DNA of 64,000 bases from Clostridia bacterium. Its GTDB lineage: Bacteria > Bacillota_A > Clostridia > Oscillospirales > CAG-272. A program made the translations under genes and the position numbers. Positions 1 through 64,000 of the stretch are shown here, piece after piece (within the stretch, counting starts at the first letter, position 1; the number at the start of each line of letters is the position of its first letter). The notes under the pieces were generated by a model. That model was not told where the DNA came from, made no database searches, and saw only the letters and a program-made list of their open reading frames with translations. Location: NCBI GenBank assembly GCA_017445115.1, contig JAFSUU010000138.1, positions 52,270 to 116,269 on the forward strand, given 5' to 3'.

Positions 1-818
1 CAGAAGAGGCTCATCGTTTTAGCGAGTTTTACCCAGAGCTTCGTGTAGTACTCGTTGTGTGAGAAGAAGCGGTCGCGCTCGTAGCGCTCGCGCCCGAATG
101 CGCGTACGACTCTCGCACCGGTCAGGTTCTCCTGCGCCATAGCGGAGAGCTTGCCTTCGTTCTCGTCGCACTCTTTGAAGCCCTTTGCCATCTTCTTTCT
201 GAAGATAAGCGAATAGATTATGATGACCGGCATCGGTATGACGGCGATTAACGTCAGAGACGGGTTCATCGACGCCATGAAGATGACCGACATTACGATC
301 AGCACGAGAATTCTGAGGACCGACGTGAGCTGTTCCGAGAAGAACGATTTTATCATGTTCACGTCCGACGTGCATCTTTGAATGATGTCGCCGGTCTTTA
401 CCTTCATGTGCCAGGTGAAGGGAAGTCTTTCTATGTGTGAGAAGAGACGGTCGCGCATCGTTTTCGTGAGGGATTCCGCGGCGACGGAGGTGTAAACTCT
501 GACGACGTATTGCATACCGACCTTGATCGCCGCGACGGCGACGAGGGCGAGCGCCAGGATCCACAGGTTCGCTTTTAAGTATGCGAAGCCGCCGACGGAC
601 TCGATGAGCCGCATTACCCAGTCGGGCAAGTCGGGAGGCTCGGAGCCGATCACGTTGTCGAGCGCTATGCGGATTATCTGCGGGGCGATCATCTCGGCGA
701 GCGCCGGGATCATCACGGAGAGGAGGACCACGGTGAACGCGCCGCGGCTTCCCTTTGTGAAGTCCCACATCATCCGGAAACGTCCGCTCTTCTTCCTTTC
801 TTTGATTTTTTGTTCCAT
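1..818 (-). CDS. ABC exporter, transmembrane domain (partial, runs off the left edge)
   Basis: The start codon is at 818, preceded by an AAGG site, and the frame stays open to base 1, giving the first 272 residues. The sequence reads as the membrane half of a type IV (MsbA/LmrA-like) exporter: hydrophobic segments near residues 25-45 and 70-90, a coupling-helix region with TSVAAESLTKTMRDRLFSHI, the KTGDIIQRCTSDV motif typical of the family, and ENLTGARVVRAFGRERYE. The nucleotide-binding domain must lie left of the window. Members of the family export drugs, lipids or peptides, and the substrate cannot be told from this half. It points away from hisS-aspS in the same direction and may follow them after a gap of about 85 bases. 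Whether a partner half-transporter lies outside is unknown. Confidence 0.85.
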   Translation of the reverse strand, partial: MEQKIKERKKSGRFRMMWDFTKGSRGAFTVVLLSVMIPALAEMIAPQIIRIALDNVIGSEPPDLPDWVMRLIESVGGFAYLKANLWILALALVAVAAIKVGMQYVVRVYTSVAAESLTKTMRDRLFSHIERLPFTWHMKVKTGDIIQRCTSDVNMIKSFFSEQLTSVLRILVLIVMSVIFMASMNPSLTLIAVIPMPVIIIYSLIFRKKMAKGFKECDENEGKLSAMAQENLTGARVVRAFGRERYERDRFFSHNEYYTKLWVKLAKTMSLF

Positions 819-903
819 ATATATTACCTTGTCTTAGCCTTTTTGAAAAATTCCCCGCGTCTTCACGGACGCGGGGACCGTAAATTGTTTGCTTTGCTAA
901 CTA

Positions 904-2706
904 TTAATCTTCTTCCTGTCTTGTGACGGCGATCGAAAGCTCTTCAAGGGACGCGGGATCAGCCGGAGCGGGACACTTCGACATAAGTTCAGACGCGTTC
1001 TGCACCTTCGGGAAGGCGATGACGTCGCGGATGTCCTCGAGGCCGAGGAGCAGGCAGACGAGTCTGTCAAGACCGTATGCGAGACCTGCGTGCGGAGGAA
1101 CTCCGTACTTGAACGCTTCGAGAAGGAAGCCGAACTTGTTCTGCGCCGACACCTCGTCGATGCCGAGCACGGAGAACATCTTGGACTGGAGTTCTCCCGA
1201 GTGGATACGGACGGAACCGCCGCCGAGTTCAACGCCGTTAAGAACTATATCGTAAGCTTTTGCACGCACCGCGCCGGGATCCGTGTCGAGCAGCGGGATG
1301 TCCTCGTCCATCGGCATCGTGAAGGGGTGGTGCATAGCGTAGAATCTTCCGTCCTCCTCGCTGTACTCAAGCAGCGGGAAATCGGTGACCCACAGGAAAT
1401 TGAATTTCGATTTGTCAACAAGACCGAGTTTCTTTGCGACGTGGCATCTGAGCGCGCCGAGAGAGTCGAAGACGACCTTGTTCTTCGCCGCGACGACGAG
1501 AAGGAGGTCTCCCTCTTTGACTTCGGCTTTGTCGAGTATCGCTTTCAACTCGTCCTCGGTGAGGAATTTCGCGAACGAAGACGATACAGCGTCAGCGCCG
1601 TACTTGTACCACGCGAGACCTTTTGCGCCATAGCTCTTTACGAACTCGACGAGCGCGTCGATCTCCTTGCGGGACATGGATGCTCCGCCCTTGACGTTGA
1701 TGCAGCGAACAGAACCGCCGTCAGCGACAGCACCGGAGAATACCGCGAAGCCGCAGTCGCGAACGACGTCGGTCAGGTCGCAGAGTTCCATACCGAAGCG
1801 CGTGTCCGGCTTGTCGGAGCCGTAGCGCTCCATAGCTTCTTTCCACGTCATCCTCTTGAAGGGGATCTCGAGCGGAAGCTTCATGAATTTGTCAAAGACC
1901 GTTTTGATGAAGCCCTCGTTGACCGCGATAACGTCTTCCTCGGTCACGAAGGAGAGCTCCATATCGATCTGCGTGAATTCCGGCTGACGGTCGGCTCTGA
2001 GGTCCTCGTCGCGGAAGCAGCGTGCGATCTGTATGTAGCGGTCGAAGCCGGAGCACATAAGAAGCTGCTTGTAGAGCTGAGGGGACTGCGGCAGAGCGTA
2101 GAATTTGCCGGGATGGACGCGGCTCGGAACGAGATAGTCGCGCGCGCCTTCGGGCGTGGGCTTGATGAGGTCGGGAGTCTCTATTTCGATGAATCCGTTG
2201 TCCGTGAAATAGTTTCTCGCGATCTTGCAGATCTCGCTTCTCGCGATTATGTTTTTCTGCATGTCGGGACGGCGGAGGTCAAGATAGCGGTGGGTGAGTC
2301 TGAGTTCGCTCTTGACGTCACTGTTTTCGACTATTGCAAACGGAGGTGTTTTAGCCTCGGAGAGTACTTTGAAGGCGTCGACGGCGATCTCAACTTTGCC
2401 GGTTTTCATGTTGGGATTCACTGCGCCCTCGCCTCTTGCGCGGACTGTGCCGCGAGCCGCGACGACGAACTCCGAGCGAACCGCGAAAGCGGTCTTGAAG
2501 ATCTCCTCGTTTGTCGTTTCGTCGAACGCGAGCTGAACGATGCCGCTCCTGTCGCGAAGATCAATGAAAATAAGGCTCCCGAGGTCTCGCTGTTTCTGTA
2601 CCCAGCCTACGACGGAGACTCTCTCTCCGATAAGTGTTTCGGTGACGTCGCCGCAATAGTGCGTGCGGCGGTCTGCAAGTTCAAAGTGATTTGCCATTTC
2701 ATTCAC
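904..2706 (-). CDS. aspS: aspartyl-tRNA synthetase
   Basis: A 600-residue class II synthetase that charges tRNA-Asp. It has the N-terminal OB-fold (VGWVQKQRDLGSLIFIDLRD), motif 2 region (CFRDEDLRADRQPEFTQID), the bacterial GAD insertion in the middle, and motif 3 (AGLAYGLDRLVCLLLG) near the C-terminus, so it is full length for the bacterial type. The first ATG (2706) has AGGA five bases upstream. A second in-frame ATG three codons later is too far from that site. It follows hisS after 17 bases, the usual Firmicutes hisS-aspS pair. I see no T-box leader. Whether the enzyme is discriminating or also makes Asp-tRNA-Asn cannot be told by eye. Confidence 0.97.
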   Translation of the reverse strand: MNEMANHFELADRRTHYCGDVTETLIGERVSVVGWVQKQRDLGSLIFIDLRDRSGIVQLAFDETTNEEIFKTAFAVRSEFVVAARGTVRARGEGAVNPNMKTGKVEIAVDAFKVLSEAKTPPFAIVENSDVKSELRLTHRYLDLRRPDMQKNIIARSEICKIARNYFTDNGFIEIETPDLIKPTPEGARDYLVPSRVHPGKFYALPQSPQLYKQLLMCSGFDRYIQIARCFRDEDLRADRQPEFTQIDMELSFVTEEDVIAVNEGFIKTVFDKFMKLPLEIPFKRMTWKEAMERYGSDKPDTRFGMELCDLTDVVRDCGFAVFSGAVADGGSVRCINVKGGASMSRKEIDALVEFVKSYGAKGLAWYKYGADAVSSSFAKFLTEDELKAILDKAEVKEGDLLLVVAAKNKVVFDSLGALRCHVAKKLGLVDKSKFNFLWVTDFPLLEYSEEDGRFYAMHHPFTMPMDEDIPLLDTDPGAVRAKAYDIVLNGVELGGGSVRIHSGELQSKMFSVLGIDEVSAQNKFGFLLEAFKYGVPPHAGLAYGLDRLVCLLLGLEDIRDVIAFPKVQNASELMSKCPAPADPASLEELSIAVTRQEED

Positions 2707-2723
2707 GTCCTTTCGTGCCTTAT

Positions 2724-3986
2724 TTATATAAGATCCGCGATATTCGCGATATCGATCTCTGTCTGTGTGTTTTCGCCCATATTTCCGGTCATGGTGCGGA
2801 GGACCGCGCGTCCGGTCTCAAGCTCGGAGTCGCCGAGGATGAGAACTTTCGCGGCGCCGATCTTGTCGGCGTATTTCATCTGCGCTTTGAGGCTGCGTCC
2901 GACGGTGTCGTACTCAGCGTAAACGCCGTTTCGTCTCAGGTCGAGAACTATTGATGAAGCCTTAAGCTGTGCGGCGTCGCCGAGTGAGGCGACGTAGAGG
3001 CGCGGCGCCTCGGGAGCGGGTATCTCGACGCCCGACTCCTCGAGCGCAAGCAGAAGTCTTGTGATGCCCATTCCGAATCCGCAAGCCGGAAGGGAAGGAC
3101 CGCCGAGCTCTTTTACGAGTCCGTCGTATCTGCCGCCGCCGCATACCGTGCTTTGAGCGCCGATGCCCTCGGCGATGAACTCGAAGACGGTCTTAGTGTA
3201 GTAGTCGAGTCCGCGGACGATGTGCGGGTCGGCGACGTAGTCGATCCCTGCCGCGTCAAGCATCGCGCAGAGCTTGTCCTGGTGTGCGCGGCACTCGTCG
3301 CAGAGATAGTCGAGCGTCTTCGGCGCTTCCGCGGCGACAGCGCGGCAGGAGTCGTTTTTGCAGTCGAGGACTCTCAGCGGATTGTTCTCCATTCTCGTGC
3401 GGCAGGTCTCGCAAAGCTCGCTCTCACGGCTTTTCAGATAGGATACGAGCGCCTCGCGGTACTTCGGACGGCACTCGGGACAGCCGATCGAATTGATGTG
3501 CAGCTTTATCCCTTTTACGCCGAGCTCGGTGAGCGCGGTGTGTGCGAGCGAGATAACCGTGAAGTCCGCTCCCGCGTCGGCGGAACCGAAGACCTCGGTG
3601 CCGAACTGGAAGAACTCGCGGCTTCTGCCCGCCTGGGGCTTCTCGTATCTGAAGCAGTTGATGAGATAATTCAGTTTTATGGGATATGTGTCGCCGCAGC
3701 GTCCGTTCTCGATGAGCGCACGGACGACGGAGGCGGTGCCTTCCGGACGGAGGGCGAATACTTTGCCCTCTTTGTCCTCGAGGGTGTACATCTCCTTCTG
3801 GACGACGTCGGTGCCCTCACCGACTCCTCTCTGGAAGAGGGAGAGCTCCTCGAATGTGGGCGTTCTGATCTCCGAAAAGCCGAAGCGCGCGGCTACGGAC
3901 TTAAGTTTCTTTTCGACGAACTGCCATTTGTATATATCGGGCGCCATGATGTCCATGGTCCCTCTCGGTTTTCTTATGTTTTCCAT
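2724..3986 (-). CDS. hisS: histidyl-tRNA synthetase
   Basis: A 420-residue class II synthetase for tRNA-His. It has the N-terminal PRGTMDI motif, ALRPEGTASVVRAL, the RYEKPQAGRSREFFQFGTEV motif 2 region, the histidine-specific VRGLDYYTKTVFEF loop and the C-terminal anticodon-binding domain. An upstream TTG would add seven residues, but the ATG at 3986 encodes the conserved MENIRKPRG start and has AAAGGA at suitable spacing, so I use it. It is the first gene of the hisS-aspS operon. A promoter probably lies in the AT-rich stretch after 4007. Confidence 0.96.
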   Translation of the reverse strand: MENIRKPRGTMDIMAPDIYKWQFVEKKLKSVAARFGFSEIRTPTFEELSLFQRGVGEGTDVVQKEMYTLEDKEGKVFALRPEGTASVVRALIENGRCGDTYPIKLNYLINCFRYEKPQAGRSREFFQFGTEVFGSADAGADFTVISLAHTALTELGVKGIKLHINSIGCPECRPKYREALVSYLKSRESELCETCRTRMENNPLRVLDCKNDSCRAVAAEAPKTLDYLCDECRAHQDKLCAMLDAAGIDYVADPHIVRGLDYYTKTVFEFIAEGIGAQSTVCGGGRYDGLVKELGGPSLPACGFGMGITRLLLALEESGVEIPAPEAPRLYVASLGDAAQLKASSIVLDLRRNGVYAEYDTVGRSLKAQMKYADKIGAAKVLILGDSELETGRAVLRTMTGNMGENTQTEIDIANIADLI

Positions 3987-4146
3987 AGTTGTTATTTTCC
4001 TTTGCAAATTCTTCGCTATTAAATCATTATATCAAAATCAAAGCCTATAGTCAATAGCATATTATAAGTTTTCACGCGCAATAAAGGCAGTGCGGCGAAA
4101 GCCTTGATATTCGGCGCACGATTTTGTTAATTTGTACCCAAAACCC

Positions 4147-4175
4147 TTGACACCAAGATTATAAAATTATATAAT
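4147..4175 (+). promoter_or_regulatory. sigma-A promoter of the giant dockerin gene
   Basis: TTGACA (4147-4152), a 17-base spacer and TATAAT (4170-4175), perfect matches to both hexamers. Transcription would start near 4182, giving a short leader to the ATG at 4211 with a GGAGG site just ahead of it. Confidence 0.85.
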
Positions 4176-4210
4176 TATTATGAATAAATATCTTTTCGGA
4201 GGTATCCGTT

Positions 4211-7200
4211 ATGAAATTCAAAAAGATTTTGGCAGTGATACTCGCGGCGGTCTTCATGATGTCGCTCGTCCCGGCAAGCGTATTTGCAGTGCCGGACGAT
4301 GGCGGAGAAGGCGTTACGCCGGGTTATTATGTTGTCGGCTCCGACTCCCTGTTCGAATGGGGATGGAGCTACGGCGACGAGCGCGGCCTTCTTGAACAGT
4401 ACGGCGACGGCAAATACAGGCTCTTTTTCGACGTTCCCGGAAAACTGAACGGCGTCAACATGAAAGTCGTTATGGTCAACGAAGCGGGCGACGAGACCTG
4501 GTACGGCGACCCGCAGGGAAAGAACATAATATTCGACACCACAGGCGAGGGTGAGATCTGTATCACGTTCGACCCCGACACCGACGGTATCTCCATTTCG
4601 GGCGAAGTGTACGCGAAGCCCGTGTTCAATTATCGCTCGGTCTACGTCGCGGGCAACGGGCAGGGCAACTTCCTGCACGGTATATACTGGTCGCAGAACT
4701 ACTCGTCCAACAAAATGACGCAGACGTCTCAGGACGTTTGGGAGATAACGTACGAGAACGTGGCTCCTGCGAAAGATCTTGAACTCAAATTCACGATAGA
4801 CGGTTCGTGGGACTACAATTTCGGCGGGAGTTCGTTCGAAAACGGAAAATGGCTCCCGGCTGCGTTCGACGGATCCAATATCTGTTTTGACGTGGACTAC
4901 ACCTCCGATATCGTCGTGAGGCTCGACCTTTCCGGATTCGACTTCGGTACCAAGAGCGGAGCTGAATTCGAGATAGAGGTAAGACCTCATATCAAGGAAG
5001 TCCGGATTACCGACGTTCACAAAACGGAGTACGTCGACGGTTATATGGACAACGAACTCGGTTACTTTATTTACGACGTCATGCCTGACATGATCACAGT
5101 CATTATGGCAGACGACGAAGAGGTCGAATTGGAATTCGACAAACTTGACAGCCTGCTCCCCGGCGCGCAGTGGTACGCCAGAAGCATACAGGATTACGGA
5201 GAGGAGCCGCTTTCGCGCGGTGAAAACGACGTCTCAGCCTCGGTCGAATACGGGGATGACGGCGAAGGCGGGGTCAAAATATATTATTGCGACTATAAAG
5301 TCGTCATCGACCCGCCGACGATAGACGACAAAGAGATCGGTTCTATCCTGGCCGATCGGATCACAATAAAGCAATACACGCGCGGCAACTATCAGACCGG
5401 TATGTTTGACCCGGAGACCGGCTTCACGCCCACGGATCCGTGGTTCTACTACGACGTCATCCCGGATACGCTCACGTTTTACGACGACATGCAGTTTGAG
5501 ATCGGCACTTATACGCGCGAAGAATTGAGGAATAAGTTCGGTGTAGAACCTGAGGTGACCCTGACTCAAAGCTATGTTAATCAGCTTGGGACAGGCGTTT
5601 ACAGAGTCGGCCTGAAATATCTAGGAAATGAGTGCCATTACGAAGTCGAGATAGTCGAAGCGGAAGCGTGCGTCATCGTAGCCGACGACGTCACGGTCGA
5701 GAAGGATACGAACGGCGAATGGATACCTTACGGCTATTACGTTGACGGAGAGTACTATGAAGACATGTACTTCCATTACTACGAGAGGCCCGAGTATCTG
5801 ACGGTGAGATTCAGCGACGGCAGAGAAGAGCGGATGACGTATGATGACGCCGTCGACGCCGTTGGTCACGAACCTTATATCGAGACGTATCAGAGCAGCA
5901 ACAATCAGTGGGTCGCGGGGAATACGTATACCGTGGTGATGTACGTCTCCGGCAACAGGATAGAATATAACTTCACAGTATCGGAATATCCTCCGAACGA
6001 TATCGCGTCGATATCGATCGCGGATTTCAAGGTGACGGAATACACGGACGGCTACTATACAAGAGCCGGACATTATGACGACGAGGACAATTACATTCCC
6101 TCGCCCGAGCCGTGGTTCAACTATGACTTCACTCCTCCGGAAGTCACGCTCTATGACGATGAGGGTGAGGTCATCGGTACTTACAGCAGCGACGAGCTCT
6201 ACGATATGTACTGCTACACGGTCGAAAATTCGCTCGAGCAGACCTTTGAGACGAGGCTCGGACTCGGCAAGTACGACGTTGAGTTCGAATTCCTCGGGAT
6301 GAAGTGCGACTGCGAGGTCGAGATAGTTGAAGCGGACGTGCACGTCATTTCAGCGGAGGCGCTTAATCTCGTCGAGCACGGGCGCGGACGCACGGTCACT
6401 TACGATGAAGATATAGATGATGAATATTTTGACGAATACTTTGAGTACTTCACCGAGCCGAGCTACGTGACGGTGGAATACAAGGACGGCAGCAGGGATA
6501 AAGTCGCGTATGAAGATCTTGAAGAGATTATCGGTCACGAGCCGTTCGTCTTCACAGATCAGGCGTCGAATAACCCGTGGACCGTGGGCAATAGCTACAA
6601 TTCGGTGATGTACGCCTCCGGCAACAGAATCGAGTACCCCGTCTCGATAGTCGAGAGCCCTGTCTCAAACGTCGTCTTTGAAAAGAAGGTAGTGGAGCAG
6701 TTCAGCGACTGTGAATTCCACACGACGACTTATTATGAAGACGACGAGTGGAAGAAAACGGAGTGGTTCCGCTACAGGTGCATACCCGACACGGTGAAGG
6801 TATACTATAAAGACAGCTACACGGTAGGGGATCAGCCTTACCCGCTGGGAGTATACGATTACGGCTCGTTCGTCCACGCGATGGATGAATTCGGCATCCC
6901 CGTTGACTACGACACCGATTTCGGCACCGATCAGGATTACGACAATCAGTGGGGGATCGGCACATACCATATCCCGATAACTGTCGGTGATACGGAATAC
7001 GATTTCGAATACGAGATCGTGCCCTGCACGGTCAAGTCGGTCTCGATCGAGCCGGATCACTTTACGACAAAAGCCAACCAGGGCGGCTATTATATTACGG
7101 AATATGATCCCGAAACGGGAGATGAGATAGGTGATTACTATTACTACACTCCCGGGGTCGAGGAATTTACCGTAGCCGTTGAATACGAGGACGGAAGAAC

Positions 7201-10200
7201 GTTCAATTTCTACGGACTGAGAGATCTTTACGACTACGGATTCGCGGCGCGCATAGTGACGGATCAGAGTTTCGAAAACCAGTGGGGCGAGGGCGAGCAC
7301 ACTGCGACGCTTGAGCTCCGCGGTATCACCTCCGTCGACTTTATTTACGAGATAACGGATAACCCGATCGTCTCGGTCACGGTCTACCCGCTCTTCATCA
7401 CGGAGGGCACACATATCAGTCGAGTGTCCTGGTATAACGATAAAGGCCACGGATTCTACTACCAGACCGACGTCACGCCGGATCACATCACGGTCGAATA
7501 CCGCGACGGCACGAAATTCTCCGGCAGCCCGTACGAGGTGTATGAGGAGACCGGCACGTATATCAGCACGTGGCTGGTTAGAGGCGAGGACATAGATTAT
7601 ATACTGCCTGTCGGCGATTACGAGGCGCAGTTCGACTTTGAAGGATTCACAGGCACATACGACGTCTTTGTAGAAGAAAGCGAAATCGAGTCGGTCACGG
7701 CAGAGGGTGTTTCCTTCATGGAGAACACGAACGGTTACATGCAGACCGAGTGGACCGGACCCGATACGAGCGTAGAGTATTATTACTATGATCCCGTTCC
7801 CGAGAGGGTCACGGTGAAGATGAAAGACGGCACGGAGTTCTCCGGATATTATTACTCCGTGATGGGTAAACTCGGATTCGAGCTCGCAATTATGACGGAT
7901 CAGAGTATCGACAATCAGTGGAAGGGCGGAAACACTTACAGCGCGACGCTGATGGCAGGCGGCGCAACCTGCACTTTCCCCGTTGAGATAACCGAGCTCG
8001 GACTCGTCGGCATTTCCGCCGAGGACCGCGTTTACATGGAAGGCACGTTCTGCAGCTACGGAGAATGGCACGACGGGCCTACGCCCGACGTGCTCGGGCA
8101 CACTTACGTATACAGGACCGACTTCGGATACGGAGAGAATTTTGACGACGTGATGAACCGCTATTTGCTCACGCTTATCTTCAAAGACCATACCGAGACT
8201 CTCGGCTCGTATGAAATTCAGGAAAGATATCATACAGTCATCAGCACTACTTCGGATCAGTCTGTGGATAACGAATGGGGCGTCGGCGATCACACCGTGA
8301 CGGTCGAGCTTCTCGGCTTCACATGCGAATACACGATCACTATAACGGAGTCGACGGTCGAGTCGGTGACAGTCTCGGATATCGGCATACCTGAATACTC
8401 GTGCGGAGCGCGCGACGGATATTATGACGATGTCGAGGAGGGTGTATATCATCCGGATACGTGGTTCCATTACTGGTATGAGCCGGAGTTTGTCACACTG
8501 AAACATAAGGACGGAACGACCGAGTATCTGAGCGCCAAAGAACTCTCTAACAAGTACGGGGCTTATGTCTGGTGGGAAGACACTCAATCTCCGGGAACTC
8601 CGTTCGTTTTCGGCGAAAACAAGATCCCCTTCAAATGCATGAAGCATGACGGCGAATTCTCGGTCTGGATAGTCGAACCGGAGATCGAATCCATCGAGGT
8701 CGAGGATATCACTATCTTCGAAGGCACGAGCGGATACAGGGCGACCGGGAATGACGGTCAGTATTACTGGTTTTACTATTTCTGCCCGAGATACACGCTC
8801 ACGACGATAAACGGCAACAAGATCGAAGCCGACAGAGAATACATCGAATACGGCGACAGAGATTACGTCGTCGAAATAAGATCGGAGCAGGGCAATGACG
8901 ACAGGTGGGGCGTCGGCGATCACACCGCGACGCTCTGGGTCGCCGGTATCGAAAAAGAGTTCACGGTACATATCATAGAAAATCCGATCGATTATATCGA
9001 ATTCGATCCGATAGTTCTCCAGGAAGAGGTCGACGGACGCTTCGTCGAAGAAGACGGAGAGCGCTATTTCAAATACGACTACTACCCCGAGTTCACGGTA
9101 CATTTCAAAGACGGTTCGAGCGCCCGCTCCGACTACGGAAGTCTTGATATAGACGGCGTACATCTCTCGATCGAGTCGTGGGATGAGCAGGAGAGATACC
9201 ATTGGTCTGTTAACGGTATAAACAATTACGTATACCTCGGCGTCACCGGATTCGATCAGGAGCCGTACGAAGTGGAGATCGTTCCCGCTTACTATAAGTC
9301 CGTCGAGATATTCAATATGGACAACGGACACCTCGGCATAACGATCGTCACCGAGGACGGCGAGGAGACCTACGAGATGCTCCGCTTCCGCATCGAGGAC
9401 ATCGACGACGGATCGATGGCGGGCGTCGTCGAGACGGATAAAGGCGACTTCTCCGGTGCGTTCTCTTACCGCGAGACCGAAAACGGAGTGCGCGTCTTCA
9501 ACGAGGACGTCACGCTCTACCTCGGCGCTCTCGGAAGCAACACGCTCGACGAAGCTCCCTCGCTCCTCATGACTATCCTTGAGGGAGAGCTGCCGCGTAT
9601 GCTGACGCTGCTTAAAGAGCAGTATGACGACTTCGGCGGCATGACGCGCGAGAAGTACGACAGAGACGCTATTGTCACACTTGCGGTCAATATGCTCGCC
9701 GACTACAACTACGCCGACGCTTATACGGAAGGCTCTTCGTTCGTCGTCGTAAGACCCGAGACCGCAAGGGAAGCGGTATATTATCTGTTCGGCATCGACG
9801 ACATCGAGATCGACCGCTGCCACGGCTTCAACGCGAAGGACGAAGAACATCCGAGATGCGGCAACCTCCGCGTCGAGATACTCGAGGGAGAGTGCCCGAG
9901 ATTTGAATACTGCGATCTGATCGCAGATGAGAAAGGAATAACCCTCTTCTTCAAGCTTGAAGATTCCGATATTGAAAGCTGCGTATTCCTTGACGAAGAC
10001 GGAAAGATCGAGGAGATAAGCTACGCCAAGGCGCAGAGCATCGAATCCATCGAGATCTACGAGACGTATGACAACGACAGCGAGGCGCATCTGTTCGTCA
10101 AAGTAACAGGCTCGGACGGAGAGACTGCCGTAGCGGAGGTTTACGGACTCATCCCGCAGAACTTCGGCAACGGATACGTCGACTATATAGCTATTACGAG

Positions 10201-11011
10201 CATGGGCAATGAGCCTGCAAGGATCAATTACAATATGGACAGCACCGGCGTCGCGAAATTCGGCGAAGACGTTTCGCTGACGGTGGACGGCGTGACGAGC
10301 AACACGCTCGAGTATTCCGCATTTCTTAAGAAACAGACGGTCTACGGCATCGTAGTTTACGCGACGGCGGCTGAAAAATCGTTCAATCCCGATTTCAAGG
10401 GATTTGAGCGCTCGGAAGCTGCCGATCCGGCGAACATCCTCCACACCGCGACGATCGCGGTCAAGTCGGTAGTCGACTACTACCACGTCGGAACGGTCAC
10501 CGAGGGCGAGGAGTACGACGTTGTCACGGTTCCTGCGGAAACAGTCATCGAGGCGGTTTACTACGTGTTCGGAATGGTTATCGACGAGGAAGATCTTGCG
10601 CCGATCGCGAACGCGGACGGAACCGTAACGCTTAGTATGTATCACGCCGAAAACTATATGTTGCCGGTGGACGAATCTCACGAATTCTACTGGTACGCTA
10701 AGGTCGACTCCTCCAAGTATCAGGGAGATATCGATCTCGGATTTGAGACGATGACGCTGACGTACACCGAAGACCTTTCGTTCTACGTGAAGGAGATCTC
10801 CTTCACCGAGAAGAAACCGGACTATCTGCCCGGCGACGTGACAGGTGACGGACGTATCACGATGTCTGACGTTCTGATGATGAGAAAGTTTATCGCGGGC
10901 ATCATAGATCTGACCGATGAACAGTTTATGAGAGCCGACATCACCGGCGACGGATATATCACGATGTCCGACGTTCTGAGGATCAGAAAGATAATCGCGG
11001 GAATCGACTGA
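4211..11011 (+). CDS. giant secreted repeat protein with C-terminal type I dockerin
   Basis: 2,266 residues. Residues 1-26 are a signal peptide ending in PASVFA. Residues about 35-255 look like two X25-type (pullulanase/amylosome) beta-sandwich modules, with LFEWGWSYGDERGLLEQYGDG and DVWEITYENVAPAKDLELKF. Residues about 262-1695 hold roughly 12 tandem Ig-like repeats of about 120 residues, each ending in a pattern like DQSxxNQWGxGxYxxxxxxxG and a V-x-I strand. Residues about 1695-2200 contain two further similar modules (SNTLDEAPSLL and SNTLEYSAFLK mark them). The last 65 residues are a dockerin with two Ca-binding copies, DVTGDGRITMSD and DITGDGYITMSD. No catalytic domain is visible. The role is probably a structural or carbohydrate-binding part of a cohesin-dockerin complex. 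The protein is very acidic and Tyr-rich. No cohesin or scaffoldin is in the window. Confidence 0.85.
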   Translation: MKFKKILAVILAAVFMMSLVPASVFAVPDDGGEGVTPGYYVVGSDSLFEWGWSYGDERGLLEQYGDGKYRLFFDVPGKLNGVNMKVVMVNEAGDETWYGDPQGKNIIFDTTGEGEICITFDPDTDGISISGEVYAKPVFNYRSVYVAGNGQGNFLHGIYWSQNYSSNKMTQTSQDVWEITYENVAPAKDLELKFTIDGSWDYNFGGSSFENGKWLPAAFDGSNICFDVDYTSDIVVRLDLSGFDFGTKSGAEFEIEVRPHIKEVRITDVHKTEYVDGYMDNELGYFIYDVMPDMITVIMADDEEVELEFDKLDSLLPGAQWYARSIQDYGEEPLSRGENDVSASVEYGDDGEGGVKIYYCDYKVVIDPPTIDDKEIGSILADRITIKQYTRGNYQTGMFDPETGFTPTDPWFYYDVIPDTLTFYDDMQFEIGTYTREELRNKFGVEPEVTLTQSYVNQLGTGVYRVGLKYLGNECHYEVEIVEAEACVIVADDVTVEKDTNGEWIPYGYYVDGEYYEDMYFHYYERPEYLTVRFSDGREERMTYDDAVDAVGHEPYIETYQSSNNQWVAGNTYTVVMYVSGNRIEYNFTVSEYPPNDIASISIADFKVTEYTDGYYTRAGHYDDEDNYIPSPEPWFNYDFTPPEVTLYDDEGEVIGTYSSDELYDMYCYTVENSLEQTFETRLGLGKYDVEFEFLGMKCDCEVEIVEADVHVISAEALNLVEHGRGRTVTYDEDIDDEYFDEYFEYFTEPSYVTVEYKDGSRDKVAYEDLEEIIGHEPFVFTDQASNNPWTVGNSYNSVMYASGNRIEYPVSIVESPVSNVVFEKKVVEQFSDCEFHTTTYYEDDEWKKTEWFRYRCIPDTVKVYYKDSYTVGDQPYPLGVYDYGSFVHAMDEFGIPVDYDTDFGTDQDYDNQWGIGTYHIPITVGDTEYDFEYEIVPCTVKSVSIEPDHFTTKANQGGYYITEYDPETGDEIGDYYYYTPGVEEFTVAVEYEDGRTFNFYGLRDLYDYGFAARIVTDQSFENQWGEGEHTATLELRGITSVDFIYEITDNPIVSVTVYPLFITEGTHISRVSWYNDKGHGFYYQTDVTPDHITVEYRDGTKFSGSPYEVYEETGTYISTWLVRGEDIDYILPVGDYEAQFDFEGFTGTYDVFVEESEIESVTAEGVSFMENTNGYMQTEWTGPDTSVEYYYYDPVPERVTVKMKDGTEFSGYYYSVMGKLGFELAIMTDQSIDNQWKGGNTYSATLMAGGATCTFPVEITELGLVGISAEDRVYMEGTFCSYGEWHDGPTPDVLGHTYVYRTDFGYGENFDDVMNRYLLTLIFKDHTETLGSYEIQERYHTVISTTSDQSVDNEWGVGDHTVTVELLGFTCEYTITITESTVESVTVSDIGIPEYSCGARDGYYDDVEEGVYHPDTWFHYWYEPEFVTLKHKDGTTEYLSAKELSNKYGAYVWWEDTQSPGTPFVFGENKIPFKCMKHDGEFSVWIVEPEIESIEVEDITIFEGTSGYRATGNDGQYYWFYYFCPRYTLTTINGNKIEADREYIEYGDRDYVVEIRSEQGNDDRWGVGDHTATLWVAGIEKEFTVHIIENPIDYIEFDPIVLQEEVDGRFVEEDGERYFKYDYYPEFTVHFKDGSSARSDYGSLDIDGVHLSIESWDEQERYHWSVNGINNYVYLGVTGFDQEPYEVEIVPAYYKSVEIFNMDNGHLGITIVTEDGEETYEMLRFRIEDIDDGSMAGVVETDKGDFSGAFSYRETENGVRVFNEDVTLYLGALGSNTLDEAPSLLMTILEGELPRMLTLLKEQYDDFGGMTREKYDRDAIVTLAVNMLADYNYADAYTEGSSFVVVRPETAREAVYYLFGIDDIEIDRCHGFNAKDEEHPRCGNLRVEILEGECPRFEYCDLIADEKGITLFFKLEDSDIESCVFLDEDGKIEEISYAKAQSIESIEIYETYDNDSEAHLFVKVTGSDGETAVAEVYGLIPQNFGNGYVDYIAITSMGNEPARINYNMDSTGVAKFGEDVSLTVDGVTSNTLEYSAFLKKQTVYGIVVYATAAEKSFNPDFKGFERSEAADPANILHTATIAVKSVVDYYHVGTVTEGEEYDVVTVPAETVIEAVYYVFGMVIDEEDLAPIANADGTVTLSMYHAENYMLPVDESHEFYWYAKVDSSKYQGDIDLGFETMTLTYTEDLSFYVKEISFTEKKPDYLPGDVTGDGRITMSDVLMMRKFIAGIIDLTDEQFMRADITGDGYITMSDVLRIRKIIAGID

Positions 11012-11188
11012 GCGCGACTAACGCTCCGCTTGCCGTCGCGCGCGATATGTTCCGGAACTTCGTTCCGAAACTCGATATACCGTCTCTTTCGGAGCCGGTT
11101 CGATATACCTTGCGGCGCGATATGCGTGTCGTAAACTCCACGCGAGAAATAAACAACGGCCGGGAATTATCTCCCGGCCGTTATTTTT
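10984..11188 (+). repeat. 3' cassette shared by the two dockerin genes, copy 1
   Basis: From the last 28 coding bases (encoding RKIIAGID and stop) through the downstream palindromes and terminator, this stretch is nearly the same as 13283-13488. Differences are scattered substitutions and small changes. It contains palindromes separated by NCGATAT linkers (GCGATAT, TCGATAT). Confidence 0.85.
11155..11188 (+). terminator. Rho-independent terminator after the giant dockerin gene
   Basis: An 11-base perfect stem (AACGGCCGGGA / TCCCGGCCGTT) with a 6-base loop, followed by ATTTTT. Confidence 0.85.
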
Positions 11189-11388
11189 GCTCATTGCAGC
11201 CTCTCTCGCGCGGCAGCACGCCGCGCATATCGCGTTTCAAAGCACAGCTTTGAAACATCCCGACGCGATGCGGCAAGCGTAGCGAGAGCATCGCAGAGCC
11301 CGCGTTATATTCTCGATGTGAGTATTTTCATCCGACAGAGTTAACAGCTTTAAGACCAAAATGTAAGGTGAATATTATACAAAAACGA
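11189..11388. repeat. palindrome array with ATATCGC linker, gene-free
   Basis: This gene-free stretch contains the palindromes CGCGCGGC-agca-CGCCGCGC (approximate) and GTTTCAAAG-caca-GCTTTGAAAC, separated by ATATCGC (the reverse complement of GCGATAT), then GCGATGC...GCATCGC. The rest up to 11388 is AT-rich and I see nothing else in it. Confidence 0.6.
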
Positions 11389-11417
11389 TTGCATTTTTAA
11401 TAGTTTAGTGATATAAT
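11389..11417 (+). promoter_or_regulatory. sigma-A promoter of the LRR-dockerin gene
   Basis: TTGCAT (11389-11394), a 17-base spacer, TATAAT (11412-11417). It leaves an untranslated leader of about 115 bases before the ATG at 11538. Confidence 0.75.
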
Positions 11418-11537
11418 TAAATTGGATCCGAATGGTGTAGACCGCGGATGCGCCGCCGCTGCTTGGTTTGTGCGCTTTCCGCGAAAATTCGCAAAGCCGC
11501 ATACACGTTCGTAAGAGTTTTTTTAGGGAGGTACATT

Positions 11538-13208
11538 ATGAAAAAACTGATCTCAATCCTTATCGCCGCAGTAATTACTGCATCTGCTTTTATCTCGTCG
11601 ATCCCTGCAGCTGCAGTTTCAGTTGCCGAAGAAGGCGAACCGCGCATTGAAACGTATGATTCCTGTGTTGACTGGAAGCTTGACAGCGAAGGAACTCTGA
11701 CTATCTCCGGCACGGGGAGAATGAATGATTATAAGTATTTCTTCTTCGCTCCTTGGACAAGATATGCATCGGATATTAAAGCGATAGTGGTAGAAGAGGG
11801 CGTGGAATCGATTGGCGATTACGCGTTTTACGGCTGCAGCTCTGCAAAGTCGATCTCTATCCCCGCAAGCGTGACCTCGATCGGAGGTGCTGTGTTTACA
11901 GACTGCGGATCCGTCGAAACTGTCACCGTCGCAAGCGGCAACAGCGTGTATCATTCCGACGGAAACTGCATCATCGAGACTGCGTCAAAAACGCTCGTCG
12001 CAGGCTTCAACAGCAGTGTGATCCCTGACGACGGAAGTGTGACGTCGATCGGAGGCGGCGCGTTCAGTCAGTGTGACGCGCTGACGGATATAGATATACC
12101 CGAGGGCGTGACGGCGATAGGTAAATCGGCGTTTTATGAGTGTTCGTCGCTGGCGTCTGCAGATCTGCCCGACAGCCTGACGTCAATCGGCGCGGACGCG
12201 TTTTACAAGTGCGAGTCTCTGGAAGAGATAACGATACCGGGAGGCGTCGGTGCTATCGGCGCTAGTGCGTTCAGATACTGCAAGCAGCTGAGATCTGTTA
12301 CGATCGAAGAGGGAGTTGTTACGATCGGGGATGTGGCTTTCGATTCGTGCTCTTCGCTGACCTCAATAGAGATCCCTGCGAGCGTAACGGATATCGGAGA
12401 ACTGGCGTTCGGCTACTGCGCCGGACTTGAGAAGATCACGGTCGCCGAAGGAAACACCGTATATCATTCGAGCGGTAACTGCCTTATAAAAACTGCGGAC
12501 AAAACGCTTATTGCAGGATGCAAACGCAGCGTCATTCCTTCAGACGGCAGTGTGGTGTCGATAGGAGAATTCGCGTTTTACGGACAATCATATCTTGAGT
12601 CGCTTGATATCCCTTACGGCGTGACTTCGATAGAAAAAGACGCGTTTCAGAACTGCACCGGACTTACGTCGGTCACTATCTCCGGCAGCGTTGCCGAAAT
12701 AGGCGACAGAGCATTCTGCCGTTGTACTTCGCTTAAGAGCGTTGTCATTCCGGACAGCGTGACTTCAATATCGGCGTATGCGTTTGGAGAATGTACCGAT
12801 CTTACGTCGGTAACCATTCCCGGCAGTGTGACGAAAATATGCGAAGGCGCCTTCAAATTCTGCACTTCTCTTGAGAACATAACGATCCCCGACGGTGTGA
12901 AGACGATAGAATTAAAAACGTTTGAAAGCTGCAAATCGCTTGAAAACATCATTATTCCGAAGAGCTTGACGTTTATCTCCGCAGATGTGTTCCTCGGCTG
13001 CAGATCGCTGACAGATATTTATTATGCAGGCACGGAAGAGGAGTGGAGCAAGGTCGAAGTCTACAATCTGGGAAATGATTACTTCAAAGAAGCGGACGTT
13101 TACTTTGATTATACCGGACAGTTCCTGCCCGGCGACGTTACCGGAGACGGCAACATCAGAATGTCAGACGTACTGCTGCTCAGAAAATATATTTCGGGTG
13201 TGGCGTAA
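11538..13208 (+). CDS. secreted BspA-like leucine-rich repeat protein with truncated dockerin
   Basis: The start at 11538 follows AGGGAGG and opens a signal peptide (MKKLISILIAAVITASAF...), so the longer in-frame reading from 11448 is not used. 556 residues. After a short N-terminal strand domain (WKLDSEGTLTISGTGRM), residues about 65-515 are LRR_5/BspA-type repeats of about 23 residues, such as IPDSVTSISAYAFGECTDLTS. Residues about 531-556 form one dockerin half, DVTGDGNIRMSDVLLLRKYISG. TAA at 13206 then ends the frame, although the second half follows in frame (see the next feature). BspA-like proteins are surface or secreted adhesion and binding proteins. The dockerin suggests docking to a cohesin, which a half dockerin may do poorly. 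Confidence 0.85.
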   Translation: MKKLISILIAAVITASAFISSIPAAAVSVAEEGEPRIETYDSCVDWKLDSEGTLTISGTGRMNDYKYFFFAPWTRYASDIKAIVVEEGVESIGDYAFYGCSSAKSISIPASVTSIGGAVFTDCGSVETVTVASGNSVYHSDGNCIIETASKTLVAGFNSSVIPDDGSVTSIGGGAFSQCDALTDIDIPEGVTAIGKSAFYECSSLASADLPDSLTSIGADAFYKCESLEEITIPGGVGAIGASAFRYCKQLRSVTIEEGVVTIGDVAFDSCSSLTSIEIPASVTDIGELAFGYCAGLEKITVAEGNTVYHSSGNCLIKTADKTLIAGCKRSVIPSDGSVVSIGEFAFYGQSYLESLDIPYGVTSIEKDAFQNCTGLTSVTISGSVAEIGDRAFCRCTSLKSVVIPDSVTSISAYAFGECTDLTSVTIPGSVTKICEGAFKFCTSLENITIPDGVKTIELKTFESCKSLENIIIPKSLTFISADVFLGCRSLTDIYYAGTEEEWSKVEVYNLGNDYFKEADVYFDYTGQFLPGDVTGDGNIRMSDVLLLRKYISGVA

Positions 13209-13310
13209 CTGACGGGTTCTCAGCTTAAATGCGCCGACGTCAACGAAGACGGTTTCGTCACGTTATCCGACGTTCTGAAACTCAGAAAGATAATCGCGGG
13301 AATCGACTGA
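13209..13310 (+). pseudogene. orphaned second half of the dockerin, in frame after a stop codon
   Basis: Directly after TAA the same frame continues for 33 codons with LTGSQLKCADVNEDGFVTLS and DVLKLRKIIAGID, then TGA. This matches the second Ca-binding copy of the dockerin at the end of the gene at 4211-11011, including the residues around the join (IIDLTDEQ there, GVA-stop-LTGSQ here). The stop therefore splits an otherwise intact dockerin. A nonsense mutation, a sequencing error, or a stop that is read through would all fit. Confidence 0.8.
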
Positions 13311-13488
13311 GCGCGACTAACGCTCCGCTTGCCGTCGCGCGCGATATGTTCCGGAACTCTGTTCCGAAACCCGATACACCGTCTCCTGCGGAGCCGGTTC
13401 GATATGCCTTGCGGCGCGATATGCGTGTCGTAAACTCCACGCGAGAAATAAACAACGGCTGGGAATTATCACTCAGCCGTTTTCTCTT
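13283..13488 (+). repeat. 3' cassette shared by the two dockerin genes, copy 2
   Basis: Near-identical to 10984-11188, covering the last codons of the dockerin and the following palindromes. Beyond the terminator both copies also share the CGCGCGGC...GCCGCGC-ATATCGC motif (here about 13493-13520), although the next palindrome differs. Confidence 0.85.
13454..13488 (+). terminator. Rho-independent terminator after the LRR-dockerin gene
   Basis: AACGGCTGGG pairs with CTCAGCCGTT (one G-T pair) across a short loop, followed by TTTCTCTTTT. It is the counterpart of the terminator at 11155, with both stem arms changed in a compensatory way. Confidence 0.75.
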
Positions 13489-13562
13489 TTCCCGCGCGGC
13501 AGTATGCCGCGCATATCGCGTGACGCTAAGCGTCAAATTATTGAAGAAGTGGCGCGCTGCGG

Positions 13563-13622
13563 CTACACCTCAAGGCTCCCTCCGGGAGGGAGCTGTCAGC
13601 GGAGCTGACTGAGGGAGCCGGC
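13563..13622. repeat. dispersed CTCCCTC...GAGGGAG repeat
   Basis: ACACCTCAAGGCTCCCTC, then GGGAGGGAGC, then GTCAGC-ggA-GCTGAC, then TGAGGGAGCC. A related copy in inverted form lies at 22857-22895 (GGCTCCCTCCCTGAGGGAGCC...TTGAGGTGTAG). The repeat has no coding content. Confidence 0.65.
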
Positions 13623-13685
13623 GGTATGAACGAGATTATTAACGGCGGGCTCCGACGAGTCCGCGCAGTTTTTTTCCAAAACCTC

Positions 13686-13714
13686 TTGAATTTGTAAACT
13701 TTTTATAGTATAAT
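13686..13714 (+). promoter_or_regulatory. sigma-A promoter of the envelope operon
   Basis: TTGAAT (13686-13691), a 17-base spacer, TATAAT (13709-13714), upstream of the gene starting at 13797, which has AAAGGAGG as its ribosome binding site. This is the only clear promoter before the five-gene run to 19086. Confidence 0.75.
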
Positions 13715-13796
13715 ATAATGAATATTTTGTGTACGCGCGACGTGCGCGATATAATTCTGTCTATAATACCGGAGGCAGAGAAAGGAGGACATCGCG

Positions 13797-15722
13797 ATGA
13801 AGAAAGCGGACGGAACGAAAAGATCACTTTACAAACGGTTTATGTCAAAACTGAAGACAAGCATTCTCGCCGCGGTGTTCACCACGTACAACAGCCGCGA
13901 GAGGCGCTCGATAATGGCGACGGGATTCGGCAAGAAAGTTCTGACGCCCGCTTTCCGCGCGGTGTCGTCGAGCATATCTTCCTCTATAACTTCACGCGTT
14001 CTCTCGAAGATCGCGAAATATCTTCTGTCGATCCGTCTGCGCGTGTTCGGCACCGCGCTGATGAGCTTCGGCCTTTACACCGCGGTGTTCCATCTCGTCA
14101 ATAATTTCATCCTTTCGGAGAGCAGATACATTCCCGATATACTTGTCGGCGTCGTGGCGGCGCTCTCGTCGATACCGCTTGCGTTTTCCGACGACACGCT
14201 CTCGTCAGCGCTCATCTCCTCGAGGATAGGCAGAGTGATCTCGTCCGTGACGGGCATCCGTTCCGAGACGATACAGACAGACGAGGTGAGAGGGAAGACG
14301 AACCACGGTTTTCTCGTCGGGCTCGCTCTCGGAGTGATGACGTTCTTCTTCACGCCTCTGAGGCTTATCTTCGCGATAGTCTGCATCGTCGCCGTCTGGC
14401 TGACGTTCGTGTCGCCCGAGTTCGGGCTTATAATCTCGGCGATGCTTCTTCCGGTCATCGGAACGGGGTATCTCACGGCGCTGACGGCGATCACTTTCGT
14501 ATCGTTCATTCTGAAACTCGTCAGGGGAAAGAGATACGTGACTCTTGAAACCATGGACGTCGCCGCGCTCGGCGTCCTGCTCATAATCTTAACGACCGCG
14601 GTCGGGGCTCTCGTCCCCGAAGCGCGCACGATGGCGCTCAGGCTCGCGCTTTTCATGACGGTGTACTATATGGCGTCGTCGCTGATGAGAAACCGCGAGT
14701 GGCTCGGAAGAGCGACGGGAGCTTTCATATTCGGCTGTACTGCCGCGTCTGTAGCGGTGATAGCGGTTTACGTGGCGGGACTCTTTTTCAGAGGGATGTC
14801 CGCTTCGGCGTCAGAGCTTTTCGGCTCGTCGCTTCTCGGACTGTCTCTCTCGGGCAGCATTTCCGGGCTGAATATGCTCCTTACGCTCGCGATACCTCTT
14901 GCGGTGTCGAGGATAATCTCTCCTCCGGAGGGCGCAAGCCGCAGCGTTGCCGCCGCGTCGGCGGTCATCATGATCGCGGTGCCCGCTGTTTCCGGCTCCG
15001 CGGTGGCGCTCGTTGCGATATTCGCAGCGCTGACTCTGCTTCTTATGATCTACACCCCGAAATTCGTGTTCCTTCCCGTCGGACTTGCGGCGGCGGCGAC
15101 TGTGTCGTACTTCGCGTTCCCGTCCGCTGCGGAGAAAGCGGTATCCGCTCTGTCCTCCGGGTTCAACAATTTCGTGGAAGTCAGATATTCCGCATGGCGT
15201 TTCACGCCCGACGTTCTTTCCAAGACGTTTTTCGCGGGCGTCGGCTTCGGTGACGAGGCGTTCTCGCTGACAGTCAACCCCGGAGTCTCTGCAAATCACG
15301 TTTACAACACGCCGCTCCAGTTCTGGATCTCGACCGGCATCATAGGGATCGCGTGCTTTGCGCTGTTCTTCTGGTACCTGACCACGTCAACTTTCAGAAC
15401 GGCGGACAACGCCGACCTCGCAAAGAGCTCTCCCGCGCTTCGCGGCTCGGGGTACGGTTCGTCGGAATCTTCCGCGTTCGCCCTGAAGCTCAGAATGGCG
15501 GCGGCGGGTCCCTATGCTGCGGCGTTCGGTCTTACGCTTTACGGATTTGCGGACTACGTTTTCAGCGACGAGAGGATATTCCTTGCGTTCTGGCTCGCAT
15601 CAGGTCTTGCCGGTGCGGCGAGCAGAGGAGCAAGAGAAGAGATACGTATCAATGAAGCATCGTGGCGCGCCGCTTCCGATCCCAGGCACAGCGCCGAGGC
15701 GGAGATCCGCGCCGACAGGTGA
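13797..15722 (+). CDS. polytopic O-antigen ligase/polymerase-like membrane protein
   Basis: 641 residues with about a dozen hydrophobic segments from residue 80 onward and a short basic N-terminus. The stretch near residue 475-520 (FAGVGFGDEAF...ANHVYNTPLQFWISTGIIGI) has the layout of the Wzy_C/O-antigen ligase loop, with a conserved His-x-x-x-N just before a membrane helix. Such proteins join or polymerise lipid-linked glycans at the outer face of the membrane. It opens an operon with DUF4330, TagO-like and LCP genes, which supports a role in a secondary wall or capsular polymer. The substrate is unknown. The family call rests on topology and this one motif. Confidence 0.65.
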   Translation: MKKADGTKRSLYKRFMSKLKTSILAAVFTTYNSRERRSIMATGFGKKVLTPAFRAVSSSISSSITSRVLSKIAKYLLSIRLRVFGTALMSFGLYTAVFHLVNNFILSESRYIPDILVGVVAALSSIPLAFSDDTLSSALISSRIGRVISSVTGIRSETIQTDEVRGKTNHGFLVGLALGVMTFFFTPLRLIFAIVCIVAVWLTFVSPEFGLIISAMLLPVIGTGYLTALTAITFVSFILKLVRGKRYVTLETMDVAALGVLLIILTTAVGALVPEARTMALRLALFMTVYYMASSLMRNREWLGRATGAFIFGCTAASVAVIAVYVAGLFFRGMSASASELFGSSLLGLSLSGSISGLNMLLTLAIPLAVSRIISPPEGASRSVAAASAVIMIAVPAVSGSAVALVAIFAALTLLLMIYTPKFVFLPVGLAAAATVSYFAFPSAAEKAVSALSSGFNNFVEVRYSAWRFTPDVLSKTFFAGVGFGDEAFSLTVNPGVSANHVYNTPLQFWISTGIIGIACFALFFWYLTTSTFRTADNADLAKSSPALRGSGYGSSESSAFALKLRMAAAGPYAAAFGLTLYGFADYVFSDERIFLAFWLASGLAGAASRGAREEIRINEASWRAASDPRHSAEAEIRADR

Positions 15723-15731
15723 GGTATCGGT

Positions 15732-16208
15732 ATGGAAAAAAGAAAACATAAATTCAATATCATCGACGCGATCGTGGTGCTGCTCATCGTCGCGGCGGTC
15801 GTGTTTGCGGTCGTGAAGATCGTGAAAAACGCGTCCGATAAAACCGCCGACGTTTCGCTCACGTTCGTAATGCAGACCGATATGATACCGGACGAGCTGT
15901 CAGACAACGTCTCCGTCGGGGATCCGATCTATGACGGCGCGACCGGGCGAAAGATCGGCGAGGTGACGGCTTGCGATACGCGTCCCGCTCAGCACACCGG
16001 CTCCGATACAAACGGCACGCCGGTCGTCAGCGACGTTCCCGGATATAAGACGCTCTACGTCACCTGCAGCGCGATCTGCGAGTCGGGAGACGACGGGTAC
16101 ACCGTCGAGGGCGTTCAGATCAGCTCGGGAAGAAGATACGTTCTGATGTTCCCGTCTCTGTATTGCGAAGGAGAGTGCATCAGCATCTCCGTCGGCAGCG
16201 GGAGCTGA
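15732..16208 (+). CDS. DUF4330 family membrane-anchored protein
   Basis: 158 residues with one N-terminal membrane helix (INIIDAIVVLLIV-type, residues 9-31) and an extracytoplasmic beta-rich domain containing the family pattern DNVSVGDPIYDGATGRKIG. The function of DUF4330 is not known. It starts nine bases after the ligase-like gene. A second member of the same family lies on the other side of the TagO-like gene in this operon (17477-17998), so the two may work together in the export or attachment of the polymer. That last point is inference from position. Confidence 0.7.
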   Translation: MEKRKHKFNIIDAIVVLLIVAAVVFAVVKIVKNASDKTADVSLTFVMQTDMIPDELSDNVSVGDPIYDGATGRKIGEVTACDTRPAQHTGSDTNGTPVVSDVPGYKTLYVTCSAICESGDDGYTVEGVQISSGRRYVLMFPSLYCEGECISISVGSGS

Positions 16209-16233
16209 CGGGATCACACCTTCGGAGGAAATG

Positions 16234-17442
16234 ATGGACATAACAAATTTTATTTTCGGATTGGCAGCGGCGCTCTGCTCGGCGCTTCTCGTCTACACGC
16301 TGACGCCTCCCGTCAGAGTTCTCGCGTACCTCATCGGCGCCGTTGACGTTCCTACGGACTCAAGACGTATGCACGTAAAGCCGACGCCGCGCATCGGAGG
16401 ACTTGCGATCTTCGCCGGCTTCGTCGTCGCCGCTCTCGTGTTCGGCAAATTCAACAGAGGGTTATGGGCGATCCTGTCCGGCGGCGCGATCCTCGTCGTC
16501 CTCGGTATAATCGACGACGTAAAGAGACTTCCCGCTTGGGTGAAATTTCTCGTTCAGATCGGCGCTGCGGCGCTCGCCGTCAGCTTCGGGCTGAAGATCG
16601 ATTACATCACGATCTTCGGAATGTCGATCAATTTCGGTATGTTCAGCATACCGATAACCATTCTGTGGATCGTCGCGCTTACGAACGCGATCAATCTCAT
16701 CGACGGCCTCGACGGCCTCGCCTGCGGGGTTTCGGGGATCATGTCCCTCTCGCTTCTCGGCGTGGTGCTGATCCAGGGTGATTTTGAATCGGCTATTATC
16801 ACCGCGGTGCTCGCGGGCGCCTGCTTCGGCTTCCTGCCGTATAACACGAATCCGGCGCGCATATTTATGGGCGATACGGGGGCGCTGTTCCTCGGGTACA
16901 CGCTCTCGATAATTTCAATACAGGGAATGTTCAAGCTTCACGCGGTCCTGTCGTTCATAGTTCCGCTCTCGCTCTTCGCGCTTCCGCTGCTCGATACGGC
17001 GACGGCGTTCATAAGGCGCATAATCCACCGCGAAAGCCCGTTCACTCCCGACAGAAAGCATCTGCATCACAAGCTCGTCGACCTCGGTTTTTCACAGAAG
17101 GAAGCGGTCAGACTTCTTTACGCGGTCTGCGGTATGCTCGGACTCGTGGCGATCACGTTTACCGAGAGGATGTTCGGAAATCTCCGCCTTATGAAGGCGC
17201 TGATAGTTCTCGGAGCCGCGTTCCTCGTCTTCGGCATCAACTATCTCGTAATGAAGAAGACGAGCACGAGGATCCTCTCCGGACTGACCGACCACGGAAA
17301 CGAAAAGTCCGCGACGCCGTTGCCCGGCGACGCAAAGCCGACGGAGGAAGCAGAAGCTCCGTCCGGCGCGGAAACGACCGTGGAAACGACCGGAGAAACA
17401 GTAGAAAAATCAGCTGAAGAAACAGCTGAAGAAGATAAATAA
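16234..17442 (+). CDS. undecaprenyl-phosphate sugar-1-phosphate transferase (TagO/WecA/MraY superfamily)
   Basis: About 402 residues. Two ATGs lie in a row (16231, 16234). GGAGG sits two bases before the first and five before the second, so I use the second. There are about ten membrane helices. Family motifs are present: IIDDVKRLPAWVKF (Asp-Asp), NLIDGLDGLACG, ARIFMGDTGALFLG and the cytosolic HLHHKLVDLGF histidine motif. TagO/WecA enzymes transfer GlcNAc-1-phosphate from UDP-GlcNAc to the C55 lipid carrier, the first step of teichoic acid or O-antigen-like polymers. The last 50 residues are an acidic Glu/Thr-rich tail not usual in the family. It sits between the two DUF4330 genes. Confidence 0.9.
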   Translation: MDITNFIFGLAAALCSALLVYTLTPPVRVLAYLIGAVDVPTDSRRMHVKPTPRIGGLAIFAGFVVAALVFGKFNRGLWAILSGGAILVVLGIIDDVKRLPAWVKFLVQIGAAALAVSFGLKIDYITIFGMSINFGMFSIPITILWIVALTNAINLIDGLDGLACGVSGIMSLSLLGVVLIQGDFESAIITAVLAGACFGFLPYNTNPARIFMGDTGALFLGYTLSIISIQGMFKLHAVLSFIVPLSLFALPLLDTATAFIRRIIHRESPFTPDRKHLHHKLVDLGFSQKEAVRLLYAVCGMLGLVAITFTERMFGNLRLMKALIVLGAAFLVFGINYLVMKKTSTRILSGLTDHGNEKSATPLPGDAKPTEEAEAPSGAETTVETTGETVEKSAEETAEEDK

Positions 17443-17476
17443 TGATTTCCTGCGGCGTCTGCCGCGGAGGTGAAAA

Positions 17477-17998
17477 ATGGATCAAAAAGAAGCACGCGAA
17501 CGCCGCCGTGCCTATGCGCTGGACATTTTCGTTCTGGTGATCGCGGCACTGTGCATCACGGCGCTTATTGTGAGAGTTGCACTCGGCAGCGACGGAGTCC
17601 TGCCGGAGGGCGCTCCCGAAAAAGCGGAATACGCTCTGACTTTCGAGATCGCGTCGCAGAAAGCGACGGCAGGCTCGGAGATCACGAACGGGGAAGTGCT
17701 GTATACCGAGGACGGAACGGTCTTCGGCACGATCAGCTCCCAGGTCAGCGTCACTCCCGCTAAGATATATACGGAAGATGAAAGCGGCCGCCTTGTGCTG
17801 ACGTATTCCGGTTCAGAGGGCGCGGACGCGAACCTCGTCGACATCAAGGGTACGATTAACTCGGAGGGATATATGCTCGACTACGGTTTTCTCGCAGGCG
17901 GCAAGGTATTCGCTTCTCCCGGCTATGAATTAACTCTGCACACCGAGCGGGTGACCGCCAAGGTGCGCATTCTGGGCATCACGAGGGTATCTGAGTGA
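17477..17998 (+). CDS. DUF4330 family membrane-anchored protein, second copy
   Basis: 173 residues. One membrane helix at about residues 14-37 is followed by an extracytoplasmic domain with the family pattern GSEITNGEVLYTEDGTVFGT. It is a distant paralogue of the gene at 15732 and the domain order is the same. It starts 34 bases after the TagO-like gene and ends 29 before the LCP gene, each with its own ribosome binding site (CGGAGG, GGAAAGGA). The function is unknown. Confidence 0.65.
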   Translation: MDQKEARERRRAYALDIFVLVIAALCITALIVRVALGSDGVLPEGAPEKAEYALTFEIASQKATAGSEITNGEVLYTEDGTVFGTISSQVSVTPAKIYTEDESGRLVLTYSGSEGADANLVDIKGTINSEGYMLDYGFLAGGKVFASPGYELTLHTERVTAKVRILGITRVSE

Positions 17999-18027
17999 TC
18001 TGTTTACCCTTCGGAAAGGACTAATAA

Positions 18028-19086
18028 ATGTTAAAGAGTATCAAGAATTTCGCCATTGCGTTTCTTGTTTCGTCGATTATTCTCGGCATCGCTGCTGCGA
18101 TACTGATGGGATCTCTCGAGGACGTGCTCACCGGCTCGTTCAATAAGTCGGACAACGATATCTCGGACATTCTGAACAACGGCGGCGAAGAAGAACCGAA
18201 CGACAACGGCGAGGTGAATACCGAAAACGCGCTGAGCAGGGTGGACGGTTCATCCTTCACCATACTCGCCGTGATGACGGACTACCGTCCCGACGTCTAC
18301 GACTACAATCTTTCGTCGACTGACGCGAAGGTCGGTATCTTCCAGGACGGCGTGAAGAGGTACGGCGCGGCAAAGATCTGCATCGTGAAGTGCAGCAAGG
18401 AGACCGGGCGCTTTATTTTCCTGCCGATCTCCCCTCTCACCAGAGTGAATACTACCGCCGGGTACGAGAGACTTTACGACGTCTATACGGATTACGGCAT
18501 AGACTACCTCAAGGCAAAGCTTGAAGCGGTCACCGGTCTTACGATAGACCGTTACGCCGTTATAAACTGCTATGGTATGTCGTATCTGGTCAACACGATC
18601 GGCGCGGTCTGGTGCACGGTTCCGTGCGACATCTATACGAACGGCACGGAGTACGTCAGCGAGGCGGCGTCAAAGGCGGCGGAGAAGAAGGATCCGAAGG
18701 ACACTTACTGGAGATTCCTCGAGAAGTGCGAGGACTACATAGGGCCGTCTTCGATGGGACTGCTTCTTTTCAGCGACTACACGAACGGCATTGAAGACGA
18801 ACTGACGGTAAGCTCGGGCTATATGAAGGGAATTATGAAAAACCTCACTAATTTCCCGGAAGAGTCGCTCGGCGGCTACTGGGAGAATATCAAGGCGGGG
18901 CTGACCTTCACGGACATCGACGCTGAATTTATAAACAACCACGCAAAGCTCATCAAGTCGTACAGCGACAACCTTGCGAAGACAGTCAAGATGGTCGGCG
19001 TTTTCAGAACGTCCGGCAACGACGGAAGACCGTACTTCGACCTCGATCAGACGAGAACGGTCGACAATCTGGCGGGATACAGGTGA
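18028..19086 (+). CDS. LytR-CpsA-Psr (LCP) family wall-polymer ligase
   Basis: 352 residues: an N-terminal membrane helix (residues 9-30), an Asn/Glu/Asp-rich linker, then the extracytoplasmic LCP domain with SFTILAVMTDYRPDVYD, IVKCSKETGRFIFLPISPLTRV (one Arg of the active site) and IDRYAVINCYGMSYLVNTIG. LCP proteins move glycopolymers from the undecaprenyl carrier to peptidoglycan. It closes an operon that already holds a TagO-like initiating enzyme, which makes the role consistent. The domain is somewhat diverged: the usual D-x-R after LLLG is here DYRP. Confidence 0.8.
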   Translation: MLKSIKNFAIAFLVSSIILGIAAAILMGSLEDVLTGSFNKSDNDISDILNNGGEEEPNDNGEVNTENALSRVDGSSFTILAVMTDYRPDVYDYNLSSTDAKVGIFQDGVKRYGAAKICIVKCSKETGRFIFLPISPLTRVNTTAGYERLYDVYTDYGIDYLKAKLEAVTGLTIDRYAVINCYGMSYLVNTIGAVWCTVPCDIYTNGTEYVSEAASKAAEKKDPKDTYWRFLEKCEDYIGPSSMGLLLFSDYTNGIEDELTVSSGYMKGIMKNLTNFPEESLGGYWENIKAGLTFTDIDAEFINNHAKLIKSYSDNLAKTVKMVGVFRTSGNDGRPYFDLDQTRTVDNLAGYR

Positions 19087-19200
19087 GTTGAAAATTGAAA
19101 GTTGAAAGTGACAAACTTCGGTTTGTCATCCTGAGCGGAACGAAGTGGAGCGAAGGATCTTTCAACATTGAGATAAAAAGAAAATTGAAATTAAAATACA
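19084..19200. repeat. heptamer tract and GTCATCC...GGATCT repeat
   Basis: TTGAAAATTGAAAGTTGAAAG is followed by a palindrome ACAAACTTC-GGTTTGT, then TCATCCTGAGCGGAACGAAG and GGAGCGAAGGATCT. Relatives of the second part lie at 22598-22633 and, split by an insert, at 23811-23882 and 57703-57782. Nothing coding. Confidence 0.6.
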
Positions 19201-19210
19201 GGAGAACCTA

Positions 19211-20593
19211 ATGGAAAACCAAGAGAAGACAATGGATAAAATAGTCGCGCTGTGCAAAAACCGCGGCTTCATCTTCGCAGGAAGCGACATTTACGGCGGT
19301 CTTGCAAACACATGGGACTACGGCCCTCTCGGCGCGCGTCTCAAGAACAACGTAAAAGACACCTGGAGAAAGAGATTCATCCAGGAGATAAAGAACAGCT
19401 ATGAGGTAGACGCTGACATCCTCATGCATCCGAGAGTCTGGGAGGCGAGCGGTCACGTCGCTTCGTTCTCAGATCCGCTTCTCGACTGCAAAGAGTGCAA
19501 AATGCGTTTCAGAGCGGACAATCTGATCGACGATTTCGATCCCGAGGCTCACGCCGACGGAATGACGAAAGAGCAGATGTTCGACTACATCAAGGCTCAC
19601 TCGATCCCCTGCCCGCACTGCGGCAAGCACAATTTCACAGACATCCGTGAGTTCAATCTTATGTTCCAGACGTTCCGCGGCGTCACGAACAACGCGAAGA
19701 GCGTCATTTATCTGCGCCCCGAGAACGCGCAGGGCGAATACGTAAACTTTCTCAACGTTCAGAGAACTATGAGAGCGAAGCTCCCGTTCAGCATCGGTCA
19801 GATAGGCAAGGCGTTCAGAAACGAGATCACGCCCGGAAACTTCACGTTCCGCACGATCGAGTTCGAGCAGATGGAGTTCCAGACGTTCTGCCGCGAGGGC
19901 GACGACACGGGGCTTTACGACTATTTCAAGGAATACGGCAAAAAGTATTTCATGGATCTCGGAATACCCGCGGAGCACCTCCGCTTCCACGATCACGAGA
20001 AGCTCGCGCATTACGCTAAAGCGGCGTGCGACATAGAGTTCCTGTTCCCGTTTGGCTGGGGCGAGATCAACGGCACGCACAACAGAACGAACTTCGACCT
20101 GACGCGCCACCAGGAATACAGCGGTCAGAAGATGGAATACCTCGATCCCGATACGAATGAGAAGTTCATCCCGTTCATCGTTGAGTCGACTTACGGTCTT
20201 GACAGAACGGTTCTCGCACTTCTTTGCGAGGCGTACGACGAGGAAGTTATCGACGCCGAGAGTAACGACGTGAGAGTAGTGCTTCACCTCTCTCCCGCGG
20301 TCGCTCCGTTCAAGGCTGCGGTCCTTCCGCTTTCGAAGAAACTCTCCGACGCGGCGCTTGAAAAGGTATACAACAAGATCAAGGGCGCGTTCATGGTGGA
20401 CTTTGACGAGACAGGTTCTATCGGCAAGCGCTACCGCCGCGAAGATGAGATCGGCACGCCTTTCTGCGTGACTTACGACTTCGACTCTGAAGAGGACGGC
20501 TGCGTCACGGTCCGTGAGCGCGACTCGATGGAGCAGGTAAGAATACCGATCGAAGAGCTCGAGAACTACATCGCCTCGAGGATCAAATTCTGA
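19211..20593 (+). CDS. glyQS: glycyl-tRNA synthetase, single-chain dimeric type
   Basis: 460 residues, the eukaryote/Gram-positive alpha2 form rather than alpha2beta2. It starts after AGGAGA. Motif 1 region GGLANTWDYGPLGARLKNNV, zinc-like cysteines CKECKM and CPHCGKH, motif 2 FRNEITPGNFTFRTIEFEQMEF, the helix-turn TYGLDRTVLAL (motif 3) and the C-terminal anticodon-binding domain (HLSPAVAPFKAAVLPL) are all present. It charges tRNA-Gly in the cytosol. No T-box is visible in the 124 bases before it, which hold a repeat instead. Confidence 0.97.
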   Translation: MENQEKTMDKIVALCKNRGFIFAGSDIYGGLANTWDYGPLGARLKNNVKDTWRKRFIQEIKNSYEVDADILMHPRVWEASGHVASFSDPLLDCKECKMRFRADNLIDDFDPEAHADGMTKEQMFDYIKAHSIPCPHCGKHNFTDIREFNLMFQTFRGVTNNAKSVIYLRPENAQGEYVNFLNVQRTMRAKLPFSIGQIGKAFRNEITPGNFTFRTIEFEQMEFQTFCREGDDTGLYDYFKEYGKKYFMDLGIPAEHLRFHDHEKLAHYAKAACDIEFLFPFGWGEINGTHNRTNFDLTRHQEYSGQKMEYLDPDTNEKFIPFIVESTYGLDRTVLALLCEAYDEEVIDAESNDVRVVLHLSPAVAPFKAAVLPLSKKLSDAALEKVYNKIKGAFMVDFDETGSIGKRYRREDEIGTPFCVTYDFDSEEDGCVTVRERDSMEQVRIPIEELENYIASRIKF

Positions 20594-20655
20594 AATCATC
20601 GCAAACGCGAAAATAACATCATCCGTCAACGACGGAAATAATTACAGGAGATAAT

Positions 20656-21534
20656 ATGAACATCACTCTATCCAATGACGACTCATCCGCCTTATGTACC
20701 ACTCTCGGCGCCGAGCTTATCTCGTTTGAGAAAGATGGCACTGAATACTGCTGGTACGGGCTTCCCGAACACTGGTCGGGAAGAGCGCCGGTCCTTTTTC
20801 CCATCCTGTGCAGACCGTATGACGATAAAGTCGTGATCGACGGCGTTGAGTACGATATTTCCAAGCACGGATTTGCAAGGCACTGCGAGTTCACGCCGGT
20901 CGAGATCACGCCGTCAAAGGCGGTCTTCGAGCTCCACGAGAATCCCGAACTGCTCGAACACTATCCTTATCCGTTCTGCCTCCGCGTTACGCAGGAGCTT
21001 TTCGGTGACGGATTCGAGACGACGTATCAGGTTACGAACACGGGATCGAAGGACATGATCTTCTGCATCGGGGGACATCCCGGGTTCAACTGCCCGATGC
21101 ACGACGGAGAGAAATTTGAGGATTACAGTATCATTTTTGAGGATTACGGCGACGCCGTAATGTCGATAACCGAATGGGGATCGGGATATATGCTCGATTC
21201 GATACCGAAGCTCGATATTGTGAGGAACAATGAGCTGCCGCTGAAATATTCCGACTACGACTGGGACGCTCTGATAATCGAAAATCTGCCTGTGCGCAAG
21301 CTCAAGCTCGTCAACCGCGAGACCGGTCACGGAATCAGATTTGAATTCGACCGTTTCGACGCGCTCGGAATATGGACTCCGATAAAGAAAGAGTCTCCTT
21401 TCATATGCTTCGAGCCCTGGTGCGGACTTCCCGGTTCCGCCGCGGAAACGTCTGAATTCACGCACAAAAAGTACGCGAGAACGCTCGCTCCCGGCGAGAG
21501 CTTCGAGACCTCGTACAAGGTGACGGTCATCTGA
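20656..21534 (+). CDS. aldose 1-epimerase family protein (LacX-like)
   Basis: 292 residues starting after AGGAG. It matches the galactose-mutarotase-like fold: YCWYGLPEHWSGRAPVLFP near residue 31, the catalytic-type histidine in SKHGFARHCEF (residue about 75), the second in IGGHPGFNCPM, and the C-terminal FICFEPWCGLPG. Members of this LacX/YeaD-like group interconvert sugar anomers, and the exact sugar is not known. It lies between glyQS and rsmA on the same strand. The stop codon is one base before the rsmA start. Confidence 0.85.
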   Translation: MNITLSNDDSSALCTTLGAELISFEKDGTEYCWYGLPEHWSGRAPVLFPILCRPYDDKVVIDGVEYDISKHGFARHCEFTPVEITPSKAVFELHENPELLEHYPYPFCLRVTQELFGDGFETTYQVTNTGSKDMIFCIGGHPGFNCPMHDGEKFEDYSIIFEDYGDAVMSITEWGSGYMLDSIPKLDIVRNNELPLKYSDYDWDALIIENLPVRKLKLVNRETGHGIRFEFDRFDALGIWTPIKKESPFICFEPWCGLPGSAAETSEFTHKKYARTLAPGESFETSYKVTVI

Positions 21535-21535
21535 C

Positions 21536-22480
21536 GTGGCATCAAAATACGATCTTACTAACCCGCGCGTGGTGAGGGAACTGCTCGACCGCTACGGCCT
21601 CGCGCCGAAAAAGGGCTACGGGCAGAACTTCCTTATAAACCGCGACGTACCGTATAGGATAGCGGCGTCAGCCGCCGCCGGGTGCGACGTCGGATACGGC
21701 GAGGCGGAGTGCGCCTCCGGTGTCTCGGCGCTCGAGATAGGGCCGGGCGTGGGGTCGATGACCTCCGAGCTGTCAGATCTTTTCGACAGAGTGTGCGCCG
21801 TGGAGATCGACGCGGGGCTGATACCTCTTCTCGAAGAGGTGCTCTCGGAGTGCGGCAACGTTTCGGTCGTGAACGCTGATTTTCTTAAGCTCGATCTTCC
21901 GTCTTTTCTTCTCGAAAAGTTCGGCGGCGAGAGAGTCAGGGTTTGCGCTAATTTGCCGTACTACGTGACGACGCCGGTCATAATGAAGATACTTGAGAGC
22001 TTTCCCCCGGTGGAAAAGGCGCCGATCGACTCGGTAACGGTGATGATCCAACGCGAAGTCGCGGACAGGCTTTGTTCGTCCGAAAGCGACGCCGAGTACG
22101 GCTCGGTAACCGCTTCCGTCGCGCTGCACGGCAGGGTGGAAAAGCTGTTTTCCGTCGCGCCGGGGAACTTTTATCCGGCTCCTAAGGTGACGTCCGCCGT
22201 CGTGCAGATAAAGCTTTACGAAAACGGTATTTACGACCTCTATCCCGACGCTCCGGCGGACAGGGAAGAGTGCGTCTCGTTCATCGGAAAAGTCAAACGC
22301 GTGATCGAACTCGCGTTCATTCAGCGCAGAAAGACGCTTGTAAACGCGCTATCGGGTGAGTTTTCGAAAGAGAAGATCTTAGCCGCTCTTGAGGCTATGG
22401 AGAAACGCCCGGACGTTCGCGGCGAGCGCCTCTCGCCTTACGATTTCTGCAGACTGACGGATATACTGAATAGAAAATGA
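21536..22480 (+). CDS. rsmA: 16S rRNA dimethyladenosine transferase
   Basis: 314 residues with a GTG start right after the preceding stop, and AAGGTGA upstream inside the previous gene. The enzyme dimethylates two adjacent adenines near the 3' end of 16S rRNA during small-subunit assembly. Motifs: GYGQNFLINRDVPYRI, the SAM-binding LEIGPGVGSMTSEL, NADFLKL, and catalytic NLPYYVTTPVIMKIL. The C-terminal helical domain (AFIQRRKTLVNALS) is complete. A short insertion (GYGEAECASG) lies just before the SAM motif. Confidence 0.95.
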   Translation: MASKYDLTNPRVVRELLDRYGLAPKKGYGQNFLINRDVPYRIAASAAAGCDVGYGEAECASGVSALEIGPGVGSMTSELSDLFDRVCAVEIDAGLIPLLEEVLSECGNVSVVNADFLKLDLPSFLLEKFGGERVRVCANLPYYVTTPVIMKILESFPPVEKAPIDSVTVMIQREVADRLCSSESDAEYGSVTASVALHGRVEKLFSVAPGNFYPAPKVTSAVVQIKLYENGIYDLYPDAPADREECVSFIGKVKRVIELAFIQRRKTLVNALSGEFSKEKILAALEAMEKRPDVRGERLSPYDFCRLTDILNRK

Positions 22481-22980
22481 GAGAAAGCGGAGAGGACGTT
22501 TTGCAAAAAGTCCTCTCCGCGCTCCTTTCAAAAACTATTTGGAAAAGTTTAAAGTCTTCGTGCATAAAATCACTGTAAGTAAACAAACAATTCTGTCATC
22601 CTCGAACGGAGCGAAGCGGAGTGAAGGATCTCCTTGGAATAGAGTTACATTGTGCTAAGGAGACCCCACGCCGTTCCGGCGGCGTTCTTCATCGACATTT
22701 TCATGCCGGCGGGCTTAAGTGATACTTTTTTAGCGAAAAAAGTATCCAAAAAACGTTCGGAAAGGTGGAAGACCGAGTTCCCCCTCTCCGACCACACCCC
22801 TTTTACGCCGGGGGATCAGCCCCCGGACCCCGGGAGGTTTGCAAAGCGTCCGTACCAAGGCTCCCTCCCTGAGGGAGCCTTGAGGTGTAGCAACGAAGTC
22901 GGCGTGCAGCGTTTATGTTTATAAAATCACTGCAATTTGATAACTCACGAAAGTTTTCTCGCATTTCTATTCTCAAACAA
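22481..22980. other. gene-free stretch made of dispersed repeats
   Basis: This holds, in order, a GCGGAGAGGAC...GTCCTCTCCGC palindrome (22487-22520) that can serve as rsmA terminator, a GTCATCC...GGATCT repeat (22598-22633), a stretch with CCGGCGGC and CGCCGGGGGATC palindromes, a CTCCCTC/GAGGGAG repeat (22857-22895), and two copies of AAAATCACTG near 22568 and 22924. No convincing gene on either strand. The short open frame at 22652-22924 is an artefact of these repeats. Confidence 0.6.
22487..22542. repeat. GCGGGGA-type palindrome, copy a (flank on the right)
   Basis: GCGGAGAGGAC-gttttgcaaaaa-GTCCTCTCCGC with the asymmetric flank GCTCCTTTCAAAAACTATTTGG on the right (shortened here: CTCCTTTCAAAAACT). 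It lies seven bases after the rsmA stop. It belongs to the nine-copy family described under findings. Confidence 0.75.
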
Positions 22981-23006
22981 AAAGCCCGAAGGAGACTTCG
23001 GGCTTT
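22981..23006 (-). terminator. terminator of the membrane protein gene at 23025
   Basis: An 11-base perfect stem AAAGCCCGAAG / CTTCGGGCTTT with loop GAGA. Read on the minus strand it is followed by TTTTTGTTTG. Confidence 0.85.
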
Positions 23007-23024
23007 GATTTGTATTTTAACTGA

Positions 23025-23681
23025 TTATACTTCCGCGGGGGTATTTGCGAGCATTTTCTTTGCTGCTGCAAGGTAGACAACATAGATCACGAGTCTTACG
23101 ATATCGACTATGGCGCCAACGAGAGAGACGACATTTGCGGCGGTGCCGGTGACTACGAAGCTGCCGAGAATGGTCGCGACAAGGGCGATGATATATGTGC
23201 AGAGGATGAGCGCTATGACTGTCTTGCCCTTCTTTTCAACGCCTGCGTCGCCGCACTTTACCGCGAGCGCCTGAATTCCGTAAATGATATAGAAAGCGGC
23301 GAAGATACCTGCGACGTTGCTTGCAAGGTTGAAGATTTGCTTTATGACATCGCTGAAAGGAATGAGAGCGAGAGCGGAGGCAAGAAGGTTGACGATGATG
23401 AAAGTGAACGCCGTTTTGAACGTCGGTTCATCTTTGGACGCCGCGGAAACGCCGATTATGAGCAGTACCAGCGCAATAATGCCGACGATGCCGCTCGCGA
23501 GCGTGAAGATACCGGTCGCGCTGAAAGACGCAAGAAGTCCGGTTTCGGATTTTTCAGAGGCCGCTTCGACCATTATCACTGCGAAGAACGAAGCCAGAAG
23601 CAGGCAGACCGCCGCAATGATCGAGAGAACTTCGGACGAGAAGATCTTTTTTACTCCGGAATAAGCGTTTGGAAATTTCAT
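23025..23681 (-). CDS. hypothetical polytopic membrane protein
   Basis: 218 residues with about five or six hydrophobic helices (near 20-38, 55-78, 88-112, 120-138, 150-178 and 185-205). They are rich in Ala, Ile and Val, with few charged residues outside short loops such as SKDEPTFKTA and GVEKKGK. I recognise no family motif. It has its own strong promoter and terminator, so it is a monocistronic unit. The ribosome binding site is AAGGAG ahead of the ATG at 23681. Confidence 0.6.
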   Translation of the reverse strand: MKFPNAYSGVKKIFSSEVLSIIAAVCLLLASFFAVIMVEAASEKSETGLLASFSATGIFTLASGIVGIIALVLLIIGVSAASKDEPTFKTAFTFIIVNLLASALALIPFSDVIKQIFNLASNVAGIFAAFYIIYGIQALAVKCGDAGVEKKGKTVIALILCTYIIALVATILGSFVVTGTAANVVSLVGAIVDIVRLVIYVVYLAAAKKMLANTPAEV

Positions 23682-23736
23682 ACCGTTTTCTCCTTAAAAT
23701 AAATAATTAGTTTAATAGCAACAGCTACTGTAATTA

Positions 23737-23764
23737 ATTATACATATCGATCAATAATTGTCAA
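23737..23764 (-). promoter_or_regulatory. sigma-A promoter of the membrane protein gene
   Basis: On the minus strand: TTGACA (23764-23759), a 16-base spacer, TATAAT (23742-23737). Both hexamers are perfect. The start point would lie about 50 bases before the ATG at 23681. Confidence 0.85.
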
Positions 23765-23810
23765 TACGTTTCCGTGCATTTTATCATTGTAAGTGAACGT
23801 CCCCTTGCGG

Positions 23811-24134
23811 TCATCCCTCGCTTCGCACCGGGGCCCTCAAAAATCGTCAGACTTTTTGGGGCTCGCAGGTCAGGATGACAACGTGGGGGAGTTTTCGGAA
23901 AGTGGTATTGTTTTGCAATAACCTATCGCACAGAAAATGATATATTTCAAATCTTACGCTTTGAAATATGATATACCGGCAGCGGGGCTGCCGGTATGAT
24001 ATCTGCCCTGCGGTCAGATGATATCCGACGCGTTGCGTCGGATGAGGAATATCGCCAACAAAAAAGAATAACATTTCCCTTAAGTTTTTGAAAGGGGTGC
24101 GGGGAAAGCTTTTTTCAAAAAGCTTCCCCCGCAT
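23811..24134. repeat. composite repeat (about 320 bp), inverted copy of 57449-57782
   Basis: Left to right: a GTCATCC-type segment with CCCTCAAAAATCGTCAGAC inside, a GGTATTGTTTTGCAATAACC segment, four palindromes separated by ATGATAT (23938-24053), then a GCGGGGAAAGC...GCTTCCCCCGC palindrome (24099-24132). The same parts in the same order, reverse-complemented, are found at 57449-57782. The stems are conserved, while loops and joining segments differ. Confidence 0.85.
24099..24132 (-). terminator. GCGGGGA-type palindrome, copy b, likely terminator of the GNAT gene
   Basis: GCGGGGAAAGCTTTT/AAAAGCTTCCCCCGC palindrome 15 bases after the stop of the acetyltransferase, with the flank AAGTTTTTGAAAGGGGT on its left. 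It is part of the composite repeat. Confidence 0.6.
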
Positions 24135-24146
24135 TATCTTTATTAC

Positions 24147-24938
24147 TTATTTCTTTCCTCTTCTGTACTCTTTCACCTCGTAAGCGGTGTAGGCTCTGTC
24201 GAGGCGGTAGCCGAGCTTTTCGGCGAGTGCGACGGACGAAAGGTTAGCCGCGTCCCATGACGGATAAATATTTCTCTCTATGCACTCGAGTATAAACTTT
24301 GCGGCGACCGCGGATGCAAGCCCGCGCCTGCGGTGGGACTCCTTTGTCGCGATCTCTATCTCAAGCCCGCCCGGGTAGTCGGAGAACGACGAGCAGCCGG
24401 AGGCTGCCTCATCGCCGTAAAACGCCATAAATCCGAGCCCGTATTTTTCGTATTCTTCATAGGTCGGGTACTGCGAGACGAGATCGTGAAAATCGCCGTC
24501 GGTGCGGCAGAAATCGTAAAGGGAGCGCCCGATTTTTTCAATCCTGTACCCCTCGGGAAGAGACGATGCCATCGCCGTAAGCTTCGCTCTGTTGAACGAC
24601 GCGACGCCGTCTTTCTTTATTGCGTAGCGCGTGATCTTTTCCGCCCTCTCGCCGTATACTTTCTCGATCAGACGGTACCACCTGTCGTCGTCGCCTTTCG
24701 CGGTCATTATCGCAAGGTCGGTCTTGTAGCCCTCGGGAACGTACGCGACCGCCTCCTCGCCCGGCGCCCCGGCGAAGAGCACGAACTCTCCGGCGGTGAG
24801 CAGTACGCACGAAGGGGATCTTTCGTCGTCTGCGAAAACGGAGCCGATCCTTCCCGCAAGGCAGGTCTTTACGACACTCTCGTTCCAGTCGTCGGTGAAC
24901 TGACGGACGACGTCAATATCTTTTATTCTGTACATCAT
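24147..24938 (-). CDS. GNAT family N-acetyltransferase
   Basis: 263 residues. The C-terminal half (from about residue 130) carries a GNAT fold with the acetyl-CoA binding pattern ATKESHRRRGLASAVAAKF and the following WDAANLSSVALAEKLGY strand-helix. The N-terminal half resembles the FR47/Gcn5-like two-domain acetyltransferases that accompany such C-termini. The substrate is unknown. It begins five bases after the nfo stop, with GAGAGGAC as ribosome binding site inside the nfo end, so the two are co-transcribed. Confidence 0.8.
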   Translation of the reverse strand: MMYRIKDIDVVRQFTDDWNESVVKTCLAGRIGSVFADDERSPSCVLLTAGEFVLFAGAPGEEAVAYVPEGYKTDLAIMTAKGDDDRWYRLIEKVYGERAEKITRYAIKKDGVASFNRAKLTAMASSLPEGYRIEKIGRSLYDFCRTDGDFHDLVSQYPTYEEYEKYGLGFMAFYGDEAASGCSSFSDYPGGLEIEIATKESHRRRGLASAVAAKFILECIERNIYPSWDAANLSSVALAEKLGYRLDRAYTAYEVKEYRRGKK

Positions 24939-24943
24939 CCGGC

Positions 24944-25783
24944 TCAGTCCTCTCTGAGTGATTTCAGAAGCGCGATCTCGCGGGCGTACCCCTCGAGGTC
25001 GCAGGGAGTTTCAAGGTAGAAGGGAAGGTGTCTTACCGCGCCGTGGTTGATTATGCGGCGGAACGCTTCCAGCCCGAGGAAACCGTCGCCGATCTTCTCG
25101 TGGCGGTCCTTGTGAGCGCCGAGCGGGTTTTTCGAGTCGTTGACGTGGATCGCCTTCAGCCTTGAAAGTCCGACCACCTTGTCAAACTCCGTGAAGACGC
25201 CGTCCGGATCGCCTGCTATGTCGTAGCCCGCGTCGGAAACGTGGCAGGTGTCAAGGCACACACCGAGCTTACATTTTTTATCTTCGTCGACTCTGTCGAT
25301 GATCTCCCGCAGCTCTTCAAAGCGGCTTCCGATCTCGGAACCCTTGCCCGCCATGGTCTCAAGCAGAACGACGGTGTTCTGCGACGGGGAGATGATCGCG
25401 TTTAGCATATCGGCGATAAAGCCGACGCCGACGTCTACCCCCTGACCGACGTGACAGCCGGGGTGAAAGTTGTAGAGCGCGTCCGGGATCGCCTCGAGAA
25501 AGCGGAGCTCCTTGCCCATCGCCTCGGCGGTGTATTCCCTTATGTGGTCGTCCTTCGACGCCGGATTGTACGTGTAAGGCGCGTGCGCGAGCGGCGCGTG
25601 AAAACCGTGCTCTGAAAGAAGCGCGACCATAGCGGCGACGTCCTCTGGGGACGGCTCTTTCGACGAGAACCCGCGCGGATTGCGGGTGAAATACTGAAAC
25701 GTGTTTGCGCCGATCGAGAGCGCCTCGCGCGCCATATTCTCATATCCGCCGGAGACGGAAAGATGACAGCCTATGTAGAACAT
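24944..25783 (-). CDS. nfo: deoxyribonuclease IV (AP endonuclease)
   Basis: 279 residues, the usual length. Metal-binding motifs of the Nfo/EndoIV TIM barrel are all visible: HAPYTYNPAS, FHPGCHVGQG, LETMAGKGSEIG, CLDTCHVSDAGYD, and HVNDSKNPLGAHKDRHEKIG. It cuts DNA 5' to abasic sites in base excision repair. The start at 25783 (MFYIGCHLSVSGGYENM) matches the family. It is first in a two-gene operon with the GNAT gene and divergent from brkB. Confidence 0.95.
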   Translation of the reverse strand: MFYIGCHLSVSGGYENMAREALSIGANTFQYFTRNPRGFSSKEPSPEDVAAMVALLSEHGFHAPLAHAPYTYNPASKDDHIREYTAEAMGKELRFLEAIPDALYNFHPGCHVGQGVDVGVGFIADMLNAIISPSQNTVVLLETMAGKGSEIGSRFEELREIIDRVDEDKKCKLGVCLDTCHVSDAGYDIAGDPDGVFTEFDKVVGLSRLKAIHVNDSKNPLGAHKDRHEKIGDGFLGLEAFRRIINHGAVRHLPFYLETPCDLEGYAREIALLKSLRED

Positions 25784-25905
25784 ATTTTTACCTCGTTTGT
25801 TTTATGATTTGATTTTATCAAAAAAAACGGGTTCCGTCAATAATCCTGCGAATTATTCGCGTTAATTACGTATAATATAGAAAAGTATCTTTTCGGAGAG
25901 AATAA

Positions 25906-26799
25906 ATGAAAAGCAAAATAATGAAGTCGCCGTTCGTGTCGAAGATCGCGCAGACAATAAAGGGAGCGTCGGCGGACAAACTGACGCTTTACGCCGCGCA
26001 GTCGTCGTTTTATCTGTGCGTGTCGGCGATACCGTTCGTGATACTGATACTCTCCCTCTCGCGCCTTGTCGCGCCGTCGCTCGTCGAGGACGTGATCTCG
26101 CTCGCAAGAGGGGCGCTCCCCGGGGGAGCCGCGGAGCTCTTCGACGCAGTTGTGGACAACGTCGCGGAGCGTCCGGCGCTGTCGGTCGTCTCGTTTTCCG
26201 CGCTCGGCCTTATATGGGCGTCGTCAAAAGGACTGAAATCCGTCGTCCGCGGTGTGTCGGCGGTGTATGAAAAAAAGACCGGAGGCACGGTCTTCACAAG
26301 GGCGGCGCGCGCCGCGGTATATACCGCGCTTTTTGTCGTAGTCATGACGGCGACTCTCGTCGTGCTCGTCTTCGGCAAGTACGTCGGCGACGCGATGAAG
26401 TCGAATCTCGGGGAGATACCCGCGTTCGTGAGATATAAGGAGCTGATCTCGTTCGTCGTGCTGACCGCGCTTTTCTCACTCGTCTATTTCCTCGTCTCAA
26501 AGGGCGTCTTCACCGGAAGACTCTTCAAGTGTGAAAAGGTGAAGGGCGCGAGGTTCAGAGACGAATTACCCGGCGCCGCCGTCGCCGCGGCGGGCTGGAT
26601 CCTCTTCTCGCTCGCGTACAGCGCGTATTTCGACTCTGTTCCGAGGTTCTCATACCTTTACGGAAGCCTCGCCGCGATAGTGTTCCTCATGCTCTGGCTC
26701 TATTTCTGTATACTCATCTTCCTCGTCGGCGCAGAGATAAACAAGGCGCTGCGCTCAAAAAAACAACTGTTACCACTTGAAATTCCGCCTGAAATGTGA
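25906..26799 (+). CDS. YihY/BrkB (virulence factor BrkB) family membrane protein
   Basis: 297 residues. The family N-terminus (DKLTLYAAQSSFYLCVSAIPFVI) is followed by six or so helices, and the end AAIVFLMLWLYFCILIFLVGAEIN is highly typical. Once called ribonuclease BN, the family is now regarded as integral membrane proteins of uncertain role. TATAAT at 25872 and a GGAGAG ribosome binding site precede it. The -35 element is not clear. Confidence 0.88.
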   Translation: MKSKIMKSPFVSKIAQTIKGASADKLTLYAAQSSFYLCVSAIPFVILILSLSRLVAPSLVEDVISLARGALPGGAAELFDAVVDNVAERPALSVVSFSALGLIWASSKGLKSVVRGVSAVYEKKTGGTVFTRAARAAVYTALFVVVMTATLVVLVFGKYVGDAMKSNLGEIPAFVRYKELISFVVLTALFSLVYFLVSKGVFTGRLFKCEKVKGARFRDELPGAAVAAAGWILFSLAYSAYFDSVPRFSYLYGSLAAIVFLMLWLYFCILIFLVGAEINKALRSKKQLLPLEIPPEM

Positions 26800-26837
26800 A
26801 ATACTGAAATAAAGGATAAAATATTTTTGAAGATCCG

Positions 26838-26866
26838 CTGCCAGAATGAATTTCGGCGCGTATAAA
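26838..26866 (+). promoter_or_regulatory. conserved promoter of the GG-leader peptide, locus 1
   Basis: CTGCCA (26838-26843), a 17-base spacer, TATAAA (26861-26866), with TTTTTGAA twelve bases upstream of the -35 core. The same elements at the same spacing stand before the peptide array at 50741-50769. Confidence 0.7.
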
Positions 26867-26916
26867 CAAGTGAAAGCAAACGAAACAAATTCAGAGAACC
26901 TGAAAGGATAGGAAAA

Positions 26917-27117
26917 ATGGAAAACGAAAAGAAAAATGTACAAGAAGTGCTTACGGACGAACAGACAAATGAAGCCTCCGGCGGATTATTGACAGATCCA
27001 ACCAAGATATCCCGCCCCAGAAAATGCGCAAATCCTAATTGCAATAATATGGTTCTGGGAGATTCTAAGACTCCTTATTGCAGCAAGTGTCAGAGAAGCG
27101 TGAGGATCTTTATCTGA
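26917..27117 (+). CDS. GG-leader zinc-ribbon peptide, orphan copy
   Basis: 66 residues after AAAGGA. The N-terminal leader is acidic and ends in a double glycine (LTDEQTNEASGG, cut expected after residue 23). The core is basic and carries CANPNC...YCSKC, a C-x4-C-x12-C-x2-C spacing. It shares the leader design, the cysteine pattern and the promoter with the seven-gene array at 50810-52627. Double-glycine leaders normally direct peptides to a C39-peptidase ABC exporter. None is nearby. The core resembles a small zinc ribbon more than a bacteriocin. The function is unknown. Confidence 0.75.
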   Translation: MENEKKNVQEVLTDEQTNEASGGLLTDPTKISRPRKCANPNCNNMVLGDSKTPYCSKCQRSVRIFI

Positions 27118-27141
27118 TCGGAAATGAATATAAAATCGCTG

Positions 27142-27173
27142 CCCGTAAAACTTCGCGCTTGAAGTTTTACGGG
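27142..27173 (+). terminator. hairpin after the orphan peptide
   Basis: A perfect 13-base stem CCCGTAAAACTTC / GAAGTTTTACGGG with a 6-base loop, 24 bases after the stop. No U-run follows directly, and a second hairpin comes next. Confidence 0.55.
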
Positions 27174-27177
27174 GATC

Positions 27178-27211
27178 AAAAAGGGGGGACTTTGAAAAAG
27201 TCCCCCTTTAA
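27178..27211. terminator. convergent terminator hairpin
   Basis: AAAGGGGGGACTT-tgaa-AAAGTCCCCCTTT, between the peptide gene (plus) and the YhcH gene (minus), 19 bases from the latter's stop. It resembles a shortened GCGGGGA-type palindrome. Confidence 0.6.
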
Positions 27212-27229
27212 CTGTGCAATTTTAGTCTT

Positions 27230-27685
27230 TCACTTCTCCACCGGGATCTTGAAGACTATCTTCTTGACCTTTGCGGCGTCGCGGAACATGCCGGGACGGT
27301 GGATATCGCAGGGCGCGAAGTAAGCGAAGCAGCCCTCGTCAAAGTCGAGCGAGAGCTTCGTTTTGCCGACCGTCATCGTGCCGAGAAAATCGTATTCATC
27401 GCTGTAGTCGGAAGCGTTCGTCAGCTCGTCGAGCGGCATCCACTCGATCTTCTCGTTGCCGCGGTGCAGATACTGAAGGTCTGCGTACTTCCTGTGCGCC
27501 TCGAACGCGAACTCCTCTTTCGAGGGCTCGTACTCGGAGACGTTCGCGAAAATGCCCTCGGGAAGCGGATAGCTGCCCGGCTCGAGCGCGTCGACGTCGG
27601 TCTTCTTGAGATAGTCGGCGACTGTCTTGAAACGGCTGTCGAACGGGAGATAGAATTCAAGGTTTGCGATCTTGTCGAAAATCAT
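27230..27685 (-). CDS. YhcH/YjgK/YiaL family protein
   Basis: 151 residues, the normal length for this cupin-like (DUF386) family. Typical parts are visible: FAFEAHRKYADLQYLHRGNE with the likely metal-binding His residues, and CFAYFAPCDIHRPGMF near the C-terminus. Relatives include the biofilm-linked TabA and EbgC. They are thought to bind or change sugar or sialic-acid-type ligands. It is followed by a hairpin and is separated by only 32 bases from the Gld-type operon, so it could be its last gene. Confidence 0.85.
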   Translation of the reverse strand: MIFDKIANLEFYLPFDSRFKTVADYLKKTDVDALEPGSYPLPEGIFANVSEYEPSKEEFAFEAHRKYADLQYLHRGNEKIEWMPLDELTNASDYSDEYDFLGTMTVGKTKLSLDFDEGCFAYFAPCDIHRPGMFRDAAKVKKIVFKIPVEK

Positions 27686-27717
27686 TTTGTGATCCTTCTT
27701 TCGTATATTAATAATAA

Positions 27718-28263
27718 TTATTCTTCCGATTCTTCATCGGGGACAGTCAGTGTCTCCCGAGTCTCGTTGAACGCCGAGAGGATAGAACTGTCGGCGAGAT
27801 AGATCTTTCCGCTTCCGGCTTCCTTCACGTAAACGCCGCCGACCGCCTCGTTTTCGTCACCGAACGTCAGCGTGTAAACGATACCGTTTTTGTACTCGCA
27901 CGTCACGGTGAGAGACGGGGACGAAAAGCCGTAGTCGTCCTCGTTTCCGCCCGTGATCTCCTGCTTCGGCTCGAACGACGTCACGGCTGACGCCATGTTG
28001 TTCACGTAAGCGTAGTAGATGGACGTCGTAGGCGCGTCTGCAAAATTCCAGATGTCGTTCGCGTCTTTGAGAAAGGAGAGCGAAATGTCGCCTTTTTCAA
28101 AAGAGAGTGAGATCATTTCGTCTTTGTCGCGATCGTTCAGAACGACAGACGAAGATGCATCCTCTTCTTTGCCGGAGTTCGACGTCATGAACAGATAGGC
28201 CGAAATGAAAGCCGCGAGGACGAGCGCCACTATCACGCAGGCGATGATCGCTTTTTTTGTCAC
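27718..28263 (-). CDS. short DUF4340-like membrane-anchored protein
   Basis: 181 residues: one N-terminal helix (residues 5-27), then an extracytoplasmic domain with GDISLSFLKDANDIWNFADA, YAYVNNMASAV and YTLTFGDENEAVGGVYV, which resembles one repeat of the DUF4340 fold. Full members of that family are usually clearly longer, so this looks like a one-repeat version. It follows the GldG-like gene by six bases. The known arrangement ATPase-permease-GldG-DUF4340 supports the assignment. Confidence 0.7.
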   Translation of the reverse strand: MTKKAIIACVIVALVLAAFISAYLFMTSNSGKEEDASSSVVLNDRDKDEMISLSFEKGDISLSFLKDANDIWNFADAPTTSIYYAYVNNMASAVTSFEPKQEITGGNEDDYGFSSPSLTVTCEYKNGIVYTLTFGDENEAVGGVYVKEAGSGKIYLADSSILSAFNETRETLTVPDEESEE

Positions 28264-28269
28264 GGCTCC

Positions 28270-29748
28270 TCACCTCTTTCTGCGGCGGACGTACCATACG
28301 GCAAAGCCCGCGCCGAGCGCGGCGACCGGTATCACGCCGATGAATATCGCGCGCCACGTGCTGACGGACGCCTCGGTCAGCTCAAGTCTCGACGTAGAGA
28401 TCACCTTCGGTGAGACTGTCTCGTTCGCGCTTCCGCTGCACGTCCAGCTGAGGATCGCTTTGAAGAGCGTGGAGTTGCCGCCGTAGTCGAGCGACTGATC
28501 GTAGATCGCGGGAGTCGGGAACCAGACGAACTTTCCGTCTCCTTTTTCCGACGCCGCGGCGACGTTGAACGGACCGTCCGTGTCGCCGTCCTCTTTTTCA
28601 AGCGTCTTGACAGCGTCAAGATCGCTCTTTAAGTAGGATTCGGACGAGGTCGTAAGGAGCGGATAGAATATGCCGTCGAAGTCCTCCGCCTCTTCTATCG
28701 CGTGAGCGTATGTCAGAGCGTACGTCAGACCGTCGTCGTTCCAAAGCTCCTCGGGAGCCGAAGCGGAGAGCGACGGGATGACGTTGTACTGATACGACCT
28801 GTAATAGCGCGACGAACCCTCGAACACCATGCCGTCCGCGGACTTCATACCGCACGCGGCGGCAAGGGAAGCAAGATTCGGCTCGGCGCCGTTCTGATAG
28901 TATTCAACGTAGGTCACGAGAAGTATAGCGCCGCCGTTATTGTAATAATTTATAAGCGTGTCGGCTTCCGATTTGTCGATGTCCTTCTTCGGGTAGTTTA
29001 TGATTATCAGCGAGCAGTCGGCGGGAACCGCGCCGTCTCCCGTCAGAAGCGAGAGCGTGTCGGTGTCGATGTTCGCGTCGTCAATGTACGACGAGAACGT
29101 GCCGGTTATCGACTGTTCACCGTGTCCGGAGAGGAAGTAGATCTTCTCGTTTGCGTCCGACGTCACGTAACTTATCGCCGAGGTCAGATTCGTCTCGCCG
29201 GTGAAGATATACGTCGCGTCTATCCCCTGACCGTAGTACATATAGTAGAATTCGTACATCTGACGGTATTCCGAGTACGTCATACGCCCCTCGGTCGTCT
29301 CGTACATGAACCACTCGTCGGCGGGGATCACGCGGCATTTCTCGCCGCAGACCACGAGCGCGGAGCCTGAGTAGACCGTCTCGTCGGTGTAAGTCTTTGT
29401 GAAGTTCGGCTTTACCGCCGGATCGATCACTTCATAGCTGACGCGGCTTGATGAGCCCGCGTACTGCTCGATGAGCCCGAGCGTCTTTTCGATCTCATCG
29501 GAATCTTCGCCGGACTGAAGGATGAAGTAGATCTTCACGTCACGGTCGAGACTGTCGAGAATCGCTTTCGTCGTCTCGCCGACGGTGTAGATCTGATCGC
29601 GCGACGTGTCGAGGATACGCGCGCTCTCGGGGATCGCTCCGACGAGAAGATTCAGCGCGATGACCGCCGCGAGAACGAGCGCGGCGAGGATGACCGCGAC
29701 GCCGCCCGCTTTGAAGTTCTTTACCTTTTTGATCTTAAACAATTTCAT
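28270..29748 (-). CDS. GldG-like ABC transporter auxiliary protein
   Basis: 492 residues with one helix at each end (about 18-38 and 460-482) around a large outer domain. Visible parts are LDTSRDQIYTVGETTKAILDSLDRDVKIYF near the N-terminus (quoted in part: YTVGETTKAILDSL), EKIYFLSGHGEQSI and DCSLIIINYPKKDI. These are typical for the GldG/ABC_transp_aux family associated with ABC-2 transporters. The role of these systems outside gliding bacteria is not established. It lies between the permease and the DUF4340-like gene with short gaps. Confidence 0.85.
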   Translation of the reverse strand: MKLFKIKKVKNFKAGGVAVILAALVLAAVIALNLLVGAIPESARILDTSRDQIYTVGETTKAILDSLDRDVKIYFILQSGEDSDEIEKTLGLIEQYAGSSSRVSYEVIDPAVKPNFTKTYTDETVYSGSALVVCGEKCRVIPADEWFMYETTEGRMTYSEYRQMYEFYYMYYGQGIDATYIFTGETNLTSAISYVTSDANEKIYFLSGHGEQSITGTFSSYIDDANIDTDTLSLLTGDGAVPADCSLIIINYPKKDIDKSEADTLINYYNNGGAILLVTYVEYYQNGAEPNLASLAAACGMKSADGMVFEGSSRYYRSYQYNVIPSLSASAPEELWNDDGLTYALTYAHAIEEAEDFDGIFYPLLTTSSESYLKSDLDAVKTLEKEDGDTDGPFNVAAASEKGDGKFVWFPTPAIYDQSLDYGGNSTLFKAILSWTCSGSANETVSPKVISTSRLELTEASVSTWRAIFIGVIPVAALGAGFAVWYVRRRKR

Positions 29749-29760
29749 CGTCGCGCCTCC

Positions 29761-30624
29761 TTAATTCCAGCGCCTTTTCTCAACCGACAGCGCGGTGAGG
29801 AAAAGGAAGAGGGCGGTGATGCTTATATAATATATTATAGCCGCTATGTCAAGCCTGCCGTAGAAAAACTCGTTCATACGCTCGAAAATGCTGATCCCGT
29901 TCAGCAGTTTCGCCGCAAGCCCTTCAAGCGCGGTCCTGTTTATCGCGTACGCGGCAACGGAGGCGACAACGCCGGCTCCGAGGACCGCCGCGGTCACAGC
30001 GGCGCTCTTCGAGATCACCCACGAAATGCCGGCGGCAAGACATGAGAGGATCACGAGGAAGAGAAGGGAGAACGACGACGTCGTCGGAAGACTCTCGGAA
30101 AGAGACGGCAGGAAGAACAGCAGGATTATCGCGCCGAGTGAAACTATCGCGGCGATCACCTGGCTGTCGGTCAGCGATGAGATGAAAATACCTATCGCAA
30201 TCAGTGCCGCGCCCGCGAGGAAATACGCGAACAGAGAAGAGTACGCGGTGTTGAGATAGACCTCGCCGAACTTCGACAGTGCGAGCGGGTAAAGCGCGAC
30301 TACCGCCGTCGGGATCGCAAAGACCGCGAGCGCCGAGAGGTATTTCGCGACTACCGTCGACGCGGTGCCGACCGGAAGCGAGTAGAGAAGTTTGTCCGCG
30401 CCGCGGTGACGCTCTTCCGCGAAAGTCCGCATCGTGAGAAGCGGGAGGGCGAGGAGCGAGAGGAACGAAGCGGACGAGATCACGTATTCAAATTCGGAAT
30501 ACGACCTTTCGAGGCAGTACAGCGTCGTGTAGATGCCGTACCACAGAAGCACGAAGGCGATGAAGATGGGGCCTGTCATCGAGCGCATCGAGCTTTTGAA
30601 TTCTTTTCCGAAGATCGCGCTCAT
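29761..30624 (-). CDS. ABC-2 type permease (GldF-like)
   Basis: 287 residues with six hydrophobic segments. The N-terminal MSAIFGKEFKSSMRSMTGPI and the MRTFAEERHRGADKLLYSLP loop are typical of ABC-2/NosY/GldF permeases. The start overlaps the stop of the ATPase gene by four bases (ATGA), so translation is probably coupled. The substrate is unknown. Confidence 0.88.
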   Translation of the reverse strand: MSAIFGKEFKSSMRSMTGPIFIAFVLLWYGIYTTLYCLERSYSEFEYVISSASFLSLLALPLLTMRTFAEERHRGADKLLYSLPVGTASTVVAKYLSALAVFAIPTAVVALYPLALSKFGEVYLNTAYSSLFAYFLAGAALIAIGIFISSLTDSQVIAAIVSLGAIILLFFLPSLSESLPTTSSFSLLFLVILSCLAAGISWVISKSAAVTAAVLGAGVVASVAAYAINRTALEGLAAKLLNGISIFERMNEFFYGRLDIAAIIYYISITALFLFLTALSVEKRRWN

Positions 30625-31760
30625 TTGCCTTTCCCTCCTTCGTCTTCTTTTTCTTCATCGTCTGTTTCAGCGGAGTCAGACGGCGAGTCCTCTTTTTCGT
30701 CCGACTCGCTTTCGTCTTCTCCGGCTTCTTCTTCGCCGAAGAGAGGAGAGTACGACGAGTCCTCCACGGACGTGACGCCGACCGGAATTTCGGCGACTTT
30801 GCCTTCTTTTTCAAGCGCTTCTTTTTCGGCGCGGCGGTTCGCCGCGTCTTCCGTAAGCCTGATGAAGAGTTCCTCAAGGGATTCACCGGAGAGCGACAGC
30901 TCGCGAAGAACGATGCCGCGTTCCGACGCGGCGCGGAAGATATCTTCTCTCGGATCGAAGCCGGTCTCACATTCGAGCACGGCGCGGGAGTATTCTCCGT
31001 CGTCCTCGCACGAGACGATATTCGCGCCTTCGACCGACGAGAGAGCTTCTTCAAGAGCGGACGCGCCGCAATGAGCTTCTACCGTCACCCTGGACGCGGA
31101 ATCTCCTTCGAGTTCTTTCGCGGTGCCGGATGCGACGACTTCGCCGCACGCGATGATTATAATGTAATCACAGACCGCGGTGATCTCCTGAAGGATGTGG
31201 CTCGAAAGGATGACGCCGTGCTCGCGTCCGAGTTCGTTGATAAGACTTCTGATCTCGATGATCTGCTTCGGGTCGAGACCGACCGTCGGCTCGTCGAGAA
31301 TGACGTACTCGGGATCCCCGATCAGCGCCGAGGCGATACCCACGCGCTGGCAGTAGCCTTTTGAGAGATATTTGATGAGACGGTCGCCCACGTCCGTCAC
31401 GCCGCAGAGGGCAGCCACGCGCCTTGCCTCGGCGTCGGCGTCGCCTTTGAATTTCTTTGCTTTCGCCACGAATCTCAAAAATTCGAACGGCGTCATGTCG
31501 GGGTAGAGCGGCGGTATCTCGGGCAGATAGCCGATCTTCCGCTTCGCGTCGGCGGCTTTCTCGTAAATGTCGAAACCGTCGACGGTGACTTTGCCGCCCG
31601 AGCTTTCAAGGCACCCGGTCATGATGTTCATGGTTGTCGATTTTCCCGCGCCGTTCGGGCCGAGAAGCCCGTAAACGCGTCCGCGCTCGATGTTGAACGA
31701 TACGTTCGAGATCGCGTTACGCGAACCGTAGGATTTCGACAGGTCTTTAACTTCTATCAA
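30621..31760 (-). CDS. ABC transporter ATP-binding protein (GldA-like) with acidic tail
   Basis: 379 residues. Walker A GPNGAGKSTTMNIMTG, the signature loop YLSKGYCQRVGIASALIG (LSKGY in place of LSGGQ, as in the GldA/CcmA group), Walker B YVILDEPTVGLDP and the H-loop ILSSHILQEI are all present. Residues about 215-310 form the regulatory C-terminal domain of this group, and the last 60 residues are a low-complexity Glu/Asp/Ser tail unlike most relatives. First gene of the operon. A TATAAT (minus strand) lies near 31797-31802. Confidence 0.92.
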   Translation of the reverse strand: MIEVKDLSKSYGSRNAISNVSFNIERGRVYGLLGPNGAGKSTTMNIMTGCLESSGGKVTVDGFDIYEKAADAKRKIGYLPEIPPLYPDMTPFEFLRFVAKAKKFKGDADAEARRVAALCGVTDVGDRLIKYLSKGYCQRVGIASALIGDPEYVILDEPTVGLDPKQIIEIRSLINELGREHGVILSSHILQEITAVCDYIIIIACGEVVASGTAKELEGDSASRVTVEAHCGASALEEALSSVEGANIVSCEDDGEYSRAVLECETGFDPREDIFRAASERGIVLRELSLSGESLEELFIRLTEDAANRRAEKEALEKEGKVAEIPVGVTSVEDSSYSPLFGEEEAGEDESESDEKEDSPSDSAETDDEEKEDEGGKGK

Positions 31761-31884
31761 AACACGTCCTCCTGATGTAACATTCTTTTACGCATTGTAT
31801 TATAAACCTTCTAAGTGATATTTGTGTGAAGATTGTTTGCTTTTTCGGAAAATATTTGAATTTTAGTTTTTTGTCAAAATCGTG

Positions 31885-31913
31885 TTGCAAAAGTTGAGGG
31901 TATATGCTATAAT
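31885..31913 (+). promoter_or_regulatory. sigma-A promoter of mreB
   Basis: TTGCAA (31885-31890), a 17-base spacer, TATAAT (31908-31913). The start codon at 31980 leaves a leader of about 60 bases with GGGAGAAAAACGGG upstream of the ATG. Confidence 0.75.
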
Positions 31914-31979
31914 ATAAAATACACCACTGTTTTTTGTAGTTGTCGAAATTAATCAGATCGGGAGAAAAACGGGAAAATT

Positions 31980-33005
31980 ATGAGAAAGGACATAGGTATC
32001 GACCTCGGCACAGCGACAGTTCTTGTCTACGTGAAAGGCAAGGGCATCGTTCTTAAAGAGCCGTCCGTCGTCGCCATCGACCGCGACACGGGCAACGTTC
32101 TTAAGATCGGCCGCGAAGCTCAGCAGATGCTTGGGCGTACGCCGGGCAACATAATCGCCATCAGGCCGCTTCGCGACGGTGTTATAAGCCAGTACGAAGT
32201 CACCCTGAGAATGATACAGCACTTCATACGGCGCGCCTGCGGGTCGGTCATCCGTTCCCCGAGAGTCATTATCTGCGTGCCGAGCGGTATCACGGAAGTC
32301 GAGGAGCGCGCGGTCATCGACGCGGCGGTAAAAGCCGGAGCGAAGAAGACCTACCTCATCGAAGAGCCGGTTGCCGCGGCTATCGGCGCCGGGATAGATA
32401 TTTCCACCCCTAACGGACACATGATCGTCGACATCGGCGGCGGCACTACGGATATCGCCGTCATCTCTCTCGGAGGAGTCGTCGTTTCAAAATCTATAAA
32501 AGTCGCCGGAGACAAGTTCGACGAGGCGATAATCAGATACGTAAGGCGTAAGTACAGCGTCGCGATAGGCGAGCGTACCGCCGAAGAAATAAAAGTAAAA
32601 GTCGGCGGAGCGTGGCAGAGAGACGAGCCGAGATACATCGACGTCAAGGGAAGATGCCTCATCCAGGGACTTCCGAAGGTCATAAGGATCTCGTCGGTCG
32701 AAATGCCGGAAGCGCTTGAGGAGCCGATAACCGCGGTCATCGAGGCGGTCTGCAACGTCATCGAAAGAACGCCGCCGGAGCTTATAGGAGACATCCTTTA
32801 CAACGGTATAGTCATGACCGGAGGAGGAAGCCTTCTGTTCGGTCTCGACAGGCTGATCGCGAACGTCACGGGCATCAAGACGAGAGTAGCGAAAAAGGCG
32901 GTCGACTGCGTCGCTATCGGCACAGGGCTTTCGCTCGACCAGCTATCCGTCATTCCCGAAGGTCCGCTCAATATCTCGAGATCGAGACAAAACGGATACT
33001 ATTGA
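31980..33005 (+). CDS. mreB: MreB/Mbl-like actin homologue
   Basis: 341 residues. Actin-fold nucleotide motifs are clear: phosphate 1 GIDLGTATVLVYV, phosphate 2 MIVDIGGGTTDIAVISLGG, and the adenosine motif MTGGGSLLFGLDRLI. EEPVAAAIGAG is also typical. MreB polymers organise cell-wall synthesis along the length of the cell. It is alone here, without mreC and mreD, so an Mbl-type paralogue is as likely as the main mreB. Confidence 0.9.
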   Translation: MRKDIGIDLGTATVLVYVKGKGIVLKEPSVVAIDRDTGNVLKIGREAQQMLGRTPGNIIAIRPLRDGVISQYEVTLRMIQHFIRRACGSVIRSPRVIICVPSGITEVEERAVIDAAVKAGAKKTYLIEEPVAAAIGAGIDISTPNGHMIVDIGGGTTDIAVISLGGVVVSKSIKVAGDKFDEAIIRYVRRKYSVAIGERTAEEIKVKVGGAWQRDEPRYIDVKGRCLIQGLPKVIRISSVEMPEALEEPITAVIEAVCNVIERTPPELIGDILYNGIVMTGGGSLLFGLDRLIANVTGIKTRVAKKAVDCVAIGTGLSLDQLSVIPEGPLNISRSRQNGYY

Positions 33006-33155
33006 GCGATGCTCGCTTCGCCGAGCGATGCTCGCTTCGCTTGACGCATCGCAATGATGTGTTTCGTGACGAGTCACGAAACGTGATGCGGCTGCGCCGT
33101 GATGTGTTGCTTCGCGACGTGATGTTCGCGGCTTCGCCGCGAGTGATATGTTACA
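33006..33155. repeat. palindrome array with GTGATGT linker
   Basis: A direct repeat GAGCGATGCTCGCTTCGC (twice) leads into palindromes separated by a 7-base linker: ATGATGT, GTTTCGTGAC-ga-GTCACGAAAC, GTGATG, CGGC-tgc-GCCG, TGATGT, GTtGCttcGCgAC, GTGATGT, TCGCGGC-ttc-GCCGCGA, GTGATAT. It begins at the mreB stop codon. Confidence 0.8.
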
Positions 33156-33170
33156 ACAGATGAAAAACGT

Positions 33171-33196
33171 ACGCGGGCTTGAAAAAGCCCGCGTAT
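33171..33196. terminator. bidirectional terminator between mreB and the TrkA/RyR gene
   Basis: ACGCGGGCTT-gaaa-AAGCCCGCGT with AT-rich sequence on both sides, seven bases from the stop of the minus-strand gene. Confidence 0.75.
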
Positions 33197-33202
33197 TTAT
33201 TA

Positions 33203-35092
33203 TCATTTTTCAGCGTATTCAATTATATCCGGAAGTTTTTTGACTATTGCGAAGTCGTAGGAGCGGAAGTCTTCGTTGAAGGCTTTCTCGATCGCCTCGA
33301 GACTGTCCCAATCTGTCAAGCAGGCGTGGACGCGGGAGAACTTGTCCTTGTCGCGCCCGACGTTTTTCTTCAGAGCAGCGAGGTCGGCGTCTGTCGCCGG
33401 AACGTAGCCCTCGGTCAGCATGTACGCGATCCACCTTTCGTGCTCGTTCTTCGCCATGCGGAGCACCTCGGCATCGTCCTTCATCTTTTCTTTATAGAGC
33501 GCGATCAGCTCTTTGTCGTCAACGTTCTTTGAGACTTTTCCGTCATCTTTGTACGCCTGGAGTTTCGAAGGGATGTGGAGTGCTGAAGCTATCGACGAAC
33601 GGCGATTGTACTCACCTGAAACGAATTCGCGCCGCGCCGCTTCAAAATTCAGCGTCTCGCCTTTTTTTATTGACATTTCACTGTACGCCAGATGGACGCC
33701 GAGCGCGAGACGCTCAAGCTCCGTGTTGAAAAGAATATTGTGAGAATAGACGCTGTCGGCGGTGCCGAAAAGATGTATGCTGCGCCTTTTCGCGTAATCC
33801 TCGTTCTTCGTGTAGGGCGTGATCTTGCGCTTCGAGCGGACTCTCGCGAATATCTCGGGAATACCCTCGTCGGTGAACCCCGACTTGCGCCTGAATACGC
33901 GGTAAACGTAGTCGGCGATTGCGAGATTCTGCCCGTCGTCGTTAGTCGCGGCAACGACGTAGGTCGCGTCGGGAACGTACTCGAGAAGCTTTTCGTCAAA
34001 CCCCTCCGAGAGCGCGTCGGCGTCGACGAAGCGTATCCTCTCTTCGCTTGCCAGTCCGGGGCACGCCTTTATGAACTCGCCGCGGCGGCGCGACGCCGCC
34101 TTGTCGAACACGGTGATCTTCAGAGTGTAGCCCTCGATGATACCGGAGCGGTAGACCGATTTCAGCATATCGGTACCGGTCCTGCCGCAGCCGATGATCG
34201 CGGCCGAGATATTCTTGCCGTGGCCTTTGGTGTCGTAGAGCGGGTAGTCGTAGATCAGACGGTCGCAGAAGAACGCCGCCTCGTCGATGCAGCGGAGTTC
34301 CGCGCGGTCTGTTTCTTTATTGAGCTTTTTGTAGATCTCCTCGAGAAGCTCGACGTCCGTTCCGCTCTCGGCGAAGACGTTGACCGTCACCTTGTTTGCC
34401 GTCAGCTTTTCGCACTTCTTCGCGATGCCGGACGCTTGCTCGATGTTGCGGTCGCCGTCGTCCGAAATGAGATAGAACGTGTATTTTTTATATCTTCGGG
34501 CGATCTTCATCGCGGACGCATGTTTGTAGAGCAGTATTCCCCCAAGCGATTTCGCCGACGCAGCGAGGTCGCGGTCTGCGCCCTTCGAATTGCAGAAAAC
34601 TATCGTCTTAACGCCGGATTCGCGCACGCCTTTGGCGAGAGCGAGCGAGTTCTCGTTTACCTCGGAGAAGACCGCGCACTCGCGCGAGCGGCGGAAGATA
34701 TATCTCATCATATCTCCCTTGTCGCCGAAGAACGAGATCAGAAGACCGGAGGCGAGGATAGGTGAGGTGATGAAGACTATGTAGCTTATCAGAACGTATA
34801 TGAATTTTAGCGCCGCCGGCAGGGAAGCGCTCTCCGGCTGATACAGGTCCTGCCCCCCGCTGATCGATTTCAGACCGTAGAAGAGCGACGACGCGACAGA
34901 GAAGAGCGTGGGGTAGGAAACGACCTTTCCGTCCTTGACCCAGACCGTCGGAAGTACCGTCACGAAAGAATACAGAAATATTCCGACGAGCAGACAGCCT
35001 ATCCATTTCGATGCGCTGTACCTGTTCTTGAATGCGAAAAATATCGCGACGCCGAGTATCACAAGACCCGCGATAAAGCAGAATAGTGCCAT
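33203..35092 (-). CDS. membrane protein with two TrkA-N (Rossmann) domains and a C-terminal RyR domain
   Basis: 629 residues. There are three membrane helices near 1-20, 30-50 and 92-118, with a pore-loop-like stretch (SVASSLFYGLKSISGG) between the second and third. Residues about 130-290 and 295-420 look like two NAD-binding Rossmann units, the second with IIGCGRTGTDMLKSVYRSG. Residues about 545-610 match the RyR domain: AKNEHERWIAYMLTEGYVPA and ACLTDWDSLEAIEKAF. The layout recalls Castor/Pollux-type ion channels. It follows the TIR-MORN gene by 18 bases and is surely co-transcribed. An ion channel or ligand sensor linked to TIR signalling is possible, but that is inference. Confidence 0.75.
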   Translation of the reverse strand: MALFCFIAGLVILGVAIFFAFKNRYSASKWIGCLLVGIFLYSFVTVLPTVWVKDGKVVSYPTLFSVASSLFYGLKSISGGQDLYQPESASLPAALKFIYVLISYIVFITSPILASGLLISFFGDKGDMMRYIFRRSRECAVFSEVNENSLALAKGVRESGVKTIVFCNSKGADRDLAASAKSLGGILLYKHASAMKIARRYKKYTFYLISDDGDRNIEQASGIAKKCEKLTANKVTVNVFAESGTDVELLEEIYKKLNKETDRAELRCIDEAAFFCDRLIYDYPLYDTKGHGKNISAAIIGCGRTGTDMLKSVYRSGIIEGYTLKITVFDKAASRRRGEFIKACPGLASEERIRFVDADALSEGFDEKLLEYVPDATYVVAATNDDGQNLAIADYVYRVFRRKSGFTDEGIPEIFARVRSKRKITPYTKNEDYAKRRSIHLFGTADSVYSHNILFNTELERLALGVHLAYSEMSIKKGETLNFEAARREFVSGEYNRRSSIASALHIPSKLQAYKDDGKVSKNVDDKELIALYKEKMKDDAEVLRMAKNEHERWIAYMLTEGYVPATDADLAALKKNVGRDKDKFSRVHACLTDWDSLEAIEKAFNEDFRSYDFAIVKKLPDIIEYAEK

Positions 35093-35110
35093 TTCAGTTT
35101 CCTCCGTTTA

Positions 35111-38100
35111 TCATTCTTCGACTTTTATCATTTTTCCGTTTTTCCACACGCACTCGTGCTTTGATCCGTCGGACAGTGTCATAAAACCCCGTCCGTCCGG
35201 CGTGAAATTTTTGAAACTGCCCTCGTAACTGCCGCCGGTGGCGAGCGTCTCTGTGCCGCAGACGATCTTTCCGTCCTTGAATTCACCCTCGAAGACGTCG
35301 CCTTTCGCGTTCGTGTATTTTCCTTTTCCGTCCGGCTCATATTTTTTGAACTCGCCTTCGTAGACGCTGCCGGATGTGTAAAAGAGCTTTCCGCGGATAA
35401 TGTCGCCATCTTTGAATTCACCTTCAAAGACGTTACCGTCGACCGTGGTATAGCGGCCGCTTCCGTTCTCCGTGAAGTTGCTGATCTCGCCTTCATAGAC
35501 GTCGCCGTTTTCGTAGGTGCATTTTGCTTGTCCGACCATTTCGATCCCGTCGAATTCTCCTTCATAGACGTCACCGGCAAGGCTCATCTTGCCCTTTCCT
35601 TTGGGAGATAGATTAACGTGCTCTCCCTCGTAGACGAACTGTTGGTTTGATATAACTCCGTATCCTTTGTACACTCCGTCGATGACGTCGCCTTCGTAGT
35701 GGTAACCTTGCGCGTCGATCAACGCCGTTCCTTTGCGAAGAATGTCGTTTTCCCAGGTGCCGCGACTTACGTTGCCTGCCGGATAGGTTATGACACCTTC
35801 TCCGCATTTATTTCCATCTTTCCATTCACCGTCGTATACGGAGCCGTCTTTACATTTATAAACGCCGTGACCGTTGTAGTTGTCGCTGTCCCATTCGCCT
35901 TCGTATACGTCGCCGTCTTTCCACTCCAGCTTGCCGGTGCCGCATTTCTTGCCTTCTTTCCATTCGCCGTCGTAGAATTTTCTTTTGTCGTCATCATTAT
36001 ATGTATAGACACCGTGACCTTCGTACTGTCCGTCCTTCAGCTCGCCGAAGTACGAATTGCCGTTCAGTTCACCGTTGGTGTAATAGTAGATCTGACCGGA
36101 GCCCGTCCACCATTTGTCGTCTTTGAAAATACCGCTCCACGTCGCGCCGTCGGGGTAAGTAAAGATCCCTTCTCCGCTTTGTATGTCGTCGCGCCACTCA
36201 CCGTCGTATACGGCGCCGTAATAATAGTGCAGTACGCCGTGTCCGTTGTATTTTCCATCCGAGAATTCGCCTTCATATACCGATCCGCTTGTAAACGTAT
36301 ATTTTCCGAAGCCGCACCGGACGCCGTCTTTGAATCCGCCCTCATATACGTTTCCGCTTGCATATCTGTCGACGCCGCGGCCGTTTCTAACGTCGTCCTT
36401 CCATTCGCCCTCGTATACTTCACCGTCTTTCCACTCAATCTTGCCGACGCCGCATTTCTTGCCTTCTTTCCACTCTCCGTCGTAGAATTTTTTGCTGTCG
36501 CTCTCGGCGTAGATATATTTTCCGCGGCCGTCGTACTTTCCGTCCTTCAGCTCGCCGAAGTACGAATTGCCGTTTGGCTTGCCGTCGGTGTAGTAATATA
36601 TCTGACCGGAGCCGGTCCATTTTTTGTCGTCCTTAAAAATGCCGCTCCACTTCGTGCCGTCGGCGTAAGTATAGACTCCTTCGCCGTCAAACAATCCGTC
36701 TTTCCATTCGCCGTCATATACGTCGCCGGATGCATAACGAGCTGTTCCGTGGCCGTTATATTTGTCGCCATGAACTTCGCCTTCGTAAACGAAACCTTTG
36801 GAAGAGCGGTAAACAGCCTTTCCTTCGCATACGTTGTCTTTGTAACCGCCTTCATATACAGTTCCGTCCGAGTATGTATAAACTCCCTCTCCGTTGAATT
36901 TATCGTTTTCCCATCCGCCTTCGTAGGAGTCGCCGCTTTTGAACTCCATTCTGCCGACGCCGCATTTCTTTCCCTCTCTCCACTCGCCGTCGTAGAATTT
37001 TCTGCTGTCGCTCTCGGCATAGATATATTTTCCGCGGCCGTCGAGCATTCCGTCTTTCATCTCGCCGAAGTACGATTTTCCGTTCGGCTTGCCGTCGGTG
37101 TAATAGTAGATCTGGCCGGAACCCGTCCATTTTTTATCGTCCTTAAAAATACCGCTCCATTTCGTGCCGTCCGGGTTCGTATAAGTGCCCTGTCCTTCGA
37201 ACTTGTCCGCTTTCCATTCCCCGTCGTAGAGGGCTCCGCTTAAATGTTTGAACACGCCGCGGCCGCACCTCTCGTCGTCCTTCCAGCCGCCCTCGTAAAC
37301 CGAGCCGTTGCCGTAGTCAAGTTTGCCGTTTCCGGACCGTTTGTCTTCTTCAAATCCGCCTTCGTATATTGCGCCGTTTTTGTTTTTCAACGTGCCGTAT
37401 CCGTGCTTTTTGTTCTCTTTCCATTCGCCGTCGTAATAATCGTATTCATTGCTCTTTGGCCAGGTGAAGATGCCGCGGCCGTTGTATTTCCATTTTACGA
37501 CTTCGCCTTCATATACGCCGCCGTCGGTGAATTCGTAGCGCCCTTTTCCGTTCGGGACGCCGTCGCTCCATTCTCCGGTGTAGACTGTGCGCCCTTCGTT
37601 GTACGTTAATTTTCCTTTTCCGCTTCTTTTGCCGTCCTTCCATTCGCCCTCGTAAACGGAGCCGTCGCGGTAATATCCTTTGCCCTCGCCGCACCGCTTG
37701 TCGTCGCGCCACTCGCCTTCGTAGACGAGGTTACCTCCGACGGTGAGGGTACCTTTTCCGCAGCGCAGGTCGTCTTGCCATTCGCCTTCATAGACGTCGC
37801 CGTTCGAGTATTCAAAAACCCCTTTTCCGTCCTTCTTTCCGTTTTTCAGAACGCCGTGAAAGACGCCGTCCGCCATGACGAAGACCTCTTCGTTCACGAC
37901 ATTGAATACGTCCTTTATCGCGCCGACAAGGTCTTTTGCGTGTGTTCCTGACGAGAACGGAAGATAGGTGCTCTCGTCGCTGAACGTGGTCATGAGAAGC
38001 ATTATCCAGCGTGAGTTGATGCCGCTCTCGCGCCTCTCTTCGTCCGTCGTGGAGAAGAGTATACTCGACGGGGAGCCGCCGGTCAGGTTAACGCTGAAAT

Positions 38101-38479
38101 AGGGCACGCCTTCCGAGACCTTGTCGCATGTGACCTCGTCGCATCCGGTCGTCAGCGCGATCTCCTTCAGTATGTTGCGGCTGAGGAACAGGTTTTTGCT
38201 GAGATAGAATATGACTCCGCAGCAGTGCGCGTCGGTGATCCTCTCCTTGACCTCGCGGTCCCAGTCCTTTCCCGCGGGAAGCCCCTTGTCGTACCAGAAT
38301 CTTACGCCCGCGTCGTACATGTCCGCAAGGTCCGCGTAGACCTGCTTGTAGTCCTCGTGGGAATAGCTGATGAAGATATAGTTCTGGTCGTCCTTGCGGA
38401 GGGGTACCGGCACTTTTCCGCATCCTTCTATACTGTCTGATGAGAGAAGCGAGCTTTTATACGTTTCCTTGTCAAACAT
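35111..38479 (-). CDS. TIR domain fused to about 39 MORN repeats
   Basis: 1,122 residues. Residues about 30-190 form a TIR domain: YIFISYSHEDYKQVYADLAD, FWYDKGLPAGKDWDREV, GVIFYLSKNLFLS and NILKEI, whose Glu sits where bacterial TIR NADases have their catalytic Glu. From about residue 205 to the end there are about 39 MORN-like units (YEGEWKDGKxxGxGxxxxxDG). Three long super-repeats of about 165 residues are each marked by KWSGIFKDDKKWTGSGQIYY. No membrane segment or signal peptide. MORN repeats usually bind membranes or proteins. A TIR that hydrolyses or cyclises NAD would fit a defence or signalling role. First gene of a two-gene operon with the TrkA/RyR protein. Confidence 0.85.
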   Translation of the reverse strand: MFDKETYKSSLLSSDSIEGCGKVPVPLRKDDQNYIFISYSHEDYKQVYADLADMYDAGVRFWYDKGLPAGKDWDREVKERITDAHCCGVIFYLSKNLFLSRNILKEIALTTGCDEVTCDKVSEGVPYFSVNLTGGSPSSILFSTTDEERRESGINSRWIMLLMTTFSDESTYLPFSSGTHAKDLVGAIKDVFNVVNEEVFVMADGVFHGVLKNGKKDGKGVFEYSNGDVYEGEWQDDLRCGKGTLTVGGNLVYEGEWRDDKRCGEGKGYYRDGSVYEGEWKDGKRSGKGKLTYNEGRTVYTGEWSDGVPNGKGRYEFTDGGVYEGEVVKWKYNGRGIFTWPKSNEYDYYDGEWKENKKHGYGTLKNKNGAIYEGGFEEDKRSGNGKLDYGNGSVYEGGWKDDERCGRGVFKHLSGALYDGEWKADKFEGQGTYTNPDGTKWSGIFKDDKKWTGSGQIYYYTDGKPNGKSYFGEMKDGMLDGRGKYIYAESDSRKFYDGEWREGKKCGVGRMEFKSGDSYEGGWENDKFNGEGVYTYSDGTVYEGGYKDNVCEGKAVYRSSKGFVYEGEVHGDKYNGHGTARYASGDVYDGEWKDGLFDGEGVYTYADGTKWSGIFKDDKKWTGSGQIYYYTDGKPNGNSYFGELKDGKYDGRGKYIYAESDSKKFYDGEWKEGKKCGVGKIEWKDGEVYEGEWKDDVRNGRGVDRYASGNVYEGGFKDGVRCGFGKYTFTSGSVYEGEFSDGKYNGHGVLHYYYGAVYDGEWRDDIQSGEGIFTYPDGATWSGIFKDDKWWTGSGQIYYYTNGELNGNSYFGELKDGQYEGHGVYTYNDDDKRKFYDGEWKEGKKCGTGKLEWKDGDVYEGEWDSDNYNGHGVYKCKDGSVYDGEWKDGNKCGEGVITYPAGNVSRGTWENDILRKGTALIDAQGYHYEGDVIDGVYKGYGVISNQQFVYEGEHVNLSPKGKGKMSLAGDVYEGEFDGIEMVGQAKCTYENGDVYEGEISNFTENGSGRYTTVDGNVFEGEFKDGDIIRGKLFYTSGSVYEGEFKKYEPDGKGKYTNAKGDVFEGEFKDGKIVCGTETLATGGSYEGSFKNFTPDGRGFMTLSDGSKHECVWKNGKMIKVEE

Positions 38480-38816
38480 ACGGTAATCCCTTTCCGATAA
38501 ATAATATGAATTTTTGGATTAATTTTAAAAGATTTTGTGTAATATACACAATAATTATATACTATAATCCCGCGCGTGTCAATGCGGAAAGTGGAAAGTT
38601 GAGAATTGAAAATTGACGTTGGCGTTAAGGCTTTGGCCTGATAATTCGTCCGGAGGTTTTTGAAAGGGGGCGGGGAAACTTTTTGAAAAAAGATTTCCCC
38701 GCATAATTTCCAAAAAGTCCTCCACGCACATATTTTTCTTTTTATTATTGCATTTACGATTATTTTATGCTAAAATGTAAGTTGTTATTTTGATAAATTA
38801 TCATCCGGAGGACGAG
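38480..38816. other. divergent intergenic region between TIR-MORN and ileS
   Basis: It holds AT-rich promoter-like sequence near 38500-38570 (TATAATTATTGTG on the minus strand), a degenerate heptamer tract GAAAGTGGAAAGTTGAGAATTG (38588-38610, in part), a GCGGGGA-type palindrome (38670-38702) and AT-rich DNA before the ileS ribosome binding site GGAGG. I see no T-box leader and no gene. Confidence 0.6.
38654..38702. repeat. GCGGGGA-type palindrome, copy c (flank on the left)
   Basis: GGTTTTTGAAAGGGG then GCGGGGAAACTTTTT/AAAAAAGATTTCCCCGC. It is the only copy that lies between two divergent gene starts, where a terminator makes little sense. Confidence 0.75.
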
Positions 38817-41800
38817 ATGAACGAAAAATTTGACTTTTCATATTCTTTTGCCGCTAATGAGGAGGACATCCTCAAATACTGGGAAGAGAACGACTCATTC
38901 GGAAAGCTGAAGGAGAAAAATAAAGACGGAAAGAAGTACCGCTTCATCGACGGACCTATCACGGCGAACAACCCGATGGGCATACACCACGCATGGGGCA
39001 GAACTCTGAAGGACACCTTCCTTCGCTACAAGGCGATGAGAGGATATACCACCCACTACAGAAACGGTTTCGACGGTCAGGGACTCTGGGTCGAGGTCGA
39101 GGTCGAAAAAGAGCTCGGCTTCAAGAGCAAGAAGGACATCGAGGCTTACGGCCTTGACAAATTCACTGACAAATGCATTGAGAGAGTTAAGAAGTATTCC
39201 GGCATAATCACCGAGCAGTCGAAGCGCCTCGGTCAGTGGATGGACTGGGATAACTCTTACTACACATATAAAGATTCCAACATCACGGGTATCTGGTCAT
39301 TCCTCAAAAAGTGCGACGAGTCCGGCTGGATCAAGCAGGTCTACCGTCCGATGCCGTGGTGCCCGAGATGCGGCACGTCCCTCTCCGAGCACGAGATGTC
39401 CGGCTCCTACAAGGAAGTCGAGCACGTCGCGGTATTCATAAAGCTCCCTCTCGTCGAGCGCGAGTGGAAGATGCTCGTCTGGACGACGACGCCGTGGACG
39501 CTGACCGCAAACGTAGCGCTCGCGGTCAATCCCGAGCTGACATACGTCGCGATGAAGACGGACGACGGCGAGACGCTCGTCATGGGCAAGACGTACTACA
39601 ACGGCAAGTTCGCCGGCAAGTACGAGGCGATCGCGGAGTTCAAGGGATCTGACCTCGTAGGTCTTCACTATGAGACCTGCTTCCCGGAGATCGGTCTCCA
39701 GTCGGGAGTCGATCACAAGATCGTACCGTGGGAAGACGTAATGGACGATGAAGGATGCGGAGTCGTTCACATAGCTCCCGGATGCGGCGCGGAGGACTTT
39801 GACCTCGGTAAGAGGGAAGGGCTCGACGTCGTCATCCCGATCGACGAGTACGGCATACTCTCCGAGAAGACCGGTCCGTTCGCGGGCGAGGGCGCTCACG
39901 AGGTGCGCGACCACGTATTTGAAGAGCTGAAGAGCCGCGGAAAGCTCTTTTACACGCATAAGATCGTACACAGCTATCCCGTCTGCTGGAGATGCAAGAC
40001 TCAGATCCTCTTCCGTTGCGTCAAAGAGTGGGCGATCGACGTCGAGGAGCTTCGCCCGAGACTTATCGCCAACGCAGAGAAGGTCAAGTGGAACCCGCCT
40101 TACCAGGGCAAGAGAATGGTGGACTGGCTGACGAACATGACCGACTGGAACATTTCGCGTAAGCGTTTCTACGGTCTGCCGCTCCCGTTCTATCCCTGCC
40201 AGAAGTGCGGTAAGGTGACGGTCATCGGCTCTAAAGAGGAGCTTCGCGAGAGGGCGACCGACCCCGCAAAGGTCGACGCTATCCCTCACCTCCACCGCCC
40301 GTGGATCGACGAGATCACGATAAAGTGCCCGGACTGCGGCGAGACCGTCAACCGCGTTGAGCAAGTCGGCGACGTCTGGCTCGACGCCGGAATCGTTCCG
40401 TTCTCGACGCTGAAGTATTTCACCGACCGCGAGTACTGGAAAGAGTACTTCCCGGCGGAGTACGTCGTTGAGATGAAGGAGCAGATCAGACTCTGGTTCT
40501 ACTCGATGCTCTTTATGAGCACCGTGCTGATAGACGAGCCTCCGTACGAGCAGGTCGGTACTTACGGCATGGTCACCGCGGAGGACGGAAGCCGCTTTTC
40601 CAAGACCGGATTTATGATAAGATTTGACGAGGCAGCCGATAAAGTCGGCGCAGACCCGTCGAGATACATTTACGCGGCGTCGCCGATCACGAACGACGTC
40701 AGATACGGCTTCAACCTCGGGGCCGAGGCGAAGAGAAAGCTCCTCGCTTACTGGAACCTTTCGACGTTCTTTGCAACGTACGCCGAGATCGACCGTCCGA
40801 AGGTCGACGTCACCTCTCTCGATCCCGAACGTCTGACGCTCGTTGACCGCTGGCTGCTCGCACTCGTCGGAGACTTCGTGAAGTGCGCGACCGAGGCTTA
40901 CGAGAATTATTCGACGAAGGACGTCGTCGCTTACTTTGAAAAGGTCGTCGACGACATCTCGAACTTCTATATCAGAGTCAACCGCCGCCGTTTCTGGAAG
41001 GTGGAGGACACCGACGACAAGATGACGGCTTACACGGTAATGATGTACGCGATCAAGACTATTACTCAGGTCATGGCGCCGATCATCCCGTTCATGACGG
41101 AGCACGTATGGCAGGAGGTCGTTCTCCGCTGGTCGACAGAGAGCGCGGAGTCCGTTCATCTTACCGACTGGCCGGAGGCTATCCCCGGTATCGAAAAGTA
41201 CCGTCACGTCATTGACAGCGTCGACGAGGTCAGGGGAGTCATCTCCCTCGTTCTCAAGCTCCGCAACGAGTGCCAGATCAGGATCCGTCAGCCGCTGAAG
41301 ACGCTCTACCTCTGCCACGATGAAACGCTCCCCGAGATCGAGGACACGCTCGTTCCGATCATGCTCGGAGAGGTCAACATAAAGAATCTCGTCATGCTTG
41401 ACGGTCCCGAGGCGCTCGAGGTCAAGACCGCGTCTCTCGATTTCAGAAAAGCGGGAGCTTATCTCAAGGGCGACGTCAACAAGGTCAAAGGTCTGCTTGC
41501 GGGTCTTGCCGAGGCTGATATGGCGTCGACAGTCAAAGAGATCGAAGCGGGCGGCGAAGTCCACGTCGCGGGTTACGAGAACGCTATGCCCGCGGAGCTC
41601 TTCACGCTCTCGAGTCACGCGAGACCGAACGTGCTTATCGTCAAAGAGGGAGGACTCACCGTCAGCGTTGACACCGAACTCACGGAGGAACTTCTCGCCG
41701 AAGGATATCTGCGCGACGTTCTCCGTCAGTGTCAGGTATTCAGAAAAGAGGCGGGATTCGAGGTCTCCGACCGCATTGAAGTTTACTTTGAAGGCGCTCC

Positions 41801-41951
41801 CGAGGCGCTGAAGATCGTCGCCGACAAGAAAGACTACGTTGCGGACGAGCTTCTCGCGACAGTTTCCGACAGTCAGGTCGAGGGCGCTGAATATTCCGGC
41901 GAGATCGAACTTGATATCGGCAAGCTCACGGTCTCGATGAAGAGGATATAA
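38817..41951 (+). CDS. ileS: isoleucyl-tRNA synthetase, type 2, with swapped HIGH motif
   Basis: 1,044 residues from the ATG at 38817 (GGAGG five bases upstream). Class I synthetase with the CP1 editing domain (TTPWTLTANVALAVNPEL, GCGVVHIAPGCGAEDF), ISRKRFYGLPLPF, Zn-type cysteine pairs (CPRCGTS, CWRCKTQ, CQKCGK/CPDCGE) and a long C-terminal region, as in the type 2 (eukaryote-like) IleRS clade. The signature motif usually read HIGH aligns without gaps to GIHH (TANNPMGIHHAWGRTLKD), and KMSKS reads RFSKT. No T-box leader precedes it. It is possibly co-transcribed with the small membrane protein that starts two bases after its stop. Confidence 0.93.
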   Translation: MNEKFDFSYSFAANEEDILKYWEENDSFGKLKEKNKDGKKYRFIDGPITANNPMGIHHAWGRTLKDTFLRYKAMRGYTTHYRNGFDGQGLWVEVEVEKELGFKSKKDIEAYGLDKFTDKCIERVKKYSGIITEQSKRLGQWMDWDNSYYTYKDSNITGIWSFLKKCDESGWIKQVYRPMPWCPRCGTSLSEHEMSGSYKEVEHVAVFIKLPLVEREWKMLVWTTTPWTLTANVALAVNPELTYVAMKTDDGETLVMGKTYYNGKFAGKYEAIAEFKGSDLVGLHYETCFPEIGLQSGVDHKIVPWEDVMDDEGCGVVHIAPGCGAEDFDLGKREGLDVVIPIDEYGILSEKTGPFAGEGAHEVRDHVFEELKSRGKLFYTHKIVHSYPVCWRCKTQILFRCVKEWAIDVEELRPRLIANAEKVKWNPPYQGKRMVDWLTNMTDWNISRKRFYGLPLPFYPCQKCGKVTVIGSKEELRERATDPAKVDAIPHLHRPWIDEITIKCPDCGETVNRVEQVGDVWLDAGIVPFSTLKYFTDREYWKEYFPAEYVVEMKEQIRLWFYSMLFMSTVLIDEPPYEQVGTYGMVTAEDGSRFSKTGFMIRFDEAADKVGADPSRYIYAASPITNDVRYGFNLGAEAKRKLLAYWNLSTFFATYAEIDRPKVDVTSLDPERLTLVDRWLLALVGDFVKCATEAYENYSTKDVVAYFEKVVDDISNFYIRVNRRRFWKVEDTDDKMTAYTVMMYAIKTITQVMAPIIPFMTEHVWQEVVLRWSTESAESVHLTDWPEAIPGIEKYRHVIDSVDEVRGVISLVLKLRNECQIRIRQPLKTLYLCHDETLPEIEDTLVPIMLGEVNIKNLVMLDGPEALEVKTASLDFRKAGAYLKGDVNKVKGLLAGLAEADMASTVKEIEAGGEVHVAGYENAMPAELFTLSSHARPNVLIVKEGGLTVSVDTELTEELLAEGYLRDVLRQCQVFRKEAGFEVSDRIEVYFEGAPEALKIVADKKDYVADELLATVSDSQVEGAEYSGEIELDIGKLTVSMKRI

Positions 41952-41953
41952 AA

Positions 41954-42562
41954 ATGTTTTGGAAAGATTACGGTAAAACCATAAGAAGAATGTGGCTGAA
42001 TCAGTTCGGCGCTCTTGCGTTCGCGCTGATGCTCTCGTTCATCTCGACGACGGTGGCGAAGAAGGTGCCGGATTACTCGACGCTCGTCTACGTCGTGTCG
42101 GGTGTGATCGGCGTGTTCTTCTACGGCTATCTGATCTATCTCGTTATATGGGAGCTCGGCGCGCAGGACAGGATCCGCGTTGACGGTGACAGGATGTCGC
42201 CTCGGCCGCATCACGGTATACTGGTGGGGCTTGCCTACTCGCTTCCCATGCTCGTTGTGACGGGCGTCTACTTCGCTATGACGGCGGTCTACTCGCTCGC
42301 GTCGAAGGACGTCTCGGTCGTCAACGGTACGCTGAACGTGACGGGCATGATGAGCCTCGTTATCGAGGCGCCTTACGTCGGTTTCGCGCTCGCGATTTTC
42401 GGCGAGATCGGAAAGCGGATCGCCGAGGAGTCGATGCTCTATTACGGCGTGTTCTGGTTCGTCTCGTCGCTGCCGATACTTCTCGTCTGCTGGCTCGGTT
42501 ATCTTGCCGGATACCACGGCAAGTTCATGGCGTGGGCGTACAAGAGAAAGAAACAGAATTGA
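41954..42562 (+). CDS. hypothetical membrane protein
   Basis: 202 residues starting two bases after the ileS stop. AAGAGGATATAAAA serves as a weak ribosome binding region, so coupling with ileS is likely. Hydrophobic helices lie near residues 18-38, 48-70, 88-110, 125-150 and 160-185, and the C-terminus is basic (AYKRKKQN). No family recognised. The next gene is 247 bases away behind two palindromic repeats, so the unit ends here. Confidence 0.6.
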   Translation: MFWKDYGKTIRRMWLNQFGALAFALMLSFISTTVAKKVPDYSTLVYVVSGVIGVFFYGYLIYLVIWELGAQDRIRVDGDRMSPRPHHGILVGLAYSLPMLVVTGVYFAMTAVYSLASKDVSVVNGTLNVTGMMSLVIEAPYVGFALAIFGEIGKRIAEESMLYYGVFWFVSSLPILLVCWLGYLAGYHGKFMAWAYKRKKQN

Positions 42563-42590
42563 ATTAATCAGGGAAGAATAATATGAGAAT

Positions 42591-42647
42591 GCGGGGGGAC
42601 TTTTTTGAAAAAAAGTCCCCCCGCTCCCCTTCAAAAAACTTCGGGAA
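42591..42647. repeat. GCGGGGA-type palindrome, copy d (flank on the right)
   Basis: GCGGGGGGACTTTTTT/AAAAAAAGTCCCCCCGC followed by TCCCCTTCAAAAAACTT. It lies 28 bases after the membrane protein stop and can act as its terminator. Confidence 0.75.
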
Positions 42648-42691
42648 GAGGGAAGAGCTGCGGTGATTTTATGCTAAACTTCTTTACCGAA

Positions 42692-42739
42692 AAGTTTTTG
42701 AAAGAGCGCGAGGAAACTTTTTTCAAAAAGTTTCCTCGC
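42692..42739. repeat. GCGGGGA-type palindrome, copy e (flank on the left)
   Basis: AAGTTTTTGAAAGAGC then GCGAGGAAACTTTTTT/AAAAAGTTTCCTCGC. It is in opposite orientation to copy d only 70 bases away. The stem differs from the others by paired changes (GAGG/CCTC). Confidence 0.7.
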
Positions 42740-42809
42740 AAATCTTTTCAATTCATAAATTCTTTTTTCCCGAATATAATATACCAAAAAATCCGGGAGG
42801 AGAATTATA

Positions 42810-43400
42810 ATGTTCGTATGGTCAGTTAAAGGAAGCACGCTCAAATTCATAGGGATAATATGTCTTGCGGCGGTGCTGATGATAACGCTTCTCGTATTCG
42901 TGCCGAAGAATTCGGCGGCGGTGGCGGAAAATGAAAAAGAAAACGCCGGGGAGACGTTGCCTGAAAAAGAAGAAGATGCAGAACCCACTGTGACGGTGTA
43001 CAATTTTGACAAGGTAAAATCCAACTCCGACCGCGTGAAATTTCTCGCTCAGTTCGGAATCGAGGTCGACAAATCGCCGGAAAAAGAGTGCGTGGTGAAG
43101 ATCCCGCGCGAGTTTGACGCGCTGATGCAGAGTTACAACGGGCTCCAGAAGAAGCAGGGACTTGATCTTGAAAAATACGCGGGGCAGGAAGCCGTGCGCT
43201 ACACTTATCTCGTGACGAACGCGCCCGAGGGTGACGGCGAAACGTACGCCAATATCATTCTTATCAAAGGGCAGGTGATCGCAGGCGACGTCGTCTCGCT
43301 CGACGCGGGGTACATAAAGGAGCTTGGCGGCGCGATACCGGAAGCTGCCGACGAGCCCGAAACCGAGCAAACGACGGAGACGGAACAAATGGAAAATTGA
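42810..43400 (+). CDS. DUF4830 domain protein, membrane-anchored
   Basis: 196 residues after GGGAGGAG. One helix (residues 9-30) and a Glu/Ala-rich linker lead to a domain of about 100 residues: SDRVKFLAQFGIEVDKSPEK, KIPREFDALMQSYNGLQKKQ, GLDLEKYAGQEAVRYTY. This is the DUF4830 pattern found in small Clostridia proteins of unknown function. The C-terminus is again Glu/Thr-rich. It stands alone between repeats, and a convergent palindrome separates it from pepD. Confidence 0.75.
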   Translation: MFVWSVKGSTLKFIGIICLAAVLMITLLVFVPKNSAAVAENEKENAGETLPEKEEDAEPTVTVYNFDKVKSNSDRVKFLAQFGIEVDKSPEKECVVKIPREFDALMQSYNGLQKKQGLDLEKYAGQEAVRYTYLVTNAPEGDGETYANIILIKGQVIAGDVVSLDAGYIKELGGAIPEAADEPETEQTTETEQMEN

Positions 43401-43425
43401 AAATTGAAAATGGAAAATGGAAAGT
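43397..43425. repeat. degenerate heptamer tract
   Basis: TTGAAAATTGAAAATGGAAA-type tract directly after the DUF4830 stop. The same kind of tract is found at 19084, 38588, 57787, 57861 (inverted) and 63780. Confidence 0.6.
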
Positions 43426-43461
43426 GACGCTCTGAACACGGTTTGATTATCCTTCGTGAGA

Positions 43462-43510
43462 GTTTCTGAAAAGGGTGCGGGGAAAACTCTTTGCAAAGAG
43501 TTTTCCCCGC
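43462..43510. terminator. GCGGGGA-type palindrome, copy f, convergent terminator
   Basis: GAGTTTCTGAAAAGGGT then GCGGGGAAAACTCTTT/AAAGAGTTTTCCCCGC, the longest perfect stem of the family, eight bases from the pepD stop and between two converging genes. Confidence 0.75.
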
Positions 43511-43518
43511 ATTCTCAT

Positions 43519-44958
43519 TTATTTCTCTTTTGACAGTCTTGTTATGATCTCACGTGTGAGTTTATATATCTTTTCCGTCGATTTTACTGAGAGCGACTCG
43601 TCGGGTGTGTGGATATCGCGGGCGTCGGGACCGGTGGAGATTATGTCGAGGTCTGGAAGCGCCTCTTTTATGAGTCCGCATTCGAGCCCCGCGTGGATGC
43701 CGACGATCAGCGGCTCGGAGCCAAAAAGGTCGCGGTACGCTTCCTTATATATCTCCTGGAGCTTTGAATTCTTCGTGACGTCCCAGCCCGGATAGCGGTC
43801 GCGGTGGCGTGAGAGCGCGCCGTATTTCGCGGCGAGCGAGTCGAGGCTTTCTATGACCTCGTCAAGCCTTGATGAGACCGAAGAACGGGAGGACGAGGTA
43901 ATCTTTATCTTGTCGTCGGCACTTCTGATGATGCCGACGTTCGACGACGTCTCGACGAGTCCGGGGACATCCTCGCACATGCCGAGCGGACCGTAGGGAA
44001 GGGCGTTTACGAGGGAGATCGCCTCGCGGCTGTACTTTTCGGCGAAGGCGTGGAAACGTCCGCGCTCGAATTTCGCCGTGACCTTGAAGCCGGCGTCCTC
44101 TTTCGTGAGGCGCTCCGAGTATGCGTTAGCGTTTTCGGCGATCATTTCGGGTGCGCCTTCGGCGTCCTCGCAGGCGAAGACTATCTCGCACTCGCGCGGG
44201 ATAGCGTTGTCCTTGCTGCCGCCTTCGACCGAGATCAGCCTGATGCCCTCGATATCGGAGAGGAGAGAGAACGCCGCCTTGATCGCGTTAGCGCGTCCGA
44301 GGTGAATGTCGCCGCCGGAGTGACCGCCCGCGAGGCCGGTGACCTTCAGCGTGACTTTGCCGTTCGCGGGTTCGTTCGGGATCTTGTCTATCAGAAAGTC
44401 CGTCCTGACGCCGCCCGCGCAGGAGACTGTCGCTCGGTCGTCCTCCTCGGAGTCGAGGTTGAGCATATATTTCGCTTTGATCTTCGATTTGTCAAACGCT
44501 TTCATGCCGCCGAGCCCGGTCTCCTCCTCGGTGGTGAAGAGACATTCAAGCGGTCCGTGGACGAGGGATTCGTCCTCGAGGAGAGCCATCATTATCGCAA
44601 CGGCGACGCCGTCGTCGGCGCCGAGAGTCGTCCCGTCGGCGGATATTCTGTCGCCGTCGAGGACGAGCTTTATTCCGTCGCTAAGAAAGTCGTGGCAGAC
44701 GTCGGAATTCTTCTCGCAGACCATGTCAAGGTGTCCCTGAAGAAGGACAGCCGAGGCGTTCTCGCACCCCTTTGACGCGGGCTTTTTAATAAACACGTTG
44801 TTGGCGGAGTCACGTGTGACTTCGAGCTTCAGCGCCGCTGCGAACGATTCGACGAACTTCGCTGCCGCCTCTTCGTTTCCGCTTCCGCGGGGGATAGCGG
44901 ACAGCGCTTCAAAGTAATGGAAAACCCTCTCGGGCGATAAATTTTCAAGTACGCTCAT
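43519..44958 (-). CDS. pepD: aminoacyl-histidine dipeptidase (M20 family)
   Basis: 479 residues, the usual PepD length. The N-terminus VFHYFEALSAIPRGSGNEE and metal-site motifs VLLQGHLDMVCEK, TTLGADDGVAVAI, FTTEEETGLGG and NLDSEEDD are canonical, as is GLAGGHSGGDIHLGRANAI in the dimerisation/substrate loop. It hydrolyses Xaa-His and other dipeptides in the cytosol, probably a Zn enzyme. It is monocistronic. Confidence 0.95.
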   Translation of the reverse strand: MSVLENLSPERVFHYFEALSAIPRGSGNEEAAAKFVESFAAALKLEVTRDSANNVFIKKPASKGCENASAVLLQGHLDMVCEKNSDVCHDFLSDGIKLVLDGDRISADGTTLGADDGVAVAIMMALLEDESLVHGPLECLFTTEEETGLGGMKAFDKSKIKAKYMLNLDSEEDDRATVSCAGGVRTDFLIDKIPNEPANGKVTLKVTGLAGGHSGGDIHLGRANAIKAAFSLLSDIEGIRLISVEGGSKDNAIPRECEIVFACEDAEGAPEMIAENANAYSERLTKEDAGFKVTAKFERGRFHAFAEKYSREAISLVNALPYGPLGMCEDVPGLVETSSNVGIIRSADDKIKITSSSRSSVSSRLDEVIESLDSLAAKYGALSRHRDRYPGWDVTKNSKLQEIYKEAYRDLFGSEPLIVGIHAGLECGLIKEALPDLDIISTGPDARDIHTPDESLSVKSTEKIYKLTREIITRLSKEK

Positions 44959-45030
44959 GGATATATCATCCTCTCTTAAAATGATCGTCTATAGTTTACC
45001 ACATTTTTTATCAAAAGACAAGGTTCGGAC

Positions 45031-45059
45031 TTTACAATCGGAGAAAAAAGTGATAAAAT
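45031..45059 (+). promoter_or_regulatory. promoter of ispDF
   Basis: TTTACA (45031-45036), a 17-base spacer, TAAAAT (45054-45059), upstream of a GGGGAGGGGGAG ribosome binding site for ispD. Confidence 0.6.
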
Positions 45060-45090
45060 AAAATGAATAAGTATCGGGGAGGGGGAGACT

Positions 45091-45837
45091 ATGGGCAAAA
45101 TCGCATCGTTTTTCGCATCCCCGAAGCATCAGTTTACCTCTGCGGTTATCCTCGCGGGAGGGATCGGGAGCAGGTTCGGCAGCGAGGACGGCACGAAGCA
45201 GAACGTCATGGTCGGCGGCGTCCCCGCGCTTGTGAGATCCTGCCTTCCGTTCGACAGGTGCGGCAAGGTCGACGAGATCATCATTGTCGCGAGGGAAGAC
45301 GAGATGGAGACGGTGCGCGGCTACGTTTCGGAGTACGGGCTCTCAAAAGTCACGAAGGTCGTCTCCGGCGGCGCGACGAGGCGCGAGTCCTCGTACAACG
45401 GTTCTCTTGCCGTTTCGGACAAGTGTAAGTATATCGCGATACACGACGCGGCGAGATGCCTTGTGACAGAGAAAATCATTTCGGACACGCTCGACGCCGC
45501 TTACAAATACGGCGCCGCGGCGGCGGCGGAGCGCGTCGTCGACACGGTCAAGATCGCGACTCCGGACGGCTTTATCAAAAAGACTGCCGACCGGAATTTC
45601 GTATGGCTCGTCAAGACGCCGCAGGCGTTCAAGTTTCATATATACGAGACCGCGGCGGAATACGCGAAGCGCGACGGCTTCGAGGCGACGGACGACTGCT
45701 CAATGGCGGAGCGCCTCGGCTTTTCCGTAAAGCTCGTTGACTGCGGCCGCGAAAACATCAAGCTCACTACGAGGGACGATCTTTCCCTCGCGGAATATAT
45801 TTTACAAAAGAGAGACGGCAAAGGAGAAACGGTATGA
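45091..45837 (+). CDS. ispD: 2-C-methyl-D-erythritol 4-phosphate cytidylyltransferase
   Basis: 248 residues. The N-terminal nucleotide-binding loop (AVILAGGIGSRFG) is followed by TKQNVMVGGVPALVRS, IAIHDAARCLVT and the C-terminal TDDCSMAERLG and GRENIKLTTRDDLSLAE, all typical of IspD. It makes CDP-ME from MEP and CTP in the non-mevalonate isoprenoid pathway. The first 18 residues extend beyond most IspD starts, but the ribosome binding site supports this ATG. Its stop overlaps the ispF start by four bases. Confidence 0.94.
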   Translation: MGKIASFFASPKHQFTSAVILAGGIGSRFGSEDGTKQNVMVGGVPALVRSCLPFDRCGKVDEIIIVAREDEMETVRGYVSEYGLSKVTKVVSGGATRRESSYNGSLAVSDKCKYIAIHDAARCLVTEKIISDTLDAAYKYGAAAAAERVVDTVKIATPDGFIKKTADRNFVWLVKTPQAFKFHIYETAAEYAKRDGFEATDDCSMAERLGFSVKLVDCGRENIKLTTRDDLSLAEYILQKRDGKGETV

Positions 45838-46325
45838 GGATCGGTCACGGTTACGACGCGCACAGATACGCGGAGGGGAGAAAATTTATTCTCGGAGGAG
45901 TTGAGATTGCGTCTCCCTTCGGCATGGTCGCCCACTCGGACGGCGACGTTCTGACACATGCGATAATTGACGCGCTCTTCGGCGCGGCGGGGCTTCCCGA
46001 CATCGGGACGCAGTTCCCGGACACCGACGGGAAATACAAGGATATTTCGAGTATGGAGCTTTTGAAAGAGGCCGTTGACATAGTCCGTCAGGCGGGTTTC
46101 CGCGCGGCGTACATTGACTGCACCGTTATAGCGCAGGAGCCGAAGCTCTCGCCCTACGTCGAAGCGATAAAAGAGAGCATAGCAAAGAATTCCGGTTTGA
46201 AGCCGAGGCAGATAAACGTCAAGGCGACGACCGAAGAAAGAATGGGATTCACCGGAGCGCTCGAGGGCATATCGGCGCACGCCGTCTGCCTGCTCGAGGA
46301 ACATTCGAGAAGCCAGTCTATGTAA
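45834..46325 (+). CDS. ispF: 2-C-methyl-D-erythritol 2,4-cyclodiphosphate synthase
   Basis: 163 residues. Metal-binding and substrate motifs are complete: RIGHGYDAHRYAEGR, GMVAHSDGDVLTHAIIDALF, DIGTQFPDTD, and the C-terminal KATTEERMGFTGALEGISAH. It cyclises CDP-ME 2-phosphate to ME-cPP, two steps after IspD. IspE, which acts between them, is not in the window. Translation is coupled to ispD through ATGA. Confidence 0.96.
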   Translation: MRIGHGYDAHRYAEGRKFILGGVEIASPFGMVAHSDGDVLTHAIIDALFGAAGLPDIGTQFPDTDGKYKDISSMELLKEAVDIVRQAGFRAAYIDCTVIAQEPKLSPYVEAIKESIAKNSGLKPRQINVKATTEERMGFTGALEGISAHAVCLLEEHSRSQSM

Positions 46326-46476
46326 AAGAAAACGGGCGGCGGAGGTTTTTCTTCCACGTCCTGCGATTTTGAATAATTCCTTTTACCCTGCCGCCCGTGA
46401 GATCTGTGTCGGGGCGTGTCGGAAAATGACGCGCCATTATAAATGATATGCGGACGGTGACGGAGGTGATATAAAT
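46326..46476. other. short intergenic region with a wide stem
   Basis: ACGGGCGGCGG (46331-46341) can pair with CTGCCGCCCGT near 46389-46399 across about 47 bases. It could end the ispDF transcript. Nothing else is seen here. Confidence 0.4.
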
Positions 46477-47127
46477 ATGAAGATACAAATTGCGCCCTCC
46501 ATCCTCGCGTGCGACATGACGCGCCTCGGCGAGGAGATGAAGAGAGCGGAGGCGTCCGGCGCGGATATGCTTCACGCGGACGTAATGGACGGAGTTTACG
46601 TGCCGAATATCTCGTTCGGCTTTGATTTCATATCCGCGGTACACCGCTCGATCGCGCTCCCGATCGACGCGCACATGATGACAGTCGTGCCGGGAAAATA
46701 CGTCGGAGAATTAAAAAAAGCAGGCGCCGTTTCGGTGACGGTACACCACGACATCGCGCCTGCGGAAGAAGTTATAAAAATACTTGAAAACATAAAGAGC
46801 GAGGGGCTTCGCGCGGCGATCGCGCTTCGTCCGAAGTTCCCGGCGGAGGATATTCTTCCGTTTCTGCCTTATATAGACATGGCGCTCGTGATGACGGTCG
46901 AACCGGGCTTCGGCGGTCAGAAATTTATGAGCGATATGCTACCGAAGATCGAAAAGATAAGGGGCTTTGCGCCGGATTTCGACATACAGGTCGACGGCGG
47001 GATAAACGCGGAAACCGCCGCGCTGTGCGCGGAAGCGGGGGCAAATATATTCGTCGTCGGCACCGCGTCGTTCCGCGCGCCCGATATGAAAGACGCCATA
47101 GATAAAATCAGAGAAGCAGCGAGGTAG
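46477..47127 (+). CDS. rpe: ribulose-phosphate 3-epimerase
   Basis: 216 residues, a TIM barrel. IAPSILACDMTRLGEEM, MLHADVMDGVYVPNISFG (catalytic Asp), PIDAHMMTV, MALVMTVEPGFGGQKFM and IQVDGGINAETA are all in order. It interconverts ribulose 5-phosphate and xylulose 5-phosphate in the pentose phosphate pathway. The start follows GGAGGTGATATAAAT. It is followed after 40 bases by mgtE, perhaps in one transcript. Confidence 0.96.
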   Translation: MKIQIAPSILACDMTRLGEEMKRAEASGADMLHADVMDGVYVPNISFGFDFISAVHRSIALPIDAHMMTVVPGKYVGELKKAGAVSVTVHHDIAPAEEVIKILENIKSEGLRAAIALRPKFPAEDILPFLPYIDMALVMTVEPGFGGQKFMSDMLPKIEKIRGFAPDFDIQVDGGINAETAALCAEAGANIFVVGTASFRAPDMKDAIDKIREAAR

Positions 47128-47167
47128 AGAAAATGAGAAAAATCAAAGAATCGGAGGCCGTACACTT

Positions 47168-48550
47168 ATGTTTGACGAAGAAATGTATGACGACCTCTAC
47201 GAGGAGATCACAAAACTGATTGAAGACAAGAACTACGCGAGGATCAGGGACCTCATCGCCGATATGGAGCCTGCGGATATCGCCGCTCTGTTCGAGGAGT
47301 TCCCGCCCGAGCAGTTCACCCTCCTTTTCCGCCTTCTCCCGAAGCTCTCCGCCGCGGAGGTCTTCGTCGAGATGGATTCCGACATGCAGATGCAGCTCGT
47401 CGAAGGTTTCTCCGACGCCGAGCTCGGTTACGTCGTTGACAAGCTGTTCATGGACGATACCGTCGACATCATCGAGGAGATGCCCGCGAATATTGTTAAG
47501 CGTATCCTCGCGCAGGCGACTCCGGCAAAACGTCAGATGATCAACCAGCTCCTCCACTATCCGAAGGACAGCGCGGGATCCATCATGACGACGGAGTTCG
47601 TGGAGCTGCGCCCCGAGATGAAAGTCTCCGAGGCGTTCGGCAGGATAAGGGACACCGGACTTAAAAAGGAGACTATCTACACCTGCTACGTGACGGACAA
47701 GGAGCGACACCTTATCGGAGTCACCACCGTCAAGGATATGATCATCGCGGGAGACGATGCGGTGATCGAAGATATCATGGAGACCGCTATCGTCTCCGTG
47801 AACACGCTCGACGACAAGGAAGACGTTGCGCGTTCAATGGACAAATACGACTTCCTCGCGATCCCGGTCACGGACAAAGAGAACCGTCTCGTCGGTATCG
47901 TAACGTTCGACGACGCTATGGACGTCATCAGCGAAGAGGACACCGAGGATATCGAAAAAATGGCGGCTATTTTGCCGTCCGACAAGCCGTATCTGAAGAC
48001 CTCGCCCTTCGAGGTTTGGAAGAAGAGGATTCCGTGGCTTCTTCTGCTCATGGTCTCCGCGACCTTCACAGGGCAGATAATAGCGAGCTTCGAGGAAAAA
48101 CTCGCCGCGCTCTCGGTGCTGATCGCCTATATCCCGATGCTTATGGACACCGGCGGTAACTCCGGAAGCCAGGCGTCCGTCACGGTCATCCGTGGACTGT
48201 CGCTGGGCGACATCTCGTTCTCCGACTTTTTCCGCGTTGTCTGGAGCGAGATACGCGTTTCAGTGCTCTGCGGCGCGACTCTCGCCGCGGCAAACTTCGT
48301 CAAGCTGATAGTCGTCGACCGGCTGATCTTCGGCAACGAGGACCTGACTTACCCGGTCATCGCGGTCATCTGTATCACGCTTGTGGTGACGGTATTCATC
48401 GCGAAGCTCGTCGGCTGTACGCTGCCGATGCTCGCGGAAAAGATCGGCTTCGACCCCGCCGTAATGGCGAGCCCGTTCATCACGACGATCGTCGACGCGC
48501 TGTCGCTGCTGATCTACTTCCAGTTTACGAAATTGATTTTACAGATTTAG
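47168..48550 (+). CDS. mgtE: magnesium transporter MgtE
   Basis: 460 residues. An N-terminal helical domain (PADIAALFEEFPPEQFTLLF), two CBS domains (about residues 135-260), a plug helix and five C-terminal membrane helices with the family signature IPMLMDTGGNSGSQASVTVI. MgtE is a homodimeric Mg2+ channel gated by Mg2+ on its cytosolic domains. CGGAGG precedes the ATG. No M-box riboswitch fits into the 40 bases between rpe and mgtE. Confidence 0.96.
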   Translation: MFDEEMYDDLYEEITKLIEDKNYARIRDLIADMEPADIAALFEEFPPEQFTLLFRLLPKLSAAEVFVEMDSDMQMQLVEGFSDAELGYVVDKLFMDDTVDIIEEMPANIVKRILAQATPAKRQMINQLLHYPKDSAGSIMTTEFVELRPEMKVSEAFGRIRDTGLKKETIYTCYVTDKERHLIGVTTVKDMIIAGDDAVIEDIMETAIVSVNTLDDKEDVARSMDKYDFLAIPVTDKENRLVGIVTFDDAMDVISEEDTEDIEKMAAILPSDKPYLKTSPFEVWKKRIPWLLLLMVSATFTGQIIASFEEKLAALSVLIAYIPMLMDTGGNSGSQASVTVIRGLSLGDISFSDFFRVVWSEIRVSVLCGATLAAANFVKLIVVDRLIFGNEDLTYPVIAVICITLVVTVFIAKLVGCTLPMLAEKIGFDPAVMASPFITTIVDALSLLIYFQFTKLILQI

Positions 48551-48590
48551 CGCGCAGCCAATTCATGATGCGCAGCATCAATTCATTTTT
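48549..48590. repeat. short palindrome array with AATTCAT linker
   Basis: GCGCGCAGCC-AATTCAT-GATGC-gca-GCATC-AATTCAT-TTTTTC. Read on the minus strand the linker is ATGAATT, close to the RTGAWRT linkers of the other arrays. Confidence 0.6.
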
Positions 48591-48629
48591 TCAAAAGTTT
48601 CCCTGCATAAATCTTTATAAAAATTCTTC

Positions 48630-48658
48630 TTGACAAATCGGGAAACGGGGTGTATAAT
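48630..48658 (+). promoter_or_regulatory. sigma-A promoter of the ammonium transporter
   Basis: TTGACA (48630-48635), a 17-base spacer, TATAAT (48653-48658). It leaves a transcribed leader of about 140 bases. Confidence 0.85.
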
Positions 48659-48665
48659 GCTGACA

Positions 48666-48807
48666 AAGCAAGGCAAGGGCGTCTTTGAGTGAGAACTCGA
48701 AGGCGCCTTCACTTTTATTTCGCTTGGAAAATATCAACAGGCAAAGGCGTCTACATGTTTCGGCATGCGGCGCCTTTTTCAGTAAAACCCAAAGGAGAGA
48801 ACTTGAT
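48666..48807 (+). promoter_or_regulatory. two-hairpin leader of the ammonium transporter
   Basis: Hairpin 1 (48675-48709) pairs AAGGGCGTCTTTGAGT with ACTCGAAGGCGCCTT. Hairpin 2 (48743-48779) pairs AAAGGCGTCTACATG with CATGCGGCGCCTTT and is followed by U-rich sequence (TTTTTC), as in a terminator. The arms of the two hairpins have nearly the same sequence (AAGGCGTC / GGCGCCTT), so they could exchange partners. The ribosome binding site AAAGGAG follows 12 bases later. This suggests attenuation, perhaps with nitrogen state. I cannot assign a known riboswitch class. Confidence 0.55.
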
Positions 48808-50565
48808 ATGTTAATCGAAGAGGTCACAAAACTTGTAAACGAGACGGTAACGAAAGAGGCGTTCGGGATATGGTTTCTGATCGGAGCGGCTCTTGTCTTT
48901 CTGATGCAGGCGGGCTTTGCGATGGTTGAGACCGGCTTTACGAGGGCGAAGAACGCGGGGAACATCATAATGAAGAATCTGATGGATTTCTGCATCGGTA
49001 CTGTTGTATTCGTGCTGCTCGGCTTCTCGCTGATGATGGCGGAGGACTACGTTCTCGGTTTCATCGGCGTTCCGAACTTGAAGATACTCACCGACTTCGG
49101 CGGATTTCTTGAAAGCGGAAACGCCCCGTCGTTCGTATTCAACCTGGTGTTCTGCGCGACCGCGGCTACTATCGTTTCCGGCTCGATGGCGGAGCGCACC
49201 AAATTCCTTTCATACTGTATATATTCCGGCGTTATCTCGCTGTTCGTATATCCGATCGAAGCGGGCTGGGTGTGGAACTCCAGCGGTTGGCTGGCGGGAC
49301 TCGGCTTCCACGATTTTGCGGGATCCGCCGCTATCCACTCGGTCGGAGGTCTGACCGCTCTGATCGGCGCGATAATTGTCGGGCCGCGTCTCGGCAAGTA
49401 CGTTAAAGACAGACAGGGCAATGTCAAGAAGGTAAACGCGATCCCCGGCCACGCGATAACGCTCGGCGCGCTCGGCTGTTTCATTCTGTGGTTCGGATGG
49501 TATGGCTTCAACGGCGCCGCCGCCTGGGACGGAAACTCGCTCGCGTCGATCTTCGTCACGACGACTATCGCACCCGCGGTCGCTACCTGCACGACGCTGA
49601 TATTCACGTGGGTCAAGAACGGAAAGCCCGACGTATCTATGTGCCTGAACGCTTCGCTTGCGGGGCTTGTTGGTATCACGGCGGGGTGCGACGCGCTTGA
49701 CGCACTCGGGTCGGCTGTGGTCGGCGCGGTATCCGGCATACTTGTCGTTGTGATGGTCGAATTTCTCGATCTGAAACTTCACATTGACGACCCGGTGGGC
49801 GCTGTTGCGGTTCACTTTGCAAACGGCGTATGGGGCACGATAGCGGTCGGTTTGCTTGCAAATCCCGAAGCTCCGGCGGGACTTTCCGGTCTGTTCTACA
49901 CCGGCAGCTTCAGGCTTCTCGGGGTGCAGTCGCTCGGAATCACAGCGATCCTCGCCTGGACCGGAGTGCTGATGACGCTGACGTTCATTATAATCAAAAA
50001 GACGGTCGGGCTCCGCGTTTCGAGAGAAGAGGAAGTACGCGGGCTTGACAGTACGGAGCACGGGCTTCCGAGCGCGTACGCGGACTTTGCGCCCGCGGTG
50101 GAGGGGCTTCACTACGAGCCGTTCTCCGAGGCATCTGCGGTCTCCGGCGACATTCCGCCTGCAGAGGCGATACCCGTGAAGAAGGTGCCCGCTTTCGACG
50201 GCACGGCGCCCAAGTTCACAAAGGTTGAGATAGTTTGCCGCGAGGCGCGCTTCGAGGCGTTAAAGACGGCGATGATGGACATTGGAATCACCGGCATGAC
50301 GGTGTCGCATGTGCTTGGCTGCGGTGTTCAGAAAGGCAAGCCGGAGTATTACCGCGGCGTTCAGATCGAGGCGACGCTGTTGCCCAAGATCCAGGTCGAC
50401 ATAGTCGTCAGCAAGGTGCCGGTGCGCTCTGTCATTGAGACGGCGAAGGCGGTGCTTTACACCGGGCACATCGGCGACGGAAAGATCTTCGTTTACGACG
50501 TTGAAAACGTGGTAAAGGTCCGCACCGGTGAAGAAGGCTACGACGCGCTCCAGGACGTTGAATAG
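48808..50565 (+). CDS. ammonium transporter fused to a PII (GlnK-like) domain
   Basis: 585 residues from the ATG at 48808 (AAAGGAG upstream). An in-frame extension to 48685 would run through the leader hairpins and is rejected. Residues 1-415 are an Amt channel with eleven helices: AALVFLMQAGFAMVETGFTR, FDFAGSAAIHSVGG-like HDFAGSAAIHSVGGLTALI, WFGWYGFNGAA. A linker of about 55 residues leads to a complete PII domain (about 470-585): KVEIVCREARFEALKTAM, GVQKGKPEYYRGVQIEATLL with the T-loop Tyr, and TGHIGDGKIFVYDVENVVKV, the ATP/2-oxoglutarate B-loop. PII normally plugs Amt from the cytosol as a separate protein. Here the control subunit is tethered. Confidence 0.93.
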   Translation: MLIEEVTKLVNETVTKEAFGIWFLIGAALVFLMQAGFAMVETGFTRAKNAGNIIMKNLMDFCIGTVVFVLLGFSLMMAEDYVLGFIGVPNLKILTDFGGFLESGNAPSFVFNLVFCATAATIVSGSMAERTKFLSYCIYSGVISLFVYPIEAGWVWNSSGWLAGLGFHDFAGSAAIHSVGGLTALIGAIIVGPRLGKYVKDRQGNVKKVNAIPGHAITLGALGCFILWFGWYGFNGAAAWDGNSLASIFVTTTIAPAVATCTTLIFTWVKNGKPDVSMCLNASLAGLVGITAGCDALDALGSAVVGAVSGILVVVMVEFLDLKLHIDDPVGAVAVHFANGVWGTIAVGLLANPEAPAGLSGLFYTGSFRLLGVQSLGITAILAWTGVLMTLTFIIIKKTVGLRVSREEEVRGLDSTEHGLPSAYADFAPAVEGLHYEPFSEASAVSGDIPPAEAIPVKKVPAFDGTAPKFTKVEIVCREARFEALKTAMMDIGITGMTVSHVLGCGVQKGKPEYYRGVQIEATLLPKIQVDIVVSKVPVRSVIETAKAVLYTGHIGDGKIFVYDVENVVKVRTGEEGYDALQDVE

Positions 50566-50583
50566 AATGATGGATATGTGCAA

Positions 50584-50613
50584 GGGGAAACTTTTTGAAA
50601 AAAGTTTCCCCCG
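50584..50613. terminator. GCGGGGA-type palindrome, copy g, terminator of the amt gene
   Basis: GGGGAAACTTTTT-ga-AAAAAGTTTCCCC(CGC), 19 bases after the stop. It is the only full copy without the TTTTTGAAA flank. Confidence 0.7.
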
Positions 50614-50740
50614 CATTTTCCCTGCATTATTCATATAAAATATTATAATTGATTATAAAAAATCGTTTATTACTCTTGCATTTATAATAATTATATGAGA
50701 TACTTAAAATATGGGAAGTGAAAAAATTTTTGAAAAATCA

Positions 50741-50769
50741 CTGCCATGTGGAAAATTTTTGCGTATAAA
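50741..50769 (+). promoter_or_regulatory. conserved promoter of the GG-leader peptide array, locus 2
   Basis: CTGCCA (50741-50746), a 17-base spacer, TATAAA (50764-50769). TTTTTGAA lies upstream and ACA..TGAAA.CAAA downstream, as at 26838-26866. It is the only such element before the seven peptide genes, so they probably form one transcript. Confidence 0.7.
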
Positions 50770-50809
50770 CAGATGAAAACAAAAAAACAGACCGAAAGGA
50801 GCGAACGGA

Positions 50810-50992
50810 ATGGCAGACGAAAAAAAGAAAGAATACGGTGAACTTGAGGACTGCGATCTTGATAAAGTCGCGGGAGGAAGATTCACCTACTTGCCGGGTT
50901 CGCCAAAGCCGGGCAAAAACCATAGCCCTTCGATACATCAGCAGGGTCAAGATGAAAAGGGCATCTACCGCCCTCAGGACGCGAACGAATAA
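50810..50992 (+). CDS. GG-leader peptide 1 of the array, cysteine-free core
   Basis: 60 residues after AAAGGAG. The leader (EYGELEDCDLDKVAGG) has the same acidic build and GG end as its neighbours. The core FTYLPGSPKPGKNHSPSI... is Pro/His/Gln-rich and has no cysteine, unlike the six other members. It is the first gene after the shared promoter. A different kind of cargo on the same leader, or a decayed member, are both possible. Confidence 0.65.
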   Translation: MADEKKKEYGELEDCDLDKVAGGRFTYLPGSPKPGKNHSPSIHQQGQDEKGIYRPQDANE

Positions 50993-51022
50993 AATTTGCA
51001 CATAAGAAAGGGGAAAATGAAA

Positions 51023-51223
51023 ATGGAAAACGAAAACAAGAACAGGAAAGAATGCGGTGACATCGGCGACGGCGAACTGAATAAGGTTGCGGGCGGATTC
51101 TTTTGTTATCCGACAGGAGATTCAAAAACGTGCATAACGAAAGGATGCGGCAAACCGGCTGTCAGAGACGGTCTCTGCACCGAATGTTATAACAAGAAAA
51201 GGCGCCCGTCGGTGAGATTATAA
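51023..51223 (+). CDS. GG-leader zinc-ribbon peptide 2
   Basis: 66 residues from the second of two close ATGs (AAAGGGG is nine bases before it, and the MENE start is shared by the family). The leader ends GDGELNKVAGG. The core has CITKGCGKPAVRDGLCTEC and a basic end (YNKKRRPSVRL), C-x4-C-x8-C-x2-C. The core resembles the small zinc knuckle that stands before HNH nuclease domains in phage proteins (C-x3-GC-x(n)-C-x2-C/H), but there is no nuclease here. Confidence 0.7.
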   Translation: MENENKNRKECGDIGDGELNKVAGGFFCYPTGDSKTCITKGCGKPAVRDGLCTECYNKKRRPSVRL

Positions 51224-51249
51224 GCGGATAGATATGAAAGGAACGAAAA

Positions 51250-51450
51250 ATGGAAAACGAAAAAGAGATAAAAAAAGAAGCTCTCACGGATGAAGAGCTA
51301 AGCGAGGTCGCGGGCGGAGCCGCCAGCCTTTTCAGGCAGACGAGATTGAGACGCTGCGCGACAAAAGGATGCAAAGGCTACGTTCCTCCGAACTCGACCG
51401 GTATTTACTGCACGAACTGCGCCGCCGGCAAAACGGTCGCAAGATTATAA
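51250..51450 (+). CDS. GG-leader zinc-ribbon peptide 3
   Basis: 66 residues after AAAGGAACG. Leader EALTDEELSEVAGG. Core AASLFRQTRLRRCATKGCKG...YCTNCAAGKTVARL, C-x4-C-x12-C-x2-C, strongly basic before the first Cys. Nearly the same as peptide 5 (51714), from which it differs at a few positions only. The two lie in a 223-base direct duplication. Confidence 0.72.
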   Translation: MENEKEIKKEALTDEELSEVAGGAASLFRQTRLRRCATKGCKGYVPPNSTGIYCTNCAAGKTVARL

Positions 51451-51490
51451 AAATTTTTACGAGGAGAAAATGAAAATGGAAAACGAAAAA
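51268..51490 (+). repeat. direct repeat in the peptide array, copy 1
   Basis: Matches 51726-51948 at a constant offset of 458 bases with about ten substitutions. It covers most of peptide gene 3, the following gap (AAAATTTTTACGAGGAG) and the first codons of the next peptide. Confidence 0.85.
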
Positions 51491-51667
51491 AAGAAAGAAT
51501 ACGGCGAGCTGAACGACGAAGAACTCATTGACGTCACGGGAGGGGCAGACGCTTCCTTCAATATCGTAAGTGCCGAAGAGTGCGTGGTACCGGGATGTCA
51601 CAGACCTGCCACGAAGGGCGAATATTGCGAGTCCTGCTATAATAAAAGATGGAGTAGGTATAAATAA
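51476..51667 (+). CDS. GG-leader zinc-ribbon peptide 4
   Basis: 63 residues from the second ATG, nine bases after AGGAG. Leader EYGELNDEELIDVTGG. Core ADASFNIVSAEECVVPGCHRPA...YCESCYNKRWSRYK, C-x4-C-x9-C-x2-C. The first Ala after the GG and the basic C-terminus match other members. Confidence 0.7.
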   Translation: MENEKKKEYGELNDEELIDVTGGADASFNIVSAEECVVPGCHRPATKGEYCESCYNKRWSRYK

Positions 51668-51713
51668 AAACAGACAATAAATATAATGAAAACATCGTAA
51701 GGAATGATATAAA

Positions 51714-51908
51714 ATGGCTGAAGAAATAAAAAAAGAAGCTCTCACGGATGAAGAGCTAAGCGAGGTCGCGGGCGGAGCTGCCAGCCTTTTCAGGCAGACG
51801 AAATTGAGACGCTGCGCGACAAAAGGATGCAAAGGCTACGTTTCTCCGAACTCGACCGGTATTTTCTGCGCGAACTGCGCCGCCGGCAAAACGGTCGCAA
51901 GATTATAA
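51714..51908 (+). CDS. GG-leader zinc-ribbon peptide 5
   Basis: 64 residues. Near copy of peptide 3 with a shortened N-terminus (MAEEIKKE). Leader EALTDEELSEVAGG, core RRCATKGCKGYV...FCANCAAGKTVARL. Two of the few differences lie next to the second cysteine pair (Y to F and T to A). The ribosome binding site is weak (AAGGAATG). Confidence 0.7.
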   Translation: MAEEIKKEALTDEELSEVAGGAASLFRQTKLRRCATKGCKGYVSPNSTGIFCANCAAGKTVARL

Positions 51909-51948
51909 AAATTTTTACGAGGAGAAAATGAAAATGGAAAACGAAAAA
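51726..51948 (+). repeat. direct repeat in the peptide array, copy 2
   Basis: Second copy of 51268-51490. It includes the same intergenic stretch and the start of the following peptide gene, so the duplicated unit spans gene junctions. Confidence 0.85.
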
Positions 51949-52116
51949 GTTATCAAAGAAAAGGTCGAAAAAGAAGAGATAACCGACGAGGCGGCGAACG
52001 ACGCATCCGGCGGCTACTTCGCAAGGAGAAAAGTCTGCGCGACGAAGGGATGTAACAATTATGTCATCGGCTTTGCTGCATATTGCCCGCTCTGCGAAAG
52101 AAAAATAAAAAAATAA
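51934..52116 (+). CDS. GG-leader zinc-ribbon peptide 6
   Basis: 60 residues from the second ATG, nine bases after AGGAG. The leader ends EEITDEAANDASGG, closest to the orphan copy at 26917 (TNEASGG). Core YFARRKVCATKGCNNYVIGF...YCPLCERKIKK, C-x4-C-x10-C-x2-C. Confidence 0.7.
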   Translation: MENEKVIKEKVEKEEITDEAANDASGGYFARRKVCATKGCNNYVIGFAAYCPLCERKIKK

Positions 52117-52179
52117 AAACAGGAAGCGCGGCGCGATCCGCGCTATTTGTCGGTCAAAAAACGAAGGGAAACGAAAACG

Positions 52180-52383
52180 ATGGAAAACGAAAACAGAAAA
52201 GAAAACGCCGAACTGAACGACAGTGAGCTGAGCGAGGTCGCGGGCGGAGCCGTCGGCATTATACCACGGGCGAGAGAAATGAGACGCTGCGCGAATAAGG
52301 GATGCAACGGATTAGTTCCGTCGAACTCAACGGGTATTTACTGCAAGAACTGCGCCGCCGGCAAACCGATCGCAAGATTATAA
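52180..52383 (+). CDS. GG-leader zinc-ribbon peptide 7
   Basis: 67 residues from the ATG at 52180. A TTG farther upstream is ignored because MENE is the family start and AAGGGAAACG precedes it. Leader NAELNDSELSEVAGG. Core AVGIIPRAREMRRCANKGCN...YCKNCAAGKPIARL, C-x4-C-x12-C-x2-C, close to peptides 3 and 5 at the C-terminus. Confidence 0.72.
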   Translation: MENENRKENAELNDSELSEVAGGAVGIIPRAREMRRCANKGCNGLVPSNSTGIYCKNCAAGKPIARL

Positions 52384-52408
52384 GGATGACTTGAAAGGTA
52401 AAATGAAA

Positions 52409-52627
52409 ATGGAAAACGGACAAGACATCAAAACAGAAGAACTTACCGACGAGATGGCGGACAAAGCGGCGGGCGGTATGCTTAAGATCTCTACGGAGGA
52501 TTATATGTGGAGGCCCAAAATCTGCGCGACACCGGGATGTGGTATGCCGATCTTGAAAGATGAAGAATATTGCGATGAGTGCAAAGAAATGATGGGGTAT
52601 AACATAGAATTGTTTCCAAACCCTTGA
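52409..52627 (+). CDS. GG-leader zinc-ribbon peptide 8 (last of the array)
   Basis: 72 residues from the ATG at 52409 (AAAGG ten bases before). Leader EELTDEMADKAAGG. Core MLKISTEDYMWRPKICATPGCG...YCDECKEMMGYNIELFPNP, C-x4-C-x11-C-x2-C. The C-terminal tail is longer and acidic or neutral, unlike the basic tails of the others. A GCGGGGA-type palindrome (52689-52722) follows. Confidence 0.68.
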   Translation: MENGQDIKTEELTDEMADKAAGGMLKISTEDYMWRPKICATPGCGMPILKDEEYCDECKEMMGYNIELFPNP

Positions 52628-52671
52628 AGAAGAATGATATGCAAGGCCGGCGCCTTGCAAGAAAGGGTCGG

Positions 52672-52722
52672 AAGTTTTTGAAAAGGGTGCGGGGAGAACT
52701 TTTTGTAAAAAGTTCTCCCCGC
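52672..52722. terminator. GCGGGGA-type palindrome, copy h, convergent terminator
   Basis: AAGTTTTTGAAAAGGGT then GCGGGGAGAACTTTTT-gt-AAAAAGTTCTCCCCGC, between the last peptide gene and the converging ychF. A smaller palindrome GCAAGGC-cggc-GCCTTGC lies at 52641-52658. Confidence 0.75.
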
Positions 52723-52745
52723 ATATTTATTCTATTTCTATTATA

Positions 52746-53840
52746 TCACACATTAAACCTGAACAGCGTCACGTCGCCGTCGCGCATGACGTAGTCCTTG
52801 CCCTCGGAGCGGAGCAGACCGCGCTCTTTCACGACCGCCATCGAGCCGCACGCCATAAGATCGTCGTAAGCGACTATCTCGGCGCGAATGAACCCGCGCT
52901 CGAAATCGGAGTGGATCTTGCCCGCCGCCTGAGGCGCCTTCGTGCCTTTCTTGATCGTCCACGCGCGGACCTCTTTGGGACCTGCGGTGAGGAACGAGAT
53001 CAGACCGAGCAGAGAATAGCTCTTCTTTATCAGCCTCGACAGACCGGAGTCCGTAATGCCGAGGTCGGCGAGGAACATCGCCTTTTCCTCGGGATCGAGC
53101 TCCGCGATCTCGGCTTCGATCGCCGCGGAGACCGGAATGACTTCGGCACCTTCGAGAGCGGCGCGATCAGCAACTGCTTTGTAGAACTCGTTGTCGGGAG
53201 AGACAGCAGCGGCTTCGGCTTCAGCGACGTTCGCCGCATAGATGACCGGCTTTGCGGTTATAAGATTCACGTCGGAGATCACCTCGAGCTCGTCCGCGTC
53301 AAGACCGAGCGAGCGCACCGTTTTGCCCTCGTTCAAACCCGCGTAGATCTTCTCGAGTACGTCGAGCTCGCGCTGAAGGGTCTTATCGCCTTTAAGCAGT
53401 TTCTTCGTCTTGTCGATGCGGCGCTCGAGCATCTCCATATCGGAATAGATCAGCTCCATATCGATAGTCTCAAGGTCGCGCACCGGGTCGACCGAGCCGT
53501 CGACGTGTACGACGTCGTCGTCGAGAAAGCACCTGACGACGTGGACGACCGCGTCGCAGTCGCGGATGTTCGAGAGGAACTTGTTGCCGAGACCTTCTCC
53601 GTTCGACGCGCCCTTGACGAGACCTGCGATGTCGACGAATTCTACTGTCGCTGGGGTGTAGAGCTCGGGCGAGTACATTTCGGCGAGGCGGTCAAGCCTC
53701 TCGTCCGGAACGGGGACGATCCCCACGTTCGGATCTATAGTACAGAACGGGTAGTTGGCGGATTCAGCGCCGCCTCCCGTCAGGGCGTTGAAGAGCGTGC
53801 TTTTTCCCACGTTGGGAAGACCGATTATTCCAAGCTTCAT
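52746..53840 (-). CDS. ychF: redox-regulated ribosome-binding ATPase YchF
   Basis: 364 residues from the ATG at 53840 ([20 protein letters not shown]). An upstream in-frame extension lacks a ribosome binding site. Obg-family P-loop GLPNVGKST, the switch region [20 protein letters not shown], the coiled-coil region in the middle, and the C-terminal TGS-like domain with [24 protein letters not shown] motif (here [18 protein letters not shown]). YchF prefers ATP and binds ribosomes. AAAGG is nine bases upstream. It is a single gene. Confidence 0.96.
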
Positions 53841-53988
53841 ATTATTCTGCCTTTCGGTTGATTCCGGAATTATACAATTATTCAATACTTTTATCATTAT
53901 ACTACTTTATTTGCGCGATATCAAGTGCCAATTTGCACCCTTATCATAAAAATTTCTTAAAAAAATTAAAAAAATGTTAATAAATCTA

Positions 53989-54017
53989 TTTACATTTAGA
54001 TAATTTTATGATAAACT
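53989..54017 (+). promoter_or_regulatory. promoter of the two-component system
   Basis: TTTACA (53989-53994), a 17-base spacer, TAAACT (54012-54017), in an AT-rich stretch. CCGGAGG precedes the start at 54071. Confidence 0.55.
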
Positions 54018-54070
54018 TATTATGCAACTATAATAAATTATGTAAAAAATTGTAACCGGAGGTATTTCAG

Positions 54071-54760
54071 ATGAGCACGAGGATCCTGGTCGTTGACGAC
54101 GACACCAACATCTGCGAGCTGCTGAAAATTTATTTTGAAAACGAGGGCTATGAGGTCGCCGTTGCGAACGACGGCTCCGAAGCGATCCAGTCGTTTAAGA
54201 TGAACGAGCCTGATATAGTCCTTCTTGACATACTTCTTCCCAAAAAAGACGGTCTGTCGACGCTCCGCGAGATCAGAGAGTTCTCCTCGAAGCCGATTAT
54301 TATGATCTCCGCTAAAGGAGAGGTCTTCGACAAGGTGCTCGGACTTGAGCTCGGCGCTGACGATTTCGTGACGAAGCCCTTCGATATGAAAGAGCTTTCC
54401 GCGAGGGTAAAAGCAGTTCTCCGCCGCAGTTCCGCACGCGAAAAGAGCGCGGACGACGAGGCGATAAAGTTTGAGAACATCGAGATCAGCCTCCAGAAGT
54501 ACGAGCTGAAGATCAACGGCAAGGCGGTCGATATCCCGCCGAAGGAACTGGAACTCCTCTACTTCCTCGCTTCCAATTTCAATCACGTTTTCACGCGCGA
54601 CCAGCTCCTCGACAAAGTCTGGGGCTTCGACTACCTCGGCGACAGCCGCACGGTCGACGTTCACGTGAAGAGACTCCGCGAGAAGCTCGAGGGCGTCTCC
54701 GAAAAGTGGAGACTCAAGACGGTCTGGGGCGTCGGATATAAGTTCGAGTACAACGGCTGA
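54071..54760 (+). CDS. OmpR/PhoB-family response regulator
   Basis: 229 residues. Receiver domain: acidic pocket VVDDDTNICELL, phosphoacceptor Asp in DIVLLDILLPKKDG, and KPFDMKELSARV with the conserved Lys. The C-terminal winged helix (about 130-227) has LELLYFLASNFNHVFTRDQL and DYLGDSRTVDVHVKRLREKL. It binds DNA as a dimer after phosphorylation, presumably by the kinase encoded 78 bases downstream. Its target genes are unknown. Confidence 0.94.
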   Translation: MSTRILVVDDDTNICELLKIYFENEGYEVAVANDGSEAIQSFKMNEPDIVLLDILLPKKDGLSTLREIREFSSKPIIMISAKGEVFDKVLGLELGADDFVTKPFDMKELSARVKAVLRRSSAREKSADDEAIKFENIEISLQKYELKINGKAVDIPPKELELLYFLASNFNHVFTRDQLLDKVWGFDYLGDSRTVDVHVKRLREKLEGVSEKWRLKTVWGVGYKFEYNG

Positions 54761-54787
54761 TAAAGAAGATCATTCTGTAAATCAATA

Positions 54788-54819
54788 AACGGCGGCGGGG
54801 GGTCACTCCCGCCGTTCTT
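54788..54819 (+). terminator. attenuator-like hairpin between regulator and kinase
   Basis: AACGGCGG...CCGCCGTT with a G-rich left arm, followed by CTTCG rather than a long U-run. It could reduce kinase expression relative to the regulator. Confidence 0.5.
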
Positions 54820-54838
54820 CGCAAGAGGATATATTTTT

Positions 54839-56314
54839 ATGTTCAAGAGCGTGTTTATGAAATACGTCACCGTGATGACGGTGATCGTGTTTGCCTGCTT
54901 TGCTATAATGACGACGCTGATGACGGCGTTCGCCGGCTCATATTCCGAGAGCGCGAAGGAGACGACCGTCAGAGACGTGGCGTCCGCCGTCGCGTACTTT
55001 GTCGAGCAGGACTTCTCGGAGAACGCCTCCGTCGACAGATTTCCGTACTACGCGGCGAGCTTCGGCGGCGTGCTCGATATGATAGAGAGCGGCGGCGAGA
55101 GCGCCGACACTATAATCTTTATCGTCGACCGCGACGGCGTTCCCGTCACGATGGCGTCGAGCGGCAAGACGTCGCCCGCCTCGTTCTTCTCGTCGTCCTC
55201 GGCGCGCCTTCCGGACTACCTGTCGAACAGGCTCCACCGCGGCGAGACGATCAGCGGAACTGACGACATCGGCGGCTTCTTCTCCGATACGTGCGTTTAC
55301 ACCGCGATACCGGTATACAGCGGCGACGTCTACTTCGGAAGCGTCGTTGTCGCGGAGGTCTACGAAGGGCTTGACGCTCTGATGAGCGAGACGACGATGA
55401 CGCTCGTCGTTACGAGTCTGTGGATCCTTCTCGTCGCGCTCGCGGCGGTATACATCATAAGCCGCAAGCTGACTCAGCCGATAAGAAAGATGAATTATGC
55501 CGCAAAGAAGATGGCAAAGGGAGATTTCAGCACAAAGATAGAAGTCAGGGGGCGCGACGAGATCGCCGAGCTTTCAAGATCGTTCAACGAGATGGCAAAA
55601 TCTCTCGCCAACCTCGAAAAGATGAGAAGCTCGTTCATTTCAGACGTCTCGCACGAGCTGCGGACTCCTATGACGACGATCGGCGGCTTTATAGATTCGA
55701 TACTCGCCGGCGCGATACCGCCGGAAAAGGAGAGGTATTACCTTGAGCTCGTCTCGTCGGAGATCGGGCGTCTGTCGCGCCTTGTCAGCAGTCTGCTCGA
55801 GATCTCGCGTCTCGAATCCGGCGCTAAAAAATTCAAGTCAGACGAGTTCGACGTGTGCGAGATGGCGCGAAGGATCATCATTTCGAACGAACAGCGCCTC
55901 GAGGAGAAGAACCTCGACGTCGTGTTCGAGTGCGAGCCGGAGAGGATCAACGTCTTCGCGGACTTCGACTCCATTTACCGCTGCTTCTTCAACATCTGCG
56001 ACAACGCGATCAAATTTGCGAAAGAGGGCGGACGCTACGAGGTGTCGGTGAAAGAAGAGGGCGAGCACGCGGTCGTTTCGGTATACAACGAGGGCGTCGG
56101 CATCCCGGTCGAGGATCTGCCGTTCGTCTTCGAGAGGTTCTACAAGTCCGACAAGAGCCGCAGTCTTGACAAGACGGGCGTCGGGCTCGGTCTGTTCCTC
56201 GTGAAGTCGATAATCGAAGCGCACGGCGAGACGATAAAGTGCGAGAGCGAGAGCGGAAAATGGTGCCGCTTCACGTTCACGCTGCCGAAAAAGCCTAAGG
56301 AGACTGAAAATTGA
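54839..56314 (+). CDS. sensor histidine kinase
   Basis: 491 residues. Helices at about 10-32 and 185-207 enclose an extracytoplasmic sensor domain of about 150 residues. A HAMP domain follows (SRKLTQPIRKMNYAAKKMA), then HisKA with the phospho-accepting His in SFISDVSHELRTPMTTIGGF, and HATPase with NICDNAIKFAKEGG, EGVGIPVEDLPFVFERFYK and GVGLGLFLVKSIIEAHG. It is the partner of the regulator upstream. AAGAGGATATATTTTT precedes the ATG. Its stop overlaps the TTG start of the methyltransferase gene. Confidence 0.93.
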   Translation: MFKSVFMKYVTVMTVIVFACFAIMTTLMTAFAGSYSESAKETTVRDVASAVAYFVEQDFSENASVDRFPYYAASFGGVLDMIESGGESADTIIFIVDRDGVPVTMASSGKTSPASFFSSSSARLPDYLSNRLHRGETISGTDDIGGFFSDTCVYTAIPVYSGDVYFGSVVVAEVYEGLDALMSETTMTLVVTSLWILLVALAAVYIISRKLTQPIRKMNYAAKKMAKGDFSTKIEVRGRDEIAELSRSFNEMAKSLANLEKMRSSFISDVSHELRTPMTTIGGFIDSILAGAIPPEKERYYLELVSSEIGRLSRLVSSLLEISRLESGAKKFKSDEFDVCEMARRIIISNEQRLEEKNLDVVFECEPERINVFADFDSIYRCFFNICDNAIKFAKEGGRYEVSVKEEGEHAVVSVYNEGVGIPVEDLPFVFERFYKSDKSRSLDKTGVGLGLFLVKSIIEAHGETIKCESESGKWCRFTFTLPKKPKETEN

Positions 56315-57420
56315 GATACACTGCGACCTGCCTTTTCGGGCTTGAAAGCTTCCTCGGCGCCGAGATCGACGCGCTCGGGTACAAGAGGACCGAGACGATA
56401 GACGGGAGAGTCACGTTTGAAGGCGACGAGTCCGCCGCGGCTGTCGCGTCCTTAAATCTGCGCTTCGCTGAGCGGCTGTATCTGAATCTCTCGGAGTTTC
56501 ACGCCGAGACGTTCACGGACGTTTTCGACGGGGTCGCCGCGATCCCGCTCGAGGATATAATAGGGAAGGACGACGCGTTCCCGATCAAGGGGCACTCGAT
56601 AAAGAGCCGTCTTTTCTCGGTTCCCGATCTGCAGAAGATCATAAAAAAAGCTTCGGCGACGCGGCTCGGCAAGGTTTACGGTGTCACGACTCTTCCAGAG
56701 ACGGGGATCAAATACCAGATGGAATTTTTCCTGTTCAAGGACAGGATATCTATAATGATCGACCTTTCCGGCGCGCCGCTACACAAGCGCGGTTACCGTC
56801 CGGAGAGTGTTGCGGCGCCGCTTCGCGAGACGCTCGCGGCGGGTATCGTCAAGACCTCGCGCCCAAGGGAAAACGTGCTGCTTCGCGATCCGTTCTGCGG
56901 TTCCGGGACGATCGCTATCGAGGCGGCTATGATGATGAGAAACATAGCTCCGGGGCTCGGAAGAGTTCACGCGGCGGAGGAGTTCCCGGCCTTCCCGGCA
57001 AAAGTCTGGGCTGACGCGAGAGAGGCGGCGAAGGCGGCGGAGCGCGAGACGGGATTCAGGGCGTACGCGACGGACATCGACCCCGAGTGCATCAGGATCG
57101 CGAAGGAGAGCGCGGCGAGGGCGGGAGTTTCCGATTTGATAGAGTTCGGCGTTGCCGACGCGAGGGACATCACGACAGGCGGCGAGCGCGGGACGATCGT
57201 CACGAATCCGCCGTACGGAGAACGACTTATGAGCGTGCCGGAGGTGGAAAAGCTTTACCGCGAGATCGGCCGCGCGTTCGGTACGCTCGACAGGTGGCAG
57301 ATGTATATTCTGACGCCGCACGAGGGCTTTGAGCGCCTTTTCGGACGCCGCGCCGACAAGATACGCAAGCTCTACAACGGCATGATCCCGTGCCGGCTGT
57401 ATGAGTTTTTTAAGAATTAG
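56311..57420 (+). CDS. THUMP-domain 23S rRNA (guanine-N2) methyltransferase, RlmL/YpsC-like
   Basis: 369 residues with a TTG start overlapping the kinase stop (TTGA), and AAGGAG inside the kinase end. The start RYTATCLFGLESFLGAEIDA is family-typical. A THUMP domain covers about residues 45-160. The Rossmann methyltransferase part has RDPFCGSGTIAIEAAMM (SAM), YATDIDPECIRIAKESAARA and the catalytic NPPYGERLM. Relatives methylate guanine in 23S rRNA. The exact site is not clear. Confidence 0.92.
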   Translation: MRYTATCLFGLESFLGAEIDALGYKRTETIDGRVTFEGDESAAAVASLNLRFAERLYLNLSEFHAETFTDVFDGVAAIPLEDIIGKDDAFPIKGHSIKSRLFSVPDLQKIIKKASATRLGKVYGVTTLPETGIKYQMEFFLFKDRISIMIDLSGAPLHKRGYRPESVAAPLRETLAAGIVKTSRPRENVLLRDPFCGSGTIAIEAAMMMRNIAPGLGRVHAAEEFPAFPAKVWADAREAAKAAERETGFRAYATDIDPECIRIAKESAARAGVSDLIEFGVADARDITTGGERGTIVTNPPYGERLMSVPEVEKLYREIGRAFGTLDRWQMYILTPHEGFERLFGRRADKIRKLYNGMIPCRLYEFFKN

Positions 57421-57448
57421 GATTATAATTGGGGAAGAATATGAATAT

Positions 57449-57782
57449 GCGGGGAGGACTTTTTGAAAAAAGTCCTCCCCGCACCCCTTTCAAAAACTCT
57501 TTGGAAGGGTTATTTATTTATGTTGAAGTTATTCTTCATCCGACGCAACGCGTCGGATATCATCTGACCGCAGGGCAGATATCATACCGGCAGTCTCACT
57601 GCCGGTATATCATATTTCAAAGCGAAGATTTGAAATATATCATTATTTTTGCGACAGGTTATTGCAAAACAATACCACTAAAATTATAACTAACCCTTAA
57701 GTGTCATCCTCACCCGCGAACCCCAAAAATCTGACGATTTTTGAGGACCCCGATACGGAGCATAGCGGAGTGAAGGATCTTT
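57449..57782. repeat. composite repeat (about 330 bp), inverted copy of 23811-24134
   Basis: Left to right: GCGGGGAGGAC...GTCCTCCCCGC palindrome with the flank CCCCTTTCAAAAACT (copy i), four palindromes separated by ATATCAT (57536-57646), the AGGTTATTGCAAAACAATACC segment, then GTCATCC with CCCCAAAAATCTGACGATTT and ending GGAGTGAAGGATCT. The order is the mirror of 23811-24134. The first part lies 28 bases after the methyltransferase stop and can terminate it. Confidence 0.85.
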
Positions 57783-57786
57783 TTAA

Positions 57787-57894
57787 TTGAAAGTTGAAAG
57801 TTGAAAGTTCTCCCCGCACCCTTTTCAAAACTTTACGCAGGAGACAGAGCGGTCTTTTTCATTTTCAACTTTCAACTTTCAACTAAAACAAGTA
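57787..57894. repeat. inverted heptamer tracts
   Basis: TTGAAAGTTGAAAGTTGAAAG (57787-57808, in part) and its inverse ACTTTCAACTTTCAACTTTC-type tract (57868-57893) enclose a half copy of the GCGGGGA palindrome (TCTCCCCGCACCCTTTTCAAA). The two tracts could form a long stem. Confidence 0.7.
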
Positions 57895-57937
57895 TAAAAA
57901 TGTATTACATTGTAATAATAACCTCCGGGGTGATGTG

Positions 57938-59314
57938 ATGCAGCTGACCGGGGATTATGAGCGCGACGTGGAGTTGTTTGACGGGGTGGTGAAGAGCTCC
58001 GAGAGTTTTGACGTTATAAAGCGTGAGACTTCGTTTTTCGGTACGTCGCAGACTTTTTTCTATATCGAGGGCTTCGCGTCAGGTCAGGTGCTTCAAAAGC
58101 TGTTTACGCATCTCGCCTCCGATGGCGCGTCCTTTTCGGCAAAGAGCCTTCCGGTCGCTGAGGCGTCGGAATGCTCCGATCTTGACGAGCTTGTCTTCTC
58201 GCTGATGTCCGGCAAGACTGTGATGTTCGCGCGCGAAGCAAAGTCCGCCGTCATCATTGACGCGAGGAATTACCCGGGGCGCGACGCGACGGAGCCGGAG
58301 AACGACAGAGTGCTCCGCGGAAGCCGCGACGGCTTTGTCGAGACGCTTCTTTTTAACGTCGCGCTCGTGAGACGGCGCATCAGATCCGCCGATTTCAGAG
58401 CGGAGTATAAGAGGGTGGGACGGACGACGAAGTGCGACGCTGCCCTCTGCTATATGGCGGGCAGAGTCGACGGAAAACTGCTCCAAAAGCTGCGCGCCGC
58501 GCTCGACCGCCTCGACACGGATTCGGTGACTCTGGGGCACGAGAGCGTCGCGGAAAAACTTATAAAAAAGCGATGGTACGATCCTTTTCCGAAGTTTCGA
58601 CTTACCGAACGCCCCGACGTCGCGTCGGCGTCCGTTCTCGAGGGATCGGTGGTCCTCCTCGTCGACAACAGCCCGGAGGCGACGCTCTTTCCGACCTCGC
58701 TCTTTGACTTCCTCCAGGAGGCGGACGATTTTTATTTTCCGCCGTTCACGGGGACGTATCTCCGGATCATCCGGCACATAGTTTTTCTGCTCTCGGTGAT
58801 CCTCGTCCCGGCGTGGTATCTCGCCGTCATGAACGCCGACGTTCTCCCGGAGTGGCTCCGCTTCGCCGTACCGGACGACCCCGGCGATATACCGATAATA
58901 GTTCAGCTCTTTCTCGTCGAGTTCTCGCTCGACGGTCTGAAACTCGCGTATCTGAATACGCCGGACACGCTCTCGTCGTCGGTCTCTGTCGTCGGTGGGC
59001 TTCTCCTCGGCGATTTCGCGGTCAAGGTCGGATGGCTCTCTCCCGACGTGATCTTGTATATGGCGTTCGCTTCGGTAGCGAATTACACCCAGTCGAGCTA
59101 CGACCTCGGGTACGCGTTCAAATATCTCAGAATGACGACACTCGCGCTGACGGCTCTGTTTGGAGCGTGGGGATTTTTCGCCGGCATCGCCGTCGGGATA
59201 ATTCTCGCCGCTGTGAACAAAACCTTTTCCGGCAGAAGCTATCTCTGGCCGCTGATACCGTTCGACAGAAAAGCGGCAAAAAGGCTTTTCACGAGGCCGA
59301 AGAAGTTTGATTGA
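57938..59314 (+). CDS. SpoVAF/GerA-family spore germination protein
   Basis: 458 residues. I take the ATG at 57938 rather than the GTG one codon earlier. The N-terminal two thirds is a soluble GerA-type domain (FFYIEGFASGQVLQKLF, PEATLFPTSLFDFLQEADDF, GTYLRIIRHIVF), and the last third holds four or five membrane helices. Length and the late PFTGTYLRIIR segment fit SpoVAF, which sits in the spore inner membrane and takes part in germination. The other spoVA genes are not adjacent. It is evidence for a spore former. A forespore-sigma promoter is not obvious in the 100 bases upstream. Confidence 0.85.
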   Translation: MQLTGDYERDVELFDGVVKSSESFDVIKRETSFFGTSQTFFYIEGFASGQVLQKLFTHLASDGASFSAKSLPVAEASECSDLDELVFSLMSGKTVMFAREAKSAVIIDARNYPGRDATEPENDRVLRGSRDGFVETLLFNVALVRRRIRSADFRAEYKRVGRTTKCDAALCYMAGRVDGKLLQKLRAALDRLDTDSVTLGHESVAEKLIKKRWYDPFPKFRLTERPDVASASVLEGSVVLLVDNSPEATLFPTSLFDFLQEADDFYFPPFTGTYLRIIRHIVFLLSVILVPAWYLAVMNADVLPEWLRFAVPDDPGDIPIIVQLFLVEFSLDGLKLAYLNTPDTLSSSVSVVGGLLLGDFAVKVGWLSPDVILYMAFASVANYTQSSYDLGYAFKYLRMTTLALTALFGAWGFFAGIAVGIILAAVNKTFSGRSYLWPLIPFDRKAAKRLFTRPKKFD

Positions 59315-59337
59315 TGCAAGTAAATTTTATAAAATAC

Positions 59338-59366
59338 TTGAAAAGAGTATTATAATATGATATAAT
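59338..59366 (+). promoter_or_regulatory. strong promoter of the small-RNA region
   Basis: TTGAAA (59338-59343), a 17-base spacer and TATAAT (59361-59366). The start point would be near 59373. No reading frame follows, which suits a stable RNA. Confidence 0.75.
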
Positions 59367-59372
59367 ACAACG

Positions 59373-59643
59373 TACAGTGAAAGCAGCGTGTCGGACGGTT
59401 ATATTCAGTTCGACTGAGGAGCGAAGAAACGCCGCAGGATTGGTAGATCCGGCCGCGTCAGGCGTATATGAATACGTCGAGTGGGCGGAGCGACTAAAGG
59501 CAATGATGACGGGTGATCCGCACTTGTGCGGTGCCTCCCGTCTCGTTGGATTCAGGAGAGCAAAATCATTTTATGATGTATTTGCTCACTTATTATTAAC
59601 TGTCAATCATTGCCGTTCCTGCAAGTTTATTTCGTTCCGTAAG
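59373..59643 (+). ncRNA. putative structured RNA, class unknown, upstream of SRP RNA
   Basis: From the promoter to the SRP RNA there is no plausible gene but several hairpins: TCAGTT/CGACTGA, CGTAT-atga-ATACG, and a compound stem GACGGG...CCGCAC-tt-GTGCGG...CCCGTC (about 59508-59543). I compared it by eye with T-box, SAM, glycine, lysine, TPP, tmRNA, RNase P and 6S cores and could not match it. It may be a separate small RNA or the 5' part of the SRP RNA precursor. Confidence 0.4.
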
Positions 59644-59947
59644 AAAAGCTGCGCCGTTAGGTCATACCAGCCGGGGAGGCAGCGGTTCCCTGAACCTGAA
59701 GTCCGCTACAGCAGGGGTGGATCCCCGTTCTGAGGGTCTCTTTGGTATAGTCTTGCGCCGCATCGCACTGTGTTGAGAAACGGGTCTTACGCAAACGGCA
59801 GTCGTGAACCATGTCAGGTGGGGAACCAAGCAGCATTAAGCGGCGCGACCGTTGTGCCGTAAGTCAGCCTGTTTTGAGCAGTCTTTGCGGTGGCGTATAT
59901 CAAAGCGTCTCGATTTTCGGGTGTATGATCTAACAGCGCAGCTTTTA
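59644..59947 (+). ncRNA. ffs: signal recognition particle RNA (large Firmicutes type)
   Basis: The 5' end AAAAGCTGCGCCGTTAGGTC pairs with the 3' end GATCTAACAGCGCAGCTTTT, closing a molecule of about 300 bases. The Alu domain is present (CCGGGGAGGCAGCGGTTCCC, then CCTGAAGTCCGCTACAGCAGG), as in the Bacillus scRNA. The domain IV hairpin reads GAACCATGTCAGG-TGGGGAACCA-AGCAGC, with the universal GGAA tetraloop closed by GG/CC instead of the usual CC/GG. It lies just upstream of dnaX, the same position as in Bacillus subtilis. Partner protein: Ffh. Confidence 0.92.
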
Positions 59948-59972
59948 TATTTATATCGGGGGAGTTGATCGC

Positions 59973-61640
59973 TTGGAGCACATCGCTTTATACAGAAAAT
60001 ACAGATCGCGTACGTTTGACGACGTGCAGGGCCAGGATCAGGTGACGTCCGTTCTGAAATACCAGTCGAAGACGGGCAGAGTGTCTCACGCGTATCTGTT
60101 CTGCGGCTCGCGCGGAACGGGAAAGACGTCGTGCGCAAAGATCCTTGCAAAGGCGGTCAACTGCGAGAACCCTCGCGACGGCGAGCCTTGCTGTGAGTGC
60201 GAGAGCTGTCTTTCGATCGACCGCGGCGCCGCGACGGACGTCGTCGAGATGGACGCGGCGAGCGAGACCGGCGTCGACTACATAAGAAGCATAAAAGAGG
60301 AGGTCCTCTATCCTCCGGCTCTCCTGAAAAAGAGAGTGTATATAATCGACGAGGTGCACATGCTCTCGGAGAGCGCGTTCAACGCGCTGCTCAAAACTCT
60401 CGAAGAGCCGCCGGAGCACGTGGTCTTCATCCTCGCGACGACGGAGATGCACAAGCTTCCTGCGACCGTCATTTCGCGCTGTCAGCGGTTTGACTTCCGC
60501 CGTCTTCCGGTCGACGTTCTGACTTCGCGTCTGCGCTATATTGCAGACCGCGAGGGAATCAACCTTGACGATTCTGCAGCGGGTCTGATCGCGCGGCAGG
60601 CGCAGGGTGGAATGAGAGACGCGATCTCGCTTTTCGACCTCTGTTCCGCAGGCGGTTCCGACGTCACGGAGGAGAGAGTAAAAGAGATACTCGGAGTCAC
60701 CGGATATGAGACAGTTGCCGAATGTTCAAAGGCGATCGCCGAAAAAGATATAGCAAAATTGTTTGACGTCGTTGCCGACGTGGCGTCGTCATCAAAAGAC
60801 ATCGCGGTCTTCTGGCGCGAGCTCTCTTCGTTCTTCCGCGATATGCTCGTCTGCAAATACGCGAAGGATCCGAAGAAATATCTCGATCTGACGGAGAGCG
60901 ACTTTGAACTCCTTAAAGAATGCGCCGGGAAATTCAAACTTGCGAAGCTTTTCTACGGTTCAAAGATCCTTGACGACGCGACACGCGACATGGTTCGGAT
61001 GCCCGAGATAAAGAGGGTGACCGCGGAGTTTGCGCTCGTGAAGCTCTGCGACGAGACGGTCGATCCGTCGAACGCCGCGCTGACTGCCCGTGTCGAAGCG
61101 CTTGAGGCGGCTGTATACAGCGGAGCCGTTCCGCCCGCACCGAAATCAGACGCGCCGAGAGCGGAGACTCCCGCCGCAAGGAACGCGGGGGGGCAGGCCG
61201 TAAAAGAGGAAGCGCGGCAGAGCGCTCCCGCGGCAGTTGACGAAAATAAAGCGGCGGAGCAGAAGAGCGCACCCGCGGCTGATATTCCCGCGCCCGGGAC
61301 GCAGGCGGCGTATGACGCAAGGTTCCGCGAGGTCCCCGATATGTCGGAGGTGGCGAAGATCGTCGGCGAAAAAGACCTTTTCGCAAGGTCGCTTCTTGCC
61401 GAGGCGACCGGATACCTTCGCGACGACGGCGGAGAGATAAGGATCGTCACGGAAAATATCTTTGCACAGACTTACTTCACCGACGAAAGAAAGAGAAAGA
61501 TCGCGGACGCGTTCGTCTCGCTGAGGATCAACGACCGCCCGGTGAAGGTCGAAGTGCAGATACGCAAAAAAGAAAAAGAACTTTACGAAAAACTTTACGA
61601 TAACGTACAAAAAATAAACGGGGAGGATTCAGACCAATGA
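59973..61640 (+). CDS. dnaX: DNA polymerase III subunit gamma/tau
   Basis: 555 residues with a TTG start after GGGGGAG. ALYRKYRSRTFDDVQGQDQV and the Walker A FCGSRGTGKTSCAK lead to the four-cysteine zinc module (CENPRDGEPCCECESC), Walker B VYIIDEVHMLSESAFNALLK and sensor 1 FILATTEMHKLPATVISRCQ. Domain III ends near residue 360. The rest is an Ala/Pro-rich linker and a tau-like C-terminal domain. It is the clamp-loader motor of the replisome. The stop overlaps the ybaB start by four bases. Confidence 0.96.
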   Translation: MEHIALYRKYRSRTFDDVQGQDQVTSVLKYQSKTGRVSHAYLFCGSRGTGKTSCAKILAKAVNCENPRDGEPCCECESCLSIDRGAATDVVEMDAASETGVDYIRSIKEEVLYPPALLKKRVYIIDEVHMLSESAFNALLKTLEEPPEHVVFILATTEMHKLPATVISRCQRFDFRRLPVDVLTSRLRYIADREGINLDDSAAGLIARQAQGGMRDAISLFDLCSAGGSDVTEERVKEILGVTGYETVAECSKAIAEKDIAKLFDVVADVASSSKDIAVFWRELSSFFRDMLVCKYAKDPKKYLDLTESDFELLKECAGKFKLAKLFYGSKILDDATRDMVRMPEIKRVTAEFALVKLCDETVDPSNAALTARVEALEAAVYSGAVPPAPKSDAPRAETPAARNAGGQAVKEEARQSAPAAVDENKAAEQKSAPAADIPAPGTQAAYDARFREVPDMSEVAKIVGEKDLFARSLLAEATGYLRDDGGEIRIVTENIFAQTYFTDERKRKIADAFVSLRINDRPVKVEVQIRKKEKELYEKLYDNVQKINGEDSDQ

Positions 61641-61996
61641 AAGCGAGACTTCCGCAAGGACGCGGCGGCAGCGGTCCGTCGAATATGCAGGGACTTATGA
61701 AGCAGGCTCAGAAGATGCAGGAGGATATGCAGAACCTTCGCGCAGAGCTTGACGAGAGAGAATACGAAGTAAAGGCGGGCGGCGGCGTCGTCACTGTGAA
61801 GATAAACGGAAAGCTCGAGGTGCTCTCGATCGACATCGATCCCGAAGTGGTCGACCCGGACGACGTCGAGACGCTCTCCGATATTCTTGTCGCCGGTGTC
61901 AACGAGGCGATAAGAAAAGTCAACGATACAAACGAGGAAGAGATGGGAAAAGTCACGGGCGCGCTGAATATGGGCGGCATCCCGGGACTGTTCTGA
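61637..61996 (+). CDS. YbaB/EbfC family nucleoid-associated protein
   Basis: 119 residues. The start is coupled to dnaX (ATGA), with GGGGAGG upstream. The conserved core MQGLMKQAQKMQEDMQNLRA, EYEVKAGGGVVTVKINGKLE and EVVDPDDVETLSDILVAGVN fits the family, which forms DNA-binding dimers and is nearly always found between dnaX and recR. An extra Arg/Gly/Ser-rich segment of about 15 residues (KARLPQGRGGSG) precedes the usual start. Confidence 0.94.
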   Translation: MKARLPQGRGGSGPSNMQGLMKQAQKMQEDMQNLRAELDEREYEVKAGGGVVTVKINGKLEVLSIDIDPEVVDPDDVETLSDILVAGVNEAIRKVNDTNEEEMGKVTGALNMGGIPGLF

Positions 61997-62003
61997 GATA
62001 AAT

Positions 62004-62603
62004 ATGGCTGATTTCATAGAACCGGTTGAGAGGCTTGCGGATATGTTCCGCCGTCTCAACGGAGTAGGCAAAAAATCCGCCGTTCGCATGGCGTTTTCGG
62101 TGCTCGATCTTTCGGACGAGGCGGCAGGCGAGTTTGCCGAGGCGATAATCTCGGCGAAGCGCGACGTCAAGCTCTGTCCGTGCTGTCAGAATATCACGAC
62201 GGGGGATCTCTGTCCGGTGTGCGCTTCTCCCAAGCGCGACAGGTCGGTGATCTGCGTTGTCGAGGATCCGAAGGCTGAACTTGCGATAGAAAAGGCGGGC
62301 GCGTATTCAGGGCTTTATCACGTTCTTCACGGCGAGATCTCGCCGATGAGGGGGATAGGTCCTGACAAGCTTAAGATCAAAGAACTTCTCGAGCGACTGA
62401 AAGGCGGTTCGGTCACCGAGGTCATAGTCGCGACGAACCCGACTGTCGAGGGAGAAGCGACGGCAATGTATATTTCAAAGCTCATCACGCCTCTCGGGGT
62501 CAAGGTGACGAGGATTGCGAACGGTGTTCCCGTCGGAGGAGATCTCGAGTATGCGGACGAGGTCACGCTCCGCCGCGCTATCGAGGGGAGAAGAGTGATA
62601 TAG
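62004..62603 (+). CDS. recR: recombination mediator protein RecR
   Basis: 199 residues, standard length. Helix-hairpin-helix LNGVGKKSAVRMAFSVL, the four-cysteine zinc motif CPCCQNITTGDLCPVC, the Toprim domain VICVVEDPKAELAIEKAG, and the C-terminal ATNPTVEGEATAMYISKL and GGDLEYADEVTLRRAIEGR. It acts with RecF/RecO to load RecA at gaps. Third gene of the dnaX-ybaB-recR operon. Confidence 0.97.
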   Translation: MADFIEPVERLADMFRRLNGVGKKSAVRMAFSVLDLSDEAAGEFAEAIISAKRDVKLCPCCQNITTGDLCPVCASPKRDRSVICVVEDPKAELAIEKAGAYSGLYHVLHGEISPMRGIGPDKLKIKELLERLKGGSVTEVIVATNPTVEGEATAMYISKLITPLGVKVTRIANGVPVGGDLEYADEVTLRRAIEGRRVI

Positions 62604-62720
62604 CGCTGACGCGCTGCGCAGTGAAGTCCGACGCAGAGCGCCGGGTGAAGTCGTCACTGTGTGACGGTGAAGTCTGACCTTCGGTCAGGTGAAGTCCGGC
62701 TTCAAAAGAAGCCGGGTGAT
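62604..62720. repeat. palindrome array with GTGAAGT linker
   Basis: Four clear units, each the 7-base word GTGAAGT followed by a different palindrome: CCGACGC-aga-GCGCCGG, CGTCAC-tgt-GTGACG, CTGACC-ttc-GGTCAG and CCGGCTTC-aaaa-GAAGCCGG, then GTGATTA. It starts at the recR stop codon and ends just before the next gene's ribosome binding region. Confidence 0.85.
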
Positions 62721-62732
62721 TACGGAGTCAAT

Positions 62733-63791
62733 ATGACAAATAAAAAACGAAACGACAAAATACGGCGCCTGGTCGTCATAATAATGGTCGATCTGCTTAT
62801 CATAGGCGTTTTTGTACTCGCCTTCTTTATGATAAAGCATGCCGTTGAAAATTCGCCGCCGGAGGAGACGGACACGGTCGACGTGAATGACACGGAGAGC
62901 GACACCGCTCCCGGGAGCGATTCTGACACCGCTGACACGGAGCGCGGCACGGAGAGCGAAGCGGAGACGGAGACCGATAAGGAGACGGAGAGCGTCGAGG
63001 TTACAGACAGCGAGACCGGAGACGTCGTCAGCGAGCCGACGCTCGCCGACCTTATAGTCGGGACGTGGGCGATTGAGGGTGACGGTGAATTTGAGGTTTC
63101 CGTGAGAACGTACGGTTCTGACGGCACTTACCGCGACCGCGTATGGAGTTATTCCGATCCGAAGATATCGAAATCTCCCGGCGAACACTATTTCTATGGC
63201 GCGAACTGGAATGAAGAGGTTACGGAGGGCATCGTCGGGACGTGGCGCGTTGAAGGCGGAAAGCTTGTTACCGAGGGCATTGACGGCGACGACGGAGAGT
63301 TTCGCCGCGTCGAAAAAGCCGACGTCAAAGACGGCGTGCTGACCTCTTCCGTTGAGTCGCTGACATACGGAGATTACGAGGTTTGGGTGCCCGGGACCGA
63401 AAACAAATATTACGGCGTCGCGCCGGGGAAGTACGTTACGGCGTACGCAAGACTCGGCGATCTCGCGGTGACGACGTACGATATCCGCGCGGACGGCACG
63501 TTCTATTGCGACACGAGGCTTTGGATGGATCCGGAGAACAATCCGGGCAAGGGCTACACCGACTGGACGCTTCTCGATCTCGATTTTATCGGGCGCACCG
63601 GGCGATATAAAGTTGACGCTGACGGTATCACTTTCAACGCCGATGCGGATGCGGAAAACGGTCTTGCCGCATTGACTGTAAAGACGTCGGCTGCAAAATT
63701 TTTCGTCAGCTACAGGCGGATAAAAGGCGACGTTGTTTCTTCCGCCGAGCTCACAGAGCTGAAAGAAACGCTTAAAAGAGTTGAAAGTTGA
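62733..63791 (+). CDS. membrane-anchored extracytoplasmic protein, lipocalin-like domain
   Basis: 352 residues from the ATG at 62733. A longer frame from 62661 runs through the palindrome array and is rejected. Basic N-terminus, one helix (about residues 15-38), then a Thr/Glu/Asp/Ser-rich linker of 70 residues (DTESDTAPGSDSDTADTERG), then about 240 residues of beta-rich sequence in two similar halves. Each half begins with a pattern like LIVGTWAIEGDG or GIVGTWRVEGG, as in lipocalin-like/DUF domains of secreted Clostridia proteins. The function is unknown. The ribosome binding site is weak (TACGGAGTCAAT). Confidence 0.65.
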   Translation: MTNKKRNDKIRRLVVIIMVDLLIIGVFVLAFFMIKHAVENSPPEETDTVDVNDTESDTAPGSDSDTADTERGTESEAETETDKETESVEVTDSETGDVVSEPTLADLIVGTWAIEGDGEFEVSVRTYGSDGTYRDRVWSYSDPKISKSPGEHYFYGANWNEEVTEGIVGTWRVEGGKLVTEGIDGDDGEFRRVEKADVKDGVLTSSVESLTYGDYEVWVPGTENKYYGVAPGKYVTAYARLGDLAVTTYDIRADGTFYCDTRLWMDPENNPGKGYTDWTLLDLDFIGRTGRYKVDADGITFNADADAENGLAALTVKTSAAKFFVSYRRIKGDVVSSAELTELKETLKRVES

Positions 63792-63812
63792 CAGTTGAAA
63801 GTTGAAAGTTAA
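63780..63812. repeat. heptamer tract at the end of the anchored-protein gene
   Basis: GTTGAAAGTTGACAGTTGAA and AGTTGAAAG overlap the last codons and stop, next to the IS end at 63823. It is of the same type as the tracts at 19084 and 57787. Confidence 0.65.
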
Positions 63813-63822
63813 GAATGATTGA

Positions 63823-64000
63823 TGTGACCCCGAAAGTTTAGACAGAATCAAATATTAAATTATTAGTGAATGAGTTCGGAATTGAACCGGGCTCATTTCT
63901 TTTAGTTTAGTAGAGATTCTCTCGTTGTTGTAGTAGTGGATATAATTCTTTAATTCATCAATGAAAGCGTTAACGCTTTCAAATTTTTCGCCGTAAAACA
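63823..64000 (-). mobile_element. IS3-family insertion sequence, right end (partial)
   Basis: An end sequence TGTGACCCCGAAAGTTTAGA, typical of IS150/IS3-group terminal repeats, is followed by the 3' end of a transposase on the minus strand. The element continues beyond the window. Confidence 0.8.
63855..64000 (-). CDS. IS3-family transposase OrfB, C-terminal fragment (runs off the right edge)
   Basis: On the minus strand the frame reads FYGEKFESVNAFIDELKNYI, then HYYNNERISTKLKEMSPVQF and RTHSLII-stop. HYYN-ERI followed by LKxMSPxQFR is the usual end of the DDE integrase domain of IS150-type OrfB. The catalytic residues lie outside the window, so activity cannot be judged. Confidence 0.88.
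   Translation of the reverse strand, partial: FYGEKFESVNAFIDELKNYIHYYNNERISTKLKEMSPVQFRTHSLII

Follow-up and report, generated by a model that had tools for sequence, protein, structure and literature searches.

The window analysed here, a 64,000-nt stretch of DNA from a Clostridia bacterium whose source habitat is given as gut or rumen, carries eight consecutive plus-strand genes at 50810-52627 for peptides of 60-74 aa with double-glycine (GG) leaders, seven of which have a core with two Cys pairs (C4 core; Table 1). Together with a lone gene at 26917, the window holds nine GG-leader genes, eight of them C4. The preliminary description had placed the array exactly and had also recognized the lone gene, which we confirm, but it counted seven genes in the array, six of them with a C4 core; its pattern C-x4-C-x(8-12)-C-x2-C, assigned to seven of eight genes, holds with a spacing of x(9-12) and in eight of nine. 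The leader of gene 1 matches profile A3 (E 3e-6). In a mechanical scan of 486 short window ORFs (25-129 aa), the C4 pattern appeared in eight, all eight with a GG leader, and shuffled C4 cores retained it in 0.2-1.1% of 20,000 trials. Paralogue dN/dS within the array is 0.61-0.77, which indicates, if weakly, the purifying selection whose absence had been named in advance as an argument against exported peptides.

Table 1 Genes and signals of the GG-leader array and its surroundings (window coordinates)
Feature	Coordinates	Strand	Description
GG-leader gene 1	50810..50992	+	60 aa; leader ...ELEDCDLDKVAGG; Cys-free 37-aa core
GG-leader gene 2	51017..51223	+	68 aa; core C-x4-C-x9-C-x2-C plus one extra Cys
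GG-leader gene 3	51250..51450	+	66 aa; core C-x4-C-x12-C-x2-C; protein modelled
GG-leader gene 4	51470..51667	+	65 aa; core C-x4-C-x9-C-x2-C
GG-leader gene 5	51714..51908	+	64 aa; almost a copy of gene 3 (91% identity)
GG-leader gene 6	51928..52116	+	62 aa; core C-x4-C-x10-C-x2-C
GG-leader gene 7	52180..52383	+	67 aa; core C-x4-C-x12-C-x2-C
GG-leader gene 8	52403..52627	+	74 aa; core C-x4-C-x10-C-x2-C
Lone GG-leader gene	26917..27117	+	66 aa; core C-x4-C-x12-C-x2-C
mgtE	47168..48550	+	left neighbour of segment; recognized from sequence, tblastn synteny
amtB, C-terminal extension	48805..50565	+	directly upstream of array; mechanical ORF start 48685 (TTG)
ychF	52746..53897	-	right neighbour of segment; likely start 53840; recognized from sequence
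amtB + array segment	48551..52745		missing from matching place in two congeneric genomes; tblastn synteny
Terminator-like hairpin	52687..52724	+	17 pairs; after array
Inverted repeat	50584..50612		like terminator hairpin; between amtB and array; pattern match

The neighbouring genes are, as we take them from the window sequences, mgtE, amtB, and ychF. In two congeners (L230 of G140 and L231 of G028), mgtE and ychF directly adjoin each other in convergent orientation, with neither amtB nor the array between them, and GC3 of the segment is 0.45-0.60 as against 0.68-0.79 in six other compared genes; the array may have been acquired with, or next to, amtB. Given the inverted repeat that separates the array from amtB, the array may be transcribed on its own. 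The array was not found in four congeners, nor in any of 80 amtB loci; searching 18 genomes behind some of these loci yielded one spurious match, and tblastn of genome contigs with A2 (102 stretches) returned no relative. amtB is a poor marker of kinship, IleS being better. Close relatives of the array peptides occur in other metagenome contigs. When the window was searched with a profile built from six NHLM C39 exporters, the matches were limited to a generic ABC ATPase (30624-31760) and an MsbA-like permease at 3-833 on the minus strand, which is cut by the left edge of the window and has no C39 domain. The CxxxCxxC motif is absent from script-called window ORFs of at least 200 aa, and a radical SAM profile built from three relatives' proteins had no window match at E 1e-8. 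Thus, as far as tested, no exporter or modifying gene adjoins the array, as had been proposed.

Judged by their residues, the leaders carry the -12/-7/-4 plus GG pattern read by C39 exporters. All nine window leaders have GG and L or I at -12, and six combine L-7 with V-4 (five as L-12/L-7/V-4, one as I-12/L-7/V-4), the remaining three having A or T at -7 and A at -4. Among 54 aligned members, position -12 is L or I in 53, -10 is D in 52, and -4 is A or V in 54; GG is present in all 54. Relatives devoid of the GG site, which the preliminary description considered fatal to the export idea, thus did not turn up, although the search profile itself contained GG. Profile A5 has its best PDB sequence match in CtA, the substrate of PCAT1, through the leader (E 0.032), and LahT depends on leader positions -4, -7, and -12 (PMC6363468, in part). 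Scanned against family models, the nine window proteins produced sub-threshold matches only: TIGR03798 and TIGR03793 are listed for none of them at E<=1, that is, the Nif11/NHLP leader domain was not encountered, and the class II bacteriocin models reached at best 19.6 bits in NCBIfam (cut-off 40) and 15.1 for PF10439 (cut-off 27.1).

Relatives of the window peptides lie in export loci of the NHLM type (TIGR03796/TIGR03797), a linkage found in L112 and in loci chosen by their transporter, not within the window. In L112, ABC1 (950 bits, cut-off 853) and ABC2 (717, cut-off 709) are followed by an ECF sigma factor and then by three GG peptides, of which one has a two-pair core. Across 25 transporter-chosen loci, two Cys pairs occur in 12 of 22 GG peptides and in 4 of the 125 remaining short ORFs (p 7e-9); ORFs that lacked a good start or overlapped an ORF longer than 230 aa were excluded from this count. 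At the genome level, profile A5 matched 22 genomes, of which 16 were kept, including G395 (core cut by the contig start) and G101 and G111 (weak scores), whereas G021, G150, G190, G219, G308, and G342 were judged unrelated by eye; profile A3 matched nine, G043 and G391 being dropped. NHLM_ABC1 exceeds its cut-off in 5 of the 16 genomes regarded as peptide carriers versus 16 of 379 others (p 8e-4). A lenient count (8/16 vs 18/379, p 1e-6) adds G145, one bit below the cut-off, the fragments G293, G271, and G074, and G084, where the exporter C-terminus lies at a contig end, re-inspection having been limited to these additions. The co-occurrence with C39 exporters suggested as a check is therefore seen as enrichment in the strict count, but any C39 domain was detected in only 7 of these 16 genomes and not found in the other 9. 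The leader positions and the exporter linkage in relatives nevertheless support the earlier assignment of the GG leaders to a C39 exporter. Cores devoid of Cys also occur behind this leader type, within the same arrays.

The four-Cys core is non-random and looks metal-binding, in line with the suggestion made from the sequence beforehand. Four Cys/His ligands in two pairs are found in eight of nine window genes, and 51 of 54 aligned cores fit C-x(2-6)-C-x(5-26)-C-x2-[CH], one ending in His; 42 of the 54 have four Cys and 11 have five. Typical features of zinc sites include CxxCG knuckles and aromatic-C-x-x-C ends. The cores resemble zinc fingers, mostly weakly: 23 Pfam families match A5 members at E<=0.01 (best 5e-7), of which 18 are zinc- or metal-binding by name, the other five being three DUFs, Auto_anti-p27, and DmmA-like_C; the window cores all stay below the Pfam gathering scores of zinc-ribbon and treble-clef families, and for one metagenome member, P0045, there are precomputed assignments to PF02591, PF26408, and PF13248. 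Core models, of moderate confidence (pLDDT 74-77 and 79-85), have a helix at the last Cys pair, and Foldseek lists A20-, LIM-, and PHD-type fingers, with weak matches. In the models, the Cys order with knuckle, hairpin, and helix is shared with the A20-type finger (3vuy), which has the spacing C-x4-C-x11-C-x2-C, and with LIM fingers (7d2t, 1qli). A ubiquitin-binding function by likeness to A20 gained no support. Neither did the likeness to the zinc knuckle of phage HNH nucleases proposed earlier, as no HNH nuclease is among the Foldseek matches listed and tblastn of viral contigs with A6 (356 stretches) and A2 (153 stretches) found no relative.

We give an even chance to the following explanation. 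The array would be an acquired set of precursors of small exported cargo proteins, zinc-finger-like and cleaved after GG by an exporter encoded elsewhere. The acidic leader of 21-29 residues, with hydrophobic residues at -12, -7, and -4 and a GG end, would be recognized by the C39 peptidase of an ABC exporter (NHLM_ABC1-like in relatives), which would cut during export. The core, 33-49 residues long and furnished with two Cys pairs in all but one of the eight array genes, would bind one zinc-like metal and fold as a minimal treble-clef or zinc-ribbon module; in the anoxic gut, free thiols could hold the metal outside the cell. Since the leaders are alike while the cores diverge, the array could be a small library of secreted zinc-finger-like peptides served by one exporter. 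These would probably act on neighbouring microbes in competition or signalling, as bacteriocin-like or signalling peptides. More tentatively, and on balance against the odds, gut and rumen Clostridia might export mix-and-match unmodified zinc-finger miniproteins (A20-, LIM-, and zinc-ribbon-like) through C39/NHLM exporters under control of an ECF sigma factor, joined in several loci by a SpoIIE-STAS-HATPase partner switch; this would be a new cargo class with extracellular zinc-thiolate folds, made possible by the anoxic habitat.

A less likely but serious alternative is that the peptides are radical-SAM-modified RiPPs of the sactipeptide or ranthipeptide type, in which a radical SAM/SPASM enzyme would introduce thioether links at the Cys prior to export. 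One radical SAM family occurs in 7 of the 25 transporter-chosen NHLM loci (L144, L150, L151, L152, L153, L158, and L162), including five of the six holding two-Cys-pair GG peptides (P 0.002), and 11 of the 12 such peptides sit in loci containing it; three of these proteins were confirmed as Radical_SAM + SPASM. In L144, a longer antisense ORF overlies the radical SAM gene. The presence of this gene in L144 as well led us to raise the thioether reading from a slim chance to an appreciable one and to lower that of exported metal-binding cargo from somewhat favoured to evenly balanced. Tandem four-Cys precursors would also suit such a modification. The earlier suggestion of thioethers is thus strengthened by the transporter-chosen loci. 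However, the radical SAM profile has no match in the window or in nine peptide-chosen loci (L105-L113, several being contigs of 4-8 kb), although the enzyme could be encoded in another part of the genome. L105-L113 hold short-leader relatives. Furthermore, the cores match zinc ribbons, their Cys spacing varies, P0056 has His in place of Cys, and a G272 peptide reads C-x2-C...H-x3-C-H. As to lanthipeptides, the LanM search was silent in the 16 relatives and in the control genomes alike and is therefore uninformative.

It is improbable that the peptides are unmodified class II bacteriocins with the proposed leader and two disulfides formed outside the cell: the bacteriocin-like leader, seen in sub-threshold matches, and the prevalence of four or five Cys per core would fit, but no disulfide-rich family appears, by name, among 60 of the 70 PDB matches or among the 23 Pfam families, and the knuckles and aromatic ends are those typical of zinc sites. 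Slightly less probable still are cytosolic zinc microproteins in which the GG segment is no export signal. The window without an exporter, the nine genomes in which C39 was not found, and the existence of small two-CPxCG zinc proteins in Haloferax (PMC11241148, in part) point that way, whereas the exporter-contact positions and GG kept in the leader, the Cys-less cores under it, and the relatives in NHLM loci point to export. A decaying, unselected remnant of a mobile cassette, compatible with the extra segment, its low GC3, the dN/dS values, and the failure to find the array in four congeners, is very improbable, given that all eight ORFs are intact, that each of the seven C4 array copies retains its four Cys, and that close relatives turn up in other metagenome contigs.

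Antibiotics and signals are known among exported GG peptides, whose Cys are often modified or joined in disulfides. Bacteria may also secrete zinc fingers, chemical modification of the Cys being the alternative. If zinc fingers are indeed cargo, bacteria secrete metal-folded minidomains, which raises the questions of how they stay metal-free while being exported, what the extracellular binding partners are, and whether this is confined to anoxic habitats; if a radical SAM enzyme acts instead, the outcome would be a new and large family of thioether peptides whose Cys pairs resemble those of zinc fingers. Either way, a rule emerges for interpreting many unnamed short ORFs in gut metagenomes. 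Within the accessible part of the open-licence PMC literature, no description of zinc-finger cargo of GG exporters was recognized.

Several known systems are comparable. Ruminococcin C (RumC), reportedly a sactipeptide of gut Clostridia with four thioether-linked Cys and several gene copies, is similar to the array in host group, Cys number, and copies, but is said to need a radical SAM enzyme, none of which was found in the window, and to differ in Cys spacing. Class II bacteriocins with GG leaders (PF10439, TIGR03949, NF046113) have leaders resembling those of the array (ELTDEELSEVAGG), yet all matches fall below the curated cut-offs, the cores are unrelated, and no immunity gene was recognized among the array's neighbours. 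The C(P)XCG zinc microproteins of Haloferax likewise have under 70 aa and two Cys pairs, but are archaeal, and the available part of the source mentions no GG leader (PMC11241148). NHLM/NHLP export with NHLP or Nif11 leader precursors (TIGR03793, TIGR03794, TIGR03796-TIGR03798; PMC2887384) shares with the array the common GG site and a conserved leader with a hypervariable core, and the relatives lie beside its TIGR03796/TIGR03797 exporters; however, the array's leaders, like that of the lone gene, are short and have no match to TIGR03798 or TIGR03793, and the NHLP cores carry thiazole, oxazole, or lanthionine chemistry rather than zinc fingers (PMC2887384, in part). Finally, LahT with its LahA precursors, and the prochlorosins, combine many precursors of one leader type and diverse cores with a single tolerant C39 peptidase reading a -4/-7/-12 code, as proposed for the array, but with Nif11 leaders and lanthipeptide or other cores (PMC6363468, in part), whereas the array, with no exporter adjoining it in the window, keeps two Cys pairs with zinc-finger-like spacing in its cores.

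Between amtB and ychF, both recognised from sequence, lie eight genes for proteins of 60–74 aa, all on the plus strand and each with a double-glycine (GG) leader; a ninth such gene stands alone in the window (see table). The pattern C-x4-C-x(9-12)-C-x2-C is carried by the ninth gene and by seven of the eight array genes, gene 1 having no Cys after GG. In a mechanical scan, the C4 pattern occurred in 8 of 486 short window ORFs, all eight with a GG leader, and when each C4 core was shuffled with its composition preserved, it survived in 0.2–1.1% of shuffles. Because intergenic gaps are 19–63 bases and a hairpin follows the array as an inverted repeat precedes it, the eight genes are likely, judging from sequence, to share one transcript. 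A perfect promoter-like site (TTGACA, 17 bases, TATAAT) is found upstream of amtB.

Coordinates of features in the window and in related loci
Feature	Source	Position	Strand
MsbA-like ABC exporter, cut by left edge	window	3-833	-
2266-aa dockerin protein	window	4211-11008	+
Lone ninth GG-leader gene	window	start 26917	
629-aa protein	window	33206-35092	-
TIR/MORN protein	window	35114-38479	-
Extra segment, amtB and array	window	48551-52745	
Promoter-like site	window	48630-48658	+
Inverted repeat, similar to the hairpin	window	upstream of array	
Terminator-like hairpin, 17 pairs	window	downstream of array	
Nitrogen-gene cluster	L110 (G138:C79)	4396-15845	
GG two-pair-core gene	L110 (G138:C79)	15642-15845	
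SpoIIE/GG-leader ORF	L184 (G101:C46)	1498-2322	-
207-aa ORF	L105 (G276:C245)	288-908	-
Reverse transcriptase	L147	4794-5987	-
AbiEii-type protein	L165	11005-11901	-

Among the 395 genomes searched, isoleucyl-tRNA synthetase places G140 and G183 closest (91% over 801 and 621 aa, respectively), followed by G095 and G028 (both 80%); these are all the G140-genus genomes within the sample, and none of the four matched the peptide profile. The window's flanking genes are collinear in G140 and G028, where mgtE and ychF face each other with no gene in between (about 175 and about 134 bases separate the matches, respectively), and amtB with the array is therefore extra in the window; this comparison rests on G140 and G028, G095 being uninformative because its contig stops within ychF. 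In G183, ychF had no match. GC3 is 0.45–0.60 in the nine small genes versus 0.68–0.79 in six other compared genes (amtB, 0.72). The array looks acquired, perhaps together with amtB. Elsewhere in the window, a protein combining a TIR domain and MORN repeats adjoins one that matches neither Pfam nor NCBIfam at E 1e-5, and another protein ends in a type I dockerin, a domain found in cellulosome-bearing bacteria.

Database searches retrieved 20 proteins with a profile built from the window's eight C4 sequences and 44 with a broader profile, A4. In the A5 alignment of 54 members, the eight window proteins included, the leaders have L/I at -12 in 53, D at -10 in 52, and A/V at -4 and GG in all 54. 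The cores fit C-x(2-6)-C-x(5-26)-C-x2-[CH] in 51 of 54, a conservation that is partly circular, the search profile itself containing Cys, and their many spacings include x3/x17 (n = 15), x4/x12 (n = 12) and x2/x12 (n = 7). Nevertheless, the arrays of loci L109, L111 and L112 also include peptides that have this type of leader and no Cys. Metagenomic proteins P0014–P0020 have a near-identical leader (MENEN...LTDEELKEVAGG or close) and differing, Cys-bearing cores; one source annotates P0018 as 'bacteriocin-like protein'.

In locus L112 (G141), the C39 exporter NHLM_ABC1 (950 bits, cut-off 853) and ABC2 (717, cut-off 709) are followed by an ECF sigma factor, a peptide with two Cys pairs after GG (a two-pair core), two GG peptides that lack Cys, STAS, an LPG_synthase_C protein and MATE-HATPase, with SpoIIE-HATPase farther on. 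The leader of the two-pair peptide is longer and Nif11-like by eye, with no TIGR03798 match. This order is repeated in part in L105, L107, L108, L109, L111 and L149, with exporter or ABC pieces found by profile in L108, L109, L111 and L149. Sigma or partner-switch genes were identified with Pfam in L107 and L111, and by visual inspection in L105, L108, L109 and L149. The window's own MsbA-like exporter has no C39 domain. We also analysed 25 loci centred on NHLM_ABC1 and chosen independently of peptides (20 of the 21 above-cut-off genomes, one of which contributed a second locus, plus four loci whose exporter was a fragment or scored near the cut-off). Of 22 GG peptides assigned by leader rule, 12 had two Cys pairs, compared with 4 of 125 other short ORFs that have a ribosome site (Fisher p 7e-9); the rule had overlooked one of these four, itself a GG peptide. 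GG peptides were present in only 11 of the 25 loci, the 12 two-pair ones being confined to six, with leaders of 49–65 residues in ten and 27 in two. Across the 395 genomes, a one-family sample, NHLM_ABC1 exceeded its cut-off in 21, and A5 matched in 22, of which 16 were judged genuine; a C39 domain was found in seven of the 16. Strict co-occurrence (5/16 peptide genomes versus 16/379 others, p 8e-4) is inflated by kinship, because five of the 16 sit in one genus of 12 genomes.

L110 combines AmtB, type III glutamine synthetase and glutamate synthase, its GG gene lying directly downstream of GlnA and an ANTAR regulator; amtB also precedes the window array. The GG peptides are possibly linked to nitrogen supply, or this is coincidence. 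In L184 a truncated SpoIIE phosphatase domain continues, within a single ORF, into a GG leader and a core with two CxxC motifs, which may reflect gene fusion, recombination or assembly error. Another ORF, in L105, seems to combine a Nif11-like leader (21 bits, below cut-off) with a spacer, another GG leader and multiple Cys pairs. Near NHLM exporters there are also genes for a reverse transcriptase and for an AbiEii-type protein.

The best explanation is that the peptides are exported, GG-cleaved, unmodified zinc-finger-like cargo. The chief competing explanation, especially for the long-leader branch, is thioether formation by a radical SAM enzyme, because such a family co-occurs with two-pair GG peptides. 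Radical SAM/SPASM proteins adjoin cargo in L150, L151 and L162, and a profile built from them detects the family in seven of the 25 loci selected by transporter (L144, L150, L151, L152, L153, L158 and L162), including five of six with two-pair GG peptides (P 0.002), so that 11 of 12 such peptides have a member nearby; the profile has no match in L105–L113 or the window. This co-occurrence lowered our confidence in unmodified cargo from somewhat better than even to even, and raised thioether chemistry from improbable to unlikely but appreciable; for short-leader peptides, those of the window included, zinc binding remains the favoured reading. The radical SAM family, of which three proteins tested exceeded no NCBIfam cut-off, is a maturase candidate for Nif11-leader peptides with two Cys pairs. 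Disulfide bonding, residence of the peptides in the cytosol, and decay of the array are less likely. The dN/dS values of three paralogue pairs (0.77, 0.62 and 0.61) weakly indicate selection.

As for leader recognition, LahT requires hydrophobic -4, L-7 and L-12 while tolerating many cores (PMC6363468), and pneumococcal ComAB and BlpAB recognise -15, -12, -7 and -4, with RtgAB using another motif (PMC7018657). Five of the nine window leaders have L-12/L-7/V-4 and one I-12/L-7/V-4; the remaining three combine A-4 with A or T at -7. Compared by sequence with the PDB, the A5 profile matches the PCAT1 substrate CtA best, at the CtA leader (E 0.032, alone not significant). Haft and others reported NHLM exporters together with NHLP and Nif11 leaders, and the mixing and matching of leader and core (PMC2887384). 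GG leaders are mentioned in the Hungate1000 rumen survey, and term counts of its main text gave no 'zinc', 'NHLP' or 'Nif11' (PMC13289728). Among titles and abstract starts of open-licence PMC literature, we recognised no paper describing zinc-finger cargo. The window peptides would share their export logic with known NHLM/GG systems, and zinc-finger-like peptides are apparently a new cargo class.
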